Assembly: GCF_014191605.1 (NCBI RefSeq)
Contig: NZ_JACHWU010000007.1
Location: 1 to 64,000, forward strand
Direction: 5' to 3'
Length of the DNA: 64,000 nt
Source of the DNA: Prauserella isguenensis
GTDB lineage: Bacteria > Actinomycetota > Actinomycetes > Mycobacteriales > Pseudonocardiaceae
This document shows positions 1 through 64,000 of this stretch, piece by piece. The notes under the pieces were generated by a model. That model saw only the letters and a list, made by a program, of their open reading frames with translations, was not told where the DNA came from and did no database searches. The position numbers were made by a program, and so were the translations under genes. Numbering within the stretch: position 1 is the stretch's first letter; each line of letters begins with the position of its first letter.

Positions 1-126
1 CTGGATCTGTTGCGGCCGATCTATGCGCAGACGGCGGCCTATGGCCACTTCGGCCGTCCGGATGCGAACCTGCCGTGGGAGAACACCAACCGCGCGGCGG
101 CTCTGAAGGACGCGGCCAAGGCCTGA
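1..126 (+). CDS. metK: S-adenosylmethionine synthetase, C-terminal end (partial)
   Basis: Only the last 41 codons are in the window, reading in frame from base 1 to TGA at 124-126. The residues include [15 protein letters not shown] and [12 protein letters not shown], the typical actinobacterial MetK C-terminus. The enzyme makes S-adenosylmethionine from methionine and ATP in the cytoplasm. It is followed by a strong hairpin terminator and then by adenosine kinase and the ahcY region, so this end of the window is a SAM synthesis and recycling neighbourhood. The call rests on a short stretch, but the stretch is distinctive and the context agrees. Confidence 0.85.
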
Positions 127-139
127 CGGCGAACGCATG

Positions 140-190
140 CGGCGCCGGAGGAGACCGGCAGCGGCCAGTAGTCTCCTCCGGCGCCGTTTC
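140..190 (+). terminator. Intrinsic-type terminator after metK
   Basis: A perfect 16-bp stem (140-155 pairing with 171-186) with a 15-nt loop lies 13 bases after the metK stop and is followed by a short T run (187-189). It probably ends the metK transcript before the adenosine kinase gene. Confidence 0.75.
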
Positions 191-238
191 CGCGCGCCCC
201 GTAAGCTTTCATACACCCAAGAGGGAGTGGACCCCGTT

Positions 239-1216
239 ATGCGCATCGCCGTCATCGGCTCGATCGCAACCGACCATCTGATGTCGTTCTCGGGCAAGAT
301 CAAGGACCAGCTGGTCGCCGACTCGCTCGAGAACGTCTCGCTGTCGTTCCTGGTCGAACACCTCGACGTCCGCCGCGGCGGAGTCGCCGGGAACATCTCG
401 CTCGGGCTGGGCCGTCTGGGCCTGAACCCGGTCCTGGTCGGGGCCGTCGGGCAGGACTTCGGCGAGTACCGGTCCTTCCTGGAGCAGCACGGCGTCGACA
501 CCAAGTCGGTGCACGTCTCCGAGACCCAGCACAGCTCGCGCTTCCTGTGCACCACCGACGAGGAAGAGAACCAGATCGCCTCGTTCTACGCAGGTGCCAT
601 GAGTGAGATGCGCGACGTCGACCTCAAGGCCGTCGCCGACCGCGTCGGCGACCTCGACCTGGCCCTCATCGGCGCCAACGACCCCGAGGCGATGCTGCGC
701 CACACCGACCAGTGCCGTCAGCTCGGCGTGCCGTTCGCCGCGGACATCTCGCAGCAGCTGGCCATCATGTCGGGCGACGACGTGCGCAAGCTCGTCGACG
801 ACGCGACGTACCTGTTCACCAACGAGTACGAGGCGACGCTGCTGCTGAAGAACACCGGCTGGAGCGAGGCCGAAGTGCTCGACCGCGTCGGCAGCTGGGT
901 CACCACGCTCGGCGGCGACGGTGTGCGCATCTCCGGCAAGAGCCATGAGACCATCGAGATCCCGTCGGTGCCCGACGTCAAGGTCGCCGAGCCGACCGGT
1001 GTCGGCGACGCGTTCCGCGCCGGCTTCCTGTGGGCCCTCGGCGTGAACATGACGATGGAGCGCGCGGCCCAGGTCGGATGCGTGTTCGCGAGCATCGTCC
1101 TCGAGGCCGTGGGGCCGCAGGAGTACACGCTCGACCGTTCCGAGTTCTCGAACCGTGTTGCCAAGGCTTACGGCAACGACGCCGCTGCCGAGATCGAGTC
1201 CAAACTGCGGGTCTGA
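239..1216 (+). CDS. adoK: Adenosine kinase, PfkB family
   Basis: A 325-aa PfkB/ribokinase-fold kinase, predicted to phosphorylate adenosine to AMP. The N-terminus MRIAVIGSIATDHLM, the early RRGGVAGN motif and the C-terminal catalytic signature PTGVGDAFRAGF (Asp as general base) are all present, and the sequence resembles the mycobacterial adenosine kinase Rv2202c in length and pattern throughout (ASFYAGAMSE, LIGANDPEAM, YLFTNEYE). The ATG at 239 gives the family N-terminus; an upstream in-frame start at 137 would run through the metK terminator hairpin. The position between metK and ahcY fits removal of adenosine released by SAH hydrolysis, which would otherwise hold that equilibrium back. 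It could instead act on another nucleoside, but the match to the mycobacterial enzyme makes adenosine the best guess. Confidence 0.88.
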   Translation: MRIAVIGSIATDHLMSFSGKIKDQLVADSLENVSLSFLVEHLDVRRGGVAGNISLGLGRLGLNPVLVGAVGQDFGEYRSFLEQHGVDTKSVHVSETQHSSRFLCTTDEEENQIASFYAGAMSEMRDVDLKAVADRVGDLDLALIGANDPEAMLRHTDQCRQLGVPFAADISQQLAIMSGDDVRKLVDDATYLFTNEYEATLLLKNTGWSEAEVLDRVGSWVTTLGGDGVRISGKSHETIEIPSVPDVKVAEPTGVGDAFRAGFLWALGVNMTMERAAQVGCVFASIVLEAVGPQEYTLDRSEFSNRVAKAYGNDAAAEIESKLRV

Positions 1217-1218
1217 TC

Positions 1219-1392
1219 ATGGCGAGCGCTGGTCTGTCGGCTCCCGAGGAGCGGTTACCGGTCGCCGACGGCGGCAGGGGTGCTGCACTGCAGGCCCAGG
1301 GCCTCACGATCGACGAGATCGAGACCAACGCGTTCGGCACCAACCTCGCAAACCCGGGCGAATGCGACATCGCGAAGTGCCTCGCCACCTGA
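1219..1392 (+). CDS. Small hypothetical protein (57 aa)
   Basis: An ATG two bases after the adoK stop opens a 57-codon frame ending in GECDIAKCLAT. I do not recognise the product. It has two cysteines close to the C-terminus and no membrane segment. Its position, apparently coupled to adoK and about 65 bp before the riboswitch, is compatible with a short translated gene. Coding potential over so short a frame in high-GC DNA is weak evidence, so it could be non-coding. Confidence 0.3.
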   Translation: MASAGLSAPEERLPVADGGRGAALQAQGLTIDEIETNAFGTNLANPGECDIAKCLAT

Positions 1393-1456
1393 GTGGGTGT
1401 GACGGTGTTTCGACATGTTTGACCGCGCAACATTGAGCCTGGGAAACTCGATACGA

Positions 1457-1537
1457 GTGGGCCGAGAGGCGCTGCAGCGGAGGGACCTCCGCCACGCTCG
1501 GCCACTTTCCCTGGCAACGAAAGGGCGCCTCTGTCAC
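1457..1537 (+). ncRNA. SAH riboswitch (ahcY leader)
   Basis: The segment folds into the architecture of the S-adenosylhomocysteine riboswitch. A 5' strand GTGGGCCGAG (1457-1466) pairs with CTCGGCCAC (1497-1505) with one bulged G. AGGCGC (1467-1472) pairs with GCGCCT (1525-1530), making the pseudoknot. The conserved UGCA follows at 1473-1476, then a perfect internal hairpin GCGGAGG/CCTCCGC (1477-1492), and CCACG precedes the closing strand, as in the Ralstonia SAH aptamer. It lies 103 bp before ahcY, whose product consumes SAH; known SAH riboswitches turn ahcY on when SAH builds up. The AGGAGG right after it (1538-1543) suggests control of ribosome access. Confidence 0.82.
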
Positions 1538-1552
1538 AGGAGGCCTATCGCG

Positions 1553-1603
1553 ATGCCGGAATCCCAGCTCACGAGCGCGTCGTCGGCGCGCGTCGTCGTG
1601 TAG
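1553..1603 (+). CDS. Putative 16-aa leader peptide between riboswitch and ahcY
   Basis: A consensus Shine-Dalgarno AGGAGG (1538-1543) sits 9 nt before an ATG at 1553 that opens a 16-codon frame, MPESQLTSASSARVVV, closed by TAG at 1601-1603. The ahcY start follows 37 bp later with its own GGAAG site. The Shine-Dalgarno directly abuts the riboswitch 3' end, so ligand binding could gate translation of this small frame and, by coupling, of ahcY. The peptide has no residue run that would suggest classical attenuation. Whether it is translated cannot be told from sequence. Confidence 0.4.
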   Translation: MPESQLTSASSARVVV

Positions 1604-1640
1604 GTGCCGGTAGGCGAGGGTCAGGATCAGAAAGGAAGTC

Positions 1641-3101
<1,461 letters not shown>

Positions 3102-3123
3102 TCACTTCGCGGTGAGGGCGTGT

Positions 3124-3197
3124 CCGGCGGCCCCGTCATCCGGGGCCGCCGGTGCGTACCGCGTGGGCCCGCCCGGCCGTATCGGGCGGGCGGGCCC
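3124..3197 (+). terminator. Two tandem hairpins after ahcY
   Basis: First hairpin: 12-bp perfect stem 3124-3135/3141-3152 with a 5-nt loop. Second: 11-bp stem 3165-3175/3187-3197. Neither has a T tract, which is common for actinomycete I-shaped terminators. They probably end or attenuate ahcY transcription before the MetF-like gene at 3253. Confidence 0.6.
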
Positions 3198-3252
3198 GCA
3201 ACCCGAATCAGTCACCGTTCCTGCACCGGAGGACCCGAGAAGGCGGTTCGAC

Positions 3253-4137
3253 ATGAAAACCATTGCCCTTGAGCTGGTCCCGCCCGAGGTTGAGGGCGGC
3301 CCGCAAGCCGCGGTCGAAGAAGGTCAGAAGGTCGCGCGCGTCGCCAAGGAGACCGGCCTCGACGGCGCCATCAAACACCTGATGCTCCCGGGCATGATCG
3401 AGGAGGAGTCCGACCGTCCCGTGGAGCTGAAGCCACGGATGGACGTGCTGGACTTCTGGAACTCGGTCAGCGGCGAGCTGGACGACGTACGGGGTCTGTG
3501 CACCCAGGTCACGGCGTTCCACGACAAGCCCCAGCTCACCGAGCGGCTGCACTCCCTGCGTGATGCAGGGATGGACGGCATCGTCTTCGTGGGCGTGCCC
3601 CGCACGATGGCGGACGGCGAAGGCTCCGGCATGGCGCCGACCGACGCGCTGGCCGAGTTCACCGACGTCGTGCCCAACCGCGGCGCCATCCTCATCCCGA
3701 CGCGGGAAGGGGAGCAGGGCCGGTTCGGTTTCAAGTGCGACCGCGGCGCGACCTACGGCATGACGCAGCTGCTGTACTCCGACGCGATCGTCGGCTTCCT
3801 GCGCGACTTCGCGAAGCACTCCGAGCACCGCCCGGACATCCTGCTGTCGTTCGGCTTCGTGCCCAAGATCGAGACCAAGATCGGCCTCATCGACTGGCTG
3901 ATCCAGGATCCGGGCAACGAGGTCGTCAAGAGGGAGCAGGAGTACGTCGCGCGGCTCGCCGAGATGCCGTTCGAACAGAAGAAGCGCGAGCTCGTGGACC
4001 TGTACAAGCGCGTCATCGACGGCGTGGGCGATCTCGGGTTCGACCTGAGCGTCCACCTGGAGGTGCCGCTCGGCGTGTCCAAGCCGGCGTTCGAGGTGTT
4101 CGCCGAGATGCTGGACTACTACTCGCCGCTGCGCTGA
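3253..4137 (+). CDS. Methylenetetrahydrofolate reductase-like protein (mycobacterial type)
   Basis: A 294-aa TIM-barrel protein of the MTHFR superfamily that resembles the non-canonical mycobacterial protein Rv2172c rather than E. coli MetF. The ATG at 3253 gives MKTIALELVPPEVEGG, where the family Glu of the first strand (ELVPP) is kept. The middle part DAGMDGIVFVGVPRTM is recognisable. The position after ahcY fits supply of methyl groups for homocysteine remethylation. The mycobacterial relatives are reported to supply MTHFR activity without a bound flavin, from memory; whether this protein binds FAD cannot be judged here. The longer upstream reading to 3112 runs through the tandem hairpins and is not used. 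Confidence 0.7.
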   Translation: MKTIALELVPPEVEGGPQAAVEEGQKVARVAKETGLDGAIKHLMLPGMIEEESDRPVELKPRMDVLDFWNSVSGELDDVRGLCTQVTAFHDKPQLTERLHSLRDAGMDGIVFVGVPRTMADGEGSGMAPTDALAEFTDVVPNRGAILIPTREGEQGRFGFKCDRGATYGMTQLLYSDAIVGFLRDFAKHSEHRPDILLSFGFVPKIETKIGLIDWLIQDPGNEVVKREQEYVARLAEMPFEQKKRELVDLYKRVIDGVGDLGFDLSVHLEVPLGVSKPAFEVFAEMLDYYSPLR

Positions 4138-4811
4138 TCCTGCCGCCGCGCGGCGGCAGGGCCTGCAGTGTTCACCGACTCCCCGTCAGATCCCGGGGTC
4201 TCGCCTGCGGAGAGATCCGCCTGCGAGGCCCCGGGATTTTTCGTGCTCCGCTCCGCCGTGCCGTGGGCTACCCACGGTGGGCGCGGCCCAATCGTCGTCG
4301 CGCCGCGGCGCCCGCGCGCCCGGTGCCTGCCCGTCGGCAGCCGGTGCGACGCCTGGGACGAGGCATCGAGACGGTGGGAGTGCGGCCGGTGCAGCGGCGT
4401 CTCGCTGCTCCGCTGCTGCGGGAGCGCGGTCACCTCGGCACGCACGGCCGACAGGCGCGCCATGAGCACGCGGATGCCGTTGTCGAAGGCGTACAGCATG
4501 GCCTGCGGGTGATCGTCGTGCGGCCGGTCGTGGTGGGAGAGCGGCTGGGCGAGGCCCGTGCCGCTGATGGTCCAGTTCTCGTCGCCCCGGCCCGCCGTTT
4601 CGGTGAACTCGACGGTGACCGGCTTGCTGACGGCGGCCCGAGGAAGCGACGGATCGGTGCCGGTCGGCACGAGCAGGTCACCGCCGGGACAGGCGTACGC
4701 CGCGAGCGGGACGGGCTCCCCGCCGTCGACCGAGATCGTCGCGGTAACGCGGCGGGCCCGATCGCCGATCAAGGCAACACAGTCGTGATGGGTCAGTCCG
4801 GCCTGCTCCAT
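4119..4811 (-). CDS. Hypothetical protein, possibly pyridoxamine-phosphate-oxidase-like fold
   Basis: A 230-aa frame on the minus strand starting at ATG 4811. Residues 1-125 look like a real protein (MEQAGLTHHDCVALIG, DGGEPVPLAAYACPGGDLLVPTG, TVEFTETAGRGDENWTISGTG) and are weakly reminiscent of the split-barrel PNPOx-like flavin proteins. I am not certain of the family. From about residue 150 the chain is low-complexity, rich in Arg, Pro, Ser and Gly, and is encoded across the opposing terminator and the end of the MetF-like gene. The biological 3' end may therefore be shorter or frameshifted. It is convergent with the MetF-like gene and divergent from the coiled-coil gene at 5153. Confidence 0.5.
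   Translation of the reverse strand: MEQAGLTHHDCVALIGDRARRVTATISVDGGEPVPLAAYACPGGDLLVPTGTDPSLPRAAVSKPVTVEFTETAGRGDENWTISGTGLAQPLSHHDRPHDDHPQAMLYAFDNGIRVLMARLSAVRAEVTALPQQRSSETPLHRPHSHRLDASSQASHRLPTGRHRARGRRGATTIGPRPPWVAHGTAERSTKNPGASQADLSAGETPGSDGESVNTAGPAAARRQDQRSGE
4139..4160. terminator. Perfect GC palindrome at the end of the MetF-like gene
   Basis: A 22-bp perfect inverted repeat (11-bp arms, no loop) begins 2 bases after the stop codon of the MetF-like gene. It can form a hairpin on either strand. Confidence 0.4.
4190..4241 (+). terminator. Rho-independent terminator of the MetF-like gene
   Basis: A 9-bp perfect stem ATCCCGGGG (4190-4198) with CCCCGGGAT (4229-4237), extended inside by CTCGC/GCGAG, is followed by a run of five T (4237-4241). 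This is the clearest classical terminator in the window. It lies inside the 3' part of the opposing frame 4119-4811. Confidence 0.8.
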
Positions 4812-5152
4812 GCTCGCTCCCTTCCGCGGCCGGAGGCGCCCGGTGCGCGTTCCGGCCGAGTTCGTCGCCGTCGGCCGTCGCCTCCGGCGCCGGCGCGGTC
4901 GTCATCGCTGTCGGATGTCGTGTCACCGCACGGTTTTCGGCGGTGGGCGGGCGGAGAGTTCGGGTAGTGTCGATGGCGGTCGTGATCGTCGGTTCGGCGG
5001 GGAGCCGGCGGTCAACCGCAGGCGGTCACTTTTCCCTTGGTACGCCGGACGAACCGATCCGTCCATACGTTGCCTCCTCGTGGGTGAGGCAGCGCGTGGT
5101 GTCTGGTGGATTCGGATCCGGCGAACGTCGTCGGCGCGCAGTGGAGGTTGGC
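4812..5152. other. Intergenic region, divergent promoters expected
   Basis: About 340 bp between two divergent genes. I see no convincing gene. It should carry promoters for both the hypothetical protein on the left and the coiled-coil gene on the right, but I cannot place -35/-10 boxes with confidence. Confidence 0.4.
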
Positions 5153-6388
5153 ATGGGTGTTTCGCAGAACCGGTTCCGGATGACGTTCGCGGGGTACGAC
5201 CGCGAGGCCGTCGATCGTCATCTGACCGCTTTTGAGGAGCAAAACCGCGCCATGGCAACGGATCGGTCGCTGCAACAGCGACGCGCCGAGGCGCTGGCGG
5301 CAGAGCTGGCGGACCTGCGCGACTCCCACACCGCGTTGCGGCACAAGTTCGACCGGGTGTGCCGCACGCCGATCGAGAACGACGGGCTGTCGGAACGGAT
5401 GCTGCGACTGGTCGAGCTGGCGCACGTCGAAGCCGCCGAGATCGTGGAGGACGCGCGCAGCCGTGCCGAACGCACCCGCACCGCTGCCGACGAGGAGGCA
5501 CGCCGCCTCCGTCGCCGGTACGAACACGTACTTGCCGAACTGGACGACCGCCGCACGCAGTTGGAGGCCGAGTTCGCGGAGCGGACCCGCCGCCTGGAGG
5601 CCGAGGCCGAGGAGCGTGAGCGTGCGGCCGAGGAGAAGCGGCGCAGGCTCGACGAGGAATCCGCCCGCAGGCGCCAACAGACTGAACAGGAGCTCGGCAG
5701 GGCGCTGGCTGCGCGGCGGGCCGAGTCGGAACGCCAGGTGCGGCGCCGCGAGAAGGAGGCCTCGGACCGGGCGACGGCCGTGCTGGCGCAGGCGCGCGAG
5801 CACGCCGCCGAGGTGGTCGCGACGGCGAGCGCCCGGGTGGAGCGGCTGGAAGGCGTGCAGCGCACGCTCACCGCGCGGTTGCGGGAGACGCGGGCGATCC
5901 TGAGCGCGGTCGGCGAGCTCACCGACCCTGTGAACGTGGAGCCGGAGCCGGTGCGCGAGCAGGATCCGGAGCGCGAGGAGGAGCCGAACCGTGGGGGAAC
6001 GCAGGCCCACGTGGAAGCGGCGCGGTCCGGGGTTGAGCCGGGGCCGGTGGTGTGGCCTGCCGGCGCCGGGGAGCAGGGCTTCGGGGCGGAGCCTGGGCGC
6101 GTGACGCAGCGCGTGGCAGGCGAGCTGCGGTCGGTCGCCGAGGCGGTGCCCGCACCGCGGGACGGGGCCGCCGGCGCCGGGTCGCCGGCGGGGCCGTGTG
6201 GCGAATCCGCTCGCCCCGAAGCCGCGAGCCCCGGAGACGCGAGCGCAGTGGACGTGGGCGCTGTGGACGTGGGCGCTGTGGGCGTGGGCGCTGTGGAAGC
6301 AACCGAAGGGGAGAGGCCTGAGGCACAGGCGCGAGGTGCGGCGGAGAGGGTCGTCGAGGGTGTGACCGAGGCCGCCGGGAGCCGGTAG
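5153..6388 (+). CDS. DivIVA-like coiled-coil protein
   Basis: A 411-aa protein from ATG 5153. Residues 5-30 (NRFRMTFAGYDREAVDRHLTAFEE) match the start of DivIVA-type proteins, which bind curved membrane at cell poles and septa through this N-terminal segment. Residues about 45-265 are a long, charged, heptad-like coiled coil rich in Arg, Glu and Ala. The last 140 residues are disordered, rich in Pro, Gly and Ala, and include a 15-bp tandem repeat (VDVGA units). The most likely role is a scaffold for polar growth or cell division, as for Wag31/DivIVA paralogues in actinomycetes. The N-terminal motif is less strict than in true Wag31, so it is probably a paralogue rather than Wag31 itself. Confidence 0.6.
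   Translation: MGVSQNRFRMTFAGYDREAVDRHLTAFEEQNRAMATDRSLQQRRAEALAAELADLRDSHTALRHKFDRVCRTPIENDGLSERMLRLVELAHVEAAEIVEDARSRAERTRTAADEEARRLRRRYEHVLAELDDRRTQLEAEFAERTRRLEAEAEERERAAEEKRRRLDEESARRRQQTEQELGRALAARRAESERQVRRREKEASDRATAVLAQAREHAAEVVATASARVERLEGVQRTLTARLRETRAILSAVGELTDPVNVEPEPVREQDPEREEEPNRGGTQAHVEAARSGVEPGPVVWPAGAGEQGFGAEPGRVTQRVAGELRSVAEAVPAPRDGAAGAGSPAGPCGESARPEAASPGDASAVDVGAVDVGAVGVGAVEATEGERPEAQARGAAERVVEGVTEAAGSR
6248..6297. repeat. 15-bp tandem repeat, about 3.3 copies, inside the coiled-coil gene
   Basis: The unit GTGGACGTGGGCGCT occurs at 6248-6262 and 6263-6277, with a one-base variant at 6278-6292 and a partial copy after it. It encodes VDVGA repeats in the disordered tail and may vary in copy number between strains. 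Confidence 0.8.
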
Positions 6389-6665
6389 GTCCTCGCCTCC
6401 TCGGTTGCCTTCGCTCGCGGCCGGTCGCGGGCGCCGGTGGCCTTGTGGCGCCGACTTCCCGCGGGCTGCGCCCCTGCCGGAAACCGGTAGCTCCGCGTGG
6501 CCGTGCTGCGTCCGGCCGTGTGGTGGTCGTCGTCCGTCCCGGTGGCGCCACCACCGTTCTGTTGCACATGAACATCGGTTTCAGTAGCACTGGACGAGGT
6601 CGCTCGTCGCCGAACGGCGGTGACGGGTCCGAATCCCGAGTGCGAGGAAGGCTGGAGGCCGATCC
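6389..6665. other. Intergenic region
   Basis: About 277 bp between the coiled-coil gene and the SCO5389-family gene. I see no gene; a promoter for the downstream gene is expected near the AT-richer stretch around 6560-6590. Confidence 0.3.
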
Positions 6666-7058
6666 ATGTCGCTGAATGTGCCCACCGAGCTGTTGGACCG
6701 CGCGGAGAGCGGAGGCGTCGACGACGCCGAGTTCGTCGCGTGCGTGCGGGAGTCGTTGCCGTACGCGTGGGAGATCATCACCGGTGTCGTCGCGGATCTG
6801 GAGACCGAGGGCGGGCCGTTCGCCGACCATGCGACGCCGCCGCCGTCCGAGGCCGAGCGTGGCCAACTGCTGCGCGCGTTGGCGTCGGACTCGATCCGCG
6901 GCGGGCTGGAGCGGCACTTCGGGGTGAAGTTGGCGTTCCAGAACTGTCACCGGGTCGCGGCGTTCCGTCCGGGTGCCGTCGACGGCGACGAGTACCGCGA
7001 GTTCGTGTCGGTGCGGGGTCAGTTGTTGAACCAGAGCCCTGAGTTGCGCGACTGCTGA
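6666..7058 (+). CDS. SCO5389-family conserved actinobacterial protein
   Basis: A 130-aa protein with the hallmarks of the SCO5389 family, which is widespread in actinomycetes and has no firmly assigned function: YAWEIITGVVADL, FADHATPPPSE, RGQLLRALASDSIRGGLERH, FGVKLAFQNCHRVA and the ending QLLNQSPELRDC. Upstream, GGAGG at 6653-6657 lies at suitable spacing before ATG 6666. The gene runs toward the luciferase-like gene on the other strand and their 3' ends overlap by 40 bp. The family is highly conserved, and its members are soluble with no membrane segment. Confidence 0.85.
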   Translation: MSLNVPTELLDRAESGGVDDAEFVACVRESLPYAWEIITGVVADLETEGGPFADHATPPPSEAERGQLLRALASDSIRGGLERHFGVKLAFQNCHRVAAFRPGAVDGDEYREFVSVRGQLLNQSPELRDC

Positions 7059-8089
7059 GTCGGTCGGGTCGGGTTCGGGCGGCTCCCGCGGAGCGCGGGC
7101 AGCACCTCGGCGCCGAGGCGCTCGATGGTGGCCAGCGTGCGTGCGCGGGAGCCGCCGCCCTCGACAAGCATCAGGACGCGTTCGATGCCGGTGGTGGCGA
7201 TGCCGGTGCGGAGCCGGTCGATGCAGTACGCGGGATCGCCGACCGGGTGTAGCCGGCAGAGGTGTTCGGCGTACTCGACCGGGTCGCGGGGTGTGCGCGG
7301 CCGGTCGTCGACCGGCACGTAGCCGGCGAGTCCGGGGCCGAGCCAGCGGGGGAGCGAGGAGCGTAGTTCCTCGACGGCCGACGCGCGGTCGCGGCCGACG
7401 TGGGCGACCACGGTGGAGGTGTGGGCGACGTGCCGGGCGCTGCCGGTGCGGGTCGCGGCGCGGTCGTGGGCGGCGACCATGCGGGCCTTCTCGTCGTCGC
7501 TCGCGTGCATGCCGAGCAGCATGGGCAGTCCTCGTTCGGCGGCGAGGGCGGCGGTGTCGTCGGATGTGCAGGCGACCGTGACGGGCGGGTGCGGCCGCGT
7601 CAGTGCGGGCGGGGTGAGCGGTACCTCGCGGAAGGTCAGGCTGGGCCCGTCGCCGCGGACGTGGTCGTCGGTCAGGCTCGTGAGGAGCAGGTCGAGGCGT
7701 TCGGCGAAGTGGTGGTCGTGGGCGTCGGCGCCGGTGCCGAACACTTCGAGGTCGACCCACGGGCCGCCGCGCCCGACGCCGAGGGTGAAGCGGCCGCCGG
7801 AGAGCCGGTCGAGCATGCGGGTCTGTTCGGCGAGGGCGACGGGGTGGGTGGTGGACAGCACGCTCACGGCCGTGCCGACGGTGATGCGGTTCGTCGCGCC
7901 GAGGGCGTGGCCCGCGAACGTGATGGCCGACGGACAGGTGCCGTAGGACATGAAATGGTGCTCGGCGATCCAGGCCTCGTCGAATCCGGCGTTCTCGGCG
8001 GTCAGGACGGCGTCGGCGGCGGTGTGCAGCGCTGCGCCGGGGTCGTCGTCGCCGAACACCGCGCCCAGGAGGAATATCCCGAATTTCAC
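7019..8089 (-). CDS. LLM-class (luciferase-like) flavin-dependent oxidoreductase
   Basis: A 356-aa TIM-barrel flavoprotein of the bacterial luciferase-like monooxygenase superfamily. Diagnostic stretches are MKFGIFLLGAVF at the start, GFDEAWIAEHHFMSYGTCPS, ITVGTAVSVLSTTHPVALAEQ and RFTLGVGRGGPWVDLEVFG. These enzymes use FMNH2 or F420 to oxidise diverse small molecules, and the substrate here cannot be inferred. The last 25 residues (after VLPALRGSR) look poorly conserved and overlap the converging SCO5389-family gene. It is divergent from the P450 gene at 8216 across 126 bp, which should hold both promoters. Confidence 0.85.
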   Translation of the reverse strand: MKFGIFLLGAVFGDDDPGAALHTAADAVLTAENAGFDEAWIAEHHFMSYGTCPSAITFAGHALGATNRITVGTAVSVLSTTHPVALAEQTRMLDRLSGGRFTLGVGRGGPWVDLEVFGTGADAHDHHFAERLDLLLTSLTDDHVRGDGPSLTFREVPLTPPALTRPHPPVTVACTSDDTAALAAERGLPMLLGMHASDDEKARMVAAHDRAATRTGSARHVAHTSTVVAHVGRDRASAVEELRSSLPRWLGPGLAGYVPVDDRPRTPRDPVEYAEHLCRLHPVGDPAYCIDRLRTGIATTGIERVLMLVEGGGSRARTLATIERLGAEVLPALRGSRPNPTRPTQQSRNSGLWFNN

Positions 8090-8215
8090 GGGTCGTAACC
8101 CTACGTGAGTTGCATCGTCCGATGTGGACCGGAGGGTGACGGGACCGCAGGTCGGCGGGTGTATACGGGGGCTACCTGCCGGTCACCGGAGTGGGTGAGT
8201 TGGTACCGTCGACGT

Positions 8216-9496
8216 GTGGGGAAACTTCGATCGCGCGTCACCTCGTGGGCTACGCGGCTGTACCTGGCGCGAGCGCAGCGCAAGGGCGGCCTCGACCTGC
8301 AGAAAGTGTTGCCCGAGACGGCGTTGATGCCGTTGCGGCGGCACGGGCTCGATCCGGTGGGCGAGCTCGCGGAGGTGAGGGAGACGGAGCCGGTGCGGAA
8401 GCTGCCGGTGCCGTTCGGGCTGAACTTGTGGCTGGTCAGCGGCTATGACGAGGCGAAGGCCGTGCTCGGCAACGGGAAGGCGTTCAGTAACGATTTCGGC
8501 ACTCTCATGGCCGAGCTGGGTATGAATCCGGATGACAATCCTGGTGGGCTGGGGTTCGTGGACCCGCCGGTGCACACGCGTCTGCGGAAGCTGTTGACGC
8601 CGGAGTTCACGATGCGTCGGTTGTCGCGGTTGCGGCCGGGGATCGAGCAGATCGTCGCCGATCGGTTGGATGCGATGGCGAAGAAGGCCGAGTCGGGCGA
8701 TCCGGTGGATCTGGTGGAGGAGTTCGCGCTGCCGATTCCGTCGCTGGTGATCTGTGAGCTGCTCGGGGTGCCGTACGAGGACCGGGAGGAGTTCCAGCAT
8801 CTGGCGGTGGCGCGGTTCGATTTGTTCGCGGGCGCGGGTGCCGCGGTGGGGGCGATCTCGGAGTCTCTCGAGTATCTGATGAGGGTCGTGCGCAAGGAGC
8901 GTGAGGATCCGGGCGACGGGCTCATCGGCATGATCATCCGGGAGCACGGCGACGAGATCGACGATCGCGAGTTGGCCGGGTTGGCCGACGGGGTGCTGAC
9001 GGGCGGGTTCGAGACGACGGCGAGCATGTTGTCGCTGGGTGCGCTGGTGTTGTTGCGGGATCCGGAGACGCGGCGCCGGGTGCGTGAGGACGACGAGGCG
9101 GTGCGCCTGTTCGTGGAGGAGGCGCTGCGGTACCTGTCGGTGGTGCAGGTGGCGTTCCCGCGGTTCGCGCGTGATGACATCGAGGTCGGTGGTGTGACGA
9201 TCGGTAAGGGCGACATGGTCGTGGTGTCGTTGTCGGGTGCGGACCGGGACGGTGCGCTCGGGGTGGATCTGGAGGCGTTCGACGGCGAGCGGTCGCCGAC
9301 GCAGCATCTGGCGTTCGGCTACGGCGCGCACCGGTGTGTGGGTGCGGAGTTGGCGCGGTTGGAGTTGCGCGCCGCGTATTCGGCGCTGGTGCGGCGTTTT
9401 CCGGACATGACATTGGCGGCGGATCCGGCTGAGCTGGAGTTCCGGCAGACGTCGATCGTGTACGGCGTGGAGAAGCTGCCGATTTACGTGGCCTGA
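8216..9496 (+). CDS. Cytochrome P450
   Basis: A 426-aa bacterial class I P450. The haem loop FGYGAHRCVG is near residue 365, the I-helix motif GGFETTAS near 263, and the K-helix ExxR lies in EEALRYLS. The GTG at 8216 is chosen because it gives a normal P450 N-terminal length; the longer frame from 8105 extends through the promoter region. It needs ferredoxin and ferredoxin reductase partners, and none are next to it. It stands alone between a luciferase-like gene (divergent) and a MoaD-like gene (convergent) and belongs to the chromosomal part, outside the mobile element. Substrate unknown. Confidence 0.9.
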   Translation: MGKLRSRVTSWATRLYLARAQRKGGLDLQKVLPETALMPLRRHGLDPVGELAEVRETEPVRKLPVPFGLNLWLVSGYDEAKAVLGNGKAFSNDFGTLMAELGMNPDDNPGGLGFVDPPVHTRLRKLLTPEFTMRRLSRLRPGIEQIVADRLDAMAKKAESGDPVDLVEEFALPIPSLVICELLGVPYEDREEFQHLAVARFDLFAGAGAAVGAISESLEYLMRVVRKEREDPGDGLIGMIIREHGDEIDDRELAGLADGVLTGGFETTASMLSLGALVLLRDPETRRRVREDDEAVRLFVEEALRYLSVVQVAFPRFARDDIEVGGVTIGKGDMVVVSLSGADRDGALGVDLEAFDGERSPTQHLAFGYGAHRCVGAELARLELRAAYSALVRRFPDMTLAADPAELEFRQTSIVYGVEKLPIYVA

Positions 9497-9504
9497 CCGG
9501 TTTC

Positions 9505-9532
9505 GGCGGGGCGGCCCGGTGATCGCCCCGCC
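9505..9532. terminator. Bidirectional hairpin between convergent genes
   Basis: GGCGGGGC (9505-9512) pairs with GCCCCGCC (9525-9532) between the converging P450 and MoaD-like genes, so it may serve both transcripts. Confidence 0.55.
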
Positions 9533-9554
9533 TGCCTGGTCGGTGGGTGTCGTG

Positions 9555-9875
9555 TCAGCCGCCCGCCATCGCGCCGATGATCAACAGCGGTTCGGTGCCG
9601 CGGACGACGGGTTCGGGCAGCGGTGTGTCGTGCGGTTCGTGGGAGAGGTCTTCTTCGCAGGCGAAGAATCGTACGAACGCGCGGCGTTTGTCGGTGCCGT
9701 GGTGTCGGATGGTCCCTTTGAGGACCGGGTAGTGGTCTTCGAGGACGTCGAGTACGCCGCCGAGTGTGGCGGCGCCCGGCACGTCGAGTGTCAGTTCGCC
9801 GTCGATGTGGGCGAGTTTGCGCAGGTGTGTCGGCAGGTGGACGCGGATCGCGGTGGTGGTGGCCGGGTCGGTCAT
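9555..9875 (-). CDS. MoaD/ThiS-family ubiquitin-like sulfur carrier
   Basis: A 106-aa beta-grasp protein ending in the diagnostic C-terminal diglycine ([10 protein letters not shown]), the point at which ThiS/MoaD relatives are activated and thiocarboxylated. Family features include [12 protein letters not shown] near the start and [18 protein letters not shown] in the middle. Its ATG overlaps the stop of the Asp-box gene by 4 nt, so the two are translated together. The dedicated partner (an E1-like enzyme or sulfur acceptor) is not in the window. Pairing of a MoaD-like protein with an Asp-box repeat protein recurs in actinobacterial genomes as I remember it; its function is not established. 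Confidence 0.8.
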
Positions 9876-10987
9876 GGCAGGGTCTGCACTTCCACGGACA
9901 GGACGGACGGCAGGTCGCGCACGATGGGCGCCCAGGTGTCGCCGGCGTCGGGCGAGGCGTACACCTGGCCACCGGTGGTGCCGAAGTAGATGCCGCAGTC
10001 GTCGAGGCGGTCGACGGCCATGGCGTCGCGCAGCACGTTGACGTAGCAGTGTTCCTGGGGCAGCCCGTTCGTGAGTGGTTCCCAGTCTCCGCCTCCGGTG
10101 CGGCTGCGGTAGACCCGGAGTTTGCCGTCGAGGGGGAAGTGCTGTTCGTCGCTGGTGATGGGCACGACATACACGGTGTCGGGGTCGTGTGCGTGGACGT
10201 CGATGGGGAAGCCGAAGTCGGTGGGCAGCGCGTCGCCGATGTCGTACCAGGTGGCGCCGTCGTCGTCGCTGCGCATGACGTCCCAATGCTTCTGCATGTA
10301 CAGGGTGTCGGGACGCTCGGGGTGCCGGGCGAGGTTGTGGACGCAGTGGCCGACGTCCGCTTCGGGCTGCGGGATCTGGCCGGAGTTCAGGCCACGGTTC
10401 GCGGGTTGCCAGGTCTTGCCGCCGTCGGCGGTGCGGAAGACGCCTGCGGCGGAGATCGCGACGTGCAGGCGGTCGGCGTCGCGCGGGTCCTGGATGATCG
10501 TGTGAAGGCACATGCCGCCTGCGCCGGGTTGCCAGTCGGGGCCGGATTCGTGGCAGCGGAGGCCGCGAAGTTCTTGCCAGTTCTGTCCACCGTCGACGGA
10601 GCGGAAGAGGGCGGCATCCTCGACGCCTGCGTACACGGTGTCCGGGTCGGACAGTGACGGTTCGAGGTGCCAGGCGCGTGTGAACTCCCAGGGGCGTTGC
10701 GAACCGTCGTACCACTGGTGGGTGCCGACGTCGCCGTCGTAGGTGAACTCGTTGCCGACCGGGGTCCAGGTCGTGCCGCCGTCGTCGCTGCGGTGGATCT
10801 GCTGGCCGAACCAGCCGAGGGAGGCCGAGGCGTAGATGCGGTCGGTGTTCTGCGCCGAGCCTGCCAGGTGATACGTCTCCCAGCCCGCGAACAGCGGGCC
10901 TTCGACCTTCCAGTCACGGCGGGTGCCGTCGGCGGTCAGGATGAAGGCGCCCTTACGGGTGCCCACGAGTACGCGTACGCCGGCCAT
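9872..10987 (-). CDS. Asp-box (BNR) beta-propeller protein, exo-sialidase/VPS10-like
   Basis: A 371-aa beta-propeller with at least five Asp-box motifs: [32 protein letters not shown] and SPDAGDTW. Asp-boxes are structural turns in sialidases, VPS10 proteins and photosystem assembly factors and do not by themselves show glycosidase activity. No signal peptide is visible (start [18 protein letters not shown]), so it is probably cytoplasmic. The ATG at 10987 was chosen because the longer frame to 11068 runs into AT-rich leader DNA. It is translationally coupled to the downstream MoaD/ThiS-like gene, which suggests a shared process. A glycosidase role is possible but unproven. Confidence 0.75.
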
Positions 10988-11356
10988 GTTGAGTCCCCTT
11001 CTCGAGTCATGGTGGAGGTGTCGGAGGCACTGGACAGTACTGTAACTGAGATCACTTTTCAAAAACAACCGTACATCACACAGGCAAGATCATGGCGTTG
11101 TCGTCTGTAGCCGAGCGCGGGAGATGGACGGGTGTGGCTGAGTTCGTGCGCTGCGGTGACGTCGCTGTGGAGCGTACGAGCGGGCACCGACAGTTCTGAG
11201 GAACTGCCGTTCGACATGCAGGCGCGACGGTCGCGGCGGCCGGGGAGCCGGCGGGTTTCCGACCCGTCGGTGGTCGCCCCGGCGCGGAGGCAGGATCGCT
11301 GCGGAGTTGGGGAGGCGGCATGGATATAGTGCAGCTGGCGCCGGAAATCGGCGTGG
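10988..11356. other. Intergenic region before the tRNA gene
   Basis: About 370 bp without a convincing gene. An AT-rich stretch (11030-11080) contains the 10-bp palindrome ACAGTACTGT near 11035, a plausible promoter/operator for the Asp-box-MoaD unit on the minus strand. It forms the chromosomal flank of the integrated element. Confidence 0.4.
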
Positions 11357-11430
11357 GGGCCGGTAGCTCAGTTGGTTAGAGCAGAGGACTCATAATCCTT
11401 TGGCCGTCGGTTCAAGTCCGACCCGGCCCA
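11357..11430 (+). tRNA. tRNA with CAU anticodon (tRNA-Met elongator or tRNA-Ile2)
   Basis: A complete cloverleaf: acceptor GGGCCGG/CCGGCCC with discriminator A, D arm GCTC..GAGC, anticodon arm GAGGA-CTCATAA-TCCTT with anticodon CAT, and T arm GTCGG-TTCAAGT-CCGAC. The genomic sequence continues with CC. A CAU anticodon is shared by elongator Met tRNA and the lysidine-modified Ile2 tRNA, and I cannot decide between them by eye. The 3' half is the integration target: it is repeated at 51554 and 63841. Confidence 0.93.
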
Positions 11431-11450
11431 CCCTTGTGACCTGCATGTTC
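11389..11450. repeat. attL: 62-bp attachment repeat, copy 1 (3' half of the tRNA)
   Basis: From the anticodon loop (CTCATAATCC) to CTGCATGTTC. Near-identical copies lie at 51554-51615 and 63841-63902, each differing from this one at two positions. The integrase gene starts 64 bp downstream, the usual arrangement for AICEs and other tRNA-targeting elements. Confidence 0.92.
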
Positions 11451-11513
11451 TCGCTGTAGCCCATCTGGGTTGAACCCCTTGGGTGCGAAATTGGGTGCGA
11501 GTAGCCTCCGGGC

Positions 11514-12803
11514 ATGGCTCGGAGACGTTCCGACGGCCGCCAGCGCGGTCGCATCGAGCAGCGCGGCGGGAGTCTGCGCGTCGTGGTGTACGCCGGGGAC
11601 GACCCGGTGACGGGTCGACGGACCTATCTGCGCGAGAACATCCGCGGCACGGACGATGCAGCCTGGCGCAAGGCCGAGAACACGCTGACGCAGTTGCGGG
11701 CCAGGGTGCTGAAGCAGCGGTCGACGGCCTCGACGGTGCGGTTCGACTACGCGGTCGACGAGTGGCTGCGTACTGCCGATATCGAGCAGAGCACGCGGGA
11801 CAGCTATGTCGGATACATCGACCGCGTGATCAAGCCCGTGCTCGGTGATGTCGCGGTGAACAAGCTCGGAGCGCGGCAGCTGGAGAACCTCTACGCGGAC
11901 CTGCGCCGGTGCCGGATGCGCTGCGATGGGAAGCCGTTCATCGAGAAGCACAAGGCGAAGGACGAGCACGACTGTGCAGTGGCGGAGTGCGTCGTGCACC
12001 GGTGCAAGCCGATGGCGGCCTCGACCGTGCGGCAGATCCACTCGATCATCAGCAGCGTGCTGAATGCGGCGGTGCGGTGGGAGTGGATCGAGAGCAATCC
12101 GGCCAAGAACGCCCAGCGGCCGAAGCTGCGCCCGCCGGATCCCCAGCCTCCGACGCCGGCTGACGCGGCTCGGCTGGTGGAGGCGGCGTTCGAGCTGGGC
12201 GATGATTGGGGCACGCTCGTCTGGCTGGTCATGACCACGGGCATGCGTCGAGCCGAGGTTGCCGGGTTGCGCTGGTCACGGGTCGACCTGGATGCCGAGA
12301 TCATCGAGATCCGCCACACCTATGTGCAGAGCAAGGGCCGAGGGCTGGAAAAGGACACGAAGACGCACCAGATGCGCCGCGTCGCCCTCGACTCCGAGAC
12401 CGTCACGTTGTTGCGCGCGCACAAGGAAAACTGTCGCGAAGAACTCGCCGAGGTGGGCGTGGAACTCGATGAGGACATGTTCGTCTTCATGGGCGCGCGG
12501 AGCGCGGATGCGACCACGCCGTATCCGCCGGACGCAATCTCCCGCCGGTACAAGCGCATGGCTGCACGCCTGAAGCCGCCGGTCAACACCCACATCCACG
12601 CACTGCGCCACTTCTCAGCGACCGAACTGTTGTCGGCGGGCGTCGATCTGCGCACGGTGGCAGGCCGCCTGGGCCACGGCGGGGGAGGAGCGACCACGCT
12701 CCGCGTATACGCGGCCTGGGTGGCGGCCAGCGACCGGAAGGCCGCGGAGATCCTGGGTTCTCGACTGCCGAAACGGCCGCCGAAGGGCAGTGTCGAGGAG
12801 TGA
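11514..12803 (+). CDS. int: Tyrosine recombinase (site-specific integrase)
   Basis: A 429-aa phage-type integrase. An N-terminal Arg-rich arm-binding part (RGRIEQRGGSLRVVVYAG) leads into a SAM-like core-binding domain (about 75-200) with an unusual Cys/His-containing insertion (CRMRCDGK, HDCAVAECVVHRC, about 130-165). The catalytic domain shows GMRRAEVAGLRW (first Arg, about 245), HALRHFSATELL (about 362), GRLGHGGG and the nucleophile Tyr in LRVYAAWV (about 399). It starts 64 bp after the att repeat and reads away from the tRNA. It should catalyse attP x attB recombination at the CAU tRNA, helped in excision by the HTH protein at 20902. The Cys/His insertion recurs in actinomycete element integrases and may bind zinc. 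Confidence 0.95.
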   Translation: MARRRSDGRQRGRIEQRGGSLRVVVYAGDDPVTGRRTYLRENIRGTDDAAWRKAENTLTQLRARVLKQRSTASTVRFDYAVDEWLRTADIEQSTRDSYVGYIDRVIKPVLGDVAVNKLGARQLENLYADLRRCRMRCDGKPFIEKHKAKDEHDCAVAECVVHRCKPMAASTVRQIHSIISSVLNAAVRWEWIESNPAKNAQRPKLRPPDPQPPTPADAARLVEAAFELGDDWGTLVWLVMTTGMRRAEVAGLRWSRVDLDAEIIEIRHTYVQSKGRGLEKDTKTHQMRRVALDSETVTLLRAHKENCREELAEVGVELDEDMFVFMGARSADATTPYPPDAISRRYKRMAARLKPPVNTHIHALRHFSATELLSAGVDLRTVAGRLGHGGGGATTLRVYAAWVAASDRKAAEILGSRLPKRPPKGSVEE

Positions 12804-12985
12804 CCGGATCCGTCGCCGGCCGTGGAGTGTGTTCCTGCCCCGAAAGGTAGGTCGCGCTTGAGTCAGGCGGTCATTCGACGTGGGAGGATCAGCAGATCCA
12901 TTTGTCCGGTGTACGCGGCAGGGTCCGGGGGTCGTCCACCTCCTGCAAACCTCGATCCCACGAGACGCGGTTGCTTGGATTGCTG

Positions 12986-13840
12986 TTAACGGCCGATCGG
13001 GTCCAGACGTTCCTCGACGTCGTTCAGCACGGCGTGCACCGGCGCCCAGCAGAGTCGCACGCTCTCCCGGTCAAAATCGGGCTGTTCGGCGAGCTCCTTA
13101 CGGGGGTGAACGAAGTTCCTGTAATCACGGACCTTGTGCATGAAATCAGCAGAGGCGAACTGGATCCAGTTCTTGGATCGAGCCGTGTCGATCAACAGCT
13201 CGAGGCCCGCGCGGTCTGCCCGCTGAGTTTTCCCATTTGCTCCGACGAATCCCTTTTCCCTGATTGTCTCGTCCCGTTCGGTGAGCAATGCCAGTAGCAT
13301 TCCTTCGACGAAGCTGCCGATGCCGATGATCGCGAAAGTGTAGGCTCCAGCCGAGGCGCAGATGTCGGCTTCCTTCGCCCTCTTCACGAGAACATCCACC
13401 GTTGCTTTGTTGTGGATGAGTGCACGCAGTCTCTGCTCGATGTCCGAAGGCTGGACGAACATCGGCTCGTCCCCATCGTCGGTCAGTTCGCCGAGCACTG
13501 GGCGGCCGCCGACGTAGGTAATCGCGAGGTATTCCGGATTAAGCTTCTCGTTGATGGCCTGACAAAACAGCTCGGCTGCCGGCTTCCCCTCGTCGTACTC
13601 CAAGGGATCGCAGATACGGCAGAGGAACCGTTCGATGGATGAGCGGTCGGATGCGCGTTCGGTGAGCTGCTCGATGACCCAGGGAACGCGAGGCGAACCA
13701 TCGTATTCTGGCGGGTCCACCCAGCCCGCGGCGGAGAAGAGCTGCTCCAGTTGCCACCCTTTCCGTTCGTAACTCCCACCCGCGTCAACCACGATGGAGG
13801 CGACCCGTTCGACCGTCTTTGGGTCCAGCGGAAACATCAA
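12986..13840 (-). CDS. HEPN/abortive-infection-like protein (Abi_C type)
   Basis: A 284-aa soluble protein. The N-terminal half (VERVASIVVDAGG, WVIEQLTERA) resembles the N-terminal part of abortive-infection family proteins. The C-terminal half is helical and ends in KVRDYRNFVHPRKE, which fits the RNxxxH-type signature of HEPN ribonucleases. The ATG (13838-13840) overlaps the stop of the upstream helicase-nuclease gene by 4 nt, so both come from one transcript. Probable role: RNA-cleaving effector or partner in an anti-phage module carried by the element. This is inferred from motif and context; no characterised homologue is claimed. Confidence 0.6.
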   Translation of the reverse strand: MMFPLDPKTVERVASIVVDAGGSYERKGWQLEQLFSAAGWVDPPEYDGSPRVPWVIEQLTERASDRSSIERFLCRICDPLEYDEGKPAAELFCQAINEKLNPEYLAITYVGGRPVLGELTDDGDEPMFVQPSDIEQRLRALIHNKATVDVLVKRAKEADICASAGAYTFAIIGIGSFVEGMLLALLTERDETIREKGFVGANGKTQRADRAGLELLIDTARSKNWIQFASADFMHKVRDYRNFVHPRKELAEQPDFDRESVRLCWAPVHAVLNDVEERLDPIGR

Positions 13841-16800
13841 TCCACCTCTTTGTCTGCTAGGTGCTGCGCGATCTCCGCAGCGCGAGTCAGTCGTTCAACG
13901 ATCTTTCGTCCCTTGCGCCCGTAGCCGAGTTCCCGCATCGCTTGGGAAATACGTTCTTGACGGTCAAGGTGCAAACCATCTCGCAGTAACCAGCGGAAAA
14001 GCGCGATCAATTCCGCTTCCTCGTAGTGGTCGATGTTCGTTCTCGGTGCGCGGAGCGGGGGTCTTGGCCCGCGGCGTTCGTCAGCTGATGGTTCGGGCTC
14101 GGGATCCGTGTCAGCGGCTGCATGTAGGGTTGCTGGAGTAGGATGAGTGGGGTTGTCTACGTCGGCGACCGCCTTCTCCCAGGCATCAACGATCTTTCGT
14201 GTCTCGCCCTCGGGGTCAGCAAACCAAGCCGATGCCCAGACTCGGTGGAACCGCCACCCCAACCGCTCCAGGTGTTCCTGTCTGAGCCGGTCCCGGTCCC
14301 GCGCGTTGCCCGACTGGTGGTATCTGTCGCCGTCGGCTTCAACTGCCAGAACCATCCGGCTCGGATTCACGGGGTGTGCCAGGGCAAAGTCGATTCGATA
14401 GTCTGAGACTCCCCATTGTGGATAGACGTCGATGCCCTCATTGGCGAGCCGGCGGGCGATGTCTTGCTCGAAGCCGTTCAACTCGGTTCCCGCGTCGCGA
14501 CCGACTTCTGCCGGGTCAGCACCGCGCTCCGCCATCTCGAGGAAGCGCCGCAGCAGCTCGGTGCCGGTGGGCGAATCGTCAGGGGTGAGTGCGCTGGAAG
14601 GGAAAGAGCTGACAACGGTCATCCTGACTCGCGACCTGGTAACAGCCACGTTGAGACGTCGGCCTCCATCCTTCCGGTTCAGGGCCCCGAAGCCAGTCCG
14701 GTTTACGCGACCCGTCGCGCTGCGTGCCACACCGATGCTGAAGATGATCGCGTCGCGCTCGTCGCCTTGCACGGTCTCGATGTTCTTCACGAAGAACCGG
14801 TTCGTCGCATTACCGTCTTCAGAGAAAAAGGCGTCGAGATCGCGACGGTTTTGCAGCGCCGTTCTGACCGACTGCTCGATCCGGTCTCGGTGCTTGGTTC
14901 CCAGAGTGATGACACCGAGGCTCTCGCTCGGTCGAGTCTCAGCGTGTTCCAGGACAAGGTCGACGACCCGTCGAACTTCTTCCTCTGGTAGCCCTGCCTG
15001 TCCAGGAGATGCCGTATCAGACTCGACCAGTTCGAACCGCAGGGGATTCTCCTGCTGTGAGCCAGGGAACGTCACAAGATCGCCGTTGTAGATCTCCTTG
15101 TTCGAGAAGGCAATCAGACGTTCGTCTTGGCTGCGGTAGTGCCAGCGGAGCGTGCGCGTCGTCGGCACGACAGCACGAAGAGATGTCAAGATCGACTCGT
15201 AATCGGCGAGGTCATCTGGTTCTTCATCCTCGTCGTCGTGGCTCTCGAACTGCCGGTCGAAGAACTCGGAAGGTGGGAGTTGCTTCTCGTCTCCGGCCAC
15301 TACCAGCCGTTCACCGCGCATGATGGAGGTGATCGCCTCGTGCGGCCTTACCTGACTTGCCTCGTCGAAGATAACAAGATCGAAGAGTCGGGACGGGGGG
15401 AGTGTCTGACTCACCACCAAGGGCGACATCGCCCAACAGGGCCGCAATGCGAGCAACACGTCCGGCGCTTGCTCGACCAGCTTGCGTAGCGGCATGTGCC
15501 GGGTCTTCTTGCTGGATTCCTTGCGGAGAAGTTTGGTCTGATCTGGGAAGTCATCGCGGGCTTGCCGCGCCGTTACGGCAACCCTGTGCCGGATGCGTGC
15601 AGCCGAGGCCTCCAGGTGTCGACGATCGGCGTCCTGGAACTCGCTGGCGTAGCGGTCGTGCTGACTGGGTGTGAACTCGCGCAACGCCGGGCTGTGCATG
15701 CGGAACTCGTCATCGAGGCACCGAAGCCAGGTGTGACGGAAAATCAATGCCGCTTCGTCCGGTGCAACTTGGTCTTGGGCGAACTCCTGCAGCAAAGGAG
15801 TAAGTCCCATCGCGGTGAACCGCTGCCGCAGGCCGTTGATCTGGGGTAGTCGAAACAGCATGTCGCGGTCTGCGTAGAGCTCATTGAGCTGCTTGGTGAC
15901 AGTGGAGATCGGCTTCGTATCGAGATCGTCGACCTTGGTGGAGAGGGCTACTGCCGCCAGTTGTCGCCGGAGTTCCTGGTATTCGGCCATCATCTCAGCC
16001 AGGCCGATCACCTGAGCAGGCCGCGTCTCGGGGCCGCCGATTCGCCGCCACTCGTCTCGTTGCCGTACAACCTCGGTGAGGGCTTCGTGGAGCTCGCTTT
16101 TCTTGCGTATACCCTCAGTTGAAAGTGAGCGGGCGTGTTTGAGCCATCCTCGGCGCTTCTGCCAGGACATGTTCGGACGGTGCTTTTTGCGCTCCGGTCT
16201 GGGGGCGGTTGCCCACTGAATTTCGTCGAGCTCTTCGCCGAAGATCGTCGCTCCGAACCGGTCAACGCTTCGAGTGACATCGTCGAGCAACCGTAGTATT
16301 GGCTCCCAGTTGGCGATCTCCAATGGGAGTGGAAGGCCAACCTGGTTGACCAGCTTCTGCATTCTTTCGCTACTGCTCGTGAGCGTCCTGCTCGTAAGGT
16401 TGTCCAGCTCGCCTAGAACCTGCTCCATGTCCTCTTCGTCTCGGACTTCGGCCTGCGCCCAAGGGGACTCCTCGTTGAGGATCCGAAGTCCCCCCTGGTG
16501 GACGAAGCTCCTCAAGCCCTCTTCGATCTTGGCTACTACGTCAGAATGCAGATCGCGCAGCTGATGGCCGCGAAAGGCGCACTGCGAGCGGTATGTATCG
16601 CCGAGCTGTAACAGCTTCTCGCGTACCTGGTAGGCGCTGAGATTCCACGGTTGACGCACGTCGTGGAGCGCTTGTGCGTAGTCGTTGAGCTTCTTCCGGC
16701 GGGTGGCGACAAGCTCGTGGAGCGTGCTGACGTCGACGGTCGGTTCCTGGGAGAGTCGAGATAAGCTGTCAGCTAGCTGCTGGGCAACATGCTTCTTGTC

Positions 16801-17892
16801 GGTCGCCTTACGATGCAGGTCAAGTACCAGATCGTCGAGCTTGACGGCCTCGAGCCGGTCAGTCACCGCCTGGATGGCCGCTCCCTTTTCGGCGACGAAG
16901 AGGACGCTGAGCCCACGTGCGGCGGCACCGGCGATGATGTTAGCGATGGTCTGGCTCTTTCCGGTGCCAGGTGGCCCTTCGAGTAGCAGGTGGTGCCCGC
17001 TTAGGGCAACGTCGATTGCCTCATACTGAGAGGAGTTCGCGTCGATTACGAGGAACTCGTCTTCGGGTCTTTGGGTGTCCGGCGAAGTCCGACAGTAGTT
17101 GCTGGCCTCGGTCCTGGTCTGCAGGATGGACTCCTGGTGTCCCGCCAGTGAAGCAACAAGCTCGTGCTTGGACAACAAGTCGCCCGCCGACTGCAGATCG
17201 CGTACCATCGGAAGCTTCTGGTAGTTGAAGATGCCGATCGCGCAACCGTCTTCAAGTTGTAGATCGAGCCCCTCGCCTCGGGCTAGTTCGTCGAGGACGC
17301 CGAACGCGCCGTCAACTCGGTCTTTGAACTCGACAAGCTCGGTCAGTCGTGTGGCAACTTTCTCTGTGATGTCGTCTACGGCGAGGTCGAGTCCGTACTC
17401 ACGAGTCAGTGCATGCAATAGGACTGGGTTCAGATCTTCTTCGGAGTCGACCGTGAGGTTGAAGTCGCTTCCGGATGCGGTCTTGACCTCAAGAGCGATG
17501 GGGCGGAGTAACAAGGGCGCATACAAGGGCAAGGTCGGACGTGGTCCTGCCTTGACCGATCGAACCTTGACGAACCCGCATGCCAGACGCCCAACCTCGA
17601 CGCCCTGCTCTTCGCGGAAGGTTCTGATCTTTCGGTGAATCTGACGGGCGCGGGAGCATGCGTCCTTGTGTTGGTTGACGTCCGGGAACAAGGACTTCAA
17701 TGAGGACTTCTCGCCAGCAAGGAGTTTGGTCAGTTGATCCGGATCGCTGCTGGTGAGGTCCAGACTTCCAGTCTTCGAATGTTTGAACTTCACCAACGTG
17801 TTGGTGTGATCAAGATCGATTAGCTCTTTGGTCCACTTGTCCGACTGTCGCTGTACGAGTTGGTGCCGCATGTCGCCGGCAGGGCTGGCCAT
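13837..17892 (-). CDS. DUF4011-type SF1 helicase with C-terminal Vsr/MTES-like nuclease domain
   Basis: A 1351-aa multidomain protein. Residues 1-290 match the DUF4011 type (VGRLACGFVKVR, PTLPLYAPLLLRPI). An SF1/UvrD-Upf1-like motor follows, with Walker A EGPPGTGKSQT (about 305), Walker B LVIFDEASQ (about 839), GDEKQLPPS, ETVQGDERDAII and LNVAVTRSR. Residues about 1138-1240 look like an MTES_1575/Vsr-type restriction nuclease fold (NGFEQDIARRL, YRIDFALAHP, VLAVEADGDRYH). The tail has a small helical domain. Such helicase-nuclease proteins are frequent in defence islands. It is translationally coupled to the HEPN-like gene and lies next to int, the usual place for cargo. Confidence 0.82.
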   Translation of the reverse strand: MASPAGDMRHQLVQRQSDKWTKELIDLDHTNTLVKFKHSKTGSLDLTSSDPDQLTKLLAGEKSSLKSLFPDVNQHKDACSRARQIHRKIRTFREEQGVEVGRLACGFVKVRSVKAGPRPTLPLYAPLLLRPIALEVKTASGSDFNLTVDSEEDLNPVLLHALTREYGLDLAVDDITEKVATRLTELVEFKDRVDGAFGVLDELARGEGLDLQLEDGCAIGIFNYQKLPMVRDLQSAGDLLSKHELVASLAGHQESILQTRTEASNYCRTSPDTQRPEDEFLVIDANSSQYEAIDVALSGHHLLLEGPPGTGKSQTIANIIAGAAARGLSVLFVAEKGAAIQAVTDRLEAVKLDDLVLDLHRKATDKKHVAQQLADSLSRLSQEPTVDVSTLHELVATRRKKLNDYAQALHDVRQPWNLSAYQVREKLLQLGDTYRSQCAFRGHQLRDLHSDVVAKIEEGLRSFVHQGGLRILNEESPWAQAEVRDEEDMEQVLGELDNLTSRTLTSSSERMQKLVNQVGLPLPLEIANWEPILRLLDDVTRSVDRFGATIFGEELDEIQWATAPRPERKKHRPNMSWQKRRGWLKHARSLSTEGIRKKSELHEALTEVVRQRDEWRRIGGPETRPAQVIGLAEMMAEYQELRRQLAAVALSTKVDDLDTKPISTVTKQLNELYADRDMLFRLPQINGLRQRFTAMGLTPLLQEFAQDQVAPDEAALIFRHTWLRCLDDEFRMHSPALREFTPSQHDRYASEFQDADRRHLEASAARIRHRVAVTARQARDDFPDQTKLLRKESSKKTRHMPLRKLVEQAPDVLLALRPCWAMSPLVVSQTLPPSRLFDLVIFDEASQVRPHEAITSIMRGERLVVAGDEKQLPPSEFFDRQFESHDDEDEEPDDLADYESILTSLRAVVPTTRTLRWHYRSQDERLIAFSNKEIYNGDLVTFPGSQQENPLRFELVESDTASPGQAGLPEEEVRRVVDLVLEHAETRPSESLGVITLGTKHRDRIEQSVRTALQNRRDLDAFFSEDGNATNRFFVKNIETVQGDERDAIIFSIGVARSATGRVNRTGFGALNRKDGGRRLNVAVTRSRVRMTVVSSFPSSALTPDDSPTGTELLRRFLEMAERGADPAEVGRDAGTELNGFEQDIARRLANEGIDVYPQWGVSDYRIDFALAHPVNPSRMVLAVEADGDRYHQSGNARDRDRLRQEHLERLGWRFHRVWASAWFADPEGETRKIVDAWEKAVADVDNPTHPTPATLHAAADTDPEPEPSADERRGPRPPLRAPRTNIDHYEEAELIALFRWLLRDGLHLDRQERISQAMRELGYGRKGRKIVERLTRAAEIAQHLADKEVD

Positions 17893-18540
17893 GCACTACC
17901 TCCATCAGAACGGTCGACCTGCCCGCGCGTAGCTGAGCCAGGGCCCACCGTCTGGTGGTGAGCCGTTCAGTATGCGCCTGAGATCGGTGTCTGTCATCAA
18001 ACAATCGGGAACGAGTTCGAGGGCCGTCGAGGAGCATCGCAAAGATTCACCCGAACAGCGGGGAGATGGGCCTGGACAGCTGAGCTGCTGGCCACAGTGG
18101 CCTTGGTCTGGCTGATGGTCATAGCCGCGAGGAGGTTAGAACAGCGCGCAAAAGCATGGGTGCTGAGTTGATCAATGAACGCTCGAATAGAGTAAGTGTG
18201 TCCGGGGCTACTCAAGGCTTCTGTGACGGTTGCTCAGGCGGCCTGGTCGGCCGGTGTAACCATGATTGCTTCGGGCTCGATGGCAAGCGGCCGATTGGGG
18301 CTCGTCTGCGGCGCCTGTGATATTTCGGTCCGGGCCACGATTGCGATCCGAAGCTCTTCGCGTGTGGCCCAGTTGTGGCAGTCGAGGATGGCTTGCGGCC
18401 GCCTCGTGGGCCGACCTCGGTAGGAGAGCCGCGGACCGCGAAGACGTCGCCCCTGAGTTCATGGCGGACTAAAGTCTGAGGTCTTCAGCGCCCACGGTCG
18501 TCGGCTACCCACCGTGGCCGTTGTCCCGGACCCGTAGCCT
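17893..18540. other. Intergenic region, about 650 bp, no convincing gene
   Basis: The short frames here have neither a good ribosome site nor recognisable products. The region should contain the promoter of the helicase-nuclease/HEPN operon (reading left) and of the Nudix gene (reading right). The codon pattern on both strands looks non-coding. Confidence 0.4.
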
Positions 18541-19095
18541 GTGGTCGTGGCTGAGGAACGTGGCGCATGGCAGACCTTCGGTGAGCGGCTGGTCTACGAC
18601 AACCGGTGGGTGCGGCTGGGCTTGACCGACGTGCAGGCTCCGAACGGGGAGCGCTGGGAGTATCACGTCGTCCACCTGGCGCGGATCGCGATTGCGCTCG
18701 TGGTCAACGACCGCGACGAGGCGCTGATGCTCTGGCGGTACCGGTTCGCGACCCGGCAATGGGGGTACGAGCTGCTCGGCGGGCTCGTCGACGACGGCGA
18801 GGACTCAGCTGGGACCGCGGCTCGGGAGGCCGCGGAGGAGAGCGGCTGGAAGCCGACCGGCGAGGGCGAACACCTCGTGAGCTTCGAACCGCTGCCCGGC
18901 CAGGTCACCGCTCCGGTCGACGTCTATGTCTGGCACGGGGCCGAGCACATCGGCGACCCGACGGACACCGAGGAGGTCGGCACCGTCGAGTGGGTGCCGC
19001 TGTCGCGCGTTAACGAGCTCGCGCGGCGGCAGGAGCTGCTGGGATCCGGCACGTTGGTGGCGCTGCTGTACTACCTGAACTCACGACGCGCGTGA
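18541..19095 (+). CDS. Nudix hydrolase (ADP-ribose pyrophosphatase-like)
   Basis: A 184-aa protein with a complete Nudix box: G-x5-E-x7-REAAEESGW, reading GLVDDGEDSAGTAAREAAEE and on. The upstream beta-strand context (HVVHLARIAIALVVNDRDEALMLWRYRF) is that of ADP-ribose or nucleoside-diphosphate-sugar hydrolases. In the AICE pSAM2 the immunity gene pif encodes a Nudix protein that blocks transfer between carriers, so this gene is a candidate immunity or entry-exclusion factor. It is convergent with the XRE-TPR gene, overlapping by 15 bp. A housekeeping-type Nudix role remains possible. Confidence 0.88.
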   Translation: MVVAEERGAWQTFGERLVYDNRWVRLGLTDVQAPNGERWEYHVVHLARIAIALVVNDRDEALMLWRYRFATRQWGYELLGGLVDDGEDSAGTAAREAAEESGWKPTGEGEHLVSFEPLPGQVTAPVDVYVWHGAEHIGDPTDTEEVGTVEWVPLSRVNELARRQELLGSGTLVALLYYLNSRRA

Positions 19096-20220
19096 CCGGC
19101 TCGTCGGCAGGACCAGGCCACTGAGCCTGCGCAGGTGGCGATCCGAGCGGATCTGCTTGCCGAGGGTGCGCGCCTGCCTGGCATAGGTTTGGGCCTCGTC
19201 ACGGTTGCCGGCCGCAGCGTGCGCGTAGGCGAGGTCGACCATCATGCCCACGCGGGCACGTACGAACGCCTTGGGCAGGCGCGGCAGGGCGGCGGCGAGC
19301 TGGTCCACCGCCCCGAGGTCGCCCACCTTGGCGAGCGCATTCCCGCGCCAACGATCAAGGTGCGAGTCACCGAGGAACAGGAACGGCAGCGTCGGGTCTT
19401 GCGGGTCGTTGGGCAACAGGTGCGTCGCGTCGTCGAATGCCGTCAGCGCAGCGTCCGACTGACCGAACGCGGCGAAGCCCTCGCCCGCTGCCGCCGACAG
19501 CCATGCCTGCAACAGTGGTGACACGTGGTCGGCGCCGAGTCCTCGGGCATGTTCCAACTGCTCGACCGCGTGGCGGGGCTCGTCGATGTCGATGAGGACG
19601 AACGCCTGCTCGGCAAACGCATGCGCGAGCATGGCGGTCGAGCCCGCCTCGCGTGCGGCATCCTTCGCCCGCTCATAGTGGTTCCACGCCTGGCTCACGG
19701 CGTTGCGGTCGAGCGAGACCCAGCCGGCCAACGTCGATGCCTCGGTGAGGACGCCCGCGAGCGCCTCGCGCTGGCCACGGGCGGTGCTGTGCCGGAGCAG
19801 TCCAGTTATCTGGTCGATGAGGTGCTGCAACTGCTCCAGCAGGAGGACACCGCCGAACTGCCTGTCGGCACGGCGTGCGTTGTCGACCTGCTGACGGAAG
19901 GCCTCGACCGCGCCTTCGTCGACGTTGCGCGCCAACGCGAGTCGAGAACGTAGCTCGCCGACTTCGTTGTCATCCTCGTCGTCCGGGAAGCCGAGGTCGC
20001 TGTTCCTGCGGCCGTAGATCTCGCGGAACAGACGCCGGTACGGCTCACTGACCGTGGCGTGACCGTTCTCCCACAGGGACAGCCGCGTCTTGAGGCTGCT
20101 TGCTTCCATGATGGGAATGCCGCGATTGTCGGCGCACCGGATCAACAGGTCGATGACCTCGGCTGCTTTCAGTCCGAGTTCGGCCTTCCGAACCCGCTGC
20201 AATTTCGTCGCATAACTCAT
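19081..20220 (-). CDS. XRE-type regulator with TPR domain
   Basis: A 379-aa protein from ATG 20220. The N-terminus (residues about 5-75, SLKTRLSLWENGHATVSEPYRRLFREIYG) is a helix-turn-helix related to XRE. The rest is helical tetratricopeptide-like (REALAGVLTEASTLAGWVSLD, AWNHYERAKDAAREAG, ALAKVGDLGAVDQLAAALP). It has the same architecture and matching phrases as the regulator at 25690 (DRQ..GVL, LLRHS, SRREALA, TLAGW), so the two are paralogues. This class of HTH-TPR proteins is common in actinomycete integrative elements and probably controls transfer or excision genes. Confidence 0.75.
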   Translation of the reverse strand: MSYATKLQRVRKAELGLKAAEVIDLLIRCADNRGIPIMEASSLKTRLSLWENGHATVSEPYRRLFREIYGRRNSDLGFPDDEDDNEVGELRSRLALARNVDEGAVEAFRQQVDNARRADRQFGGVLLLEQLQHLIDQITGLLRHSTARGQREALAGVLTEASTLAGWVSLDRNAVSQAWNHYERAKDAAREAGSTAMLAHAFAEQAFVLIDIDEPRHAVEQLEHARGLGADHVSPLLQAWLSAAAGEGFAAFGQSDAALTAFDDATHLLPNDPQDPTLPFLFLGDSHLDRWRGNALAKVGDLGAVDQLAAALPRLPKAFVRARVGMMVDLAYAHAAAGNRDEAQTYARQARTLGKQIRSDRHLRRLSGLVLPTSRSRAS

Positions 20221-20367
20221 CGCCGATAACCCCTCTGACCAGTGAAGTTATCGCGGGTTAATGGCCCGGGAGTTAACCAGCGCCACCTGCGCAGAGGGCT
20301 TTTCCTGGCGTTTTCTTGGGTCATGAACAACGCAGACCTCAACCGGCGCAGGGCAGCCATCGCGGAC

Positions 20368-20754
20368 CTACCGGGGGCGTCGACTCGGTGGCGGAACGTC
20401 GCGGGTGCCGGCCTTGGTGAGCTCGTCCAGGCGCGCGGTGATCTCGTCGAGCCGGCCCTCGATCGCACCCAGGCGGGACAGGATCTTGTCGGTGGCGTCA
20501 TCACCGGTTTCGCCCGGTGCCAACGGTTTCCGGCCGGCGAGGACGGCCGCGAGATGACCGGGGTGCCACTCCAGCGCCAGCGACAGCGCCTCCAGGGTGC
20601 GCGCACTGCGGCGGCGTTCGACGGTGCGGTGCTGGATCTCCCGCACGATCGCCTGAGACACGTGGGAGCGGTCGGCGAGGTCGCGTTGGCGCAACCCGAG
20701 CTCGTTCATGCGCTCGTTGATCGCCCGCGCGACAGCCGTCCAGTCCTCGGTCAC
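20368..20754 (-). CDS. XRE-family helix-turn-helix regulator
   Basis: A 128-aa protein. Residues 5-65 form a classical XRE HTH (AINERMNELGLRQRDLADRSHVSQAIVREIQH). A helical tail (ILSRLGAIEGRLDEITARLDELTKA) looks like a short coiled coil for dimerisation. GTG 20754 is preferred to TTG 20757. It is divergent from the excisionase operon across 147 bp that contain the AGCTGAAATCAGCT-type sites, so it is a candidate repressor of that operon. Confidence 0.8.
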   Translation of the reverse strand: MTEDWTAVARAINERMNELGLRQRDLADRSHVSQAIVREIQHRTVERRRSARTLEALSLALEWHPGHLAAVLAGRKPLAPGETGDDATDKILSRLGAIEGRLDEITARLDELTKAGTRDVPPPSRRPR

Positions 20755-20848
20755 CAATTCCTCCGTGGTCCGCCTCGGCGCCGAGATTAGCGCTTCATTG
20801 CGGTTTCGTGCCCCTGGCTCGCGCGAACGGGCCTAATTCTGTCTTCAT

Positions 20849-20882
20849 TCAAGCTGAAATCAGCTCAAAATCAAGCTGAAAT
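20849..20882. promoter_or_regulatory. Putative operator upstream of the excisionase operon
   Basis: The 12-mer TCAAGCTGAAAT occurs twice, at 20849-20860 and 20871-20882, 22 bp apart (two helical turns). The first copy extends into the palindrome AGCTGA-AA-TCAGCT (20852-20865). The pair lies 20-53 bp before the excisionase start, and a CTGAAATCAGCT copy recurs at 25624 before the regulator gene at 25690. This looks like a binding site for an element-encoded repressor. Confidence 0.6.
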
Positions 20883-20901
20883 ACCTCTAAGGAATTCGTT
20901 C

Positions 20902-21183
20902 ATGGATACCCCCATGCCGAATACTGGTGCGCCGGTGTTCTACACAGTCCGAGAGGCGGCGCGGATCGTGCGCGTCGACCCGTCCACCCTCTACCGGGCC
21001 ATCCGCGAGGACGCCTTCCCCGCGGTCCGTGTCCGCTACCGCTACGTCATCCCGGCGGCGGCGCTCGAACAGCTCGTCACCGCCGCCGCTGAGTCCGGGC
21101 AGTGCGTCGATCCGGCACGCATGATCGCGCAGCGTCGGACCGCTCGGGAGATCGCCCGCCTCAACGGGGGTGAAGCCCGATGA
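20902..21183 (+). CDS. Excisionase-like HTH protein (Xis)
   Basis: A 93-aa winged-HTH protein of the MerR/excisionase type: FYTVREAARIVRVDPSTLYRAIREDAFPAVRVRYRYVIPAAALEQLV covers residues 12-59. In AICEs such proteins assist Int in excision. It is the first gene of an operon in which each following gene starts within the previous stop (4-nt overlap with the WhiB-like gene). A repeated operator lies just upstream. Confidence 0.85.
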   Translation: MDTPMPNTGAPVFYTVREAARIVRVDPSTLYRAIREDAFPAVRVRYRYVIPAAALEQLVTAAAESGQCVDPARMIAQRRTAREIARLNGGEAR

Positions 21184-21530
21184 ACCAGGACGACTACGAC
21201 AAGCTGGCCGCCGACCTCGACTACCTGGCTGACGTGCCCGACGAGGTTCTCCGCAGCATCGTCAGGTGGGACGGCCTGTGCTTCTGGGCCTTCGACCGGG
21301 AGCTCCTTCCGGATCTCACCGGTGCGGCCGACCCCGATCGGGCGCTCGCCTCGTGGGCGTGCGCGGGGTGCCCCGTCATTCAGGAATGCCTCGAACTCGA
21401 GCTGCGCGAGGCCGGTGAGGACACGCTCGGGATCTGGGGCGCCCTCTCCGATACCGATCGCCGTCGGGTTCACCGCGTCTGGAAGTGGCGGCACGTCAAC
21501 CGGGGCGTCTGGGGAGGTGACGACGAATGA
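21180..21530 (+). CDS. WhiB-like iron-sulfur regulator
   Basis: A 116-aa protein with the four WhiB cysteines: C in DGLCFWAF (about 38), the pair CAGC (about 60-63) and C in IQEC (about 69), followed by the turn GIWGALSDTDRR, equivalent to the G(I/V)WGG motif. WhiB-like proteins bind a 4Fe-4S cluster and act as transcription regulators with the sigma factor. Carriage in a transfer operon between excisionase and membrane proteins suggests control of element functions. The start overlaps the excisionase stop by 4 nt and the end overlaps the next gene by 4 nt. Confidence 0.82.
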   Translation: MNQDDYDKLAADLDYLADVPDEVLRSIVRWDGLCFWAFDRELLPDLTGAADPDRALASWACAGCPVIQECLELELREAGEDTLGIWGALSDTDRRRVHRVWKWRHVNRGVWGGDDE

Positions 21531-21856
21531 CGATCGACCTCACTCCCGAGCAGGTTCTCGCAGGTGCGGGTGTACTGCTGGCACTGGCGCTCGTGTGGCG
21601 GGCCGGTAGGGCCCGCGCGCGGAAGGCGGCGGAGAAGGCACGTGCGGGAGCCCGGGTGGTGTCGCTGGTCGGCCGCGTCGGGCTCATGGCGGCTGCGTTC
21701 GTCGGCGTGCAGTGGCTCGTCATCGCCAACCCGGGCAACACGACGCTGCTGATCGTGGTGCTTGCGCTGCCGGACCTGCTGGCGGCGTACGTGCTCACCC
21801 GCATGCTGACGGTCACGTCGCTGGACACGACCACCAGGCGGAGTGATCGGCGATGA
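21527..21856 (+). CDS. Small membrane protein of the transfer operon
   Basis: A 109-aa protein with hydrophobic segments at about residues 8-24 (VLAGAGVLLALALVW), 42-65 (VVSLVGRVGLMAAAFVGVQWLVIA) and 70-90 (TTLLIVVLALPDLLAAYVL), so two or three membrane helices, with a basic linker between the first two. It sits between the WhiB-like gene and the DUF2637-like gene with 4-nt overlaps on both sides. Small membrane proteins in this position (Spd-type) act in intramycelial spread of conjugative elements in Streptomyces. That role is inferred from context only. Confidence 0.7.
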   Translation: MTIDLTPEQVLAGAGVLLALALVWRAGRARARKAAEKARAGARVVSLVGRVGLMAAAFVGVQWLVIANPGNTTLLIVVLALPDLLAAYVLTRMLTVTSLDTTTRRSDRR

Positions 21857-22641
21857 GTGGGGACGGATCGAACCGGGTGGCCGCCGACGGGCGGCCACCC
21901 GGCCCCGCTCGGAAGGCCGACGTGCTCGTCCGCGACGCGGCGGACGCTGCCGAGCTGCGTGCCCACCAGACCGATCCGGATGTCGTCGCACTCCGGGTCG
22001 AGCGGGTGCGTACGCAGGTGGATCGGTTGTGCTGGGCTGGCATCGTACTGGGGCTGGCGTTCACGATGACGAATGTCCAGTCGTTCGCTGCCGGCGATGC
22101 GGGCGCGTGGTCGCTGCCGTGGCTTGCAGCGTGGTTGCTCGATCCGACGGTGTCCCTCGTGCTCCTCGCGATCCTCCGCGCCGAACAGGTGACCGCTCGA
22201 TACCAGATCGCCACCGGGCCGTGGGTGCGCCGGGCGAAGTGGTTCACGCTGTCGGCAACCTATGTCATGAACACCTGGGAGGCGTACGCGAACGGTTCTC
22301 CTGCGGGCATCGTCCTGCACTCGGTGCCGCCGCTGCTGGTGTTCGTGGCCGCCGAAGCCGTGACGGATCTGCGCGACAAGCTGACGGACGCCGTGAACGC
22401 GGCGGTACGCGAGGCCCGACGGGAAGGTGATCGGCCGGGGCCTGCCGCCACAGAGGTCCGCAAACCGGTGCGTCGCAAGCTGTTCAACGACTACCTCGAC
22501 GAGGCACGGCAGGCATGGACGCCGGAGGTCGTCATCACTCCGGCGTGGATTCGTGAGGCGACCGGATGTTCGCGCGGACTGTCGTCGCGTCTCGCCGAAG
22601 CCCTCGCCGCGGAGGTCGTGTCGGGAGGTGACCGGCCATGA
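21853..22641 (+). CDS. DUF2637-like membrane protein (SpdB-type spread protein)
   Basis: A 262-aa protein. Four hydrophobic segments lie at about 57-75 (WAGIVLGLAFTMTNVQSFA), 80-100 (WSLPWLAAWLLDPTVSLVLLA), 125-140 and 150-170 (LHSVPPLLVFVAAEAV), followed by a charged cytoplasmic C-terminal part (about 175-262). DUF2637-type proteins are common neighbours of TraB-like translocases in AICEs. It overlaps the genes on both sides by 4 nt. Likely role: membrane component of conjugal transfer or spread. Confidence 0.72.
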   Translation: MSGDGSNRVAADGRPPGPARKADVLVRDAADAAELRAHQTDPDVVALRVERVRTQVDRLCWAGIVLGLAFTMTNVQSFAAGDAGAWSLPWLAAWLLDPTVSLVLLAILRAEQVTARYQIATGPWVRRAKWFTLSATYVMNTWEAYANGSPAGIVLHSVPPLLVFVAAEAVTDLRDKLTDAVNAAVREARREGDRPGPAATEVRKPVRRKLFNDYLDEARQAWTPEVVITPAWIREATGCSRGLSSRLAEALAAEVVSGGDRP

Positions 22642-24770
22642 ACGACGACACGGATTCCGTGAACGTCGGGGCCGAGGTGGCACCGGACCGTTCACGGGAT
22701 GTCGACAGAGCGATCCTCGACGGCGAACTCGTGGAGGACCAGCCTTTCCCGTCCGTTCGGTTGCCGTGGCGGTTGCGGTTGAAGCGGTGGTGGCAGGCAT
22801 CCCCACGGGTACCGGTGAGCCTGAAGACGCACGAGCAGGCGACACAGCTCGTGAAGGACTGGATCACCGTGGTGCTGCGCTCGCCGTGGCGCCTGCTGCG
22901 GGCGGTGGGCCGCGGCCTCGTGACCGGCTTTCGCCTATGGCGGCGGTGGGTCACCGTGCGGGACTACCGTGAGGCGGCCGAGGAATCCCAGAAGCTCGCC
23001 GACAAGTTCACGGAGATCCGTGAACTGACGTTGTTCCGGTGGAAGGTGACGGGTGCGGTATCCGTTGCGGCGGGTGTGCTCATTGCCGTGGCCGCTTACG
23101 TGTGGGGTGAGGTTCCACTGTGGACCATCGGTGGTGTCGCATGCGTGGCATTGGCAGTCCTGGGACGACGTAAGGACGGCCAGCCGGGACGCAAACCGTC
23201 GTTGTCGGGTTCGCGTGCGCTGACGTGGACGATGGATCCGCAGATCCTCGTCGATGCGTTCCGCGATGCCAAGTTGCTCGGCAAGGACGAGTCCCTACGC
23301 CTGGTGCAGCGGGCGTCCCGGGTGGGCGACGGCTGGTCGGTGACGGTCGACCTGCCGGCCACGCGCAAGGCGGCGGACGTGGTGAAGCATCGGGAGGCGT
23401 TGGCCTCGGCGCTGGCGGTGGACGAGATCCAGCTGATGGTCGAGCGCGTGCGTGGCAACGGTGGACACGCTGGTCGGGTGGCGATGTGGGTCGCCGATGA
23501 GGACCCGTATGCCAAGCCGCCGTTGCGCACGCCGCTGGTGAACGTGCAGCACTGGGACGCCTGGAAGCCGGTGCCGTTCGGACGGGACGCACGGGATCGC
23601 AAGATCGACCTGCCGCTGGTGTGGACGTCGCTGCTGGTCGGTGCCATTCCGAGGCAGGGAAAGACGTTCGCCACACGGTTGGCAGCGGCCGGGCTGATCC
23701 TCGACCCGCACACGCGGCTGTACGTGGCGGATTTCAAGGCCGGCAAGGACTGGATGGCGGCTGAACAGGTGGCTCACCGCTTCCTGTCCGGCGACGACGC
23801 GGAGCACATTGTCGCGCTGAAGGATTGGCTGGTGGAGCTGGTGGCCGAGGTGCAGGACCGGTATCGGCGGATGCGTGACCTCGACGACGAGGTCTGTCCG
23901 GAGTCGAAGGTGACACCGGCGATGTCGCGGGACACGGCGTTGAACATGCCGATCACGGCGCTCTTCATCGACGAGGTGCAGGTGCCGCTCGAGGACCGGA
24001 CACCCATCGAGGTGCAGGGCAAGAACGTACCGGCGGGGGAATACATCGGCGAACTGCTGACCTGGTTGGCGAAGAAGGCGCCGGCCGCGGGAATCGTGCT
24101 GGTTCTCGCCACACAGCGGCCGGATTCGAAGACAATCCCGTCGGGACTGCGGGCGGTGCTCGGGTCGCGTTTCGCGTTGCGTGTCATGGATTGGCGGGAC
24201 AGCAACATCGTGCTCGGCGAGCAGATGAACACGCGCGGCCACGACAGCAGTCGGCTGCTTCCCTCGCACAAGGGCGTGGGCATCCTGCGTCCCGACGGAG
24301 AGACTGAGGCGGGCGCGGACGTGCTCGCAATGACGGTGCGGACCTACTACATGCCGGGAGAGGACTGGCAGGAGATCTGCCGTCGTGGGCGGGCGCTGCG
24401 GCAGGCGGCGGGGACGCTGACGGGCCATGCGACGGGAGAGGACACGGCCGTGCGGGTGGACCCTGTTGCCGAGGCGAAGGCGATCAGTTCCGAGGCCAAG
24501 GTCATGGCGGAGCTGCCGGAGCCGCTCGCGGAGGTGCTGGAGTACGTCAACGAGCACGCAGGGGACCGGGAGTTCATCCCCACGGCAGAGCTCGTGGACG
24601 CACTCGACGTCGACCCGAATGCCTTCGGTCGGCAGATGACCGAGTTGGGCTGCTCGTCGGAGCGGCGCCGTGTCCCGGCCGAGGACGGTGAGTTGCGGCA
24701 GGTCCGTGGGTATGTCGTCGCCGACCTGCGGCGGATGGCGGCGTTGCAGCGTGACGGCGGTGATCCGTGA
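22638..24770 (+). CDS. FtsK/SpoIIIE-type conjugal DNA translocase (TraB/TraSA-like)
   Basis: A 710-aa protein. An N-terminal region with hydrophobic segments (about 135-175, AVSVAAGVLIAVAAYVW, LWTIGGVACVALAVLG) precedes a motor domain with Walker A GAIPRQGKTFA (about 336-344) and Walker B ALFIDEVQ (about 441), plus the TQRPDSKTIPSG stretch typical of FtsK/TraB motors. The C-terminal part (about 610-700) resembles a winged helix that could recognise clt sequences. Actinomycete elements transfer double-stranded DNA with a single hexameric translocase of this type. It ends the five-gene operon and is followed by a 13-bp stem terminator. Confidence 0.9.
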   Translation: MNDDTDSVNVGAEVAPDRSRDVDRAILDGELVEDQPFPSVRLPWRLRLKRWWQASPRVPVSLKTHEQATQLVKDWITVVLRSPWRLLRAVGRGLVTGFRLWRRWVTVRDYREAAEESQKLADKFTEIRELTLFRWKVTGAVSVAAGVLIAVAAYVWGEVPLWTIGGVACVALAVLGRRKDGQPGRKPSLSGSRALTWTMDPQILVDAFRDAKLLGKDESLRLVQRASRVGDGWSVTVDLPATRKAADVVKHREALASALAVDEIQLMVERVRGNGGHAGRVAMWVADEDPYAKPPLRTPLVNVQHWDAWKPVPFGRDARDRKIDLPLVWTSLLVGAIPRQGKTFATRLAAAGLILDPHTRLYVADFKAGKDWMAAEQVAHRFLSGDDAEHIVALKDWLVELVAEVQDRYRRMRDLDDEVCPESKVTPAMSRDTALNMPITALFIDEVQVPLEDRTPIEVQGKNVPAGEYIGELLTWLAKKAPAAGIVLVLATQRPDSKTIPSGLRAVLGSRFALRVMDWRDSNIVLGEQMNTRGHDSSRLLPSHKGVGILRPDGETEAGADVLAMTVRTYYMPGEDWQEICRRGRALRQAAGTLTGHATGEDTAVRVDPVAEAKAISSEAKVMAELPEPLAEVLEYVNEHAGDREFIPTAELVDALDVDPNAFGRQMTELGCSSERRRVPAEDGELRQVRGYVVADLRRMAALQRDGGDP

Positions 24771-24785
24771 TGCCGTCACAGGCGT

Positions 24786-24816
24786 CCTGGGCGTCACAGC
24801 ACGTGTGACGCCCAGG
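24786..24816 (+). terminator. Hairpin terminator after the transfer operon
   Basis: A perfect 13-bp stem CCTGGGCGTCACA (24786-24798) and TGTGACGCCCAGG (24804-24816), with a 5-nt loop, lies 16 bases after the tra stop and is followed by CTTTT at 24823. It also faces the end of the minus-strand tiny-gene operon. Confidence 0.75.
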
Positions 24817-24825
24817 GCATGGCTT

Positions 24826-25041
24826 TTACCTGCGGAAACAACGTCGGTGACGGCAGTGACGCCACCATTCGGAGCCGTCACGATCGCTCCTGCGGGGCTC
24901 TGGACACGGTTCCTCGAGAGGCGGTGGCGGATCGCCGTCACACCGTGGCCAGGGACTCGCGATCAGGATGTCCAGGAGTCGGATGACCTCGTTGAGCTGT
25001 CGCTCGATGGCTGCCAGGCGGCGCAGGATTTCCTCGTTCAC
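24826..25041 (-). CDS. Small hypothetical protein (71 aa)
   Basis: The start MNEEILRRLAAIERQLNEVIRLLDILI is a regular amphipathic helix, probably a coiled coil, and the remainder is basic and rich in Arg and Pro with several Trp, Cys and His. Its ATG overlaps the stop of the preceding gene by 4 nt, the third of three such overlaps in a row. Function unknown; tiny proteins of this sort are typical AICE accessory genes. Confidence 0.55.
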   Translation of the reverse strand: MNEEILRRLAAIERQLNEVIRLLDILIASPWPRCDGDPPPPLEEPCPEPRRSDRDGSEWWRHCRHRRCFRR

Positions 25042-25268
25042 GTCAGCTGCACCTCATGCCGCGGGCGCGGAACGGACCGGAGACACGGTTCGCAGGGCAT
25101 GCCGCGTGGCCCGTCGAGCAGTTCGAGCTGCTCGCGATCGAACGACACCCCGCACAGGGCTACGAGTCGCGTGGGAACGCTGGTCTGCGCCGGAAACACG
25201 TGACACATCCGCCGCGTCTCGCCGACGACACCCGGCAACGGACGTCCGAGATAGTAGGTGCTGCTCAC
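25038..25268 (-). CDS. Small Cys-containing protein (76 aa)
   Basis: GTG 25268, preceded by a GGAG site, gives VSSTYYLGRPLPGVVGETRRM. A pattern of spaced Cys/His (CHVF, ALCG, PCEPC) suggests a small zinc-binding fold. Overlaps of 4 nt on both sides place it in a three-gene unit with 25265-25597 and 24826-25041. Function unknown. Similar short proteins are frequent in actinomycete integrative elements. Confidence 0.6.
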   Translation of the reverse strand: MSSTYYLGRPLPGVVGETRRMCHVFPAQTSVPTRLVALCGVSFDREQLELLDGPRGMPCEPCLRSVPRPRHEVQLT

Positions 25269-25597
25269 GATGTGAACTCCGCTCGCCGCGCCCTGCGCAG
25301 AAGGCGGCTGATCATCATCCGTCGGCCGCGTCGCGGCTCGGATCGAACGGGAGTCGTATGGGCGGTCCAGCGCTGCTCGCAGGTTGGGCACCGGGGCGCG
25401 GGTGGCAGGAGCATCGACCCCGGGTGTACCGCTTGTCCGCACAAGGCGTCGTAGACACCGGTCTGCTGCCGGACTCCGTCGGCGAATGCCTTGTCGGTGA
25501 CCGCGTGCTGCTGCCGGTCGACCTCGCAGCGGTGCCAGACGACGTACAGCCGGGGCCGGTCTTGTGTGGCTAATTCTCTCAAATCGCTCACCTTCAT
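25265..25597 (-). CDS. Small Cys/His-containing protein (110 aa)
   Basis: From ATG 25597 the protein has spaced Cys/His motifs: LYVVWHRCEVD, DALCGQAVHPG and PRCPTCEQRW, consistent with a zinc ribbon. It ends with a strongly basic tail (RRGRRMMISRLLRRARRAE). It is the first gene of a three-gene minus-strand unit, divergent from the regulator at 25690 across 92 bp that hold a copy of the element operator. GTG 25591 is an alternative start. Confidence 0.6.
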   Translation of the reverse strand: MKVSDLRELATQDRPRLYVVWHRCEVDRQQHAVTDKAFADGVRQQTGVYDALCGQAVHPGSMLLPPAPRCPTCEQRWTAHTTPVRSEPRRGRRMMISRLLRRARRAEFTS

Positions 25598-25623
25598 AGC
25601 TGGGAGCAACGGGATATGTAAGA

Positions 25624-25650
25624 CTGAAATCAGCTTGATGTCAGCTCGAC
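25624..25650. promoter_or_regulatory. Second copy of the element operator
   Basis: CTGAAATCAGCT (25624-25635) is identical to 12 bases of the palindrome before the excisionase operon, and a further TCAGCT half follows at 25641-25646. It sits in the divergent gap between the three-gene unit and the XRE-TPR regulator at 25690, so it could tie both directions to the same repressor. Confidence 0.55.
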
Positions 25651-25689
25651 CGACATCGATACGACAGGAACCCGACACGAGGCCGACAT

Positions 25690-26838
25690 ATGGAGAGCAG
25701 CAGCTCCGGCGAAGCACCGAAGCCGAGGACCGTGCTCGAGCAGCAGATCCGCGACGTTCGGAGGATGACGTTGCAGGAGTTCGCCGACTATGCGGACGGC
25801 TTCGCGCGGCAGCACGGCGAGCCGGGCACGCTGAGCCTCCGTCACCTGGAACGCCTGGTGTCGGGCCGCGGGCCGGGTGGGCAACCGCTGGGCAAGGTGC
25901 GCCCGGCGACGCGGCGGTTGCTGGAACGCATCTTCGAGCTGCCGATCGCGGAGTTACTCAGTCCGCCGGATGCTGATCGCCAGGAGACTGCGTCGGCTGA
26001 CGAACTCCGGGACCGCCTGGGCAGTGCTGCACGTGTGGACGACGAGGTAATCCGTCTGCTGCACGAGCAGCTGTGGACGATACGGCGGCTGGATCGCCAA
26101 CTCGGTGTTGTGGTGGCGCATCAGGAGACCGTGGTGAAGGCGGAGCAGGTCGACGGCCTGCTCCGCCACAGCCTGCAGCCGAGCCGCCGGGAGGCGTTGG
26201 CGAAGTTGCTGTCGGAGGTCTGCACCCTCGCGGGTTGGCAGTCGCTGGACGCCGGCCGGGTATCGGAAGCGTGGCGCTACTACGACCAGGCGATCAGTGC
26301 CGCCCGAGAATCCGGCGATCCGGGATACGAGGTGCACGCCAGGGCGGAGCAGGCGACGGTACTGGTGGATGTCGGCCGTGCGCGGGATGCCGTCGCGCTC
26401 CTCGGTGACCTGCGGACGCGAGCGGTGCCGGCTGGCTTGCGTGCGTGGCTAGCGGCGACCCACGGAGAAGCGCTAGCGGCAGCGCAGGACGAGATTGAGT
26501 GCCGCCGTGCGTTCGACGAGGCCGAGACTGCGTTGCATGAGGTCGAGGTGAACGAGGGGCCGTATGTCGCACTAGATGAGGTTCACCTTGCTCGCTGGCG
26601 CGGTCATGCTCTGGCCCGCCTCGGCGATTCGGGCGCGGCTGAAGTCCTCGTGGCGGCGTTAGGACAATTGGACCCGACCTTTATTCGTGCTGAGGCCTCC
26701 CTGCGAGTGGACCTCGCCAGTGCACTGCAACGGCAGCGGCAACATTCCAGTGCCGAGCAGTATGCGAGCCGAGCTCGAATGCTGGCAAGCGAGATCGGTT
26801 CCGTCCGCCAGCAGAAACGGCTGTATCGTCAGGCGTGA
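25690..26838 (+). CDS. XRE-type regulator with TPR domain (paralogue of 19081-20220)
   Basis: A 382-aa protein. The N-terminal part (MTLQEFADYADGFARQHGEPGTLSLRHLERLVSG) is an HTH domain, and the remainder is helical tetratricopeptide-like (LLSEVCTLAGWQSLDAGRVSEAWRYYDQAISAARESG). It shares domain plan and phrases with the product of 19081-20220. Its promoter region holds the shared operator, which fits autoregulation. The ligand is unknown; related actinomycete proteins can sense peptides or small signals through the TPR part. Confidence 0.75.
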   Translation: MESSSSGEAPKPRTVLEQQIRDVRRMTLQEFADYADGFARQHGEPGTLSLRHLERLVSGRGPGGQPLGKVRPATRRLLERIFELPIAELLSPPDADRQETASADELRDRLGSAARVDDEVIRLLHEQLWTIRRLDRQLGVVVAHQETVVKAEQVDGLLRHSLQPSRREALAKLLSEVCTLAGWQSLDAGRVSEAWRYYDQAISAARESGDPGYEVHARAEQATVLVDVGRARDAVALLGDLRTRAVPAGLRAWLAATHGEALAAAQDEIECRRAFDEAETALHEVEVNEGPYVALDEVHLARWRGHALARLGDSGAAEVLVAALGQLDPTFIRAEASLRVDLASALQRQRQHSSAEQYASRARMLASEIGSVRQQKRLYRQA

Positions 26839-26943
26839 GTCGTCTGAACTCCGCCTCAGGGCGGAACCGTGATTGTCGTCATCGCCGACGAGTTCGGGGA
26901 GGATCGCTCCACGACGCATACGTTACCGCGGAAGGCAGGTTCA

Positions 26944-27231
26944 ATGCCCACTGCCACAGGACTTACCGAAACCAGTCGAGCTCGCCGCTATCTCAGCCAG
27001 CTATGTAAGCACCTGAGTAACCGCGGCATGCATGTCGAAACCAGCGGTGACACCTACGGCTTCGCCGACTTCGGATTTGGCACCTGCACCCTGCATGCGC
27101 ACCCTCACGGGCTGGTCATTGAACTTGACGTCAGCGAACCCCGCGCACTAAAGCGGGCGCAACAGGCCCTGACTCGCGACATCGAACGATTCGGACGCCG
27201 CGACGCACTCACCGTCACGTGGGGCCCCTGA
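26944..27231 (+). CDS. DUF2218-like small protein
   Basis: A 95-aa protein from ATG 26944: TSRARRYLSQLCKHLSNRG near the start, FADFGFGTCTLHAH in the middle, IELDVSEPRALKRAQQALTRDIERFGRRDALTVTW at the end. This is the pattern of DUF2218 proteins, often linked to metal or siderophore loci and of uncertain function. It is the last backbone gene before the biosynthetic cargo. The longer frame from 26869 lacks conservation before this ATG. Confidence 0.75.
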   Translation: MPTATGLTETSRARRYLSQLCKHLSNRGMHVETSGDTYGFADFGFGTCTLHAHPHGLVIELDVSEPRALKRAQQALTRDIERFGRRDALTVTWGP

Positions 27232-27475
27232 ACCGCACTCATCTGGTCAGCCGTTCCGCGTTTGGGACGACGGCCGGTGTTCTGGATCATCTCCGTGACC
27301 GGCGTGCTCGCGCTGGTGGGAGTGATCACTCTGGTGTCGAGAACGCAGCCCGAGACGGAACAGCTCCCGCTCTCCCGACAGCACCGGGCGCTGTTCCGCC
27401 TGCAGGTTCCTGGGAGTTCTGGCGGATTCCTGGACCTCGCACACCGTCGACGACCCGCTCGGCCCTGCACGGCCA
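27232..27475. other. Junction between element backbone and biosynthetic cluster
   Basis: About 245 bp between the DUF2218 gene and the 3' end of the first ACP gene. A frame from 27262 (88 codons) starts with a convincing membrane helix (FWIISVTGVLALVGVITLVS) but then degenerates into an Arg-rich stretch and runs antisense into the ACP gene. It may be a truncated membrane-protein remnant left where the cluster was joined. Confidence 0.35.
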
Positions 27476-27730
27476 TTAGCAGCCTGCCTTATCGAAGACA
27501 ACTGCGAGCAACGTTTGCAGACTGGTGACACCTTCCAGATCATAGAGCCCGATCTCGAGGTCGAATTTGTCGTTCATTACTACTGCAACTTCCGCAATTC
27601 CAAGCGAATCTATTCCGATCAGCGACAAAAGCGCAGTCGGGTCGATGCGGTCGGCACAGGCCCCTTGCTCTGTGAATACTTCCAGTACCATTTGTTCGAT
27701 GGCTTCGCGGGTCGCGGTGGGCGCAACCAT
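27476..27730 (-). CDS. Acyl carrier protein (first of two)
   Basis: An 84-aa ACP with the phosphopantetheine site Ser42 in LIGIDSLGIAEV. ATG 27730 follows GGAGG at good spacing; the longer frame adds a non-conserved leader. It departs from standard type II PKS ACPs, which carry G(Y/F)DSLA, so it may serve a starter unit or a separate acylation rather than chain extension. It stands alone, 193 bp after the aldo/keto reductase and reading the same way. No dedicated KSIII, acyltransferase or adenylating enzyme is in the window to show its partner. Confidence 0.82.
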   Translation of the reverse strand: MVAPTATREAIEQMVLEVFTEQGACADRIDPTALLSLIGIDSLGIAEVAVVMNDKFDLEIGLYDLEGVTSLQTLLAVVFDKAGC

Positions 27731-27923
27731 GTAATGGCCCCCCTCCGGATTATTTTCGTCGTTTATCGCAATCTGCAGTTTCGTGTGACGACCTGCTTGC
27801 TGATTCGCAGCTACGTTTGCGGCGTGTCGCCGCGACTGGTCGGTCCCTGTCACGCCGGAACTTCACAGGTATGGTTTCACACTCACCAGTACAGTGGAGC
27901 GAGCCTGGCCGCCTCCGGGCCCG

Positions 27924-28898
27924 TTACGAGTCGTCGTCCATCAGTGCTGCAACCATCGGAGCGTAGCGATCCCCGCTGACCGACGAGGCCGGGAAGCTGC
28001 CCTCAAGCCACTGGAGATCTTCTTCCTCCAACGTGAGATCCACTGCCCCGAGGTTCTCCTCCAGATGCTGGGGAGTTTTGCATCCGGCAAGGGTCAGGGG
28101 GGCGGAAGGTCGCGAGAGCACCCAGGCCAGGGCAACCTGGGCCATCGTCACCCCATGGCGATCCGCGACCCCACGCAGTGGGCCGAGCAGTGCGAGATTG
28201 CGCCCGACGTGCTCGTCCAGGAACCGTGGGAAATTGTGGCGCCAGTCGCCCTCGTCGAGGTGGTCGATGCCGTAGACCGTTCCGGTCAGGAAGCCGCGCC
28301 CCAGCGGCGCATACGCCCACAGCCGCACCCCGAGATCTTCCGCCGTGGGAAGGATCGCCGGTTCGGCGTGGCGTTGCCAGAGCGAGTACTCGGTCAGCAG
28401 CGCGGAGACCGGGTGCACCGCACACGCCCGCCGAAGCGTGCCGACAGCGACCTCCGACAGGCCGATCCCGCGGATCTTGCCTGACTGCACCAGTTCTCCC
28501 AGCGCGCCGACCGAGTCCTCCACGGGCACGTTCGGGTCCACCCAGGCCAGGCTATAGAGGTCGATGTGGTCGGTGCCGAGGCGCTTGAGTGAGGCGTCGC
28601 ACGCGCCATGTAGGTAGTCCCGAGAGCCGTCGAGGATCTTCCCGCGGTCGGGGTCCGGGCGGATACCTGTCTTCACCGAAATGCTGATGTCGTCCCGGTT
28701 CCCGGCCAGAACCCGACCGACAAGTTCCTCGTTGGCGCCATCGCCGTAGTAGTCGGCGGTGTCGACGACGCCGACTCCGTGGTCCAGCGCGGCATGAATG
28801 GTGGCGGCAACCTGTTTGGGATCCTCTACGCCGTAGGCGCCGATCATGCTCAGGCAGCCCAGGCCCAGGTCTTGTGCGGAGGTCTTCGGCTTAGACAC
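27924..28898 (-). CDS. Aldo/keto reductase with altered catalytic tetrad
   Basis: A 324-aa (alpha/beta)8-barrel NADPH-dependent reductase of the AKR superfamily. Tetrad members Asp46 and Tyr51 (VVDTADYYGDG) and Lys76 (SVKTG) are present. The position normally held by His (family YYLHRVDP) reads YSLAWVDP, with Ala118. NADPH-binding features near the C-terminus (LAGCKTPQHLEENLGA) are kept. Its start overlaps the end of the glycosyltransferase gene by 8 nt, so it belongs to the P450-glycosyltransferase-reductase operon. It may reduce a sugar or polyketide ketone; the missing His may change its activity. Confidence 0.83.
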   Translation of the reverse strand: MSKPKTSAQDLGLGCLSMIGAYGVEDPKQVAATIHAALDHGVGVVDTADYYGDGANEELVGRVLAGNRDDISISVKTGIRPDPDRGKILDGSRDYLHGACDASLKRLGTDHIDLYSLAWVDPNVPVEDSVGALGELVQSGKIRGIGLSEVAVGTLRRACAVHPVSALLTEYSLWQRHAEPAILPTAEDLGVRLWAYAPLGRGFLTGTVYGIDHLDEGDWRHNFPRFLDEHVGRNLALLGPLRGVADRHGVTMAQVALAWVLSRPSAPLTLAGCKTPQHLEENLGAVDLTLEEEDLQWLEGSFPASSVSGDRYAPMVAALMDDDS

Positions 28899-30042
28899 TG
28901 TTGCGTCCTTCCGTCAGTGATCGTGTGAGGTGACCTGCGATCTGCGCCGGTGCGGCCTGATCTTGGCAGTCCCGGGCTACCGTGGCGGCTCGTTCGGCGT
29001 AGCCTGGGTCTGCTAGGACCTGGTCGACGAGCCCGGCAATCTCGGAGGCCGGTGTCGAGATCCTGGCTCGGACACCGCACCCGCCCGCTACCAGGTGAGC
29101 GGCGTTCACGAACTGATCGGCGAAGTGCGGGACGACGATTTGTGGGACGCCGTACGCAAGCGAAGTCATGGTCGTTCCCGATCCGCCGTGGTGGACGACG
29201 GCTGCGCACGTGCCGACGACGGCGGCAAGCGGCATCCAGGTCGCCTCGCGAACTGGGCCTGGTAGCTTCGCCGGGTCGCCCAGCTTCGCCCTGTCCGACT
29301 CCCGCATTGCCACGACCACGTCCAGATCCTGCTCGTTCAGGGCGGCAACGAGGTCCGAAACCAGCGTCCCCACGTCGCCGTACCGGGGCAGGACCGTTCC
29401 CAGCGTCACCAGGACACGGGGCCGCTCGGGCTGGGCGAGGAACCGGGACTGCATATGGGCAGGGCCGTTGTAGGGCACGTAGCGCATGGCCCAGTCTGGA
29501 TTGGATTGGCCCCTCACCAGGAACGAAGGCGGGCACACCCCGATGGTCCGCATGGGCGGTGCCGGTTCGAGCTCCTGGCGAGCGAGTGCCTCCAGCCCCG
29601 CGCCGTGGATATCGGTGTGCAGCGGGATGCCCCAGAGGAATTCGACGTGGGGACAGCCGGCCCGGGAGGCGGCGATCCCGGCCGCGTAGGCCGAGGTTTC
29701 ACCGACGATGACATCGGGCTTCCAGGTGGCGCAGATCTCGCCGACGCCGGTGTGGTTGAGCATCGCGAGCCGCCCGAACCCCTCGCCGGTGCCCGCGCGG
29801 GCGGCGCTTTCTGTTGGGGGTTGCTGGGGCGCGCGGTCACCGGTGTCCGGGCGCATGATCTCGACCATCTCCATTGGCGGCGCGGTGGCCGCGCCGGCCA
29901 TGCCCGCCCCGGTGACGTGCGGTAGGAAGCTTTCGGCAGCGCCGACGAGAACCTCGTGCCCGGCGGCACGCAGGGCCCATAGGAACGGCACCATCGGAAA
30001 GAAGTGGCCTTCGGCGGGGTTCGTCACGGCCAGGACACGCAT
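28891..30042 (-). CDS. Glycosyltransferase, GT-B fold, GT1 family (antibiotic type)
   Basis: A 383-aa natural-product glycosyltransferase. The N-terminal acceptor domain starts MRVLAVTNPAEGHFFPMVPF. The C-terminal donor domain has VLVTLGTVL and the nucleotide-sugar motif VHHGGSGTTMTSLAYGVPQ, and DQFVNAAHL, typical of EryCIII/UrdGT-like enzymes. ATG 30042 follows GGAG and lies 11 nt after the P450 stop. No deoxysugar synthesis genes are present in the window, so its TDP-sugar probably comes from primary metabolism (for example TDP-rhamnose) or from elsewhere. Together with the two sugar-type O-methyltransferases at 48512 and 49781 it suggests an O-methylated hexose on an aromatic polyketide. 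Confidence 0.9.
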   Translation of the reverse strand: MRVLAVTNPAEGHFFPMVPFLWALRAAGHEVLVGAAESFLPHVTGAGMAGAATAPPMEMVEIMRPDTGDRAPQQPPTESAARAGTGEGFGRLAMLNHTGVGEICATWKPDVIVGETSAYAAGIAASRAGCPHVEFLWGIPLHTDIHGAGLEALARQELEPAPPMRTIGVCPPSFLVRGQSNPDWAMRYVPYNGPAHMQSRFLAQPERPRVLVTLGTVLPRYGDVGTLVSDLVAALNEQDLDVVVAMRESDRAKLGDPAKLPGPVREATWMPLAAVVGTCAAVVHHGGSGTTMTSLAYGVPQIVVPHFADQFVNAAHLVAGGCGVRARISTPASEIAGLVDQVLADPGYAERAATVARDCQDQAAPAQIAGHLTRSLTEGRNSV

Positions 30043-30053
30043 AGGATCTCCTT

Positions 30054-31298
30054 TCACCACTCGACGTCGAGCGCGCGGACCAGTCGGTGCATCCCGGGCC
30101 ACAGCCTCAATGCCTTTTCGCCCGATGGGCGCAGATCCGGGAACCGCTGTGCGAGCTCGCCGATCGCGCCGGAGAGCAGCCGCCGCGCCAGGTGCATCCC
30201 CACGCAGGATCGCGGGCCGTGCCCGAAGGTCAAGTGCCGGTTGGGGGTGCGGCGGATGCGCAGACTGTCGCTGTCCCCGAACTCTGCTTCGTCGCGGTTG
30301 GCGGAGGCGAACACAGCCATCACGTTGGTGCCGCTCTCCAGCTCGGCACCCCCGAGAGTCACCGGGCAGGTCGTGCGCCGACTGAGCGCCTGAATCGGGG
30401 AGTCCAACCGCAGCAGTTCCTCTACTGCCTGCGGCGCCAGGCCCGGGTTTGCTGCGAGTGCTCGCCAACTGGCACCGTCGGACAACAGCCGGTGGACCGC
30501 GAGACCGAGCGATGATGTGGTGGTGCTTTGCCCAGCCCCGATCAGCGCGATCAGGGTCTCCACGGTTGTACGCGCCACCGCCGCAGTGTGGGTGGAGCCG
30601 CCGTCCTGTACGGCCGTCACGATCTGGGAGATGAGGTCGGTGCCAGGGGACGCGATCCGCTCGGTGACGTAGTCGGTGAGCAGGCGCTGATACGGCACGA
30701 CCGCACCGGCCAGTTCGAGCTGCTTCGCACCATCCAGGGAGGCCCCTGCGGAGCTGAGCACCGACAGCGCGTACGCCCCATCGACGAGCGCTGGGAGATC
30801 CTCGTCGCGGAAACCGAGAGCCAGCGCCTTGCCGTGGATCGGTAGCGGCCTGCCCACAGCGGTCATCAGGTCACCCGGTCCGCGCTGGTCGAGCCTGTCG
30901 AGCAATGCGGAGATCGTCGCCGTCAGCTCGGCGTTCATCGCCCGCACCCGTTCGGGGCTGAAGGCGCGGGCGATCGGCTCGCGCGCCTTCAACCGAGCGG
31001 CGTCGCCGGGCTCCTCGTCAGGCGTGAACGGTGGGAATGCCTTCTGCAGCTCGGTCCGGGCGTCGTTGCTGAGCACCTCCATCACGCGCAGGACCCCGGC
31101 CATCGAGAAGACCTCGACGTCACCGAGAACACGGCGGACGTCGTCGTACCGGGTGACCATGTAAGCGCCAGTTGCGGGCGCGTAGAAGACTGGTTCCTCC
31201 CGTCGTGCCCTGGCGTAGAAGCCCCAAGGGGACTGTTGTAGCTCGATAGGATCGTACTCATCACCGACCGAGTCGGATTCGGGTGCGATTCCAGACAT
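30054..31298 (-). CDS. Cytochrome P450 (cluster)
   Basis: A 414-aa P450 with haem loop FGHGPRSCVGMHLA, K-helix ExxR in VEELLRLDSP and I-helix ALIGAGQSTTTSS. The usual acid-Thr pair is replaced by the Gln-Ser-Thr-Thr variation, which may affect oxygen activation. ATG 31298 has an AGGAGG-like site upstream. It is the first gene of the minus-strand operon with the glycosyltransferase and reductase. It is divergent from the O-methyltransferase at 31456. It resembles the P450 half of the fusion protein at 32551 (same GHGPRSCVG loop and similar L-T-P-x region), suggesting a common origin. Likely role: late oxidation of the polyketide scaffold. Confidence 0.9.
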   Translation of the reverse strand: MSGIAPESDSVGDEYDPIELQQSPWGFYARARREEPVFYAPATGAYMVTRYDDVRRVLGDVEVFSMAGVLRVMEVLSNDARTELQKAFPPFTPDEEPGDAARLKAREPIARAFSPERVRAMNAELTATISALLDRLDQRGPGDLMTAVGRPLPIHGKALALGFRDEDLPALVDGAYALSVLSSAGASLDGAKQLELAGAVVPYQRLLTDYVTERIASPGTDLISQIVTAVQDGGSTHTAAVARTTVETLIALIGAGQSTTTSSLGLAVHRLLSDGASWRALAANPGLAPQAVEELLRLDSPIQALSRRTTCPVTLGGAELESGTNVMAVFASANRDEAEFGDSDSLRIRRTPNRHLTFGHGPRSCVGMHLARRLLSGAIGELAQRFPDLRPSGEKALRLWPGMHRLVRALDVEW

Positions 31299-31455
31299 CG
31301 GCAGCCTCCTTGTCCTGGGTTCGCCCCAGACACTTCTCCTCCGCCGTTGTGCGGGGATCGAGCTGCGATCGACTACCGGCAATCACGGTGTACTGGAGTG
31401 CCGCGGGGTGCGCTGGTGACGACGCCGGACCCACGCCCGAAGGTAGGTACCCGAG

Positions 31456-32514
31456 GTGAAGACGACCGACACCGGCCCGACCAGAGCCGCCCAGGACACC
31501 ACGGCCGCGACACCGCAGGCCTTCCACGAGGTGCTGCTCGCTTACTGCGGTTCCAAAACGCTCATGTCCGCAGTCGAGATCGACCTGTTCTCGACGTTGG
31601 CCGACGGCAAGAGAATGACTGAGGACGAACTCCGTAAACAGCTGAGCCTGCATCCCCGGCTGAGCCGGCACTTCCTGGACACGCTGGTCGCGCTCGACTT
31701 GCTAGTCAAGGACGGCGAGCACTATCGCAACAGCGCCGTCAGCGAACAGTACCTCGACCGCGCGAAGCCCACCTATGTGGGCGGATTCGCCGAGACGACC
31801 AACGACACCTTCTACCCGGCATGGGGCAAGCTCACGAAAGCGCTGCGCACTGGGCAAGCCCAGGCCCCGATCCCGCCCGACGACAGCGACCACCTGTTCC
31901 GGGTCAACGTGCACACCGAACCCGACCGGGTACGCCGATTCATGACGGCCATGGACTCCCACAGCACCGCGATGGCGGGCGAGCTGGCCCGGCTGCTGCC
32001 GTGGGACAGGTTCACTAGCTTCGCCGACATCGGCGGCTGCCGCGGCAACCTCAGCGCGCACCTCGTGCTCGCTCAGCCGCACCTGAAGGGCATCTGCCTC
32101 GACCGCGCCCAGTCCGCGCAGTTTTTTGACGAGCACATGACCGCACTGGGCACCACCGGCCGCGTCACCTTCCAGGCGGGCGATTTCTTCGCCGACGACC
32201 TACCTCGGGTCGACGTGCTCGTGTTCGGGCACGTGCTGCATGACTGGAGCCCGGAGAACCGCGTTCTTCTCATGGAGCACGCACATCGGGCACTCAATCC
32301 CGGCGGGATGATCGTGGTCTACGACCGCATGATCGACGGATCGCCGCTCGACCTGCACCGACTGTTCTACAGCCTCACCTTCATGCTCGCCTCTGGCGGA
32401 GGTTCCGAATACAGCGTCGAGCAGTGCTCCCGATGGCTCCTAGACGCCGGCTTCCACACCCCCCGCTCCCATCGGGTGCTCGCCGACCACTCCGTCGTCG
32501 TCGCCCAGCGCTGA
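31456..32514 (+). CDS. SAM-dependent O-methyltransferase (acetylserotonin/TcmO-like)
   Basis: A 352-aa enzyme with an N-terminal winged-helix dimerisation domain (about 15-110, LLAYCGSKTLMSAVEIDLFSTL) and a C-terminal Rossmann domain. The SAM site ADIGGCRGNLSAHLV is at about 193. Family landmarks include HVLHDWSPENRVLLMEHAHRAL and GGMIVVYDRM. Such enzymes methylate phenolic hydroxyls of aromatic polyketides. GTG 31456 starts the plus-strand operon that includes the FAD monooxygenase-P450 fusion, 36 bp downstream. Confidence 0.9.
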   Translation: MKTTDTGPTRAAQDTTAATPQAFHEVLLAYCGSKTLMSAVEIDLFSTLADGKRMTEDELRKQLSLHPRLSRHFLDTLVALDLLVKDGEHYRNSAVSEQYLDRAKPTYVGGFAETTNDTFYPAWGKLTKALRTGQAQAPIPPDDSDHLFRVNVHTEPDRVRRFMTAMDSHSTAMAGELARLLPWDRFTSFADIGGCRGNLSAHLVLAQPHLKGICLDRAQSAQFFDEHMTALGTTGRVTFQAGDFFADDLPRVDVLVFGHVLHDWSPENRVLLMEHAHRALNPGGMIVVYDRMIDGSPLDLHRLFYSLTFMLASGGGSEYSVEQCSRWLLDAGFHTPRSHRVLADHSVVVAQR

Positions 32515-32550
32515 CCGCGTCCCTCCACGATGACCATGAAAGGTGCAGCA

Positions 32551-35379
32551 GTGACCGACACCCATGTTCCTGTGCTGATCGTCGGCGGAGGCCTCACCGG
32601 CTTGTCAGCAGCGTTGTGTCTGGCGCGACTCGATATTGAGTTCTTGCTGGTCGACCGGCACTCGACCACCTCACGGCACCCGAAGGCACGGGCGATCAAC
32701 CCCCGTGCCAGCGAAGTACTCGGCTCGCTCGGCCTCGGCCGGGCACTGGCGGACAATCGGTCACCTATCGCGATCAACGACCAGCTCATCCACGTCCACT
32801 CACTCGCAGGTGAGGAGCGGATCCGCCTGCCCCGAGCGTCACAAGACGAGGTGAAGCTCGTCAGCTCGCACGGCTGGTCCCTGATCGACCAGAATCGCCT
32901 CGAACCGCTGCTGCTCGAACAGCTGCCCGGCGGTGCGGGCGAGATCAGATTCGGCACCGAGTGTACCGAATTGACGCAGGAGGAAGACCGTGTCCGCGTC
33001 GGGCTGCACGACTGTGAGACCGGCGCCGAGCACGAGGTATCGGCGGACTACGTGATCGCCGCGGACGGTGGGCGCAGCCCTCTGCGCGAGAAGCTCGGCA
33101 TTGCGACCGAAGGGCCCGGGACGCTCTCCTCGATGGTCAGCTACTTCTTCCGCGCCGACCTAACGCCCTACCTGCGAGACCGGCGCATCATCGCCGCCTA
33201 CGTGCTCAACGACCGGTTCAAGGGGACCCTCATGCCCCTGGACAACATCGATCGTTGGGTCTTCAACGTTTCGTACTACCCGGAGAAGGGCGAAGATCCG
33301 GCCGAGTTCGACCGCGAGTGGTGCGTGCGCAAGACGCGCGCCGGCGTCGGCGTGCCGGATCTCGATGTCGAAATCCTGAGCGACGAGCTGCTGCCGTGGG
33401 AGATCGCGGGCCGGGTGGCCGAACGATTGCGTCGAGGTCGCGTGTTCATCGCCGGAGACGCCGCCCACGTCATGCCGCCGACCGGTGCATTCGGTGCCAG
33501 CACTGGGATCCAGGACGTGCACAACCTCTGCTGGAAGATCGCGCACGTAGTGCACGGCCACGCCTCGGCGGGACTGCTCGACTCCTATGAGACCGAACGG
33601 CTGCCGGTTGCCCACCTGGTCGTGTCGCAATCGATGCTTCGGTTCACCATCCGGCAGGGTAGTGCGATCGAAGACGTTTCCGACCGAATGCTCGACGAGC
33701 TTGCCGTGTCTTTCGGTTACCGCTACCCGGACGACATGCCAGCCCGAGGCCGGGACTGCCACGTCGACGATCCTCGGGAGCGCATCGCCGAACCAGGCTG
33801 CCGCGCACCGCACGTCACCCTGGCTTGCTCCAGCGGTCCGGTCGCGCTCCACGATCTCTGCCGCTACGGCCGCTTCACAGCCCTGGTCGACAGCCACCAC
33901 CACGGGTCCGGGGACTTCGCGGCCGGGCTCGCCGAGTCCACACGGCCGCTCGATGCACTCCTGATCGGACCCGGCGGAGAGTGCTCCGACCCCGACGGCG
34001 AGTGGCGTCGCGTCTACGGACTCCACCAGGGCGGAACCGTGCTGATTCGGCCGGACGGGTTCATCGCGGCCACCTGGGCGGGGTTGCCGGAGTGTACGGA
34101 CGTGCTGACTGCAGTCGACCTGGCCGAGCGGCTCGGCGAGGACGACCCTGTCGGCACCCGCTTCCGGCCTTTCGGCGTCGACCCCCAGGATGAGCTGTTG
34201 GCCGAGGCGCGCACCGTCGAACCGGTGTTTCATTCGCCCGAACTGGATGCCTGGATCGTGACACGGCACGAGGATGTGAAGGCGATCCTGGGTAACACCA
34301 AGGCGTTCAGCCTCGCCACGGTGCCCGACCGGCTCGCCCGGCTCACGGACGAAGCCTACGCGGAGCTTGCCAAGACTTTCTCGGAAGTCCCGGTTGCCAT
34401 TCGCGAGGACGCGGTCGACGAAGCCCGCAAACGCGTGCGCACCCCCATCATGAAGGCCTTTGACCCGGAACGGATCGCGCAGCGCGAGGAGGCGGTGCTC
34501 GCCGAGATCGACGTTCTGATTGACCAGTTCGCCGGTCGGGGCGAGGCTGAGCTCATGGCCGAGTTCGCTCGGCAGTTGCCTGTGCGGGTCAAGGCGCCGA
34601 TACTCGGCATCGCCCCGGAGGACTACGACGAGTTCGTCGACGGCACCTACCGGTTCATGAAACTCCACTCGGTCGCCGCGCAGCTGCCTGCGGACGACCA
34701 GATGGCACTTGCCCGCCAGGTTGTTAGCTATCAGCAGCTGCTAGACCGGTACGGACAGGAACGCTGGCAGCGGCCCCGCGAAGACCTCTTCAGTGACGTA
34801 GTCGCCGCCATGGCCTCGGGCACCGGACCGCTCTCGGTGGCCGAGCGAAAAGCAGTCGTCGATGGCATGACGGGACTCATCGCCGCCGGTCATTTCACCA
34901 CCACGGCCGCACTCGGCACCAGCTTGCTGGAGCTGCTGCGCCGCCCCGCGCTGTGGCAGCGGCTCGTGGCCAATCCGGGACTGGCCACCGCGGCGGCCGA
35001 TGAGCTCGTCCGTTACCGCAGCCCGGTGCGCGGACTCATGCGGCGTACCACGAAATCCGTGCGAGTCGGAGCGGTGACGCTGCCGCCGAAGACAGAGCTG
35101 ATGATCAGCTACCAGTCGGCCGATCGGGACGGCGAGGTGTTCCCAGACCCAGACGAGATCAAGCTGGACCGGGGGCGCACCGAGCACTTCGGTTTCGGGC
35201 ACGGCCCGCGCTCCTGTGTCGGCGAAGCGCTGGGCAGACAGCTGCTCACGCTGACGTTGCGCAGATTTGCACAGCGGCTGCCCGACCTGGAGCTGCCACC
35301 CGGCCACGAGCCGGTGTACCTGCCCGGGCTTCACGTGATCCTCGACAGCCTGCCGGTACGGTGGTCGGTCAGCCAGTGA
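32551..35379 (+). CDS. FAD monooxygenase-cytochrome P450 fusion protein
   Basis: One uninterrupted 942-aa frame joins two oxygenases. Residues 1-535 are a class A flavin monooxygenase: FAD motif VLIVGGGLTGLSAAL at the start, DG motif IAADGGRSPLR, GD motif FIAGDAAHVMPPTGAFGAST, and a thioredoxin-like C-terminal part. From about residue 541 (FGVDPQDELLAEARTVEPVF) a nearly complete P450 follows: I-helix LIAAGHFTTTAALG, ExxR in DELVRYRSP, and haem loop HFGFGHGPRSC with Cys889. GTG 32551 has an upstream AAAGGTG site; ATG 32530 is the alternative. The two activities probably perform successive oxidations of one intermediate. I know of no characterised enzyme with this domain order. Confidence 0.92.
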   Translation: MTDTHVPVLIVGGGLTGLSAALCLARLDIEFLLVDRHSTTSRHPKARAINPRASEVLGSLGLGRALADNRSPIAINDQLIHVHSLAGEERIRLPRASQDEVKLVSSHGWSLIDQNRLEPLLLEQLPGGAGEIRFGTECTELTQEEDRVRVGLHDCETGAEHEVSADYVIAADGGRSPLREKLGIATEGPGTLSSMVSYFFRADLTPYLRDRRIIAAYVLNDRFKGTLMPLDNIDRWVFNVSYYPEKGEDPAEFDREWCVRKTRAGVGVPDLDVEILSDELLPWEIAGRVAERLRRGRVFIAGDAAHVMPPTGAFGASTGIQDVHNLCWKIAHVVHGHASAGLLDSYETERLPVAHLVVSQSMLRFTIRQGSAIEDVSDRMLDELAVSFGYRYPDDMPARGRDCHVDDPRERIAEPGCRAPHVTLACSSGPVALHDLCRYGRFTALVDSHHHGSGDFAAGLAESTRPLDALLIGPGGECSDPDGEWRRVYGLHQGGTVLIRPDGFIAATWAGLPECTDVLTAVDLAERLGEDDPVGTRFRPFGVDPQDELLAEARTVEPVFHSPELDAWIVTRHEDVKAILGNTKAFSLATVPDRLARLTDEAYAELAKTFSEVPVAIREDAVDEARKRVRTPIMKAFDPERIAQREEAVLAEIDVLIDQFAGRGEAELMAEFARQLPVRVKAPILGIAPEDYDEFVDGTYRFMKLHSVAAQLPADDQMALARQVVSYQQLLDRYGQERWQRPREDLFSDVVAAMASGTGPLSVAERKAVVDGMTGLIAAGHFTTTAALGTSLLELLRRPALWQRLVANPGLATAAADELVRYRSPVRGLMRRTTKSVRVGAVTLPPKTELMISYQSADRDGEVFPDPDEIKLDRGRTEHFGFGHGPRSCVGEALGRQLLTLTLRRFAQRLPDLELPPGHEPVYLPGLHVILDSLPVRWSVSQ

Positions 35380-35800
35380 CCACCTGCACGCTGAACAGCG
35401 CCAGGGCCGCGACCGAGGCGGTGAGCCGGACGAAGTGCCAGCGCCGCCATGCCGCGCGTGGGTCTTCGGCCACAGGGGCCCGGCCCGACTTGACCCGTCG
35501 GTTGATAGGCACGTTCCCAAACTGCGATACCAAGGACACTGCGAACAGACAAGCCAGCGCCGCCACACGCAGCAGCGACGGCCCCGCAATGAAGAGCAGA
35601 GCGACCATCCCGAGCACGGTGAGCACGACGACCGGGGGCATCACCTTGTCGAAGTGCCTGCCGAACACGATGTGGGCCTCGACGTAGTCCTCGTAGGACA
35701 GTGCGCGGAAACCCGGTACGAGGCTCAACGCGACGCAGCACATAACACCAGCGGTGACACCAGATCCCACGAGCACCAGAACAGTCAACAAATCACGCAT
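35369..35800 (-). CDS. DUF1772 anthrone-oxygenase-like membrane protein
   Basis: A 143-aa protein with four hydrophobic segments (about 1-28, 52-72, 76-95 and 123-142) and the family landmarks PINRRVKSG and WRRWHFVRLTAS of DUF1772. Relatives act as anthrone oxygenases in polyketide pathways, oxidising an anthrone to an anthraquinone without a cofactor, although others only have a presumed role. ATG 35800. It converges with the fusion gene, overlapping its end by 11 bp, and is divergent from the cyclase at 35916. Role by homology; activity not certain. Confidence 0.72.
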   Translation of the reverse strand: MRDLLTVLVLVGSGVTAGVMCCVALSLVPGFRALSYEDYVEAHIVFGRHFDKVMPPVVVLTVLGMVALLFIAGPSLLRVAALACLFAVSLVSQFGNVPINRRVKSGRAPVAEDPRAAWRRWHFVRLTASVAALALFSVQVVTG

Positions 35801-35915
35801 GCGACCACAGTGACGGCACCAGCACCGGCCGCCCTTGAGAATCCGGCCTAGACCCTCACTGGAGAACCCACAGCAACGATCTGATGACGCACGACTTCCC
35901 CGAAGGAGGAACCCG

Positions 35916-36254
35916 GTGACAGGACAACATCGGACACTGATCATCGCCCGCGCTGACCGGCGTTCGCTGGCGGACATCGGCCGGATCTTCGCCGAATCCG
36001 ACGCCACCAATCTGCCGCACCGGCTCGGTGTGCGCAGGCGGTCGCTGTTCCACTACCGCGACCTGTACTTGCACCTGATCGACGCCGACGCACCGGTCCT
36101 CGGACCACTCGAACAGGTGCGCGACGACCCGGACTTCCAGGAGGTGAACGAGCGTCTTTCGACGTTCGTAACCCCGTATTCGCCGGAATGGCGGACGGCG
36201 GGTGACGCCATGGCGAATGAATTTTACACCTGGTCGTCCGAGGAGGGACAGTGA
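35916..36254 (+). CDS. TcmI-like polyketide cyclase
   Basis: A 112-aa dimeric alpha/beta ferredoxin-like cyclase of the TcmI family: LIIARADRRSLADIGRIFAESDATNLPHRLGVRRRSLFHYRDLYLHL is recognisable, as is the C-terminal PYSPEWRTAGDAMANEFYTW. GTG 35916 has a GGAGG site 8 bases upstream (35906-35910). TcmI-type cyclases close later rings in tetracenomycin and pentangular pathways. It is followed at 36254 by the cupin and the ketosynthases, in the order cyclase-cupin-KS-alpha-KS-beta of pentangular and spore-pigment-type clusters. Confidence 0.85.
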   Translation: MTGQHRTLIIARADRRSLADIGRIFAESDATNLPHRLGVRRRSLFHYRDLYLHLIDADAPVLGPLEQVRDDPDFQEVNERLSTFVTPYSPEWRTAGDAMANEFYTWSSEEGQ

Positions 36255-36721
36255 TGACTGCGGAAGACCTGGAAACCCGTCACAAGTCGGTCGATGACGT
36301 GCCTGCGCGCACGCACCGGGGCGGATCGATGCGGCTGCTGTTCGGGCCGTCGTCCGGCTGCGAGGATGGCCTGTTCGGTGTGCTCGACCTTGCTCCGGGA
36401 GAGGTGTTCCGCGAGCACTACCATCCCTTCTCCGAGGAGTGCTTGTACGTGGCCTCCGGTTCTGTTGTCGTGGGGATTGACGGCGACCACGTGCCGCTCG
36501 AGCCGGGCGGCGCGATCCGAGTCCCCCGCAACGCGCGACACCAGGTACTGAACGAATCCACCGTGTTCGCGCGTGTGGTGTTCAGTCTTTATGGTGTCGC
36601 ACCCTCGCCTGGATTAGGGCACGTGGAGACCGAGCCGGCGCCCGCAGCGACAGAGCCTAAGGCGATGCAGGGATCCGCGATCATATCCGGGAGCAAGGAG
36701 CCCCGGAATGTCCACGAGTAG
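36254..36721 (+). CDS. Cupin-domain protein (TcmJ-like)
   Basis: A 155-aa single cupin. Metal-binding motif 1 is GEVFREHYHPFSEECLYVASG and motif 2 is PRNARHQVLNES, with the His/Glu ligands retained. Related cupins (TcmJ, WhiE-ORFII type) accompany type II PKS cyclases and help fold the chain; their chemistry is still debated. ATG 36254 follows AGGAGGG. The 3' end overlaps KS-alpha by 14 bp. The C-terminal 35 residues after the cupin are unstructured. Confidence 0.85.
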   Translation: MTAEDLETRHKSVDDVPARTHRGGSMRLLFGPSSGCEDGLFGVLDLAPGEVFREHYHPFSEECLYVASGSVVVGIDGDHVPLEPGGAIRVPRNARHQVLNESTVFARVVFSLYGVAPSPGLGHVETEPAPAATEPKAMQGSAIISGSKEPRNVHE

Positions 36722-37970
36722 TCCCGCTACAGCCGCAATCACGGGCGTTGGCGCCGTCGCCCCGGGCCGTACCGGACGTGACGCGTTCTGGGAGCTACTC
36801 GCCGCGGGCCGGACCGCAACACGCACGATCAGCAGCTTCGACCCGGCGCCGTTTCGGTCACGAGTGGCTGCTGAGTGTGAGTTCGACTCCGCTGCAGTCG
36901 CCGATACCTGGCTGCGTGACGCGGACCGGGCTAACCAGCTCGCGGTCACCGCGGCCACCGAAGCGTGGCACGACGCGGGCATCCGCACCACACCCGGACG
37001 AATCGGAGTGGTGGTAGGCAGCGCGGTCGGCTGCACTGTCGCCCTCGAGCGGGAGTACGTGCGTCTCAGTGAACGAGGCTCGCGCTGGCTGGTCGATCTG
37101 GAGCCTGCGAGCGGCCGCCTGCACGATCACCTTGTGCCCAGCAGCATTGTCCGCGATGTCGCTTGGTCGCTCGGCGCCGAGGGACCGTGCCGGCTGGTAT
37201 CTAACGGCTGCACCTCAGGTCTCGACGTGGCTCGCCACGGCCTGCAGATGCTGCACGGCTTCGACCTCGACGCGGTGGTCGTCGTGGGTGCCGACGCTCC
37301 TATCTCGCCGATAACAGTCGCGTGCTTCGATGCCATCAAGGCCACCAGCCCGAACAATGATGACCCGGCGCATGCCAGCCGTCCCTTTGACCGCGATCGC
37401 GATGGCTTTGTGCTGGGCGAGGGCGCGGCGGCTCTAGTCCTGGAGATGCCGCACCGCGCCGAGGACCGCGCCGCCGACCTCTACGGGCGGCTGCTCGCAG
37501 CGCACAGCCGTGCCAACGCCTACCACATGACCGGCCTGCGTACCGACGGCCGCGAGATGGCCGAGGCGATCCGCGCAGCACTTGAGGCAAGCGAACTCGA
37601 CCCGGACGAGATCGATTATGTAAACGCCCACGGATCCGGCACCAAGCAGAACGACCGGCACGAGACGGCGGCCGTCAAAACCGCACTGGGTGCCCGGGCC
37701 AGATCCGTGCCGATGAGTTCCATTAAGAGCATGATCGGCCACTCACTCGGTGCCATCGGCACCCTGGAACTCGCAGCCTGTGCGCTCATGCTGCGGCACC
37801 AGTTCATTGTCCCCACAGCCAACTACCAGACCCCCGATTCCGAGTGCGACCTCGATTACGTTCCCGAAACCGGACGCGCCGCCCGAATCCGCGCCCTGAT
37901 CAGTGTCGGGTCCGGATTTGGCGGGTTCCAAAGCGCGGTCGCACTCGCCCACGACGGTGGGCGAGCATGA
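36708..37970 (+). CDS. Type II polyketide ketosynthase alpha (KS-alpha)
   Basis: A 420-aa beta-ketoacyl synthase. Active Cys168 is in VSNGCTSGLDV. The two catalytic His are in NAHGSGTKQND and IGHSLGA, and the KS-alpha signature GFVLGEGAAALVLE is present. It condenses malonyl extender units on the ACP with the chain-length factor encoded next, whose ATG overlaps this stop by 4 nt (37967-37970). Length and motifs are normal. Chain length is not predictable by eye, but the associated cyclase set is of the long-chain pentangular type. Confidence 0.95.
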   Translation: MSTSSPATAAITGVGAVAPGRTGRDAFWELLAAGRTATRTISSFDPAPFRSRVAAECEFDSAAVADTWLRDADRANQLAVTAATEAWHDAGIRTTPGRIGVVVGSAVGCTVALEREYVRLSERGSRWLVDLEPASGRLHDHLVPSSIVRDVAWSLGAEGPCRLVSNGCTSGLDVARHGLQMLHGFDLDAVVVVGADAPISPITVACFDAIKATSPNNDDPAHASRPFDRDRDGFVLGEGAAALVLEMPHRAEDRAADLYGRLLAAHSRANAYHMTGLRTDGREMAEAIRAALEASELDPDEIDYVNAHGSGTKQNDRHETAAVKTALGARARSVPMSSIKSMIGHSLGAIGTLELAACALMLRHQFIVPTANYQTPDSECDLDYVPETGRAARIRALISVGSGFGGFQSAVALAHDGGRA

Positions 37971-39181
37971 CTGCCGTCGTCACCGGGATCGGAGTGTGGA
38001 CCTCTGCAGGCAAGGGACTCGACGAGTTCTGGAAGACCGTGTCCGCGAGCACCGTGACCCTGAGCGAACTGACCCGCTTCGATCACAGCACCTACCCGTT
38101 CACACTGGCCGGCCAGCTGCGCGACCACGGGGCCACCGGCATACCGTCCCGCCTGATCGCACAGACGGATGTGTGGACCCGGCAGGGTTTGGAGGAGAGC
38201 CTCCTCGCTCTGGACGACGCTGCGCTGGATCTGGCGGCCGTCGCCGAATACGACGCGGGAATCGCCCTGGCGAGCTCAGCGGGCGGAGTCGAGTTCGGCC
38301 AACGAGAGATCAGCGCGCTGTGGGCCCAAGGCCCGCAGCACGTCAGCGCCTACCAGTCAATCGCCTGGTTTTACGCCGCCACCACCGGGCAGACCTCGAT
38401 CCACCACCGCATCCGCGGCCAATGCGACGCGGTCGTCGCCGAGGGCGCGGGCGGGCTGGATGCGCTCGCCGTGGCCGACCAGGCGCTCGCCGACGGGACG
38501 TCGTCGATCATGCTGTGCGGCGGCACAGACTCGGCGCTGAGCCCGTACGGCATGGTGTGTCAGTGGTCCAGTGGGCTGCTGTCCGGCCAAACCGATCACG
38601 AGAAAGCCTACCGGCCCTTCCACGAGAAAGCCGACGGCTGGGTCCCAGGTGAGGGCGGCGCGGTCCTGGTTGCGGAGACACCCGCCGCCGCCAGCGCCCG
38701 GTCCGCCGAACCCTACGGCAGCCTCGAGGGCTTCGGTGCGTCGTTCGACCCACCGCCGGAGAGCGATCGGTCCTCGTCGCTGCCCACCGCGATCGATCAA
38801 GCCCTCACCCAGGCACAGGTACGCCCCGGCGAGGTCGACGTGGTCTTCGCCGACGCGGCGGCAGTCCCCGACTGGGACCGCGCAGAGGCTGAGTCCCTGG
38901 CCAGGGTCTTCGGCTCCCGCGCAGTCCCGGTGACGGCCCCCAAATCCGGCTATGGTCGGCTCTACTCAGGAGGCGGTGCCGTGGACACCGCGACAGCCTT
39001 GCTCGCCATGCGCTACGGCGTCCTCCCGCCGACCCCCAACGCCCCGTCGGCCCACCCCCTGCTTGACCTCGTCTGTGATGCCCGGGAAGGGAAGTTCACC
39101 ACCGCCCTAGTGGTGGCTCGGGGACACGGCGGCTTCAACTCAGCCGTGGTGTTGAAGGCGGGAGCGAACACCAAGCGGTAA
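37967..39181 (+). CDS. Type II polyketide chain-length factor (KS-beta)
   Basis: A 404-aa partner of KS-alpha. At the place of the catalytic Cys it carries Gln142 (AATTGQTSIHH), which is the hallmark of the CLF and allows decarboxylation of malonyl-ACP to start the chain. Other landmarks include MTAVVTGIGVWTSAG and GWVPGEGGAVLV. ATG 37967 overlaps the KS-alpha stop. The usual ACP gene is not directly downstream; instead the aromatase/cyclase follows after 35 bp. Confidence 0.95.
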   Translation: MTAVVTGIGVWTSAGKGLDEFWKTVSASTVTLSELTRFDHSTYPFTLAGQLRDHGATGIPSRLIAQTDVWTRQGLEESLLALDDAALDLAAVAEYDAGIALASSAGGVEFGQREISALWAQGPQHVSAYQSIAWFYAATTGQTSIHHRIRGQCDAVVAEGAGGLDALAVADQALADGTSSIMLCGGTDSALSPYGMVCQWSSGLLSGQTDHEKAYRPFHEKADGWVPGEGGAVLVAETPAAASARSAEPYGSLEGFGASFDPPPESDRSSSLPTAIDQALTQAQVRPGEVDVVFADAAAVPDWDRAEAESLARVFGSRAVPVTAPKSGYGRLYSGGGAVDTATALLAMRYGVLPPTPNAPSAHPLLDLVCDAREGKFTTALVVARGHGGFNSAVVLKAGANTKR

Positions 39182-39216
39182 GCAACCGCAGGCAAAAGAC
39201 AACGGAATGAGGATTT

Positions 39217-39684
39217 ATGGCCGCATTCACCGAGAACGCCGTGTTCATCAACGCACCCCTCGAGTTCGTCTGGGAGGTTACCAACGACGTCGCGAACTGG
39301 CCGTCGCTCTACTCGGAGTACGCCGCCGCCGAGGTGCTCGAACAAACATCAGAGCGAATCGTGTTTCGCCTGACCACCACCCCCGATGAGCAAGGCCGGA
39401 CCTGGACGTGGGTCTCCGAACGGCGCCCCGACCCCGAGACCCGCACAGTCCGGGCCAAGCGGATCGAGCCCGGCCCGTTCGAGCACATGGACATCTTCTG
39501 GAGCTATACCGAACGCGACGGCGGCACCGAAATGTTGTGGCAGCAGCACTTTCACATGCGTGACGACGCACCGCTCGACGACGAAGCAATGCGCGCGCGG
39601 ATCAATACGAACACCCGCGTGCAGATGGACCTGATCAAACAGCGGCTTGAGGAACGAGCCGCCGCCAACGGCGAAGGAGTGTGA
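39217..39684 (+). CDS. Aromatase/cyclase, single SRPBCC domain
   Basis: A 155-aa START/Bet v1-like aromatase-cyclase: [35 protein letters not shown] is a typical start, with [24 protein letters not shown] and WQQHFHM in the middle. A single domain of this size resembles TcmN-ARO/CYC-type and WhiE-ORFVI enzymes that aromatise the first rings. It lies between the chain-length factor and the ketoreductase, and its stop abuts the ketoreductase start region. Confidence 0.9.
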
Positions 39685-39686
39685 GC

Positions 39687-40415
39687 ATGACCGACCTGAC
39701 AGGCAGGCGGATCCTGGTGACCGGTGGTACCCGCGGCATCGGCCGTGGCGTGTCGGTAGCGCTGGCCAGGCATGGCGCCACCGTCGTGGCCGGCTACCAC
39801 CAGGATGAGGACGAGGCGGAGAGTACCCTGCAGGATCTGGTGGCGCTGGGCCAAGTGGGCCACCGTGTGGTCCGCGCCGATATCACCACCGACACCGGCC
39901 GGGACCAGTTGCTCGCGGGGTGCGAGGGCAGCCTTGACGGTCTGGTCACCTGCGCTGGCGCAATCAGCCACGTGAAGCTCGATGACCTCGCGGTGGAGGA
40001 GTGGCAACGCGTTCTTGACATCAACCTGACCACTGCGTTCGCCCTCACTCAGGCGGCGATACCGCTGCTGCCTGCCGACGGAGCCGTCGTCTACGTCGGC
40101 TCGAAGGTCGCGACCGTCGGGGTGCCGTTACGAGCGCACTACACGGCGGCGAAGGCCGGCTTGCTGGGCCTCATGCGCAGCGTGTGCAAGGAGCGCGGTG
40201 CGGCAGGCTGGCGGGTTAACCTTGTCGCTCCCGGCGTCATCGAGTCGCCAGCCGTCGATGCGCTGCCACCCGAGGCTCGCGCCCGGTACGAGCACATGGC
40301 GGCGCTGGGCAGGATCGGCCGTCCGGACGAGGTGGGCGAGGTGGTCGCGTTTCTGCTAAGCCCACGCGCCTCCTACGTCACAGGCGAGGTGATCAATGTC
40401 GACGGCGGAATGTGA
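39687..40415 (+). CDS. FabG-like SDR ketoreductase
   Basis: A 242-aa short-chain dehydrogenase. The NADPH motif [11 protein letters not shown] is near residue 10, catalytic Ser in YVGSKVAT, and the YxxxK motif in HYTAAKAG; the C-terminus [11 protein letters not shown] is classical. ATG 39687 is preferred over GTG 39681 because AAGGAG is at proper spacing. In pentangular pathways (for example PdmG, BenL-type) a FabG-like ketoreductase acts at a late carbonyl of the chain, different from the C-9 ketoreductases of anthracyclines. Its overlap with the ABM gene indicates one operon. Confidence 0.88.
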
Positions 40416-40773
40416 ACCCGAAACCACCGGGCGGGTGAAAGTGCTGCTGTGGTGCCGCTACCCAGAAAATGGCGAGCCCCGAGAAATTGAGCAGCTATTT
40501 GACCGGATCGGTGATTTACTGCGCGGAACGCCCGGACTGCTGGGCAGTGAATTGCTCGTCTCGCTGAGTATGCCTGGGTGCTTCGCCGTGCTCAGTGAAT
40601 GGGCCAGCCGAGCAGAGTTCGAAGTTTGGGAGCAGGGAAGCGAGCATCGTTCCCTAACAGCAGGGATGCGTCCTTTTCAAGATCCATTACGTATGCCGAA
40701 GTTCGACGTTCTGCTGGTATCGCGTGAGAGCGACGGCGCGTGGCCCGATGGGCGAGAAGTGGTGCCGCCATAA
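40396..40773 (+). CDS. Antibiotic biosynthesis monooxygenase (ABM family), with TTA codon
   Basis: A 125-aa ferredoxin-like quinone-forming monooxygenase of the ABM family ([52 protein letters not shown]). Such cofactor-free enzymes oxidise phenols to quinones in polyketide pathways (PdmH-like). It starts 20 nt inside the ketoreductase gene. Codon 41 is TTA (40516-40518), rare in high-GC actinomycetes, which suggests dependence on the bldA-type leucine tRNA. A second ABM gene lies at 44701. Confidence 0.85.
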
Positions 40774-40925
40774 GGGTGATAAATCGGAGCGCCCACCCAG
40801 GTATATGCGTGCGCGACACACATGTTGGTTGTCATTGCCGCAGCTATCTCATAGACTCGCCCCGGTCTGTGGCCGATGGAAACACTGTTGGGACTTATTT
40901 CCGAAGCTAGCCTGAGGGGAACTTC

Positions 40926-41702
40926 GTGAGAATTTGCGTTCTGGGGGATTTGCAGGTCGAAGACGGCGACTGCACATTAACGCCATTCGCTACGAAACTT
41001 AGACAACTAATGGCTCTGCTCGCGTTGGATGCCAACCACGTGGTCAGCAAGGAAACGCTGATCGAGGAACTGTGGGATGTTGCTCCGCCGCAGAGCGCGC
41101 CGGCTACCGTTCAGACCTACATCTTCCAGTTGCGGACGGCGTTCGCCCATGCGCCCGGCTGCGGCGGGGACCGTAGGGAGGCCCACAAGCGGCTGATCAC
41201 CAAACCTCTGGGGTACGAACTGCGGCTCGCCGAGAACGAGTTCGATGTCTTCGAACTTAAGAATGAAATCTCCCGGGCATCTGCGGCGGCTGCGACCGAG
41301 CGGCACGCTGAGGCGGCCCAGCGGTATGACGCGTGCGTCTCGATGTTTCGCGGACCGGCACTCAGCGGGGTTCAAAAGGGTCCTGTGCTCCAGGCACACG
41401 TCCGCCATCTGGACGAGCTGCTGTTGTTGATACACGAGGAGCGGGTTCGCCACCTGCTGTTGATCGGCAGGTTCTCCGAGGCGGTCTCCGACCTGTCGCC
41501 CCTCATCGTCCGCCATCCGCTCCACGAGGGGCTGCATGCGCAGATGATCCGCGCACTGAGCCGCTCGGGCCGGCGGAGCGAGTCGCTTAAGGTTTACCAG
41601 GACATCCGCCGTCGCCTGATCGATGAGATCGGGATCGAGCCGTCGGCCGCTTTGCAAGCCGCCCAGAGTGAGGCGCTCTACTTTGAAAGCCACGCTTCCT
41701 GA
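40926..41702 (+). CDS. SARP-family transcriptional activator, with TTA codon
   Basis: A 258-aa Streptomyces antibiotic regulatory protein: a winged-helix OmpR-type DNA-binding domain (about 20-95) and a BTAD bacterial transcriptional activation domain (about 100-250, LHEGLHAQMIRALSRSGRRSESLKVYQDIRRRLIDEIGIEPSAAL). GTG 40926 follows a GGGGA site. Codon 18 is TTA (40977-40979), a typical bldA control point in pathway-specific activators. It is the likely activator of the PKS operon. The 152-bp gap upstream has room for a promoter of its own. Confidence 0.9.
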   Translation: MRICVLGDLQVEDGDCTLTPFATKLRQLMALLALDANHVVSKETLIEELWDVAPPQSAPATVQTYIFQLRTAFAHAPGCGGDRREAHKRLITKPLGYELRLAENEFDVFELKNEISRASAAAATERHAEAAQRYDACVSMFRGPALSGVQKGPVLQAHVRHLDELLLLIHEERVRHLLLIGRFSEAVSDLSPLIVRHPLHEGLHAQMIRALSRSGRRSESLKVYQDIRRRLIDEIGIEPSAALQAAQSEALYFESHAS

Positions 41703-41742
41703 GGTCCCGCAGCCAACCTCAACGCGAAAGGAATCAACCGCC

Positions 41743-42591
41743 ATGTCTGCCAAAGATCAGCACACGCAGACCATTACGCGGGTTTTCGACGATGCCGCCG
41801 CCGAGTTCGACCGATCGGGCGTCGACTTCTTCACCCCACTGGGTATGCAGCTGACGAAGCTGGCCGGCGCGGCCAGAGGCGATCGTGTGCTCGACGTCGG
41901 CTGTGGCATGGGCTCATCCTTGATTCCGGCTGCAGAACGCGTGGGGCCGGCCGGGTTCGTCACCGGGATCGACCTGTCCCCAGCGATGGTGCGGCGCCTG
42001 AACGGTCTGCTGGCCGAACACGGGATGACGAATGCGCGCGCAACCACGATGAACGGTGAGCGCCCCGATTTCCCCGAGCGTTCATTCGAGGTGGTGCAGG
42101 CTGGTTTCAGCGTCATGCACTTCTCATCGGCTCCGGACTGCCTGGGCCGCTACCCGCGGCTGCTTGTACCCGGGGGCCGGTTCTGCTACAGCGAACTGGT
42201 TGACGAAGACGGGCTACCTGATCTCGTACCACGCGACGCGTTCGCGGAGCTGGCACCATTCTTCCCCACCGACCTGCCGAACCCGCGCGAACGGGGGATC
42301 ATCACATGGAATCAGACGCCAGAGTCGACCTCGGAAGCGTTGCGGGAACGCGGATTCACCCGGGTCACCGTTACCGAGCACGAGTCCGAAGTGGAGCTCG
42401 GCAGTGGTGACAGGTGGAACGCCTGGACGATGTCGACGGGACTGCGGCAGGCGTGGGTGAACGTGCCAGCACACGAAGTGGCGGCTGTGCGAGCACGCAC
42501 CGCCGCGGTGATCGAGCAACGGCGCGATGCACAGGGCAGGCTGGTGCTGCCGGTCCGGGTGCGGTATGTGCTGTGTGAGACAGGGCAGTGA
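41743..42591 (+). CDS. Class I SAM-dependent methyltransferase (UbiE/MenG-like)
   Basis: A 282-aa methyltransferase. The SAM motif is VLDVGCGMGSSLIPAAE (about residue 50), followed by FVTGIDLSPAMVRRLN. ATG 41743 after AAAGGAA, 40 bp from the SARP stop. The chain ends translationally coupled to the M20-family gene (4-nt overlap). It may act on O, N or C of the polyketide; family members of this type also methylate sugar amines. It is distinct from the O-methyltransferase at 31456 and from the sugar-type enzymes at 48512 and 49781. Confidence 0.85.
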   Translation: MSAKDQHTQTITRVFDDAAAEFDRSGVDFFTPLGMQLTKLAGAARGDRVLDVGCGMGSSLIPAAERVGPAGFVTGIDLSPAMVRRLNGLLAEHGMTNARATTMNGERPDFPERSFEVVQAGFSVMHFSSAPDCLGRYPRLLVPGGRFCYSELVDEDGLPDLVPRDAFAELAPFFPTDLPNPRERGIITWNQTPESTSEALRERGFTRVTVTEHESEVELGSGDRWNAWTMSTGLRQAWVNVPAHEVAAVRARTAAVIEQRRDAQGRLVLPVRVRYVLCETGQ

Positions 42592-43979
42592 CTATGGTGG
42601 GCGAGCCTGTCGATGTCGTAGAGCTGACCGCCGAGCTAGTGCAAATGGACACCTCCCACCAGGGTGAGGGTGGCTTGACCCTTCCGGTCGTCGAGCGTCT
42701 GGAAGCCCTGTGGGCCTCCCGGGGGGTGGAGACACAGCGGTTTCCCACACCGAAGGAGGGCAACACGCACCTTCGGGTGCGGATCCCCGGACGAACCTCG
42801 ACACCCGGGCTGATGTTCCTGTGTCACACCGACGTTGTGGATGTGCAGCCCGGCTGGACGACCGAACCCTTCGCTGCGGGTCGTCACGACGGCTTCCTCA
42901 GGGGACGCGGTGTGCTGGACATGAAAGGCATGCTCGCAGCCGTGACGACGGCATGCCTGCGCCTTGTCGACGAAGGAGCCGTGCCCGACCGCGACATCGT
43001 CGTGCTTTACGACTGTGACGAGGAGGGCGGGTGGCACGGGACCTCGTGGCTGCTGAAACAGCACCCCGAACTAGTGAATATTGGCGCCGTAGTCACAGAG
43101 GGTGGCTGGGCGCTGTGTGGCACGGACGGCAGGACCCCGATGATCGCGTCGATGAGCTGCGCCGAACGGACCTTTGGTGCGCTCCGGGTGACCACGACGG
43201 CGGCAGCAACGCACTCATCGCGGCCGGTGCCGCGCTCGGCGATCGGCTCGCTCGCCCATCTTATCGCGAGGTTGGAACGGCTGGACCTACCGGTGCGGCT
43301 CGTGTCGCTGAACCGGACGTACTTCGAGCGCCTACGGGAGGCGACGGACGATCCCGCACTCGCGGGGGCCGTTGAGCAGCTGCTGGCCGCGCATACCCAG
43401 CCAGCACTCGATGCGGCTGGTGATCACGTCCTCGCGACATCGGGCAACCCAGCCCTGCATAACGCGCTACTGCGCAGCACGCTGGCTTTCGTGGTGGCCG
43501 AAGGTGGCAAACGCGCCAACGCCGTCCCGTCGACTGCGTCGGTGCTCCTACAGTTGCGGTTCACACCCGGTGGTAGCTCGCCACAGGAAGTGATCGACCT
43601 GGTACGCGAGTGCGTGGGTGCCGACGGTCAGATCTCGGTCGTCGGCCCACCCTGGGAGAACGAACGAGAAACCCTGCAACGGTGGCAGCGGGATTGGACG
43701 GCCCCACACGCACCGGCCGAGCATGAGGTGTTCGAAGCTTGGGAACACGCCGTCGCGGAAGTTCACCCCGGGGTCGCGACCGCCCCGGTCGTATTCGAGG
43801 GCGGGACGAGCGCGAAACCATGGCGGGAGAAGGGAATCCCGGTCTACGGGCTCTACCCGTACTTCGTCGATGATGAGACACTGACAGCGATGCATGGGGC
43901 CGACGAGCGCATCCGGATCGATGAGCTCCGGCATTCCGAGGAGCTCTTTCGCCACATGTTGTTGCGCTTCTGCACCTGA
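42588..43979 (+). CDS. M20-family metallopeptidase/deacylase
   Basis: A 463-aa zinc hydrolase of the M20 (ArgE/DapE/CPG2-like) family: HTDVVDVQPG (first ligand His), RGVLDMKGMLAA (bridging Asp), CDEEGGWHG (catalytic Glu and ligand) and VVTEGGWAL are visible; the C-terminal ligand region reads FEGGTSAKPW. Such enzymes hydrolyse amide or peptide bonds. In a type II PKS operon it might trim an acyl or amino-acid group from an intermediate or release a protected form. The start GTG overlaps the methyltransferase stop by 4 nt; ATG 42594 is an alternative. Confidence 0.85.
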   Translation: MTMVGEPVDVVELTAELVQMDTSHQGEGGLTLPVVERLEALWASRGVETQRFPTPKEGNTHLRVRIPGRTSTPGLMFLCHTDVVDVQPGWTTEPFAAGRHDGFLRGRGVLDMKGMLAAVTTACLRLVDEGAVPDRDIVVLYDCDEEGGWHGTSWLLKQHPELVNIGAVVTEGGWALCGTDGRTPMIASMSCAERTFGALRVTTTAAATHSSRPVPRSAIGSLAHLIARLERLDLPVRLVSLNRTYFERLREATDDPALAGAVEQLLAAHTQPALDAAGDHVLATSGNPALHNALLRSTLAFVVAEGGKRANAVPSTASVLLQLRFTPGGSSPQEVIDLVRECVGADGQISVVGPPWENERETLQRWQRDWTAPHAPAEHEVFEAWEHAVAEVHPGVATAPVVFEGGTSAKPWREKGIPVYGLYPYFVDDETLTAMHGADERIRIDELRHSEELFRHMLLRFCT

Positions 43980-44700
43980 GGGCTGGCGCGTCACCACGGT
44001 GCTGACCCTCCCGTTTTACTGAGTCACCCCGATCGCCCGGAAGGTGCGCTACATGGCGCTTCGCTTCCCGATTGACTCACGATAGACGCTATGGAGTGGT
44101 CCACGGCGAGTTGGGGTGGGTCTGCTGCTCTCGTTGGGGCAGGAGGGCGACATCTCTCCGTCCGGTGACGGTGCGCCGGTGCTGGCGGGTGCCGACGCCG
44201 TTCATGCTCGCTGCGCTGTGCGTGCGCCACGTTAACACCCTCCGGCGCGCACCGGCGATGGGCGCGGAGATTCGGAGGGATGCCGCTTGTTCGGCTCTTG
44301 GCGGTTGCGGGCCGAGGCTTCAGTGCGAGGAGCAACCCGCGAGCGCACTAGGAGCAAGGAGCCCTCTCCATTTAACAAGTGCAGAGGGGCCCACGACGTT
44401 CGTCATTGAACGCGGAACATCGCTCCAGCCGAAACACCGTCCTGCGGTAACCAGCCGGCGCACGTTAATCCAGACCGCGCTTCGCATACCGACACTCCAC
44501 CAGGGAAATGAACCGACGAAGAACGAGGCGCCCTGCCCAGGAGCGAGCTCCGGGCAGGGCGCCTCACCATGCCCCACCGACAGGGAAGCACTCCATATCA
44601 GTGCGCAAACGCCGCGGCTCCAGCACACCAAACCGCGGGACAACGCCTCGATCTCACCAGAAGTTGATCAACGTGGCCATGTCGGGTCCGGTTGACTGAG
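43980..44700. other. Non-coding region bracketed by a direct repeat
   Basis: About 720 bp between convergent units with no convincing gene. A near-identical segment of 35-36 bp occurs at both ends: 44018-44052 (ACTGAGTCACCCC..CGCCCGGAAGGTGCG) and 44695-44730, where the second copy covers the 3' end of the ABM gene at 44701. The first copy is therefore a fragment of an ABM 3' end. The rest carries a large hairpin (44525-44565). Confidence 0.55.
44525..44565. terminator. Large bidirectional hairpin in the convergent region
   Basis: A 14-bp perfect stem GAGGCGCCCTGCCC (44525-44538) with GGGCAGGGCGCCTC (44552-44565); the loop itself can pair as GGAGC/GCTCC. No T tract; an I-shaped terminator for both the M20-gene operon and the ABM-ACP operon. 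Confidence 0.7.
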
Positions 44701-45024
44701 TCACCCTCGCTCGCCCGGAAGGTGCGATACCACGGCCATGCTTTTCATCGAGCCGCCTCTGCGGTACGGGTGTAAGAGCTCACGGTGGCGCAGGTGCCGT
44801 TCCGACCCTTCGAACCGCCGAAACTCCGCTTCGTCCGTCCAATCGCTTATGACATAGTAGATGTTCGACTGAACAGCATCGCGTAGCAACCACTGGCCAA
44901 GGTTCGCCGGATCAGCGGAGACGCTAGTGCCCACTTCGGTCCAGATCTTCTCAAACTCCGCGGTCAGCTCCGGCACGATGTCCAGCTCGAGTACGATGCG
45001 CCAGCCCGGTATTGCCGCGGTCAC
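44701..45024 (-). CDS. Antibiotic biosynthesis monooxygenase (ABM family), second copy
   Basis: A 107-aa ABM-fold protein (WRIVLELDIVPELTAEFEKIWTEVG, YYVISDWTDEAEFRRFEGSERH). Its start overlaps the stop of the ACP gene by 4 nt, so ACP and monooxygenase are translated together. Similar in size and pattern to the product of 40396, but not a close copy. Role: quinone-forming or ring-oxidation step on an aromatic intermediate. The 3' end has a fragment duplicate 680 bp downstream (44018). Confidence 0.8.
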   Translation of the reverse strand: MTAAIPGWRIVLELDIVPELTAEFEKIWTEVGTSVSADPANLGQWLLRDAVQSNIYYVISDWTDEAEFRRFEGSERHLRHRELLHPYRRGGSMKSMAVVSHLPGERG

Positions 45025-45281
45025 GCCCGCACGTCTTCCTGCTCGATTGCGGCGATTAGCAATTCGCGCGGGGTGGATGTGGCGCTCAGCACGAGGTCGG
45101 AGCTGAACCGGATTCCGTGAGCTCGCTCAATTCGTCCCATGAGTTCCTGACGGGCCAGGGAGTCAAATCCGATCTCGTCGAAATTTCGGTCGAGCGGATC
45201 GTCGGGTCCTCTAGTTGTGAACTCCTCACCGGAAATCGCATTCATAGCTGTGACTAGCGAACTCTCGCTAATGTTTGTCAT
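45021..45281 (-). CDS. Acyl carrier protein of the minimal type II PKS
   Basis: An 86-aa ACP. The sequence LDRNFDEIGFDSLARQELMGRIE around phosphopantetheine Ser41 is that of type II PKS ACPs (D..F.E.G(Y/F)DSLA). ATG 45281 follows a perfect AGGAGG (minus strand). Normally this gene sits right after the chain-length factor; here it is about 6 kb away on the opposite strand and coupled to an ABM gene. That displacement points to rearrangement of the cluster. Confidence 0.9.
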   Translation of the reverse strand: MTNISESSLVTAMNAISGEEFTTRGPDDPLDRNFDEIGFDSLARQELMGRIERAHGIRFSSDLVLSATSTPRELLIAAIEQEDVRA

Positions 45282-45418
45282 GGCACCTCCTATTCTCGAT
45301 GTCCTCAAGTATTCTCCGCGTCGCTGGAGACAACCTTGAACCCCGCTTGTCACCCAAAGGTCGAGGACTGGTGGGTGTTTCGTGACCTCGTATCAAGACA
45401 CCGGCTAGGATTTGCCCC

Positions 45419-45871
45419 ATGAAACGCGCTGCGAAGTCGCTGGACTCTCTCCCTGGGCCGACGTTGTTTCGTGCGATTCGGCTGCTGGGCAGAGCACCGG
45501 TTCAGCAGGATCAACGACAGTTCTCAGGTATCCTCGTCGTCCAGGCCGTTCGGGGGTGCCAGGAGCGCCCAGAGCCCGGCGAAGTCACGGTGCGCTCGGT
45601 TGCCGATTACATGCACGTTGCGCCGTCGACTGCGAGCAGGCTCGTCGCCGATGCCGTGGAGGCGCGTTATGTCGAGTCGGTACCATCTAAATCGGATCGG
45701 CGCTCCACGGCCCTGCGGCTGACCGCGAGAGGGCGGCAGCTGCTGCGCAGTTCTGTTGAGTACCAGACCAAGGTCTACGAACAGGCGACCGAGGGCTGGT
45801 CGGAGGAGTCGAAGAAGGTGTTCGAAGTGCTGCTGGTTGACTTTTGCCACCGCCTCATCGACCAGGGGTGA
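45419..45871 (+). CDS. MarR-family regulator
   Basis: A 150-aa winged-helix protein: EVTVRSVADYMHVAPSTASRLVADAVEARYVESVPSKSDRRSTALRLTARGRQLL is the full MarR wing. It lies near a TAGGAT -10-like box 13 bp before the ATG, so it may be translated from a leaderless transcript. The gene lies between the ABM-ACP pair (divergent) and the DUF6176-MFS region and probably responds to the product or a phenolic intermediate, controlling export. Confidence 0.88.
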   Translation: MKRAAKSLDSLPGPTLFRAIRLLGRAPVQQDQRQFSGILVVQAVRGCQERPEPGEVTVRSVADYMHVAPSTASRLVADAVEARYVESVPSKSDRRSTALRLTARGRQLLRSSVEYQTKVYEQATEGWSEESKKVFEVLLVDFCHRLIDQG

Positions 45872-45882
45872 CTGCCGTCAGC

Positions 45883-46209
45883 TCACTCGTTTGCGTGGAG
45901 CTGCACGAGGACTGGTAGTTCCTGCCCGCGCTCGCCGATGTCGTCGAGGACGGCCAAGGCCTCACGGTCTATCGGCAGTGTCGAATTCAGGAACGCGCGT
46001 GTCGTCGCTGCGAAGTCGTCACTTGCCTGCATCATCAGCAGGTAGTCGCCGTCAGCGTCGGAACCGAGGAACACGACCTCGTGCCGCAGCCCGTTGTTGT
46101 TCATTGCCTCCACCGCCTCGCTGTAGCGCTCGCCGAAACTCCGCATCCACTCGACCGCGCGTGCGCGTCTGCCCGGGTGTAGCCGCACCTTGATACAGCG
46201 GAACTCCAC
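45883..46209 (-). CDS. DUF6176-like small protein
   Basis: A 108-aa protein: VEFRCIKVRLHPGRRARAVEWMRSFGERYSEAVEAMNNNGLRHEVVFLG, DADGDYLLMMQASDD and STLPIDREALAVLDDIGERG fit the DUF6176 type, small ferredoxin-like-fold proteins of unknown function. GTG 46209 has GAGGGG upstream; the longer reading from 46233 adds non-conserved residues. It is convergent with MarR and divergent from the MFS gene. In a PKS cluster such dimeric alpha/beta barrels can act as cyclases or monooxygenases, but I cannot assign that here. Confidence 0.6.
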   Translation of the reverse strand: MEFRCIKVRLHPGRRARAVEWMRSFGERYSEAVEAMNNNGLRHEVVFLGSDADGDYLLMMQASDDFAATTRAFLNSTLPIDREALAVLDDIGERGQELPVLVQLHANE

Positions 46210-46280
46210 CTGTCCGACCCCTCTCAATATCACTGCTCAGACCCTTTGATAGATGGGTCGTACACACATATAGTGCACTC

Positions 46281-47687
46281 GTGGACACTACCGCTACCGA
46301 GACGAATAAGCGAGCCCCCGCGCTCGCCGTGAACCTCAGCTTCGCGGCGCTGCTGATGGGCCTGCTCATGGCCCAACTCGACACGAACATAGTGGTGGCA
46401 GCCCTACCGGTGATCAGCGACGACCTCCAGCTCGGGGACGCAATCGCCGGCGTCACCGCGAGCACGCTGCTGACGGTCACGGTCTTTACCCCGGTGTGGG
46501 GCAAGCTCGGCGACGTGTTGGGGCGACGGTTCACGTTCGTCGCCTCGGTGCTGGTGTTCGGTGTGGCCTCGCTGCTGTGCGCGGTCGCACCGACGACCGG
46601 GGTGCTGATCGCCGGCCGGGCGCTGCAGGGCATCGGCGCGGGCGGACTCATCGTCACCGCGGTGAGCGCCGTGGCGGTCATCTTCGACAAGGAAGAACTC
46701 GTACGGCGACAGATCTGGGTGACGGCAGTCTTTGGTATTTCCTCGCTCGCCGGCCCTCCTGCGGGTGCGTTCCTGGCCTCGGCGTGGGGCTGGCGCTCCA
46801 TCTTCTACATCAACCTGCCGATCTGTGTGCTGGCTCTGCTGGTAGGGGTGTGGGGCCTGCCGAAGGAGCCGTCCCATGGCTCCCTGAAACGGTTCGACTA
46901 CCCCGGCGCACTGGCGATTGTGATCGGAGGAAGCGCACTAGTCGGAGTCGGTTCGAGCGAGACGCTCGCGCGGAACGCGGCGTATGCGGTCCCGCTAGTG
47001 GTGGTGACGATAAGCGCATTGGTGTTCCTCATTTGGCGGGAACGCCGTGCATCCGAACCGCTGATCACAGCGTCACTGCTCCGGAACATAACGTTGCGGC
47101 AAACTCTGGTGACGACGCTCCTGATCGGGATCACGCTGTTCGGTACCTTCACCTTCGTCCCACTCGCACTAAGGTCCGGCGCGGGAGTGAGCACGGAGAC
47201 AAGCGGTGCGATGCTGCTAGCGCTCACAGGTGGCCAGCTCGTGATCGTGCTGTTCTTCTCGCTGCTAGTCCGCCGCAACCGAAATCTCACAATGTGGACA
47301 ACAGTGTCGCTCGTGATCGGTGTCGCTGGCTTGGTCCTGCTGACGGTGTTGCCGCTGCTGCCGCAAGTTGTGGCGATCCCAGTCGCGGTGATGGGCCTGA
47401 CCCTGGCCGGTGCAGCGCTCGGTCTCTCACTGCAGGTTCTGACGCTTGCCGGCCAGGCAACAGCGGAGCCAGGGCAGATCGGCCAAGTGATGGGCACCAT
47501 CACCTTCACCCGTCAGCTTGGCGGTGCGCTGGGTGCGGCCGGTTTCGGCTGGATTGTGCTACTCGCCCCGCAGGGCGCCGCAGCTCCGGCTTGGGTGCTT
47601 GGCATCGCTGCCCTGCTCCTGATGACCGCGTTGCTGAGCCGTCCGCGCGACATCCCAGAGCTCAAGAACGACGGCGGTGGCTGGTAG
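46281..47687 (+). CDS. MFS drug exporter (DHA2, EmrB/QacA type)
   Basis: A 468-aa membrane protein with about 12-14 hydrophobic helices. LMGLLMAQLDTNIVVAALPVISDDL is the DHA2 first helix with its motif D1, and GKLGDVLGRRFTFVASV is motif A; GRALQGIGAGGLI is motif B. It should use the proton gradient to export the polyketide glycoside and give self-resistance. GTG 46281 is divergent from the DUF6176 gene, with a 71-bp gap, and the MarR gene is close by. Confidence 0.9.
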   Translation: MDTTATETNKRAPALAVNLSFAALLMGLLMAQLDTNIVVAALPVISDDLQLGDAIAGVTASTLLTVTVFTPVWGKLGDVLGRRFTFVASVLVFGVASLLCAVAPTTGVLIAGRALQGIGAGGLIVTAVSAVAVIFDKEELVRRQIWVTAVFGISSLAGPPAGAFLASAWGWRSIFYINLPICVLALLVGVWGLPKEPSHGSLKRFDYPGALAIVIGGSALVGVGSSETLARNAAYAVPLVVVTISALVFLIWRERRASEPLITASLLRNITLRQTLVTTLLIGITLFGTFTFVPLALRSGAGVSTETSGAMLLALTGGQLVIVLFFSLLVRRNRNLTMWTTVSLVIGVAGLVLLTVLPLLPQVVAIPVAVMGLTLAGAALGLSLQVLTLAGQATAEPGQIGQVMGTITFTRQLGGALGAAGFGWIVLLAPQGAAAPAWVLGIAALLLMTALLSRPRDIPELKNDGGGW

Positions 47688-47705
47688 CCGATGTGCCCAG
47701 GCGGT

Positions 47706-48392
47706 TCACGGATAGGCGAGGATTTGAAACCGTTCCGCGAGCCGCCCAGTCGGCATCCCTGCCGACTGGGCGGCGGCGGCCATCCGTTCGCGCAACCCAG
47801 TCTCGGTCTCGCTGCCACCGGTCCGCTGGGAGTAATGACAGCGTAGCGCCGCCAGCTTCCCCGGCATATAGTTGGTGACATCCTCGAAATGGTTGGCCTC
47901 CGGATCGCCGAACAGCCATAGCTCGCTCACCGACCACGGCTCGCTCAGGGCACCGCCGGAGCTACCCGGGATGCGTGCGCCCGGGTACACGGCGTCGACC
48001 GCGACCGCGCCGACGGCTCGGTGGTCGGGGTGGCTCGCTGGAGGGAAGACCCATGCGTACTTGGGGCTATGCGTGAGGACGCGGCGTGGCCGGACCGAGC
48101 GGATTAGCTCGGAGACCGTTGCCCGCAACTCCAGCGTAGGCTCCACCTGAGAGTCGTCCATGCCGAGGAAGTGCACCCGGGTAATTCCCAGCGTATCCGC
48201 GGATGCCAGCTGCTCGGCCCTGCGGTCGGCGGGCAACGAGTAGGTCCCGTGCTCCCCGTCGGTGACCACGCAGAGGTGCATCTTCCACCCCCGCGCCACC
48301 CAGCCCGCTACGGTGCCGCCCGCCGAGAACTCGATGTCATCGGGGTGGGCAACGATCGCCAGTGCGTGTCCTGGTTCCGTGGATTCGGTCAT
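47706..48392 (-). CDS. PIG-L/LmbE-family deacetylase
   Basis: A 228-aa zinc-dependent de-N-acetylase: AIVAHPDDIEFSAGGTVA (first zinc motif) and SHPDHRAVG (second). The family includes GlcNAc-PI and mycothiol biosynthetic deacetylases, mycothiol S-conjugate amidase and sugar de-N-acetylases of antibiotic pathways. In this cluster it might deacetylate an amino sugar or cleave a mycothiol conjugate of the product for export. ATG 48392. It converges with the MFS gene and is divergent from the methyltransferase at 48512. Confidence 0.85.
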   Translation of the reverse strand: MTESTEPGHALAIVAHPDDIEFSAGGTVAGWVARGWKMHLCVVTDGEHGTYSLPADRRAEQLASADTLGITRVHFLGMDDSQVEPTLELRATVSELIRSVRPRRVLTHSPKYAWVFPPASHPDHRAVGAVAVDAVYPGARIPGSSGGALSEPWSVSELWLFGDPEANHFEDVTNYMPGKLAALRCHYSQRTGGSETETGLRERMAAAAQSAGMPTGRLAERFQILAYP

Positions 48393-48511
48393 GGGGTGAG
48401 TGCACCGTCAGCGGGGCATGTCGCGGTCGGGTCCCGCCGTTCAAGCTGGCATTGATCGATACCCCAGAATCCGACAAGAGAATGGGGTGACCGGCCAGGG
48501 ACGGAGGTTCG

Positions 48512-49300
48512 ATGAACGGCAACGCCCGATATCTCGATCTGCTTGAGCGCGTATTGACGAATGAGATCTACCGTGATCCGCCTGCTGGCCCGCACTATCT
48601 CGTGGGCCGGGAATACGACCAGCGGCTGCGCGAGACAGGAAAGGACTGGCCTTCCGTAGCGCATACTATGGCCGGATCACGGTGCCTGAGGCAGGTCCGG
48701 TCGGCTGTCGAGCATATCCTGGGCAATGGGATTCCCGGCGACCTAGTGGAGGCCGGCGTGTGGCGCGGTGGGGTATGCATCTTCATGCGTGCGTTGCTGG
48801 AGGTATACGGCGACCCAGCGCGGCGTGTCTGGGTCGCGGACTCATTCCACGGGATGCCGGAGTCCGGTGCGGCGGGAGACAGCGAACTCGCCCTACATGA
48901 GTTCAACGATGTACTTGCCGTGTCCCAGGAGACCGTTGAAGAGAACTTCCGCAGTTACGGTCTGCTGGATGATCGGGTGGCCTTCCTCTCCGGCTGGTTC
49001 GAAGACACACTCCCCGCAGCACCGATCGACCGAATCGCCCTGCTGCGGATGGACGCCGACCTCCGCTCGTCGACCACGTCGATCCTGACCAACCTCTACG
49101 ACAAGGTTTCCCTGGGGGGAATCATCGTGGTAGACGACTACTCGCTCCCGATGTGTAGTGACGCTGTCCGAGAGTTCCGCGACCAACGTGACATCACCGA
49201 CCCGATCCACTCGATCGACGACGACGCAGTGTGGTGGCGCAAAGGCAGCGCGACGCCACGTGTCGAATCGGGCGTGTCGGCGAAAGCTGGCGCGTCGTGA
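48512..49300 (+). CDS. TylF/MycF-type deoxysugar O-methyltransferase
   Basis: A 262-aa metal-dependent SAM methyltransferase of the macrocin-O-methyltransferase (TylF/MycF) family: PGDLVEAGVWRGGVCIFMRALLEVYGD (SAM site), ADSFHGMP, the metal-binding LLRMDADLRSSTTS and GGIIVVDDYSLP. Relatives methylate the 3-hydroxyl of 6-deoxyhexoses already attached to an aglycone. ATG 48512 follows GGAGG. The end overlaps the start of the flavin-reductase remnant by 4 nt. With the MycE-like gene at 49781 it indicates a doubly O-methylated sugar. Confidence 0.88.
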   Translation: MNGNARYLDLLERVLTNEIYRDPPAGPHYLVGREYDQRLRETGKDWPSVAHTMAGSRCLRQVRSAVEHILGNGIPGDLVEAGVWRGGVCIFMRALLEVYGDPARRVWVADSFHGMPESGAAGDSELALHEFNDVLAVSQETVEENFRSYGLLDDRVAFLSGWFEDTLPAAPIDRIALLRMDADLRSSTTSILTNLYDKVSLGGIIVVDDYSLPMCSDAVREFRDQRDITDPIHSIDDDAVWWRKGSATPRVESGVSAKAGAS

Positions 49301-49784
49301 CCGAGCAACCGGTACTGGGCCTGGTCGTCGGGACGACCCGACCGCAAGGACGGGGATAGCGGTTGCGCGCAGGTGAGGCAGGTCACCCGTGAACCCGCAG
49401 GTTGCACGGTGGTCTGCCACGGTCGGCCAGTGCGACGGGCTTGTCGTCGTCACACCCGAGTACGAATGGGCCGACAAGGCCGTGGGTTTGGTCGGCTATG
49501 CCGGTCAAGGGGGAGTTCGCGCCGTCGAGCATCTGCGCAGTGTGTGCGGCCAGCTGAAGCTGGCGGACGTATGGACCCAGTCCGGTCTATCGTTCGCAGC
49601 GGACTTCGACGAACAGGATGGATGCAATTCGGGGGAGAGTCAGTTCGGGTTAGGCCACAAGATGATCGCCGAGGTGATCGCGTCGGCTGCCGCGCTGAAG
49701 CCGCTGCGAGTGCGAAAGTTCGGCGTACTCGGTGCGGATGCACCACCGTCCCTCGCACCGATGTCGACCCGAGGTGAACAGTGA
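49297..49784 (+). pseudogene. NADPH-dependent FMN reductase, degraded
   Basis: A flavodoxin-like reductase gene in decay. GTG 49297 overlaps the previous stop and starts well (PVLGLVVGTTRPQGRG, the FMN-loop start), but meets TAG after 20 codons. A second piece from 49389 continues with CDGLVVVTPEY, jumps straight to EWADKAVG (about 17 residues between these blocks are missing) and reads on through GGVRAVEHLRSVCGQL to the end. About 45 residues are also absent between the two pieces. The downstream part may still be translated and keeps the coupling to the next gene (4-nt overlap). Confidence 0.8.
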
Positions 49785-50968
49785 CGGACACCCAAGACGT
49801 GATGAGGCTGCTCGCCGCCGCTGAAGGTTCCGAGACGACCCTGCGTGCCACGGTCGACGACCTCGGCTCGGCTCGAGTCGCAACCCTGCTCACAGGGGAA
49901 GTCTGCTTCCGGGCTCGTCTCGACGAACTCGGGCCGCGGATGTCCACACCGGTAAGGGTAATACTGGAGTTCCAGTGCACAGACCAGTCTTTCCCTACCA
50001 TGATCACGGTCGAGGGCGGAGGCGTTCGTGTCGGTGCCGACCAACCGGCGCATCTGCCGGTCACCGTTGTATCTCAGGACCTATACGAGGCGGTCCGCAC
50101 CGTGTATGGGCCACGTGAGCTGGCCGCTACTGTGAGCCAGGCCGTACGCTGGCCCGAGATGGCGGTGATGGCCGCGGCGGGAAGGCCAAGCGAAGCAGTC
50201 CCCACGGCCTTCTACCCTATCGTGCAGCGAATAATCCGGTCCTTATCGCGCAGCGAGCACGCGGATCTCGCGGAACTCGCGGCAGAGTGCGGTACCGACA
50301 AGTGGAGCGCACTACACCGGTACCCAGAGCATTACAATCGCCACTTTGGCCCCCTGCGCGAACGAAGGCTGAATGTGCTCGAGATCGGTGTCGGCGGGTT
50401 CGACGAAACCGGGCTTGGTGCCGCTTCCCTGCGCATGTGGAAGCATTATTTTCCCCGCGCGGTTCTGTACGGACTGGACATCGCGGACAAGAGTTCGCTC
50501 GATGAGGCGCGTATCGTGACAGTACGCGGGGACCAATCCGATCGGGCGGCTCTGACCGCATTGGCGGACCAGGCAGGACCCTTCGACATCGTGATCGACG
50601 ACGGTAGCCACGTGAGCGCCGACGTGCTTGCGTCGTTCGAGTTCCTGTTCGGCCAACTGAATCCTAACGGTCTGTATGTCATCGAGGATCTTCAGACTTC
50701 GTACTGGAAACCGATGTTCAGCGGCGACGACTACGACCTTACCGATCCGAAACATACGATGGGTTTCATTAAGACACTCCTGGACGGCCTGCACCACCAG
50801 GAATTTCTTCACGTAGACGCACGAGCGGAACAACCAACCGACCACTGGATCCGAGGTGTGCACATCTACCACAACCTGTGTTTCATCGAAAAAGGACCAA
50901 ACGTCGAGGAATCACCATTCGCAAACCTCATGCGACGTTGGGAAAATACCGATCAGTCGTCCTCCTGA
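49781..50968 (+). CDS. MycE-like sugar O-methyltransferase
   Basis: A 395-aa enzyme, matching MycE (mycinamicin 2''-O-methyltransferase) in length and architecture: an N-terminal auxiliary domain (about 1-150), then LAELAAECGTDKWSALHRYPEHYNRHF and the SAM domain with RRLNVLEIGVGG. The metal site DDGSHVSADVL (about 270) and VIEDLQTSYW are those of MycE. Such enzymes methylate a 6-deoxyhexose hydroxyl after glycosylation. GTG 49781 overlaps the preceding frame by 4 nt. In elloramycin-type pathways several methyltransferases act on rhamnose in succession; with one glycosyltransferase and two sugar methyltransferases this cluster fits that plan. Confidence 0.88.
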   Translation: MTDTQDVMRLLAAAEGSETTLRATVDDLGSARVATLLTGEVCFRARLDELGPRMSTPVRVILEFQCTDQSFPTMITVEGGGVRVGADQPAHLPVTVVSQDLYEAVRTVYGPRELAATVSQAVRWPEMAVMAAAGRPSEAVPTAFYPIVQRIIRSLSRSEHADLAELAAECGTDKWSALHRYPEHYNRHFGPLRERRLNVLEIGVGGFDETGLGAASLRMWKHYFPRAVLYGLDIADKSSLDEARIVTVRGDQSDRAALTALADQAGPFDIVIDDGSHVSADVLASFEFLFGQLNPNGLYVIEDLQTSYWKPMFSGDDYDLTDPKHTMGFIKTLLDGLHHQEFLHVDARAEQPTDHWIRGVHIYHNLCFIEKGPNVEESPFANLMRRWENTDQSSS

Positions 50969-51553
50969 TCCGGTCGTCCTCCACAAAACTACAAACTAGG
51001 GGGAGGGTGTCCTGAACGGTGTCCACTGGCGTCGGGTCGGCTGCGGAACGCTCCTTTCCACCGCGCTGGGCCGGCATGGTGATGTCGAGGGTCTTGCCAA
51101 GGTGCGGCGCGTTTCCCGGCCGGTATCAGGGTGTCGATCGCCGCCATCCGAGCAGCCGGCGCCATGGATTTCCGGACGTTGCACAGGATCGCGTGCGCCT
51201 CGAGGTCGTCCCTGCTACGCAGGATTCAGGGTGGCAGGTACAGATCGCCGCCTGCGGGCAGGACTGTGAAGAAATCGCGCAACGGTTGTCGCCCCCGCTC
51301 GTCGAGCGTCGGCGGCGCTCCGGCCACGATTTGCGGCCGGTCGTAGACCATCATCTCCGTGGGCGCGCGCAGCAGGGCAGCGGCGAGCATCTGCTTGCTG
51401 ACGTCGCTCATCGCACCGTGGAACAACGCTGCGCGGCCGTGGGTGCGAGCGTGGGTGCGAAACGGTTCCTCATGGTGCCTCGTTCGCACCCATCGTGGCG
51501 TCCCATGCAGGCGTTTCCGCTGTTAAGAGCGCTGTGCGACGGTTGCCGGATGC
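50969..51553. other. Right end of the element, unidentified remnant
   Basis: No confident gene. A minus-strand frame (51226-51489) encodes FHGAMSDVSKQMLAAALLRAPTEMMVYDRPQIVAG and DERGRQPLRDFFTVLPAGG, which looks like real protein in its middle part but matches nothing I recognise. Its ends are not conserved-looking. It may be a truncated gene left at the element edge. Confidence 0.35.
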
Positions 51554-51615
51554 CTCATAGTCCTTTGGCCGTCGGTTCAAGTCCGACCCGGCCCACCCTT
51601 CTGACCTGCATGTTC
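51554..51615. repeat. Attachment repeat, copy 2 (att between the two islands)
   Basis: A 62-bp copy of the tRNA 3' end and flank, identical to copy 1 except A to G in the anticodon loop (CTCATAG) and G to C in CTTCTGACC. The upstream tRNA half is absent, so it is not a functional tRNA. It marks the right end (attR) of the AICE and the left end of the second island. Confidence 0.9.
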
Positions 51616-51781
51616 AGTGCGGCTATCGCTGATGCCTGGTTGTTTGTCCATGGCAGCGTCCAGGTTCGAGGTGTTCGGAAGGGGCTGGGGGAGTGGCTCA
51701 CTGTGCCCCGTCCACCCGGCGGCTTAGTCCCGGAATGGTCTGCCCTGGGCTGGTTGGTGGTGTCGGCGTCAGCGCGACGTG

Positions 51782-52546
51782 TTAGGAGGCGTCCAGATTC
51801 TCGGCTGCGCGGGCCTCGTTGTGGATGACGTCGACAGTGGTGACGATGTGTCGTTCCATCTCGCGGCGCGCGCATTCCGGGTCCTGGGCGTGTATGGCTT
51901 CTCGAATCTGTTCGTGGTCGGCGTGCCGACCGTCGAGCGCGCTGCTCAGGGGTTGGGGGATGCCGGTGGTGTTGATGAGAAAGTCCGACAGGTCCCATAG
52001 GCGGCGGCTCGTTTCGGCCGCGATCTGTGAGTGTGCCATGGCGTGAATTGCGTGGTGGAACTCTCGGTTCAACACGCGGTAGCCACGGGAGCGCTTGTCG
52101 GGGTCGGCTTCCGCTCGCAGTGCATCCACCCGGTTGGAGATCGAGTCGAGCTCCTCGAGTTGTGCGTTGGTTCGCCGTTGTGCGGCCATTCCGGCGATGG
52201 TTCCTTCGAATCCCCCGAACATGACGTAGAAGTCGGCTACCTCGCGCAGGTGGTAGGTCATCACGCGGGAGCCGACCTGCGGGACGATCTCGACCATGCC
52301 GTCGCCTGCAAGGCGGCGTAGAGCTTCCATCACGGGCTGCTTGCTGATGCCGAATTCGACGCGCAGCGCTTCGGCCGACAGTCGCTCACCGGCGGCGTAG
52401 GTGCCCTCCATGAGCCTGTCCTTGAGCTGGTCGTAGACGGCGTTGTTGAGGCGACTGCCCGACTTGCGTAGGGCAGAACCGGCTGCTTCGGGGAGATCCA
52501 CGGCGCCAGCGTAGCCGCTCCGTACCTCCGTCGACGGAACTGGCAT
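51782..52546 (-). CDS. GntR-family regulator, FadR/VanR (FCD) type
   Basis: A 254-aa repressor. Winged helix at about 30-95 (NNAVYDQLKDRLMEGTYAAGERLSAEALRVEFGISKQPVMEALRRLAGDGMVEIVPQVG), then an all-helical FCD ligand domain (about 100-245) with metal-binding-type His residues (NREFHHAIHAMAHS, HADHEQI). ATG 52546 has AGAGG at 8-nt spacing; GTG 52555 is possible. It is divergent from the catabolic genes. The palindromes at 52582 and 55303 are its likely operators, and the effector is probably a pathway substrate or intermediate. Confidence 0.88.
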   Translation of the reverse strand: MPVPSTEVRSGYAGAVDLPEAAGSALRKSGSRLNNAVYDQLKDRLMEGTYAAGERLSAEALRVEFGISKQPVMEALRRLAGDGMVEIVPQVGSRVMTYHLREVADFYVMFGGFEGTIAGMAAQRRTNAQLEELDSISNRVDALRAEADPDKRSRGYRVLNREFHHAIHAMAHSQIAAETSRRLWDLSDFLINTTGIPQPLSSALDGRHADHEQIREAIHAQDPECARREMERHIVTTVDVIHNEARAAENLDAS

Positions 52547-52581
52547 GTCAGTCACCTCTTGTGTCCGCGAACCCCGGCTCG

Positions 52582-52613
52582 TACTGTGATGCTAACACGC
52601 TAGCATTCCAGTA
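52582..52613. promoter_or_regulatory. Putative GntR operator between gntR and the monooxygenase gene
   Basis: TACTGTGATGCTA (52582-52594) and TAGCATTCCAGTA (52601-52613) are inverted with 11 of 13 matches around a 6-bp centre. The right half is nearly the same as the half sites at 55303-55334. It lies in the 142-bp divergent region. Confidence 0.65.
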
Positions 52614-52688
52614 TTCTTCGGTGGAGCGTGCCGGTCGCCCGGGGTGCTGCGATCGCACGAAGAACTCGGAGCCGCAAAGGAGCAGCTG

Positions 52689-53762
52689 ATGGAGTTCTGC
52701 ATTGGCACCTGCGCCAAGATCGACAACGTCGACCTGGCGAAACAGGCGGAGGACGCCGGCGCGAGTCACTTCGGTGTCGGTGAGGGGCCTCTGCTCTTCA
52801 GTGATCCGTATCAGTATCTGGCGTTGGCGGCGCAGCAGACGTCGTCGATCAAGCTGGGGACGTGGGTCACCAATCCGTTGACCCGCATTCCACCGGTGAC
52901 CGCGAACTCCATCGCGACGTTGAACGCACTGGCGCCGGCGCGCACGTTCTTGGGGATGGGCACGGCGAACAACGCTCTTCGGTCCATGGGTAGTCGTCCC
53001 GCGAAGATGTCGGAAATGGATTCGGCGTTGGAGACGATTCGTGGTCTGCTCGCCGGGGAGCGGGTGTCGCATCAGTGGTTGGGGCAAGACCGTGAGATCG
53101 AGTTCCTTGATTCCAACGGGATCTGGTACAACCTGGCCGATCCGGTCGAGGTGTGGATGTCGGCAGGCGGCCCGAAGGGGCTCGCGCTCGCCGCGCGGCA
53201 TGCCGATTACATGACCTATTGCCTCGGTCCGAATCCGGACATGATCGGCGTGGTGCGCCGGGAATTGGACAAGGCCGTCGCCGATGCGGGACGTCCGCCG
53301 GGTTCGGTCAAGCTCGTGGCACTGTCGTGGTTCTATCAGCTGCGTCCCGGGCAGGACTGGGAGCACGGAATCGATGAGGGATTCGGTTCGGGACCCATCA
53401 GCTCCTGCATCACGAACGCGGGGTTCATGCGCGAGCACGTCGACGAGCTCGGTGAGGACATCGTCAATGCCTCGACGGAGGCGGCCATGGCCTACCTCGG
53501 CGACCCCGCCGCGGAGGACGCTCCGCATCACCTGGATGTCTGGGCGAAGTACCTACGCGGGCTGGATCCCGCGCACCGCCCGCTGATCACCAAGGAGCTG
53601 GTCGACTACTGGTGTCTGTACGGCACGCCGGACCAGCTACGGGAAAAGACTCAGCTGATGCTCGACTCAGGGTGCGACATGGTCAGTGTCTTCCTGTCGA
53701 ACCCCTTCACCGCTTCACGCGACATCGCCGACATCGGTTCCTCCATCCTCGCCGACGTATGA
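52689..53762 (+). CDS. LLM-class flavin-dependent oxidoreductase (catabolic island)
   Basis: A 357-aa luciferase-like enzyme: MEFCIGTCAKIDNVDLAKQAEDAGASHFGVGEGPLLFSDPYQYLALAAQQTSSIKLGTWVTNP is a typical N-terminal half. ATG 52689 has a GGAGC site. It heads the first catabolic unit and is followed 20 bp later by an isochorismatase-fold gene. In pyrimidine (RutA-RutB) and some N-heterocycle pathways a luciferase-like enzyme is also paired with an isochorismatase-type hydrolase, so ring opening or hydroxylation of the starting compound is possible. Substrate unknown. Confidence 0.87.
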   Translation: MEFCIGTCAKIDNVDLAKQAEDAGASHFGVGEGPLLFSDPYQYLALAAQQTSSIKLGTWVTNPLTRIPPVTANSIATLNALAPARTFLGMGTANNALRSMGSRPAKMSEMDSALETIRGLLAGERVSHQWLGQDREIEFLDSNGIWYNLADPVEVWMSAGGPKGLALAARHADYMTYCLGPNPDMIGVVRRELDKAVADAGRPPGSVKLVALSWFYQLRPGQDWEHGIDEGFGSGPISSCITNAGFMREHVDELGEDIVNASTEAAMAYLGDPAAEDAPHHLDVWAKYLRGLDPAHRPLITKELVDYWCLYGTPDQLREKTQLMLDSGCDMVSVFLSNPFTASRDIADIGSSILADV

Positions 53763-53782
53763 CAGGAAAGGACTGTCTTCAC

Positions 53783-54406
53783 ATGGTTTCGATCGATCCC
53801 GGCCGCACCGCGGTTGTGGCCGTGCACCTGCAGAACGACATCGTCGGCGCCGACGGTGCATTCGCGCAGTTCTTCCGCGCCGAGGTCGAGCGCACGAATG
53901 TGCTCGACACAGCGCGTCGCGTGTTGGACGGCGCACGCCGAGCGGGCACGAAGGTCGTGTACACCCGGGTGGCGTTCCGGCCTGGTTACCCGGATCTCGT
54001 CGCGAACTCACCCCTGCTCGGCATGGTCGCGCAGGTCGGATGTCTCGTTGACGGCGGGGTCGGCGCCGACCTCGCACCCGAAACCGCGCCGCACGATGGC
54101 GACGTCGTCGTGACCCATCAACGCGTGACCGGCTTCCACGCCAGCGAACTCGACGTTGTATTGCGCGGAGCCGGTATCGACACCGTCGTGCTGTTGGGGG
54201 TCGCCACGAACGTGTCGGTGGAGGGCACTGCTCGCGCGGCCTCCGACCTGGGCTACCGCACCCTCGTCGTATCCGACGCCTGCTCGGCCGGATCCGAGAC
54301 CGCGCACGCCGCATCCCTGGAGTCGCTGGGACTGCTCGCTGAGGTGGTCACCGCCGACGAAGTCCTCGGTGCGATGACTGCGCAGTCCGCTGCCGCGCCC
54401 GCGTGA
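53783..54406 (+). CDS. Isochorismatase-fold hydrolase lacking the catalytic Cys
   Basis: A 207-aa isochorismatase-superfamily protein. Asp19 is kept (VVAVHLQNDIVG), but the Lys position reads His112 (VTHQRVTGF) and the nucleophile Cys position reads Ser145 (ATNVSVEGTARAA). True amidases such as nicotinamidase use Asp-Lys-Cys; isochorismatases also lack the Cys. The protein may hydrolyse a different bond type or be non-catalytic. It lies between the luciferase-like and hydratase genes, with 64 bp to the next. Confidence 0.82.
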   Translation: MVSIDPGRTAVVAVHLQNDIVGADGAFAQFFRAEVERTNVLDTARRVLDGARRAGTKVVYTRVAFRPGYPDLVANSPLLGMVAQVGCLVDGGVGADLAPETAPHDGDVVVTHQRVTGFHASELDVVLRGAGIDTVVLLGVATNVSVEGTARAASDLGYRTLVVSDACSAGSETAHAASLESLGLLAEVVTADEVLGAMTAQSAAAPA

Positions 54407-54470
54407 TACCGAACAGTCGTCCACGGGCACGGCGCCAGGCGCGGCGGGCTCACGGGCATGGAGAACAATC

Positions 54471-55271
54471 ATGACCCACATTGACTCGACGAGTATCGAG
54501 AACGCCGCGGCCAGGCTCGGCCAGGCGCGGCGCCACCGAATCCCGTGCGCCCCGGTACGCGACCTGCTGCCAAGTCCCGACCCCGCCACCGGCTACGCAG
54601 TACAGCAGGTTCTGACCGCGTCGCGGATTGCAGGCGGAGCGCACCCGATCGGGCACAAGATCGGCCTGACTGCTCCGTCCGTGCAGCAGCAGCTCGGTGT
54701 CGACCAACCCGACTTCGGCGTGCTGTTCGACGACATGGTGTGCCCGGAGGGGCAGGTCATCGACAATCGTCGGCTCCTGCAGCCGCGCATCGAGGCCGAG
54801 GTGGCGTTCGTGCTCTCCGGTGACCTGGACGGTCCGCTCGATGACAGGGCCGTTCGCGAGGCCGCGGGCGACATGGTGGCCGCGCTCGAGATCGTCGACA
54901 GCCGCGTGGCCGACTGGGACATCACCATCGTCGACACCGTCGCCGACAACGCCTCCAGCGGACTGTTCGTCCTCGGCACGGAGCGCATTCCGTTGCGAGA
55001 TCAGGACCTGCGGACGATCGAGATGACGATGACCGACGCACGTGGTCAACGCCTCAGCAGTGGCACCGGCTCCGCGTGCCTGGGCGACCCGGTGGCGGCA
55101 CTGTGCTGGCTGGCACGGACCAAGCAGGAGCTCGGTGAGCCGCTCCGGGCCGGCGACGTCGTGCTGTCCGGAGCGCTCGGCCCGATGGTCCCGGTCGTGC
55201 CGGGCGAGACCTACACGGCCACGATTACCGGCATCGGTCGCGTGGTGGCGGAGTTCGCGGCCGGGCGCTAG
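54471..55271 (+). CDS. 2-keto-4-pentenoate hydratase (MhpD/TesE-like)
   Basis: A 266-aa enzyme that adds water to 2-hydroxypenta-2,4-dienoate to give 4-hydroxy-2-oxovalerate. Family stretches: IGHKIGLTAPSVQQQLGVDQPDFGVL, RIEAEVAFVLSGDL, ALEIVDSRVADWDITIVDTVADNASSG and the ending GPMVPVVPGETY. The metal-binding acids (EAEVAF, EIVDSR) are intact. It supplies the step between C-C hydrolase and aldolase encoded further down, but belongs to the first transcription unit, before the palindrome at 55303. Confidence 0.93.
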   Translation: MTHIDSTSIENAAARLGQARRHRIPCAPVRDLLPSPDPATGYAVQQVLTASRIAGGAHPIGHKIGLTAPSVQQQLGVDQPDFGVLFDDMVCPEGQVIDNRRLLQPRIEAEVAFVLSGDLDGPLDDRAVREAAGDMVAALEIVDSRVADWDITIVDTVADNASSGLFVLGTERIPLRDQDLRTIEMTMTDARGQRLSSGTGSACLGDPVAALCWLARTKQELGEPLRAGDVVLSGALGPMVPVVPGETYTATITGIGRVVAEFAAGR

Positions 55272-55302
55272 TCCGAGAAATGCGGAGACGGGTCTTGTGT
55301 CA

Positions 55303-55334
55303 GCTGTACTGAAATACTAGCATTTCAGTACAGC
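55303..55334. promoter_or_regulatory. Putative GntR operator before the hydroxylase operon
   Basis: A perfect 13-bp inverted repeat, GCTGTACTGAAAT (55303-55315) and ATTTCAGTACAGC (55322-55334), 6-bp centre. The element TAGCATT(T/C)CAGTA is shared with 52582-52613. It stands 51 bp before the hydroxylase start. It could in part act as a terminator of the first unit, but the AT-rich arms and the shared half-site favour an operator. Confidence 0.7.
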
Positions 55335-55384
55335 CAGCGGCGAGCGGACGCTCACGCCGCGCTCGATTCTTGGAGAAATGTGTC

Positions 55385-57187
55385 ATGGATGCCCCAAATC
55401 TCCCTGAGCCCCAGTTCGTGCCGTTCTGCCGGGACGATCAGGGTTTTGACACCGACGTCGTCGTGGTCGGCCTTGGTCCTGCCGGTGGTACGGCCGCTCT
55501 GGCGCTGGCGACTTACGGCGTGCGCGTGCATGCGGTGTCGATGTTTCCCTGGGTGGCGAACTCCCCGCGGGCGCATATCACCAATCAGCGCGCGGTCGAG
55601 GTGCTGCGCGATCTCGGTGTCGAACAGGAAGCACGCAAGTACGCCACACCGTGGGAGCAAATGGGCGATACGCTGTTCACCACCAGTCTCGCGGGCGAGG
55701 AGATCGTTCGCTTGCAGACCTGGGGCACCGGTGATCGGCGGTACGGCGACTATCTGCAAGGCAGCCCCTGCACGATGCTGGATGTTCCGCAGCCCTTGAT
55801 GGAGCCCGTACTCGTCAAGAATGCCGCTGAACGCGGCGCGGTCATCAGTTTCCACACCGAGTATCTGGACCACCAGCAGGACGAGTCCGGTGTCACCGTG
55901 CGATTCCGGGATGTGCGCAGTGGGTACGTGTTCGAGCAACGGGCGCGCTATCTCCTGGCGTTCGACGGGGCACGGTCGCGCGTGGCCGAGCAGATCGGGT
56001 TGCCCTTCGAGGGTGAGCTGGCGCGCGCCGGAACGGCATACGTCCTCTTCAATGCGGACTTGAGCCGGTACGCGGAACACCGTCCGAGCATTCTGCACTG
56101 GATCTTCAATTCGAAGGCCGGCTTCGGCGAGATCGGCATGGGCTTGTTGCGGGCGATCAAGCCCTGGCATCAATGGATCGCCGGGTGGGGCTTCGACATG
56201 GCCGACGGCGAGCCGGATCTGTCCGAGGACGTCGTGCTCGAACAGATCAGAACGCTCGTCGGTGACCCCGACCTGGACGCGGAGATCGTGTCCCGGTCGT
56301 GTTGGTATGTCAATCAGCAGTACGCGACGAGCTACCAGTCGGGGCGTGTGTTCTGCGGGGGCGACGCGGTGCACCGGCATCCGCCGTCCAGTGGGCTCGG
56401 CTCGAACACCTCGATCCAGGACGCGCACAACCTGGCATGGAAGGTCGCCTACGTGGTGCAGGGGCACGCCGGCCCGGGTCTGCTGGATTCGTACACCCCG
56501 GAGCGCATGCCGGTGGGCAAACAGGTGGTGGCCAGGGCGAACCAGTCACGCAAGGACTACGCGGGACTGCGCGAGTGGTTCGCCGGTGACAGCGACGACC
56601 CGGTTCGGGACGGCCTGGTGAAACTGAAGGAAGCGAGCTCCGAAGGCGTCGCGCTCCGCGAGCGGTTGTATGAGGCCCTGGAACTGAAGAACACGGAGTT
56701 CAACGCGCACGGCGTCGAGCTGAACCAGCGATACACATCTGATGCGGTGATCCCTGACTCGGCCGCCGGCCCTGAGCGGTGGGAGCGTGATCCGGAGCTG
56801 TACCTGCAGGCCACCACGCGGCCTGGAGCCAAGCTGCCGCACGCATGGCTGGTCGGCCGTGACGGTCAGCGGGTCTCGACCTTGGACCTCGTGGGCGGTG
56901 GCCGGACGACGCTACTGACCGGCCTCGGTGGCCAGGCGTGGAAGAACGCCGCGACGAAACTCGACCTCCCCTTCCTGCGCACGATCGTCGTCGGTGAGGA
57001 CGGAGTGCTCGACCCGTACGGGTACTGGCGGGCCGTCCGGGAGGTCGACGAAGCGGGCGCGATTCTCGTGCGCCCCGACGGCTACGTCGCGTGGCGGCGG
57101 TCGGCGTCCGTCTGGGACGACGCGCTCGCGTTGCACGAACTGGAAAACGCGCTCTCCGCAGTGCTGAACAAGGGAGTACCTCGATGA
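55385..57187 (+). CDS. Flavin-dependent aromatic hydroxylase (MhpA/TfdB-like)
   Basis: A 600-aa class A flavoprotein hydroxylase. FAD motif VVVVGLGPAGGTAALALA (about 20), SPRAHITNQRAVEVLRDLG, DG region LLAFDGARSRVAEQ, GD motif VFCGGDAVHRHPPSSGLGSNTSIQDAHNLAWKV, and a thioredoxin-like C-terminal domain with VRPDGYVAWR. Family members hydroxylate phenols or hydroxyphenylpropionate to catechols using NAD(P)H. ATG 55385 is preferred to the TTG start at 55370. It is the first gene of the second unit and overlaps the hydrolase gene by 4 nt. Confidence 0.9.
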   Translation: MDAPNLPEPQFVPFCRDDQGFDTDVVVVGLGPAGGTAALALATYGVRVHAVSMFPWVANSPRAHITNQRAVEVLRDLGVEQEARKYATPWEQMGDTLFTTSLAGEEIVRLQTWGTGDRRYGDYLQGSPCTMLDVPQPLMEPVLVKNAAERGAVISFHTEYLDHQQDESGVTVRFRDVRSGYVFEQRARYLLAFDGARSRVAEQIGLPFEGELARAGTAYVLFNADLSRYAEHRPSILHWIFNSKAGFGEIGMGLLRAIKPWHQWIAGWGFDMADGEPDLSEDVVLEQIRTLVGDPDLDAEIVSRSCWYVNQQYATSYQSGRVFCGGDAVHRHPPSSGLGSNTSIQDAHNLAWKVAYVVQGHAGPGLLDSYTPERMPVGKQVVARANQSRKDYAGLREWFAGDSDDPVRDGLVKLKEASSEGVALRERLYEALELKNTEFNAHGVELNQRYTSDAVIPDSAAGPERWERDPELYLQATTRPGAKLPHAWLVGRDGQRVSTLDLVGGGRTTLLTGLGGQAWKNAATKLDLPFLRTIVVGEDGVLDPYGYWRAVREVDEAGAILVRPDGYVAWRRSASVWDDALALHELENALSAVLNKGVPR

Positions 57188-58071
57188 CAACCCGTCCGTA
57201 CACCAGTGTCTGGGACGACCTGAAACAAGTCGAGTTCAGCCAAGGGTTTCTGCAGGCAGGGCCGTACCGCACGCGCTACCTGCACGCCGGCGACACATCC
57301 AAGCCGGTTCTGCTGCTGTTGCACGGAATCACCGGGCATGCCGAAGCCTACGTGCGTAACCTCGCGGCGCACGCGCAGCACTTCTCCGTCTGGGCGATCG
57401 ACTTCATCGGGCACGGCTACTCGTCCAAACCGGACCACCCGCTGGAGATTCCGCACTACATCGGTCAGGTCAACCACGTCCTGGACGCGCTGGGGGTCGA
57501 CACGGCCTACTTCAGCGGCGAATCCCTGGGCGGATGGGTCACCGCGCGCTACGCGATCGAGCATCCGGAACGGGTCGAGAAGATCGTCCTGAACACGCCG
57601 GGTGGAACTCGCGCCGATCCGAAGGTCATGGAACGGCTCTACACGCTTTCGATGGAAGCTGCGAAGGACCCTTCGTGGGAGCGGGTCAAGGCCCGTTTGG
57701 AATGGTTGATGGCCGACCCGTCGATGGTCACCGACGACCTCATCCGCACCCGACAGGCGATCTTCCAGCAGCCGGACTGGCCCAAGGCCTGCGAGATGAA
57801 CATGGCGCTGCAGGACCTCGAGATCCGTAAACGGAACATGCTCTCCGATGACGACCTACGGGCCATCGGGGCCGAAGCACTGGTCATCTGGACCACCAAG
57901 GATCCCTCCGGCCCGGTCGAGGAAGGGAAGAGGATCGCGTCCCTGATCCCGAACGGACAGCTGGCCGTGATGGAGAACTGCGGGCACTGGCCCCAGTACG
58001 AGGACACCCCGACCTTCAATCGACTCCATCTGGACTTCCTGCTGGGCTGCGGGAACGGGGGTACGGCATGA
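57184..58071 (+). CDS. Meta-cleavage C-C bond hydrolase (MhpC-like, alpha/beta fold)
   Basis: A 295-aa alpha/beta hydrolase with catalytic Ser in SGESLGGWVTA, the Asp in IWTTKDPSGP and His in ENCGHWPQYED, plus the oxyanion stretch LLLHGITGHAEAY. MhpC-type enzymes cleave the C5-C6 bond of the ring-fission product. It is placed directly before the extradiol dioxygenase gene, overlapping it by 4 nt. Confidence 0.92.
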   Translation: MTTRPYTSVWDDLKQVEFSQGFLQAGPYRTRYLHAGDTSKPVLLLLHGITGHAEAYVRNLAAHAQHFSVWAIDFIGHGYSSKPDHPLEIPHYIGQVNHVLDALGVDTAYFSGESLGGWVTARYAIEHPERVEKIVLNTPGGTRADPKVMERLYTLSMEAAKDPSWERVKARLEWLMADPSMVTDDLIRTRQAIFQQPDWPKACEMNMALQDLEIRKRNMLSDDDLRAIGAEALVIWTTKDPSGPVEEGKRIASLIPNGQLAVMENCGHWPQYEDTPTFNRLHLDFLLGCGNGGTA

Positions 58072-59009
58072 GCCTGGCGCTCGTGGCCACCAGCCACAGC
58101 CCGTTGCTCCATCACGTCGAGCTCGCTCCGGACGTGTCAGCCGAGCTGGAGAACGCGTTCGAGCAGGCACGGACGTTCGTGCGCGAGTTCGATCCGGACA
58201 TTGTGGTGAACTTCGGGCCGGATCACTACAACGGCTTCTTCTACCGGCTGATGCCGCCGTTCTGCATCGGCTACTCGGCCGAGAGCATCGGCGACTACGG
58301 CAGCCAAGCCGGACGGCTCGACGTGCCCGAGGAACTCGCGCGTGAACTGGCCGAGTACGTGTTGGATAAGGGCATCGACCTGGCCGTGTCGTTGGACATG
58401 CAGGTCGACCACGGCGCGGTACAGCCGATGGAGATCCTCTACGGCGACATAACCGCGAAACCGCTCGTCCCGGTGTTTCTGAACTCGGTCGCGCCCCCGT
58501 TCACGCCGCTCAGCCGGGTGCGACTGCTGGGCGAAGCCATCGGCCGGTTCCTGGCCACGCGAGACGAGAAAGTCCTGCTGATCGCCTCCGGGGGACTCTC
58601 GCACGACCCGCCGGTGCCACGGCTGGCCACCGCGACACCCGACCAGCGAAGCATGCTACTCGGCGACGGCGGACCGCTTTCTCCCGATGCTCGCGCCGCA
58701 AGACAACAACGCGTGATCGATGCCGCGCGGGAGTTCGCCGCCGGCACCGCCACGATCCAGGATCTCGCGCCGGAGTGGGACAAGGAGTTGCTGCGCATCC
58801 TTGCCTCCGGCGATCTCTCGCCGCTCGATGCCTGGACCCCGGAGGAGATGACCCGCACCGCCGGCAACTCGTCCCACGAGGTCCGCACCTGGATCGCAGC
58901 CTACGCCGCCCTCGGCGCGGCAGGACCGTACGCGGTCCAGTACAGCTACTACCGCCCGATCCGCGAGCTCATCGCCGGATTCGGCTTGACGACGGCACTG
59001 CCGGCGTGA
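58068..59009 (+). CDS. Class III extradiol catechol dioxygenase (LigB/MhpB-like)
   Basis: A 313-aa Fe(II) ring-cleaving dioxygenase: ATSHSPLLHHVE (first His ligand region), NFGPDHYNGFFYRLMPPFCIG, DMQVDHGAVQPM and ASGGLSHDPPVPRL are the MhpB/LigB hallmarks. MhpB opens 3-(2,3-dihydroxyphenyl)propionate in meta position. ATG 58068 overlaps the hydrolase stop by 4 nt. The substrate here should be a substituted catechol produced by the hydroxylase at 55385. Confidence 0.94.
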   Translation: MSLALVATSHSPLLHHVELAPDVSAELENAFEQARTFVREFDPDIVVNFGPDHYNGFFYRLMPPFCIGYSAESIGDYGSQAGRLDVPEELARELAEYVLDKGIDLAVSLDMQVDHGAVQPMEILYGDITAKPLVPVFLNSVAPPFTPLSRVRLLGEAIGRFLATRDEKVLLIASGGLSHDPPVPRLATATPDQRSMLLGDGGPLSPDARAARQQRVIDAAREFAAGTATIQDLAPEWDKELLRILASGDLSPLDAWTPEEMTRTAGNSSHEVRTWIAAYAALGAAGPYAVQYSYYRPIRELIAGFGLTTALPA

Positions 59010-59038
59010 GCTAACCACGCCTGCTGAGGAGCACTGCC

Positions 59039-59986
59039 ATGACGAAAACCAAGGTCGCCATCATCGGATCGGGAAACATCGGATCCGATCTGATGATGAA
59101 GATCATCCGGCTGTCGGACACGCTGGAGATGGGTGCCATGGTCGGCATCGACCGAGATTCCGACGGCCTCGCCCGCGCCGCGCGCCTGGGCATCGCAACG
59201 ACAGCGGACGGTATTGACGGCCTGCTCGCGTTGCCCGAGTTCGCCGAGGTCGCGATCGTGTTCGACGCGACCTCGGCGACGGCACATCAGGCGAACGAGG
59301 CGAAGCTCCGGCCCCACGGCAAAACCGTCGTCGATCTCACCCCGGCCGCATTGGGACCGTTCGTCGTGCCGGCGGTCAATCTCGAGCAGCACCGCGATTC
59401 GGGCAACGTCAACATGGTGACGTGCGGCGGGCAGGCCACGATTCCCGTCGTCGCGGCCCTCGCCAGAGTCGCGCCGGTCCGGTACGCCGAGATCGTGGCG
59501 TCGATCGCATCGAGGTCGGCAGGGCCCGGCACCCGCGCGAACATTGACGAATTCACCGAGACGACAGCCAAGGCCATCGAAGTGGTCGGCGGTGCGGAAC
59601 GCGGTAAGGCGATCATCGTGCTCAACCCCGCCGAGCCGCCGATGATCATGCGGGACACAGTGCTCGCTCTCGTCGACGATGCGGATCCCGACGCCCTTCG
59701 CGCGAGCGTACGCACCATGGTCGGGGACGTCGCCCGCTACGTCCCCGGATACCGGCTCAAGCAGGACGTGCAGATCCATGCGGTCGACGAGGACGAACCT
59801 CTTGACACTCTGATCCGCCCGGGACGTGGCCGGCCGACGTGGAAAGTGTCCGTGTTCCTCGAGATCGAGGGTGCAGCCCACTACCTACCGGCCTACGCCG
59901 GCAATCTCGACATCATGACGTCGGCGGCGCTGCGCACCGGAGAACAGCTCGCCGAGCGTGACATCACCGCGGAGGTCGCTCGATGA
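59039..59986 (+). CDS. Acetaldehyde dehydrogenase (acylating)
   Basis: A 315-aa enzyme (MhpF/DmpF/HsaG type) that converts acetaldehyde to acetyl-CoA. NAD motif [15 protein letters not shown] at the start, active Cys in [12 protein letters not shown], and [18 protein letters not shown] are typical. It works as a channelling complex with the aldolase encoded next, whose ATG overlaps this stop by 4 nt (59983-59986). Confidence 0.95.
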
Positions 59987-60990
59987 GCCCGCTCTACATT
60001 CAGGACGTCACCTTGCGCGATGGCATGCACGCCATTCGTCACCGCCTCGCCCCGGAGCGGGTGAGCGCCATCGCAGCGGCGCTCGATCGCGCCGGTGTCG
60101 ACGCGATCGAGGTCTCACACGGTGACGGGCTCGCCGGGTCGAGTTTGACGTACGGCCCGGGCAGTAACACCGACGGCGAGTGGATCAGCGCCGCCGCCGA
60201 TGTCGTACGCAACGCGAAGCTGACCACCCTGCTGTTGCCCGGCATCGGCACCGTGGACGACCTCCGCAAAGCCCGCGACCTGGGAGTGCGGTCCGTACGG
60301 GTAGCGACCCACGCCACCGAAGCCGACATCGCAACCCAGCACATCGCCACAGCTCGCGAGCTCGGGATGGACGTGTCCGGCTTTCTCATGATGTCGCACA
60401 TGGCGCCTCCTGCCGCTCTCGCCGCACAGGCCAAGCAGATGCAAGATGCCGGGGCGCATTGCGTGTATGTCACCGACTCCGGCGGCAGACTCACGATGAC
60501 CGGCGTGCGCGACCGCATCCGTGCCTACCGCGATGTCCTCGAACGCGAAACCCAGATCGGGATCCACGCCCACGAAAATCTCTCCCTGTCGGTGGCCAAC
60601 AGCGTCGTCGCCGTCGAGGAAGGCGTCACGAGAATCGACGCGTCTCTCGCCGGACAGGGAGCCGGAGCCGGCAACTGCCCGATCGAGGCATTCATCGCCA
60701 CTGTGGACCTGCACGGCTGGCAACACGGCTGCGACCTGTTCGCGCTCCAAGATGCCGCCGACGACCTCGTCCGCCCCTGGCAGGACCGGCCGGTACGGGT
60801 CGACCGCGAAACACTGACGCTCGGCTACGCCGGCGTCTACTCCAGCTTCCTGCGGCACGCCGAACGCGCCGCTACGGAGTATGGACTGGATGCCCGCGAC
60901 ATCCTCGTCGAAGTCGGTCGCCGCGGCCTCGTCGGAGGTCAGGAAGACATGATCGTCGACGTCGCGCTGGACCTCGCCAACCGGAACTGA
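59983..60990 (+). CDS. 4-hydroxy-2-oxovalerate aldolase
   Basis: A 335-aa HMGL-like TIM barrel (MhpE/DmpG/HsaF type) that splits 4-hydroxy-2-oxoacids to pyruvate and an aldehyde. [12 protein letters not shown] (metal-binding Asp and catalytic-site Arg), [16 protein letters not shown], and [15 protein letters not shown] with its metal His pair are present. It is coupled to the acylating dehydrogenase, which protects the toxic aldehyde by channelling. Confidence 0.95.
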
Positions 60991-61045
60991 CCGGAATCCC
61001 GATACAGCTCTTCTTTTCGGCCACACCGTCGTGACAGGAGAATCC

Positions 61046-62161
61046 ATGCAGACCATGCTCGCCGCCCGCCTCCACGCCATCGGCGAACCCATGGAACTCG
61101 AACAGGTTCCGGTTCCCGAACCGAGGTCGACCGATGTGGTCGTCGCGGTCAAAGCCTGCAATATCGTGCCCAACCTGAAAAACGTGCTGGCAACGTACGC
61201 CGAGTGGTTTCCCTACCTGCCGCTGCCCAAGCTGCCCGCCGTCTTCGGACTCGACGCGGCCGGAGTGGTCACCGAAGTAGGGGAACAGGTCACTGGTGTC
61301 TCCGTGGGCGACCGTGTCTACGTCAACCCCGGACTCTCCTGCGGCGGCTGCCGGGCGTGCCGGCGCGGCGAGGACCAGAACTGCGACGACTACACCTTCA
61401 TGGGGTACTTCGCCTTCGGGCCGGGCGGACAGCGACTCTTCGACGCCTACCCCTACGGCGGCCTTGCCGAGTACCTCACCGCACCACAACAGAACCTGGT
61501 GAAGCTGCCCGACACCGTCAGTTTCGAAGCGGGTGCGCGCTTCGGATACCTTGGCACGTCCTACTCCGCGCTTCGTAAGGCTGGAGCAGGGCCGGGCCGT
61601 ACCGTGCTGATCGACGGCATCAGCGGCACTCTCGGTCTCGGAGCCTGTCTCAACGCGCTCGCGCTCGGGGCGACGAGGATCCTCGGCACGGGTCGGAACG
61701 CGGCTCTGCTCGACGATGTCAAGGCGATAGCACCGGATAGGATCGCTGTCCTACCCGCGGGCACCGCAGACGTCCGGGACTGGGCGCGCGAACACAACGA
61801 CGGCGACGGCGTCGACATCGTCATCGACGCTCTCGGGCCGGGCGCTCCAGCCGAGTCGTTCCTAGATGCGGTGTCCGCCTTGAGTCGAGGCGGAGTCGCG
61901 GTCGACATCGGGGGCATGATGGAACGCCCCCAGCTCGATCTGTTCGCCATGATGTGCGCCCAACAGAGCGTGCTCGGGAGCCTGTGGTTCTCGACCGGAG
62001 AAGCTCAGGAGATGGCCGAGCTCGCGGGTACCGGAGCCCTGGACCTGTCCGTGTTCGAGCATCACGTCTTCCCGTTGGAACAGATCAACGACGCCCTTGA
62101 CGAAGGCCTCCCCGCGCGGCATGGCGGCTTCACCAACTTCATCGCCGCACCGCAATCCTGA
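61046..62161 (+). CDS. Zinc-dependent alcohol dehydrogenase
   Basis: A 371-aa medium-chain dehydrogenase: a GroES-like N-terminal domain with the structural-zinc cysteines in SCGGCRACRRGEDQNC, and a Rossmann domain with LIDGISGTLGLGACLNALALG. At the usual catalytic-zinc Cys position the early sequence reads KACNIVPNLKN, and the GHE motif is replaced by GLDAAG (LPAVFGLDAAG), so the active site may be altered. ATG 61046 is preferred to GTG 61031. It may oxidise or reduce an alcohol/aldehyde intermediate of the pathway, or act on acetaldehyde overflow. Confidence 0.85.
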   Translation: MQTMLAARLHAIGEPMELEQVPVPEPRSTDVVVAVKACNIVPNLKNVLATYAEWFPYLPLPKLPAVFGLDAAGVVTEVGEQVTGVSVGDRVYVNPGLSCGGCRACRRGEDQNCDDYTFMGYFAFGPGGQRLFDAYPYGGLAEYLTAPQQNLVKLPDTVSFEAGARFGYLGTSYSALRKAGAGPGRTVLIDGISGTLGLGACLNALALGATRILGTGRNAALLDDVKAIAPDRIAVLPAGTADVRDWAREHNDGDGVDIVIDALGPGAPAESFLDAVSALSRGGVAVDIGGMMERPQLDLFAMMCAQQSVLGSLWFSTGEAQEMAELAGTGALDLSVFEHHVFPLEQINDALDEGLPARHGGFTNFIAAPQS

Positions 62162-62225
62162 CCACCACGACTGGTCCGCTCTGTAGTACAGATCGTTGTT
62201 TCCTCCAATGTTGAAGGGACGCGCC

Positions 62226-63605
62226 ATGTCCGAAGTACCTCCGGCCTGCGCGGATTCCGGCCCCACAGCTACCTCCACTTCCGAAACGCCGGTTCGGAAA
62301 GTCGCAGCCGCCTGCTTGGCCGGTACCACCATCGAGTTCTACGACTTCTTCATCTACGGCACCGCTGCCGCGCTGGTGTTCCCGAAACTGTTCTTCCCCG
62401 AAACGAGTCCGTTCATCGGCACCCTGCTGGCTTTTGCCAGCTTCGGAGTCGGCTTCGTGGCACGCCCCGCCGGTGGGGTCATCTTTGGACACTTCGGCGA
62501 CCGGGTCGGCCGGAAGAAAATGCTCGTGCTCTCCATGATGATCATGGGACTGTCGACGGTCGCCATCGGCTTGCTTCCCACTTACGCCGCAGCAGGCGTG
62601 CTCGCCCCGACCTTGCTGGTCGTGTTGCGCCTCGTGCAAGGTGTGGCTGTGGGCGGTGAGTGGGGTGGCGCCGTGCTGATGGCCGTCGAACACTCATCGC
62701 CGGGGCGCCGCGGCTTCTACGGCAGCTGGCCGCAAGCCGGGGCACCCTTGGGCACGCTCCTCGCGACGGGAGCGTTCTTCCTCGTCTCGCTCCTTCCCGA
62801 CGAGCAGTTCATGAGCTTCGGATGGCGCATCCCGTTTCTCGCCAGCGCGGTCCTGATCGCTGTGGGCCTCGTGGTCCGACTGCGGGTTTCGGAAAGCCCG
62901 GCATTCCAAGCAGTACAGGTCGAGAAGAAGCAGACGCGTGCTCCGATCGTCACGGTGCTGCGTGAGAATCCACGACAGGTGCTGCTCGTGGCCGGTGCCT
63001 TCCTGGTCCAGAGCACAGTGGCGTATATCTTCATTTCTTACCTCGCCACCTATGGAACGGCCGTGGTCGAAGCGTCGCGGTCCACGGTACTCGGCGTCAT
63101 CATGGCCTCGGCGATCGTCAGCACAGTGCTCCACATCCTTGCCGGTGCGTTGTCCGACCGGTACGGACGCAAACCCGTCTATCTGGCCGGGGTGATCGGG
63201 ATGGGCGTGCTGATCTTTCCTGCGTTCGCCTTGTTCAACACCGGGAACTTCGGGCTGATGCTGGCCGGCCACATGCTGATCTTCGGCTTGGCGCTCAGTT
63301 TGGCCGGTGGCCCCACCGCGGCGATGTTCTCGGAGATGTTCCGGACACAGGTGCGCTACAGCGGTGCATCGGTGGGGTACCAACTTGCAGGTGTGTTCGG
63401 TGCTGCGTTGAGCCCGATCGTTGCCACGACCCTGTTCGAACTCACCGAGTCCGGCTACATCATCGCGGGCTACGTCGCCGCGATGGCAGTGATTTCGTTC
63501 ATCGCGGTCGTGCTCATTCCGGAGTCTCGACACACCGACCTGATTGCCGACCGCGACGGGAACAAGCTGCCGGGCAGCCACGAACGGGTCAGTACTGCGC
63601 GGTAG
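62226..63605 (+). CDS. MFS transporter of the MHS (metabolite:H+ symporter) family
   Basis: A 459-aa protein with about 12 membrane helices. TTIEFYDFFIYGTAAALVF and FGHFGDRVGRKKML (motif A) and LRLVQGVAVGGEWGGAVLMAVEHS are hallmarks of the MHS group (shikimate, alpha-ketoglutarate and proline/betaine carriers), which import carboxylates with protons. ATG 62226 after TTGAAGGGA. As the last gene of the catabolic unit it probably imports the aromatic acid substrate, which supports a carboxylated starting compound. Confidence 0.92.
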   Translation: MSEVPPACADSGPTATSTSETPVRKVAAACLAGTTIEFYDFFIYGTAAALVFPKLFFPETSPFIGTLLAFASFGVGFVARPAGGVIFGHFGDRVGRKKMLVLSMMIMGLSTVAIGLLPTYAAAGVLAPTLLVVLRLVQGVAVGGEWGGAVLMAVEHSSPGRRGFYGSWPQAGAPLGTLLATGAFFLVSLLPDEQFMSFGWRIPFLASAVLIAVGLVVRLRVSESPAFQAVQVEKKQTRAPIVTVLRENPRQVLLVAGAFLVQSTVAYIFISYLATYGTAVVEASRSTVLGVIMASAIVSTVLHILAGALSDRYGRKPVYLAGVIGMGVLIFPAFALFNTGNFGLMLAGHMLIFGLALSLAGGPTAAMFSEMFRTQVRYSGASVGYQLAGVFGAALSPIVATTLFELTESGYIIAGYVAAMAVISFIAVVLIPESRHTDLIADRDGNKLPGSHERVSTAR

Positions 63606-63630
63606 CTGCATGGTCGCCAGCCGCCCACGG

Positions 63631-63668
63631 CTCAGGACCGGCTGCCCCCTCGGGTAGTCGGTCCTGAG
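63631..63668 (+). terminator. Hairpin after the transporter gene
   Basis: A perfect 10-bp stem CTCAGGACCG (63631-63640) with CGGTCCTGAG (63659-63668), 26 bp after the stop, ends the catabolic operon. No T tract. Confidence 0.6.
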
Positions 63669-63840
63669 AACTGCGCTACAGATGTCGGAGTGTGAGACGC
63701 GGGATACGCTGGATGTCTTCTGTATGGGCGGCGGCGTGTCCATGGTCCTGTCCATGAATAGGTTCTGCTTGATGCCTCAGGGCGGCCGACGATTTACCGT
63801 CCAACCTGCGGCTTCTACTCCTGACGGGTGATTCTGCGGG

Positions 63841-63902
63841 CTCATAATCCTTTGGACGTCGGTTCAAGTCCGACCCGGCCCACCCTTCTGACCTGCATGT
63901 TC
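63841..63902. repeat. Attachment repeat, copy 3 (right end of the second island)
   Basis: A 62-bp copy, identical to copy 1 except C to A (TTTGGACGTC) and G to C (CTTCTGACC), and differing from copy 2 at two positions. It is the distal attR of the 52-kb composite. Sequence to its right (63903-64000) shows no gene and is either chromosome or a further element. Confidence 0.9.
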
Positions 63903-64000
63903 ACGATCCGGCTCCGCTCTCTGGGGCTCGTCCCGCGTGTTGGGCTGGTACCGAACGGTGGCCCCGCAGGTGCCGCTTGTAGAGCAAGGGATTCGTGCAG
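63903..64000. other. Window end, no gene seen
   Basis: The last 98 bp do not contain a recognisable coding or RNA feature. Chromosomal flank is expected if copy 3 is the true attR. Confidence 0.3.

Follow-up and report, generated by a model that had tools for sequence, protein, structure and literature searches.

The window, by which we mean the whole 64-kb stretch of DNA that was analysed, encodes on its forward strand a single polypeptide of 942 amino acids in which a class A flavin monooxygenase (FMO) is followed by a cytochrome P450 (Table 1). The frame is uninterrupted and free of stops in translation. Pfam places FAD_binding_3 at aa 6-360 (296 bits), Rng_hyd_C, the thioredoxin-like C-terminal domain, at aa 415-512 and the p450 domain at aa 740-910, and solved P450s align in phmmer across nearly all of aa 541-942. 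The first half carries GGGLTG (aa 12), AADGG (aa 170) and AGDAAH (aa 301), and thus has the GxGxxG, DG and GD motifs that, together with FAD_binding_3, define a class A flavoprotein monooxygenase. The second half carries the I-helix AGHFTT (aa 779), ELVR (the ExxR motif, aa 818) and FGFGHGPRSCVG (aa 880) with Cys889, that is, the haem Cys loop, ExxR and I-helix Thr of a cytochrome P450 (PF00067). The sequence-only reading had described a complete class A FMO and then a P450 on one chain; all the motifs it named are present, Cys889 included.

We prefer the GTG at 32551 as start codon over the upstream ATG at 32530, because the GTG and its ribosome site AGGTG are conserved in a second copy of the gene from Amycolatopsis, whereas the ATG is not. 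Immediately before the P450 half the two copies share no in-frame start codon, which makes a separately produced P450 unlikely; an internal start yielding the free P450 was rejected on this ground.

Table 1. Positions in the window of the fusion gene, its parts and the genes of the surrounding conserved cluster
Feature	Position	Strand	Remarks
Aldo-keto reductase	27924..28898	-	Left edge of conserved cluster
EryCIII-like glycosyltransferase	28891..30060	-	
Stand-alone P450	30054..31382	-	Nearest relative of fused P450 (41%)
O-methyltransferase, GrhL-like	31456..32514	+	Pfam Methyltransf_2; 36 bp upstream of fusion, co-directional
FMO-P450 fusion gene	32551..35379	+	942 aa, GTG start; 81% ortholog over aa 1-941 in Amycolatopsis (L001/G147:C67)
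Class A FMO half, three domains, aa 1-512	32551..34086	+	Pfam FAD_binding_3 and Rng_hyd_C; GrhO8/RubO clade, tree support 100/99
Inter-domain linker region, aa 528-549	34132..34197	+	Predicted disordered, pLDDT <50 (AlphaFold2)
Cytochrome P450 half, aa 541-942	34171..35376	+	Pfam p450; phmmer to P450 structures
P450 I-helix AGHFTT	34885..34902	+	Thr kept, Phe at usual acid position, also in Amycolatopsis copy
Haem-binding loop FGFGHGPRSCVG	35188..35223	+	Cys889 codon 35215-35217
Anthrone-oxygenase-like protein	35369..36010	-	Pfam Anthrone_oxy; convergent with fusion
Polyketide cyclase (Cyclase_polyket)	35916..36254	+	GrhQ position
Cupin, GrhS-like	36251..36721	+	
Ketosynthase alpha	36708..37970	+	61-62% to rubromycin-type KS-alpha; identity not used to assign product class
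Ketosynthase beta / chain length factor	37967..39181	+	46-50% to rubromycin-type
Aromatase/cyclase (Polyketide_cyc)	39217..39684	+	Like N-terminal half of GrhT
SDR ketoreductase	39681..40415	+	
Small ABM-domain protein	40396..40773	+	
ABM-domain monooxygenase, GrhU-like	44701..45024	-	55%
Acyl carrier protein of cluster	45024..45281	-	
TylF-type sugar O-methyltransferase	48512..49300	+	
MycE_N-type sugar O-methyltransferase	49781..50968	+	Right edge of conserved cluster

The fusion gene is embedded in a type II polyketide cluster at 27.9-51.0 kb of the window, which also encodes a SAM methyltransferase and has counterparts of the rubromycin-type PKS core, cupin, cyclases, GrhL, GrhO8 and GrhU. 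The order of the O-methyltransferase and the fusion matches the published grhL-grhO8 order, and the O-methyltransferase is 40-43% identical to the one beside the GrhO8-type FMO in rubromycin-type clusters. Homologs of GrhO5, GrhO6, GrhO9 and the asparagine-synthase GrhP were not found within 27.9-51.0 kb, and assignment as a true rubromycin or griseorhodin biosynthetic cluster was rejected for this reason. A gene for a dTDP-glucose 4,6-dehydratase lies in another part of the genome, and the product predicted from the gene content is a glycosylated, O-methylated aromatic polyketide. The stand-alone P450 gene overlaps that of the glycosyltransferase, whose best NCBIfam model is an activator-dependent family; such an overlap is typical of P450-like activators, yet this P450 retains its haem ligand.

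Several other features of the window deserve mention. Just left of the cluster lies a second acyl carrier protein gene (27476-27853, minus strand; GIDSL motif), of which no counterpart was seen in the Amycolatopsis copy. A protein of 1351 aa (13837-17892, minus strand) combines DUF4011, AAA helicase and MTES_1575 REase domains and is followed by a 284-aa protein lacking a Pfam match (12986-13840, minus strand); the two genes have a lower third-position GC than their neighbours and look like a defence-type nuclease-helicase pair, with a phage-type integrase nearby (11514-12803). A run of small genes that ends in an FtsK/SpoIIIE-like protein (20902-24770) suggests that the polyketide cluster has an integrative conjugative element as its neighbour. 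At 55370-60990 a meta-cleavage operon for aromatic degradation encodes a class A FMO, a LigB-type dioxygenase and an aldolase with a DmpG_comm domain.

The same 942-aa fusion is present in an Amycolatopsis metagenome-assembled genome (L001, contig NZ_JAODNM010000147.1, apparently identical with the 34,337-base contig G147:C67); the two proteins align colinearly and free of gaps at 81% identity. G147 carries the family code of the window, which would place the latter in Pseudonocardiaceae, to which Amycolatopsis belongs. The two clusters are colinear over 27.9-51.0 kb, with genes that are 54-83% identical. In the Amycolatopsis cluster the acyl carrier protein and the ABM protein occupy one 193-aa frame, an apparent ACP-ABM fusion (L048 5691-6272, equivalent to 25691-26272 of G147:C67, minus strand); their counterparts in the window (44701-45281) are two genes in different frames. 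The ratio of non-synonymous to synonymous change between the two fusions (omega, Nei-Gojobori) was 0.154 for the FMO half, 0.091 for the P450 half and 0.21 for the linker, the last being imprecise as it derives from 28 codons. Since dS is near 1 the values are rough; still, both halves are clearly constrained and under purifying selection, most strongly the P450 half. A lost stop or an indel near 34.15 kb that artificially joined two genes, which the sequence-only reading had named as one outcome that would overturn it, has a negligible probability, for the Amycolatopsis assembly is independent of that of the window and contains a frame of identical length. Taken with the purifying selection, this implies that the gene is neither an assembly error nor a decaying gene, and an error at the junction was ruled out.

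The fusion is also rare. Searches of 390 genomes of the window's family, 395 of its class and 396 of its phylum, overlapping samples that together comprise more than 700 actinomycete genomes, yielded no additional full-length fusion, and six other genomes of the window's genus gave no match to the fusion at the search cut-off. A pattern scan of 84,980 species genomes, capable of detecting close relatives only, likewise returned no further full-length fusion. The same was true of 72,556 plasmids, in which the two-half matches were annotated as separate genes. As the genome and plasmid scans targeted relatives of the 942-aa fusion, we do not claim that the FMO-P450 architecture is unique. Phrase searches of the open-access literature, which were not exhaustive, uncovered no relevant report of an FMO-P450 fusion, in line with the earlier statement that no characterised protein is known to have this order. 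The fusion is thus confirmed as conserved and rare; what is new is the joined architecture, both parts being of known kinds.

The affinity of the FMO half could be traced in some detail. Its closest stand-alone relatives (48-51% identical) come from type II PKS clusters, where they adjoin an O-methyltransferase; four of the genomes belong to another family of the class and one to the window's own family. In the cluster of genome G737 one FMO has a tree distance of zero from the solved RubL, and this cluster is therefore of the rubromycin type. In the published cluster order, an O-methyltransferase (GrhL homolog of the hyaluromycin producer, 343 aa) is followed by two FMOs, first a homolog of GrhO8 (535 aa) and then one of GrhO9 (534 aa) (PMC5765640), by which the neighbouring genes of the relatives can be recognised as GrhL and GrhO8. 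In a tree of the rubromycin-cluster FMOs the FMO half falls within the GrhO8 set (support 100/99), and placement with GrhO9 (p-AU 0.002), and hence orthology to it, or with GrhO5 (p-AU 0.009) was rejected; in a wider tree of 42 rows it has no supported placement.

The substrate pocket tells the same story. In GrhO5 the residues R79 and H217 hold and activate the substrate (PMC9299503). The positions of R79, H217 and E95 are taken by L79, Y217 and P94 in the fusion, a set that in our alignment is common only to GrhO8-type rows, GrhO9 having I, F and D. The gatekeeper W283 and R368 (R366 in GrhO5) are kept, so that of the basic substrate cluster R79, H217 and R366 of GrhO5/RubL only the last remains. 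The best PDB matches are GrhO5, RubL and RdmE; the predicted structure of the FMO half superposes on GrhO5 and RubL, and Foldseek also returned RebC. Ordinary aromatic hydroxylation has been proposed for GrhO8 (PMC8772269), though not reconstituted. By clade and pocket, the FMO half belongs to the GrhO8/RubO hydroxylase type; we speak of a GrhO8-type domain and not of GrhO8, because it is fused to a P450. A spiroketalase was ruled out by the tree and the pocket, and the spiro-type rearrangement that had been suggested from the sequence is consequently unsupported.

The closest relative of the fused P450 is the stand-alone P450 of the same cluster, and the fused and stand-alone pairs of both genomes form one clade (100/100). 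Outside the cluster the best matches reach 36% identity in plasmids and 34-38% in genomes of the class. All four copies (two fusions and two stand-alone P450s) retain the haem Cys, the ExxR motif and the Thr of the I-helix. However, the I-helix acid position is Phe in both fusions and, as read from the alignments, the C-helix His is apparently Arg, so that the P450 may be no ordinary hydroxylase; judged by these residues, it may use an unusual proton path. Ferredoxins of PF13459, the sole family sought, are absent from the window's contig. The two halves are joined by a linker of about 20 residues, and aa 513-540 are 54% identical to the Amycolatopsis copy, versus 80% for the FMO half and 85% for the P450 half. 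The AlphaFold2 model, built on a shallow alignment, has a mean pLDDT of 75 and a pTM of 0.56; the mutual position of the halves is undefined in it and no claim about a tunnel is therefore possible.

On balance, we consider it somewhat more probable than an even chance that the fusion acts after the PKS as a bifunctional tailoring oxygenase, in a pathway to an aromatic polyketide of the pentangular type (rubromycin-like core), combining hydroxylation by the FMO with a second oxidation by the P450. The FMO half, with NADPH, O2 and a C4a-hydroperoxyflavin, would add a hydroxyl group to a phenol ring of the core, the type of reaction proposed for GrhO8, and the adjoining O-methyltransferase would methylate a phenol on that ring. 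Electrons for the P450 half would come from a ferredoxin and a reductase encoded elsewhere, and this half would then oxidise the FMO product further. This step might offer another route to the job of the missing GrhO9, or place a hydroxyl for the glycosyltransferase of the cluster; the absence of GrhO9 and the attachment of the P450 to a GrhO8-type domain lead us to favour such a second core oxidation or sugar-accepting hydroxyl. The fusion would set the two activities at a ratio of 1:1 and hold an oxidation-prone hydroquinone near the next enzyme, and channelling of an unstable intermediate between the halves is plausible. The TylF- and MycE-type enzymes would O-methylate the deoxysugar of the final product, a glycoside. 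For comparison, in pradimicin biosynthesis the P450s PdmJ and PdmW hydroxylate the pentangular core, after which PdmS glycosylates it (PMC10951976).

Closer cooperation can be envisaged as well. Both sites might act on one intermediate, a short-lived product of one domain being caught by the other, or the reduced flavin might feed the haem, and the resulting change of skeleton would be beyond either enzyme by itself; we regard this as rather unlikely. At the other extreme, the gene may have arisen by chance fusion within an operon, its halves acting at unconnected steps and their joining only fixing co-expression. We consider this a minority possibility: the linker is flexible and poorly conserved, the domain arrangement is ill-defined as judged by the pTM, and unfused FMO and P450 genes adjoin in the Pseudonocardia plasmid pBCI2-2, but the fusion has stayed intact in two genera at 81% identity, with no change in length. 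A xanthone-type rearrangement, in which an FMO half resembling XanO4 removes a methoxy group and converts an anthraquinone to a xanthone that the P450 finishes, seems improbable. It would suit the pairing of the FMO with an O-methyltransferase gene, the XanO4 reaction including methoxy loss (PMC9327801), and XanO4, 42% identical to GrhO5, is a member of that broad FMO family (PMC7933358); nevertheless, the nearest clade is that of GrhO8, for which conventional hydroxylation has been proposed (PMC8772269).

Two further readings concern the P450 half itself. That it has become a non-catalytic helper, like the P450-derived activators of glycosyltransferases, is quite improbable. The unusual I-helix acid position would fit, as would the overlap of its nearest relative with a glycosyltransferase gene whose best model is activator-dependent, but the haem Cys, ExxR and I-helix Thr are retained in both fusions and both stand-alone copies, purifying selection is strongest on precisely this half, and the activator model TIGR04515 scores 102 bits for the fusion and 108 bits for the stand-alone P450 against a cut-off of 343. 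Assignment to that activator family was rejected on the scores and the retained haem ligand. Equally, one would hardly expect a self-sufficient P450, its haem supplied with electrons by the FAD half in the manner of the reductase domains of P450 BM3 or CYP116B. The two halves share a chain, and a PF13459 ferredoxin is lacking near the cluster; against this, the FAD half is by domain and clade a class A hydroxylase, of the type that makes a flavin hydroperoxide, and Pfam detects no FMN or iron-sulphur domain. In fact, where CYP102 and CYP116B have an FAD/FMN or FMN/2Fe-2S reductase on the chain, the fusion has an oxygenase-type FAD domain only.

Separate oxygenases acting in series diversify the aromatic polyketide antibiotics, and their order and coupling are hard to establish. 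The fusion names two steps that evolution has linked, those of a GrhO8-type hydroxylase and a P450, and provides a tractable protein for the study of substrate transfer between flavin and haem oxygenases, its interest hinging on cooperation between the two active sites. Moreover, it marks an uncharacterised cluster for a glycosylated aromatic polyketide for product discovery.

The relation of the fusion to known systems can be specified as follows. GrhO8 and RubO, the predicted class A aromatic hydroxylases of griseorhodin and rubromycin, share with it 48-51% identity, the clade, the pocket signature and the O-methyltransferase neighbour, but are stand-alone proteins of about 535 aa that lack a P450 half. 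The spiroketal synthases GrhO5 and RubL, the closest solved structures, have the same three-domain FMO fold and the gatekeeper Trp in common with the fusion, whereas their R79 and H217 are absent from it, and placement with GrhO5 was rejected. PdmJ and PdmW resemble the proposal for the fusion in that a P450 hydroxylates a pentangular core before glycosylation; they are not described as fused. The self-sufficient P450s CYP102 and CYP116B also have a flavin domain joined to a P450, yet theirs is an electron-transfer reductase located C-terminal to the P450, while that of the fusion is an N-terminal oxygenase. Finally, indolocarbazole biosynthesis uses FMO-P450 pairs that work together on one intermediate, RebC with RebP and StaC with StaP. 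These are separate proteins with a different substrate, whereas the fusion is one chain and the cooperation of its halves is hypothetical. RebC matches the FMO half in structure, and a fusion whose two sites acted on one intermediate would represent a covalent version of the RebP/RebC partnership.
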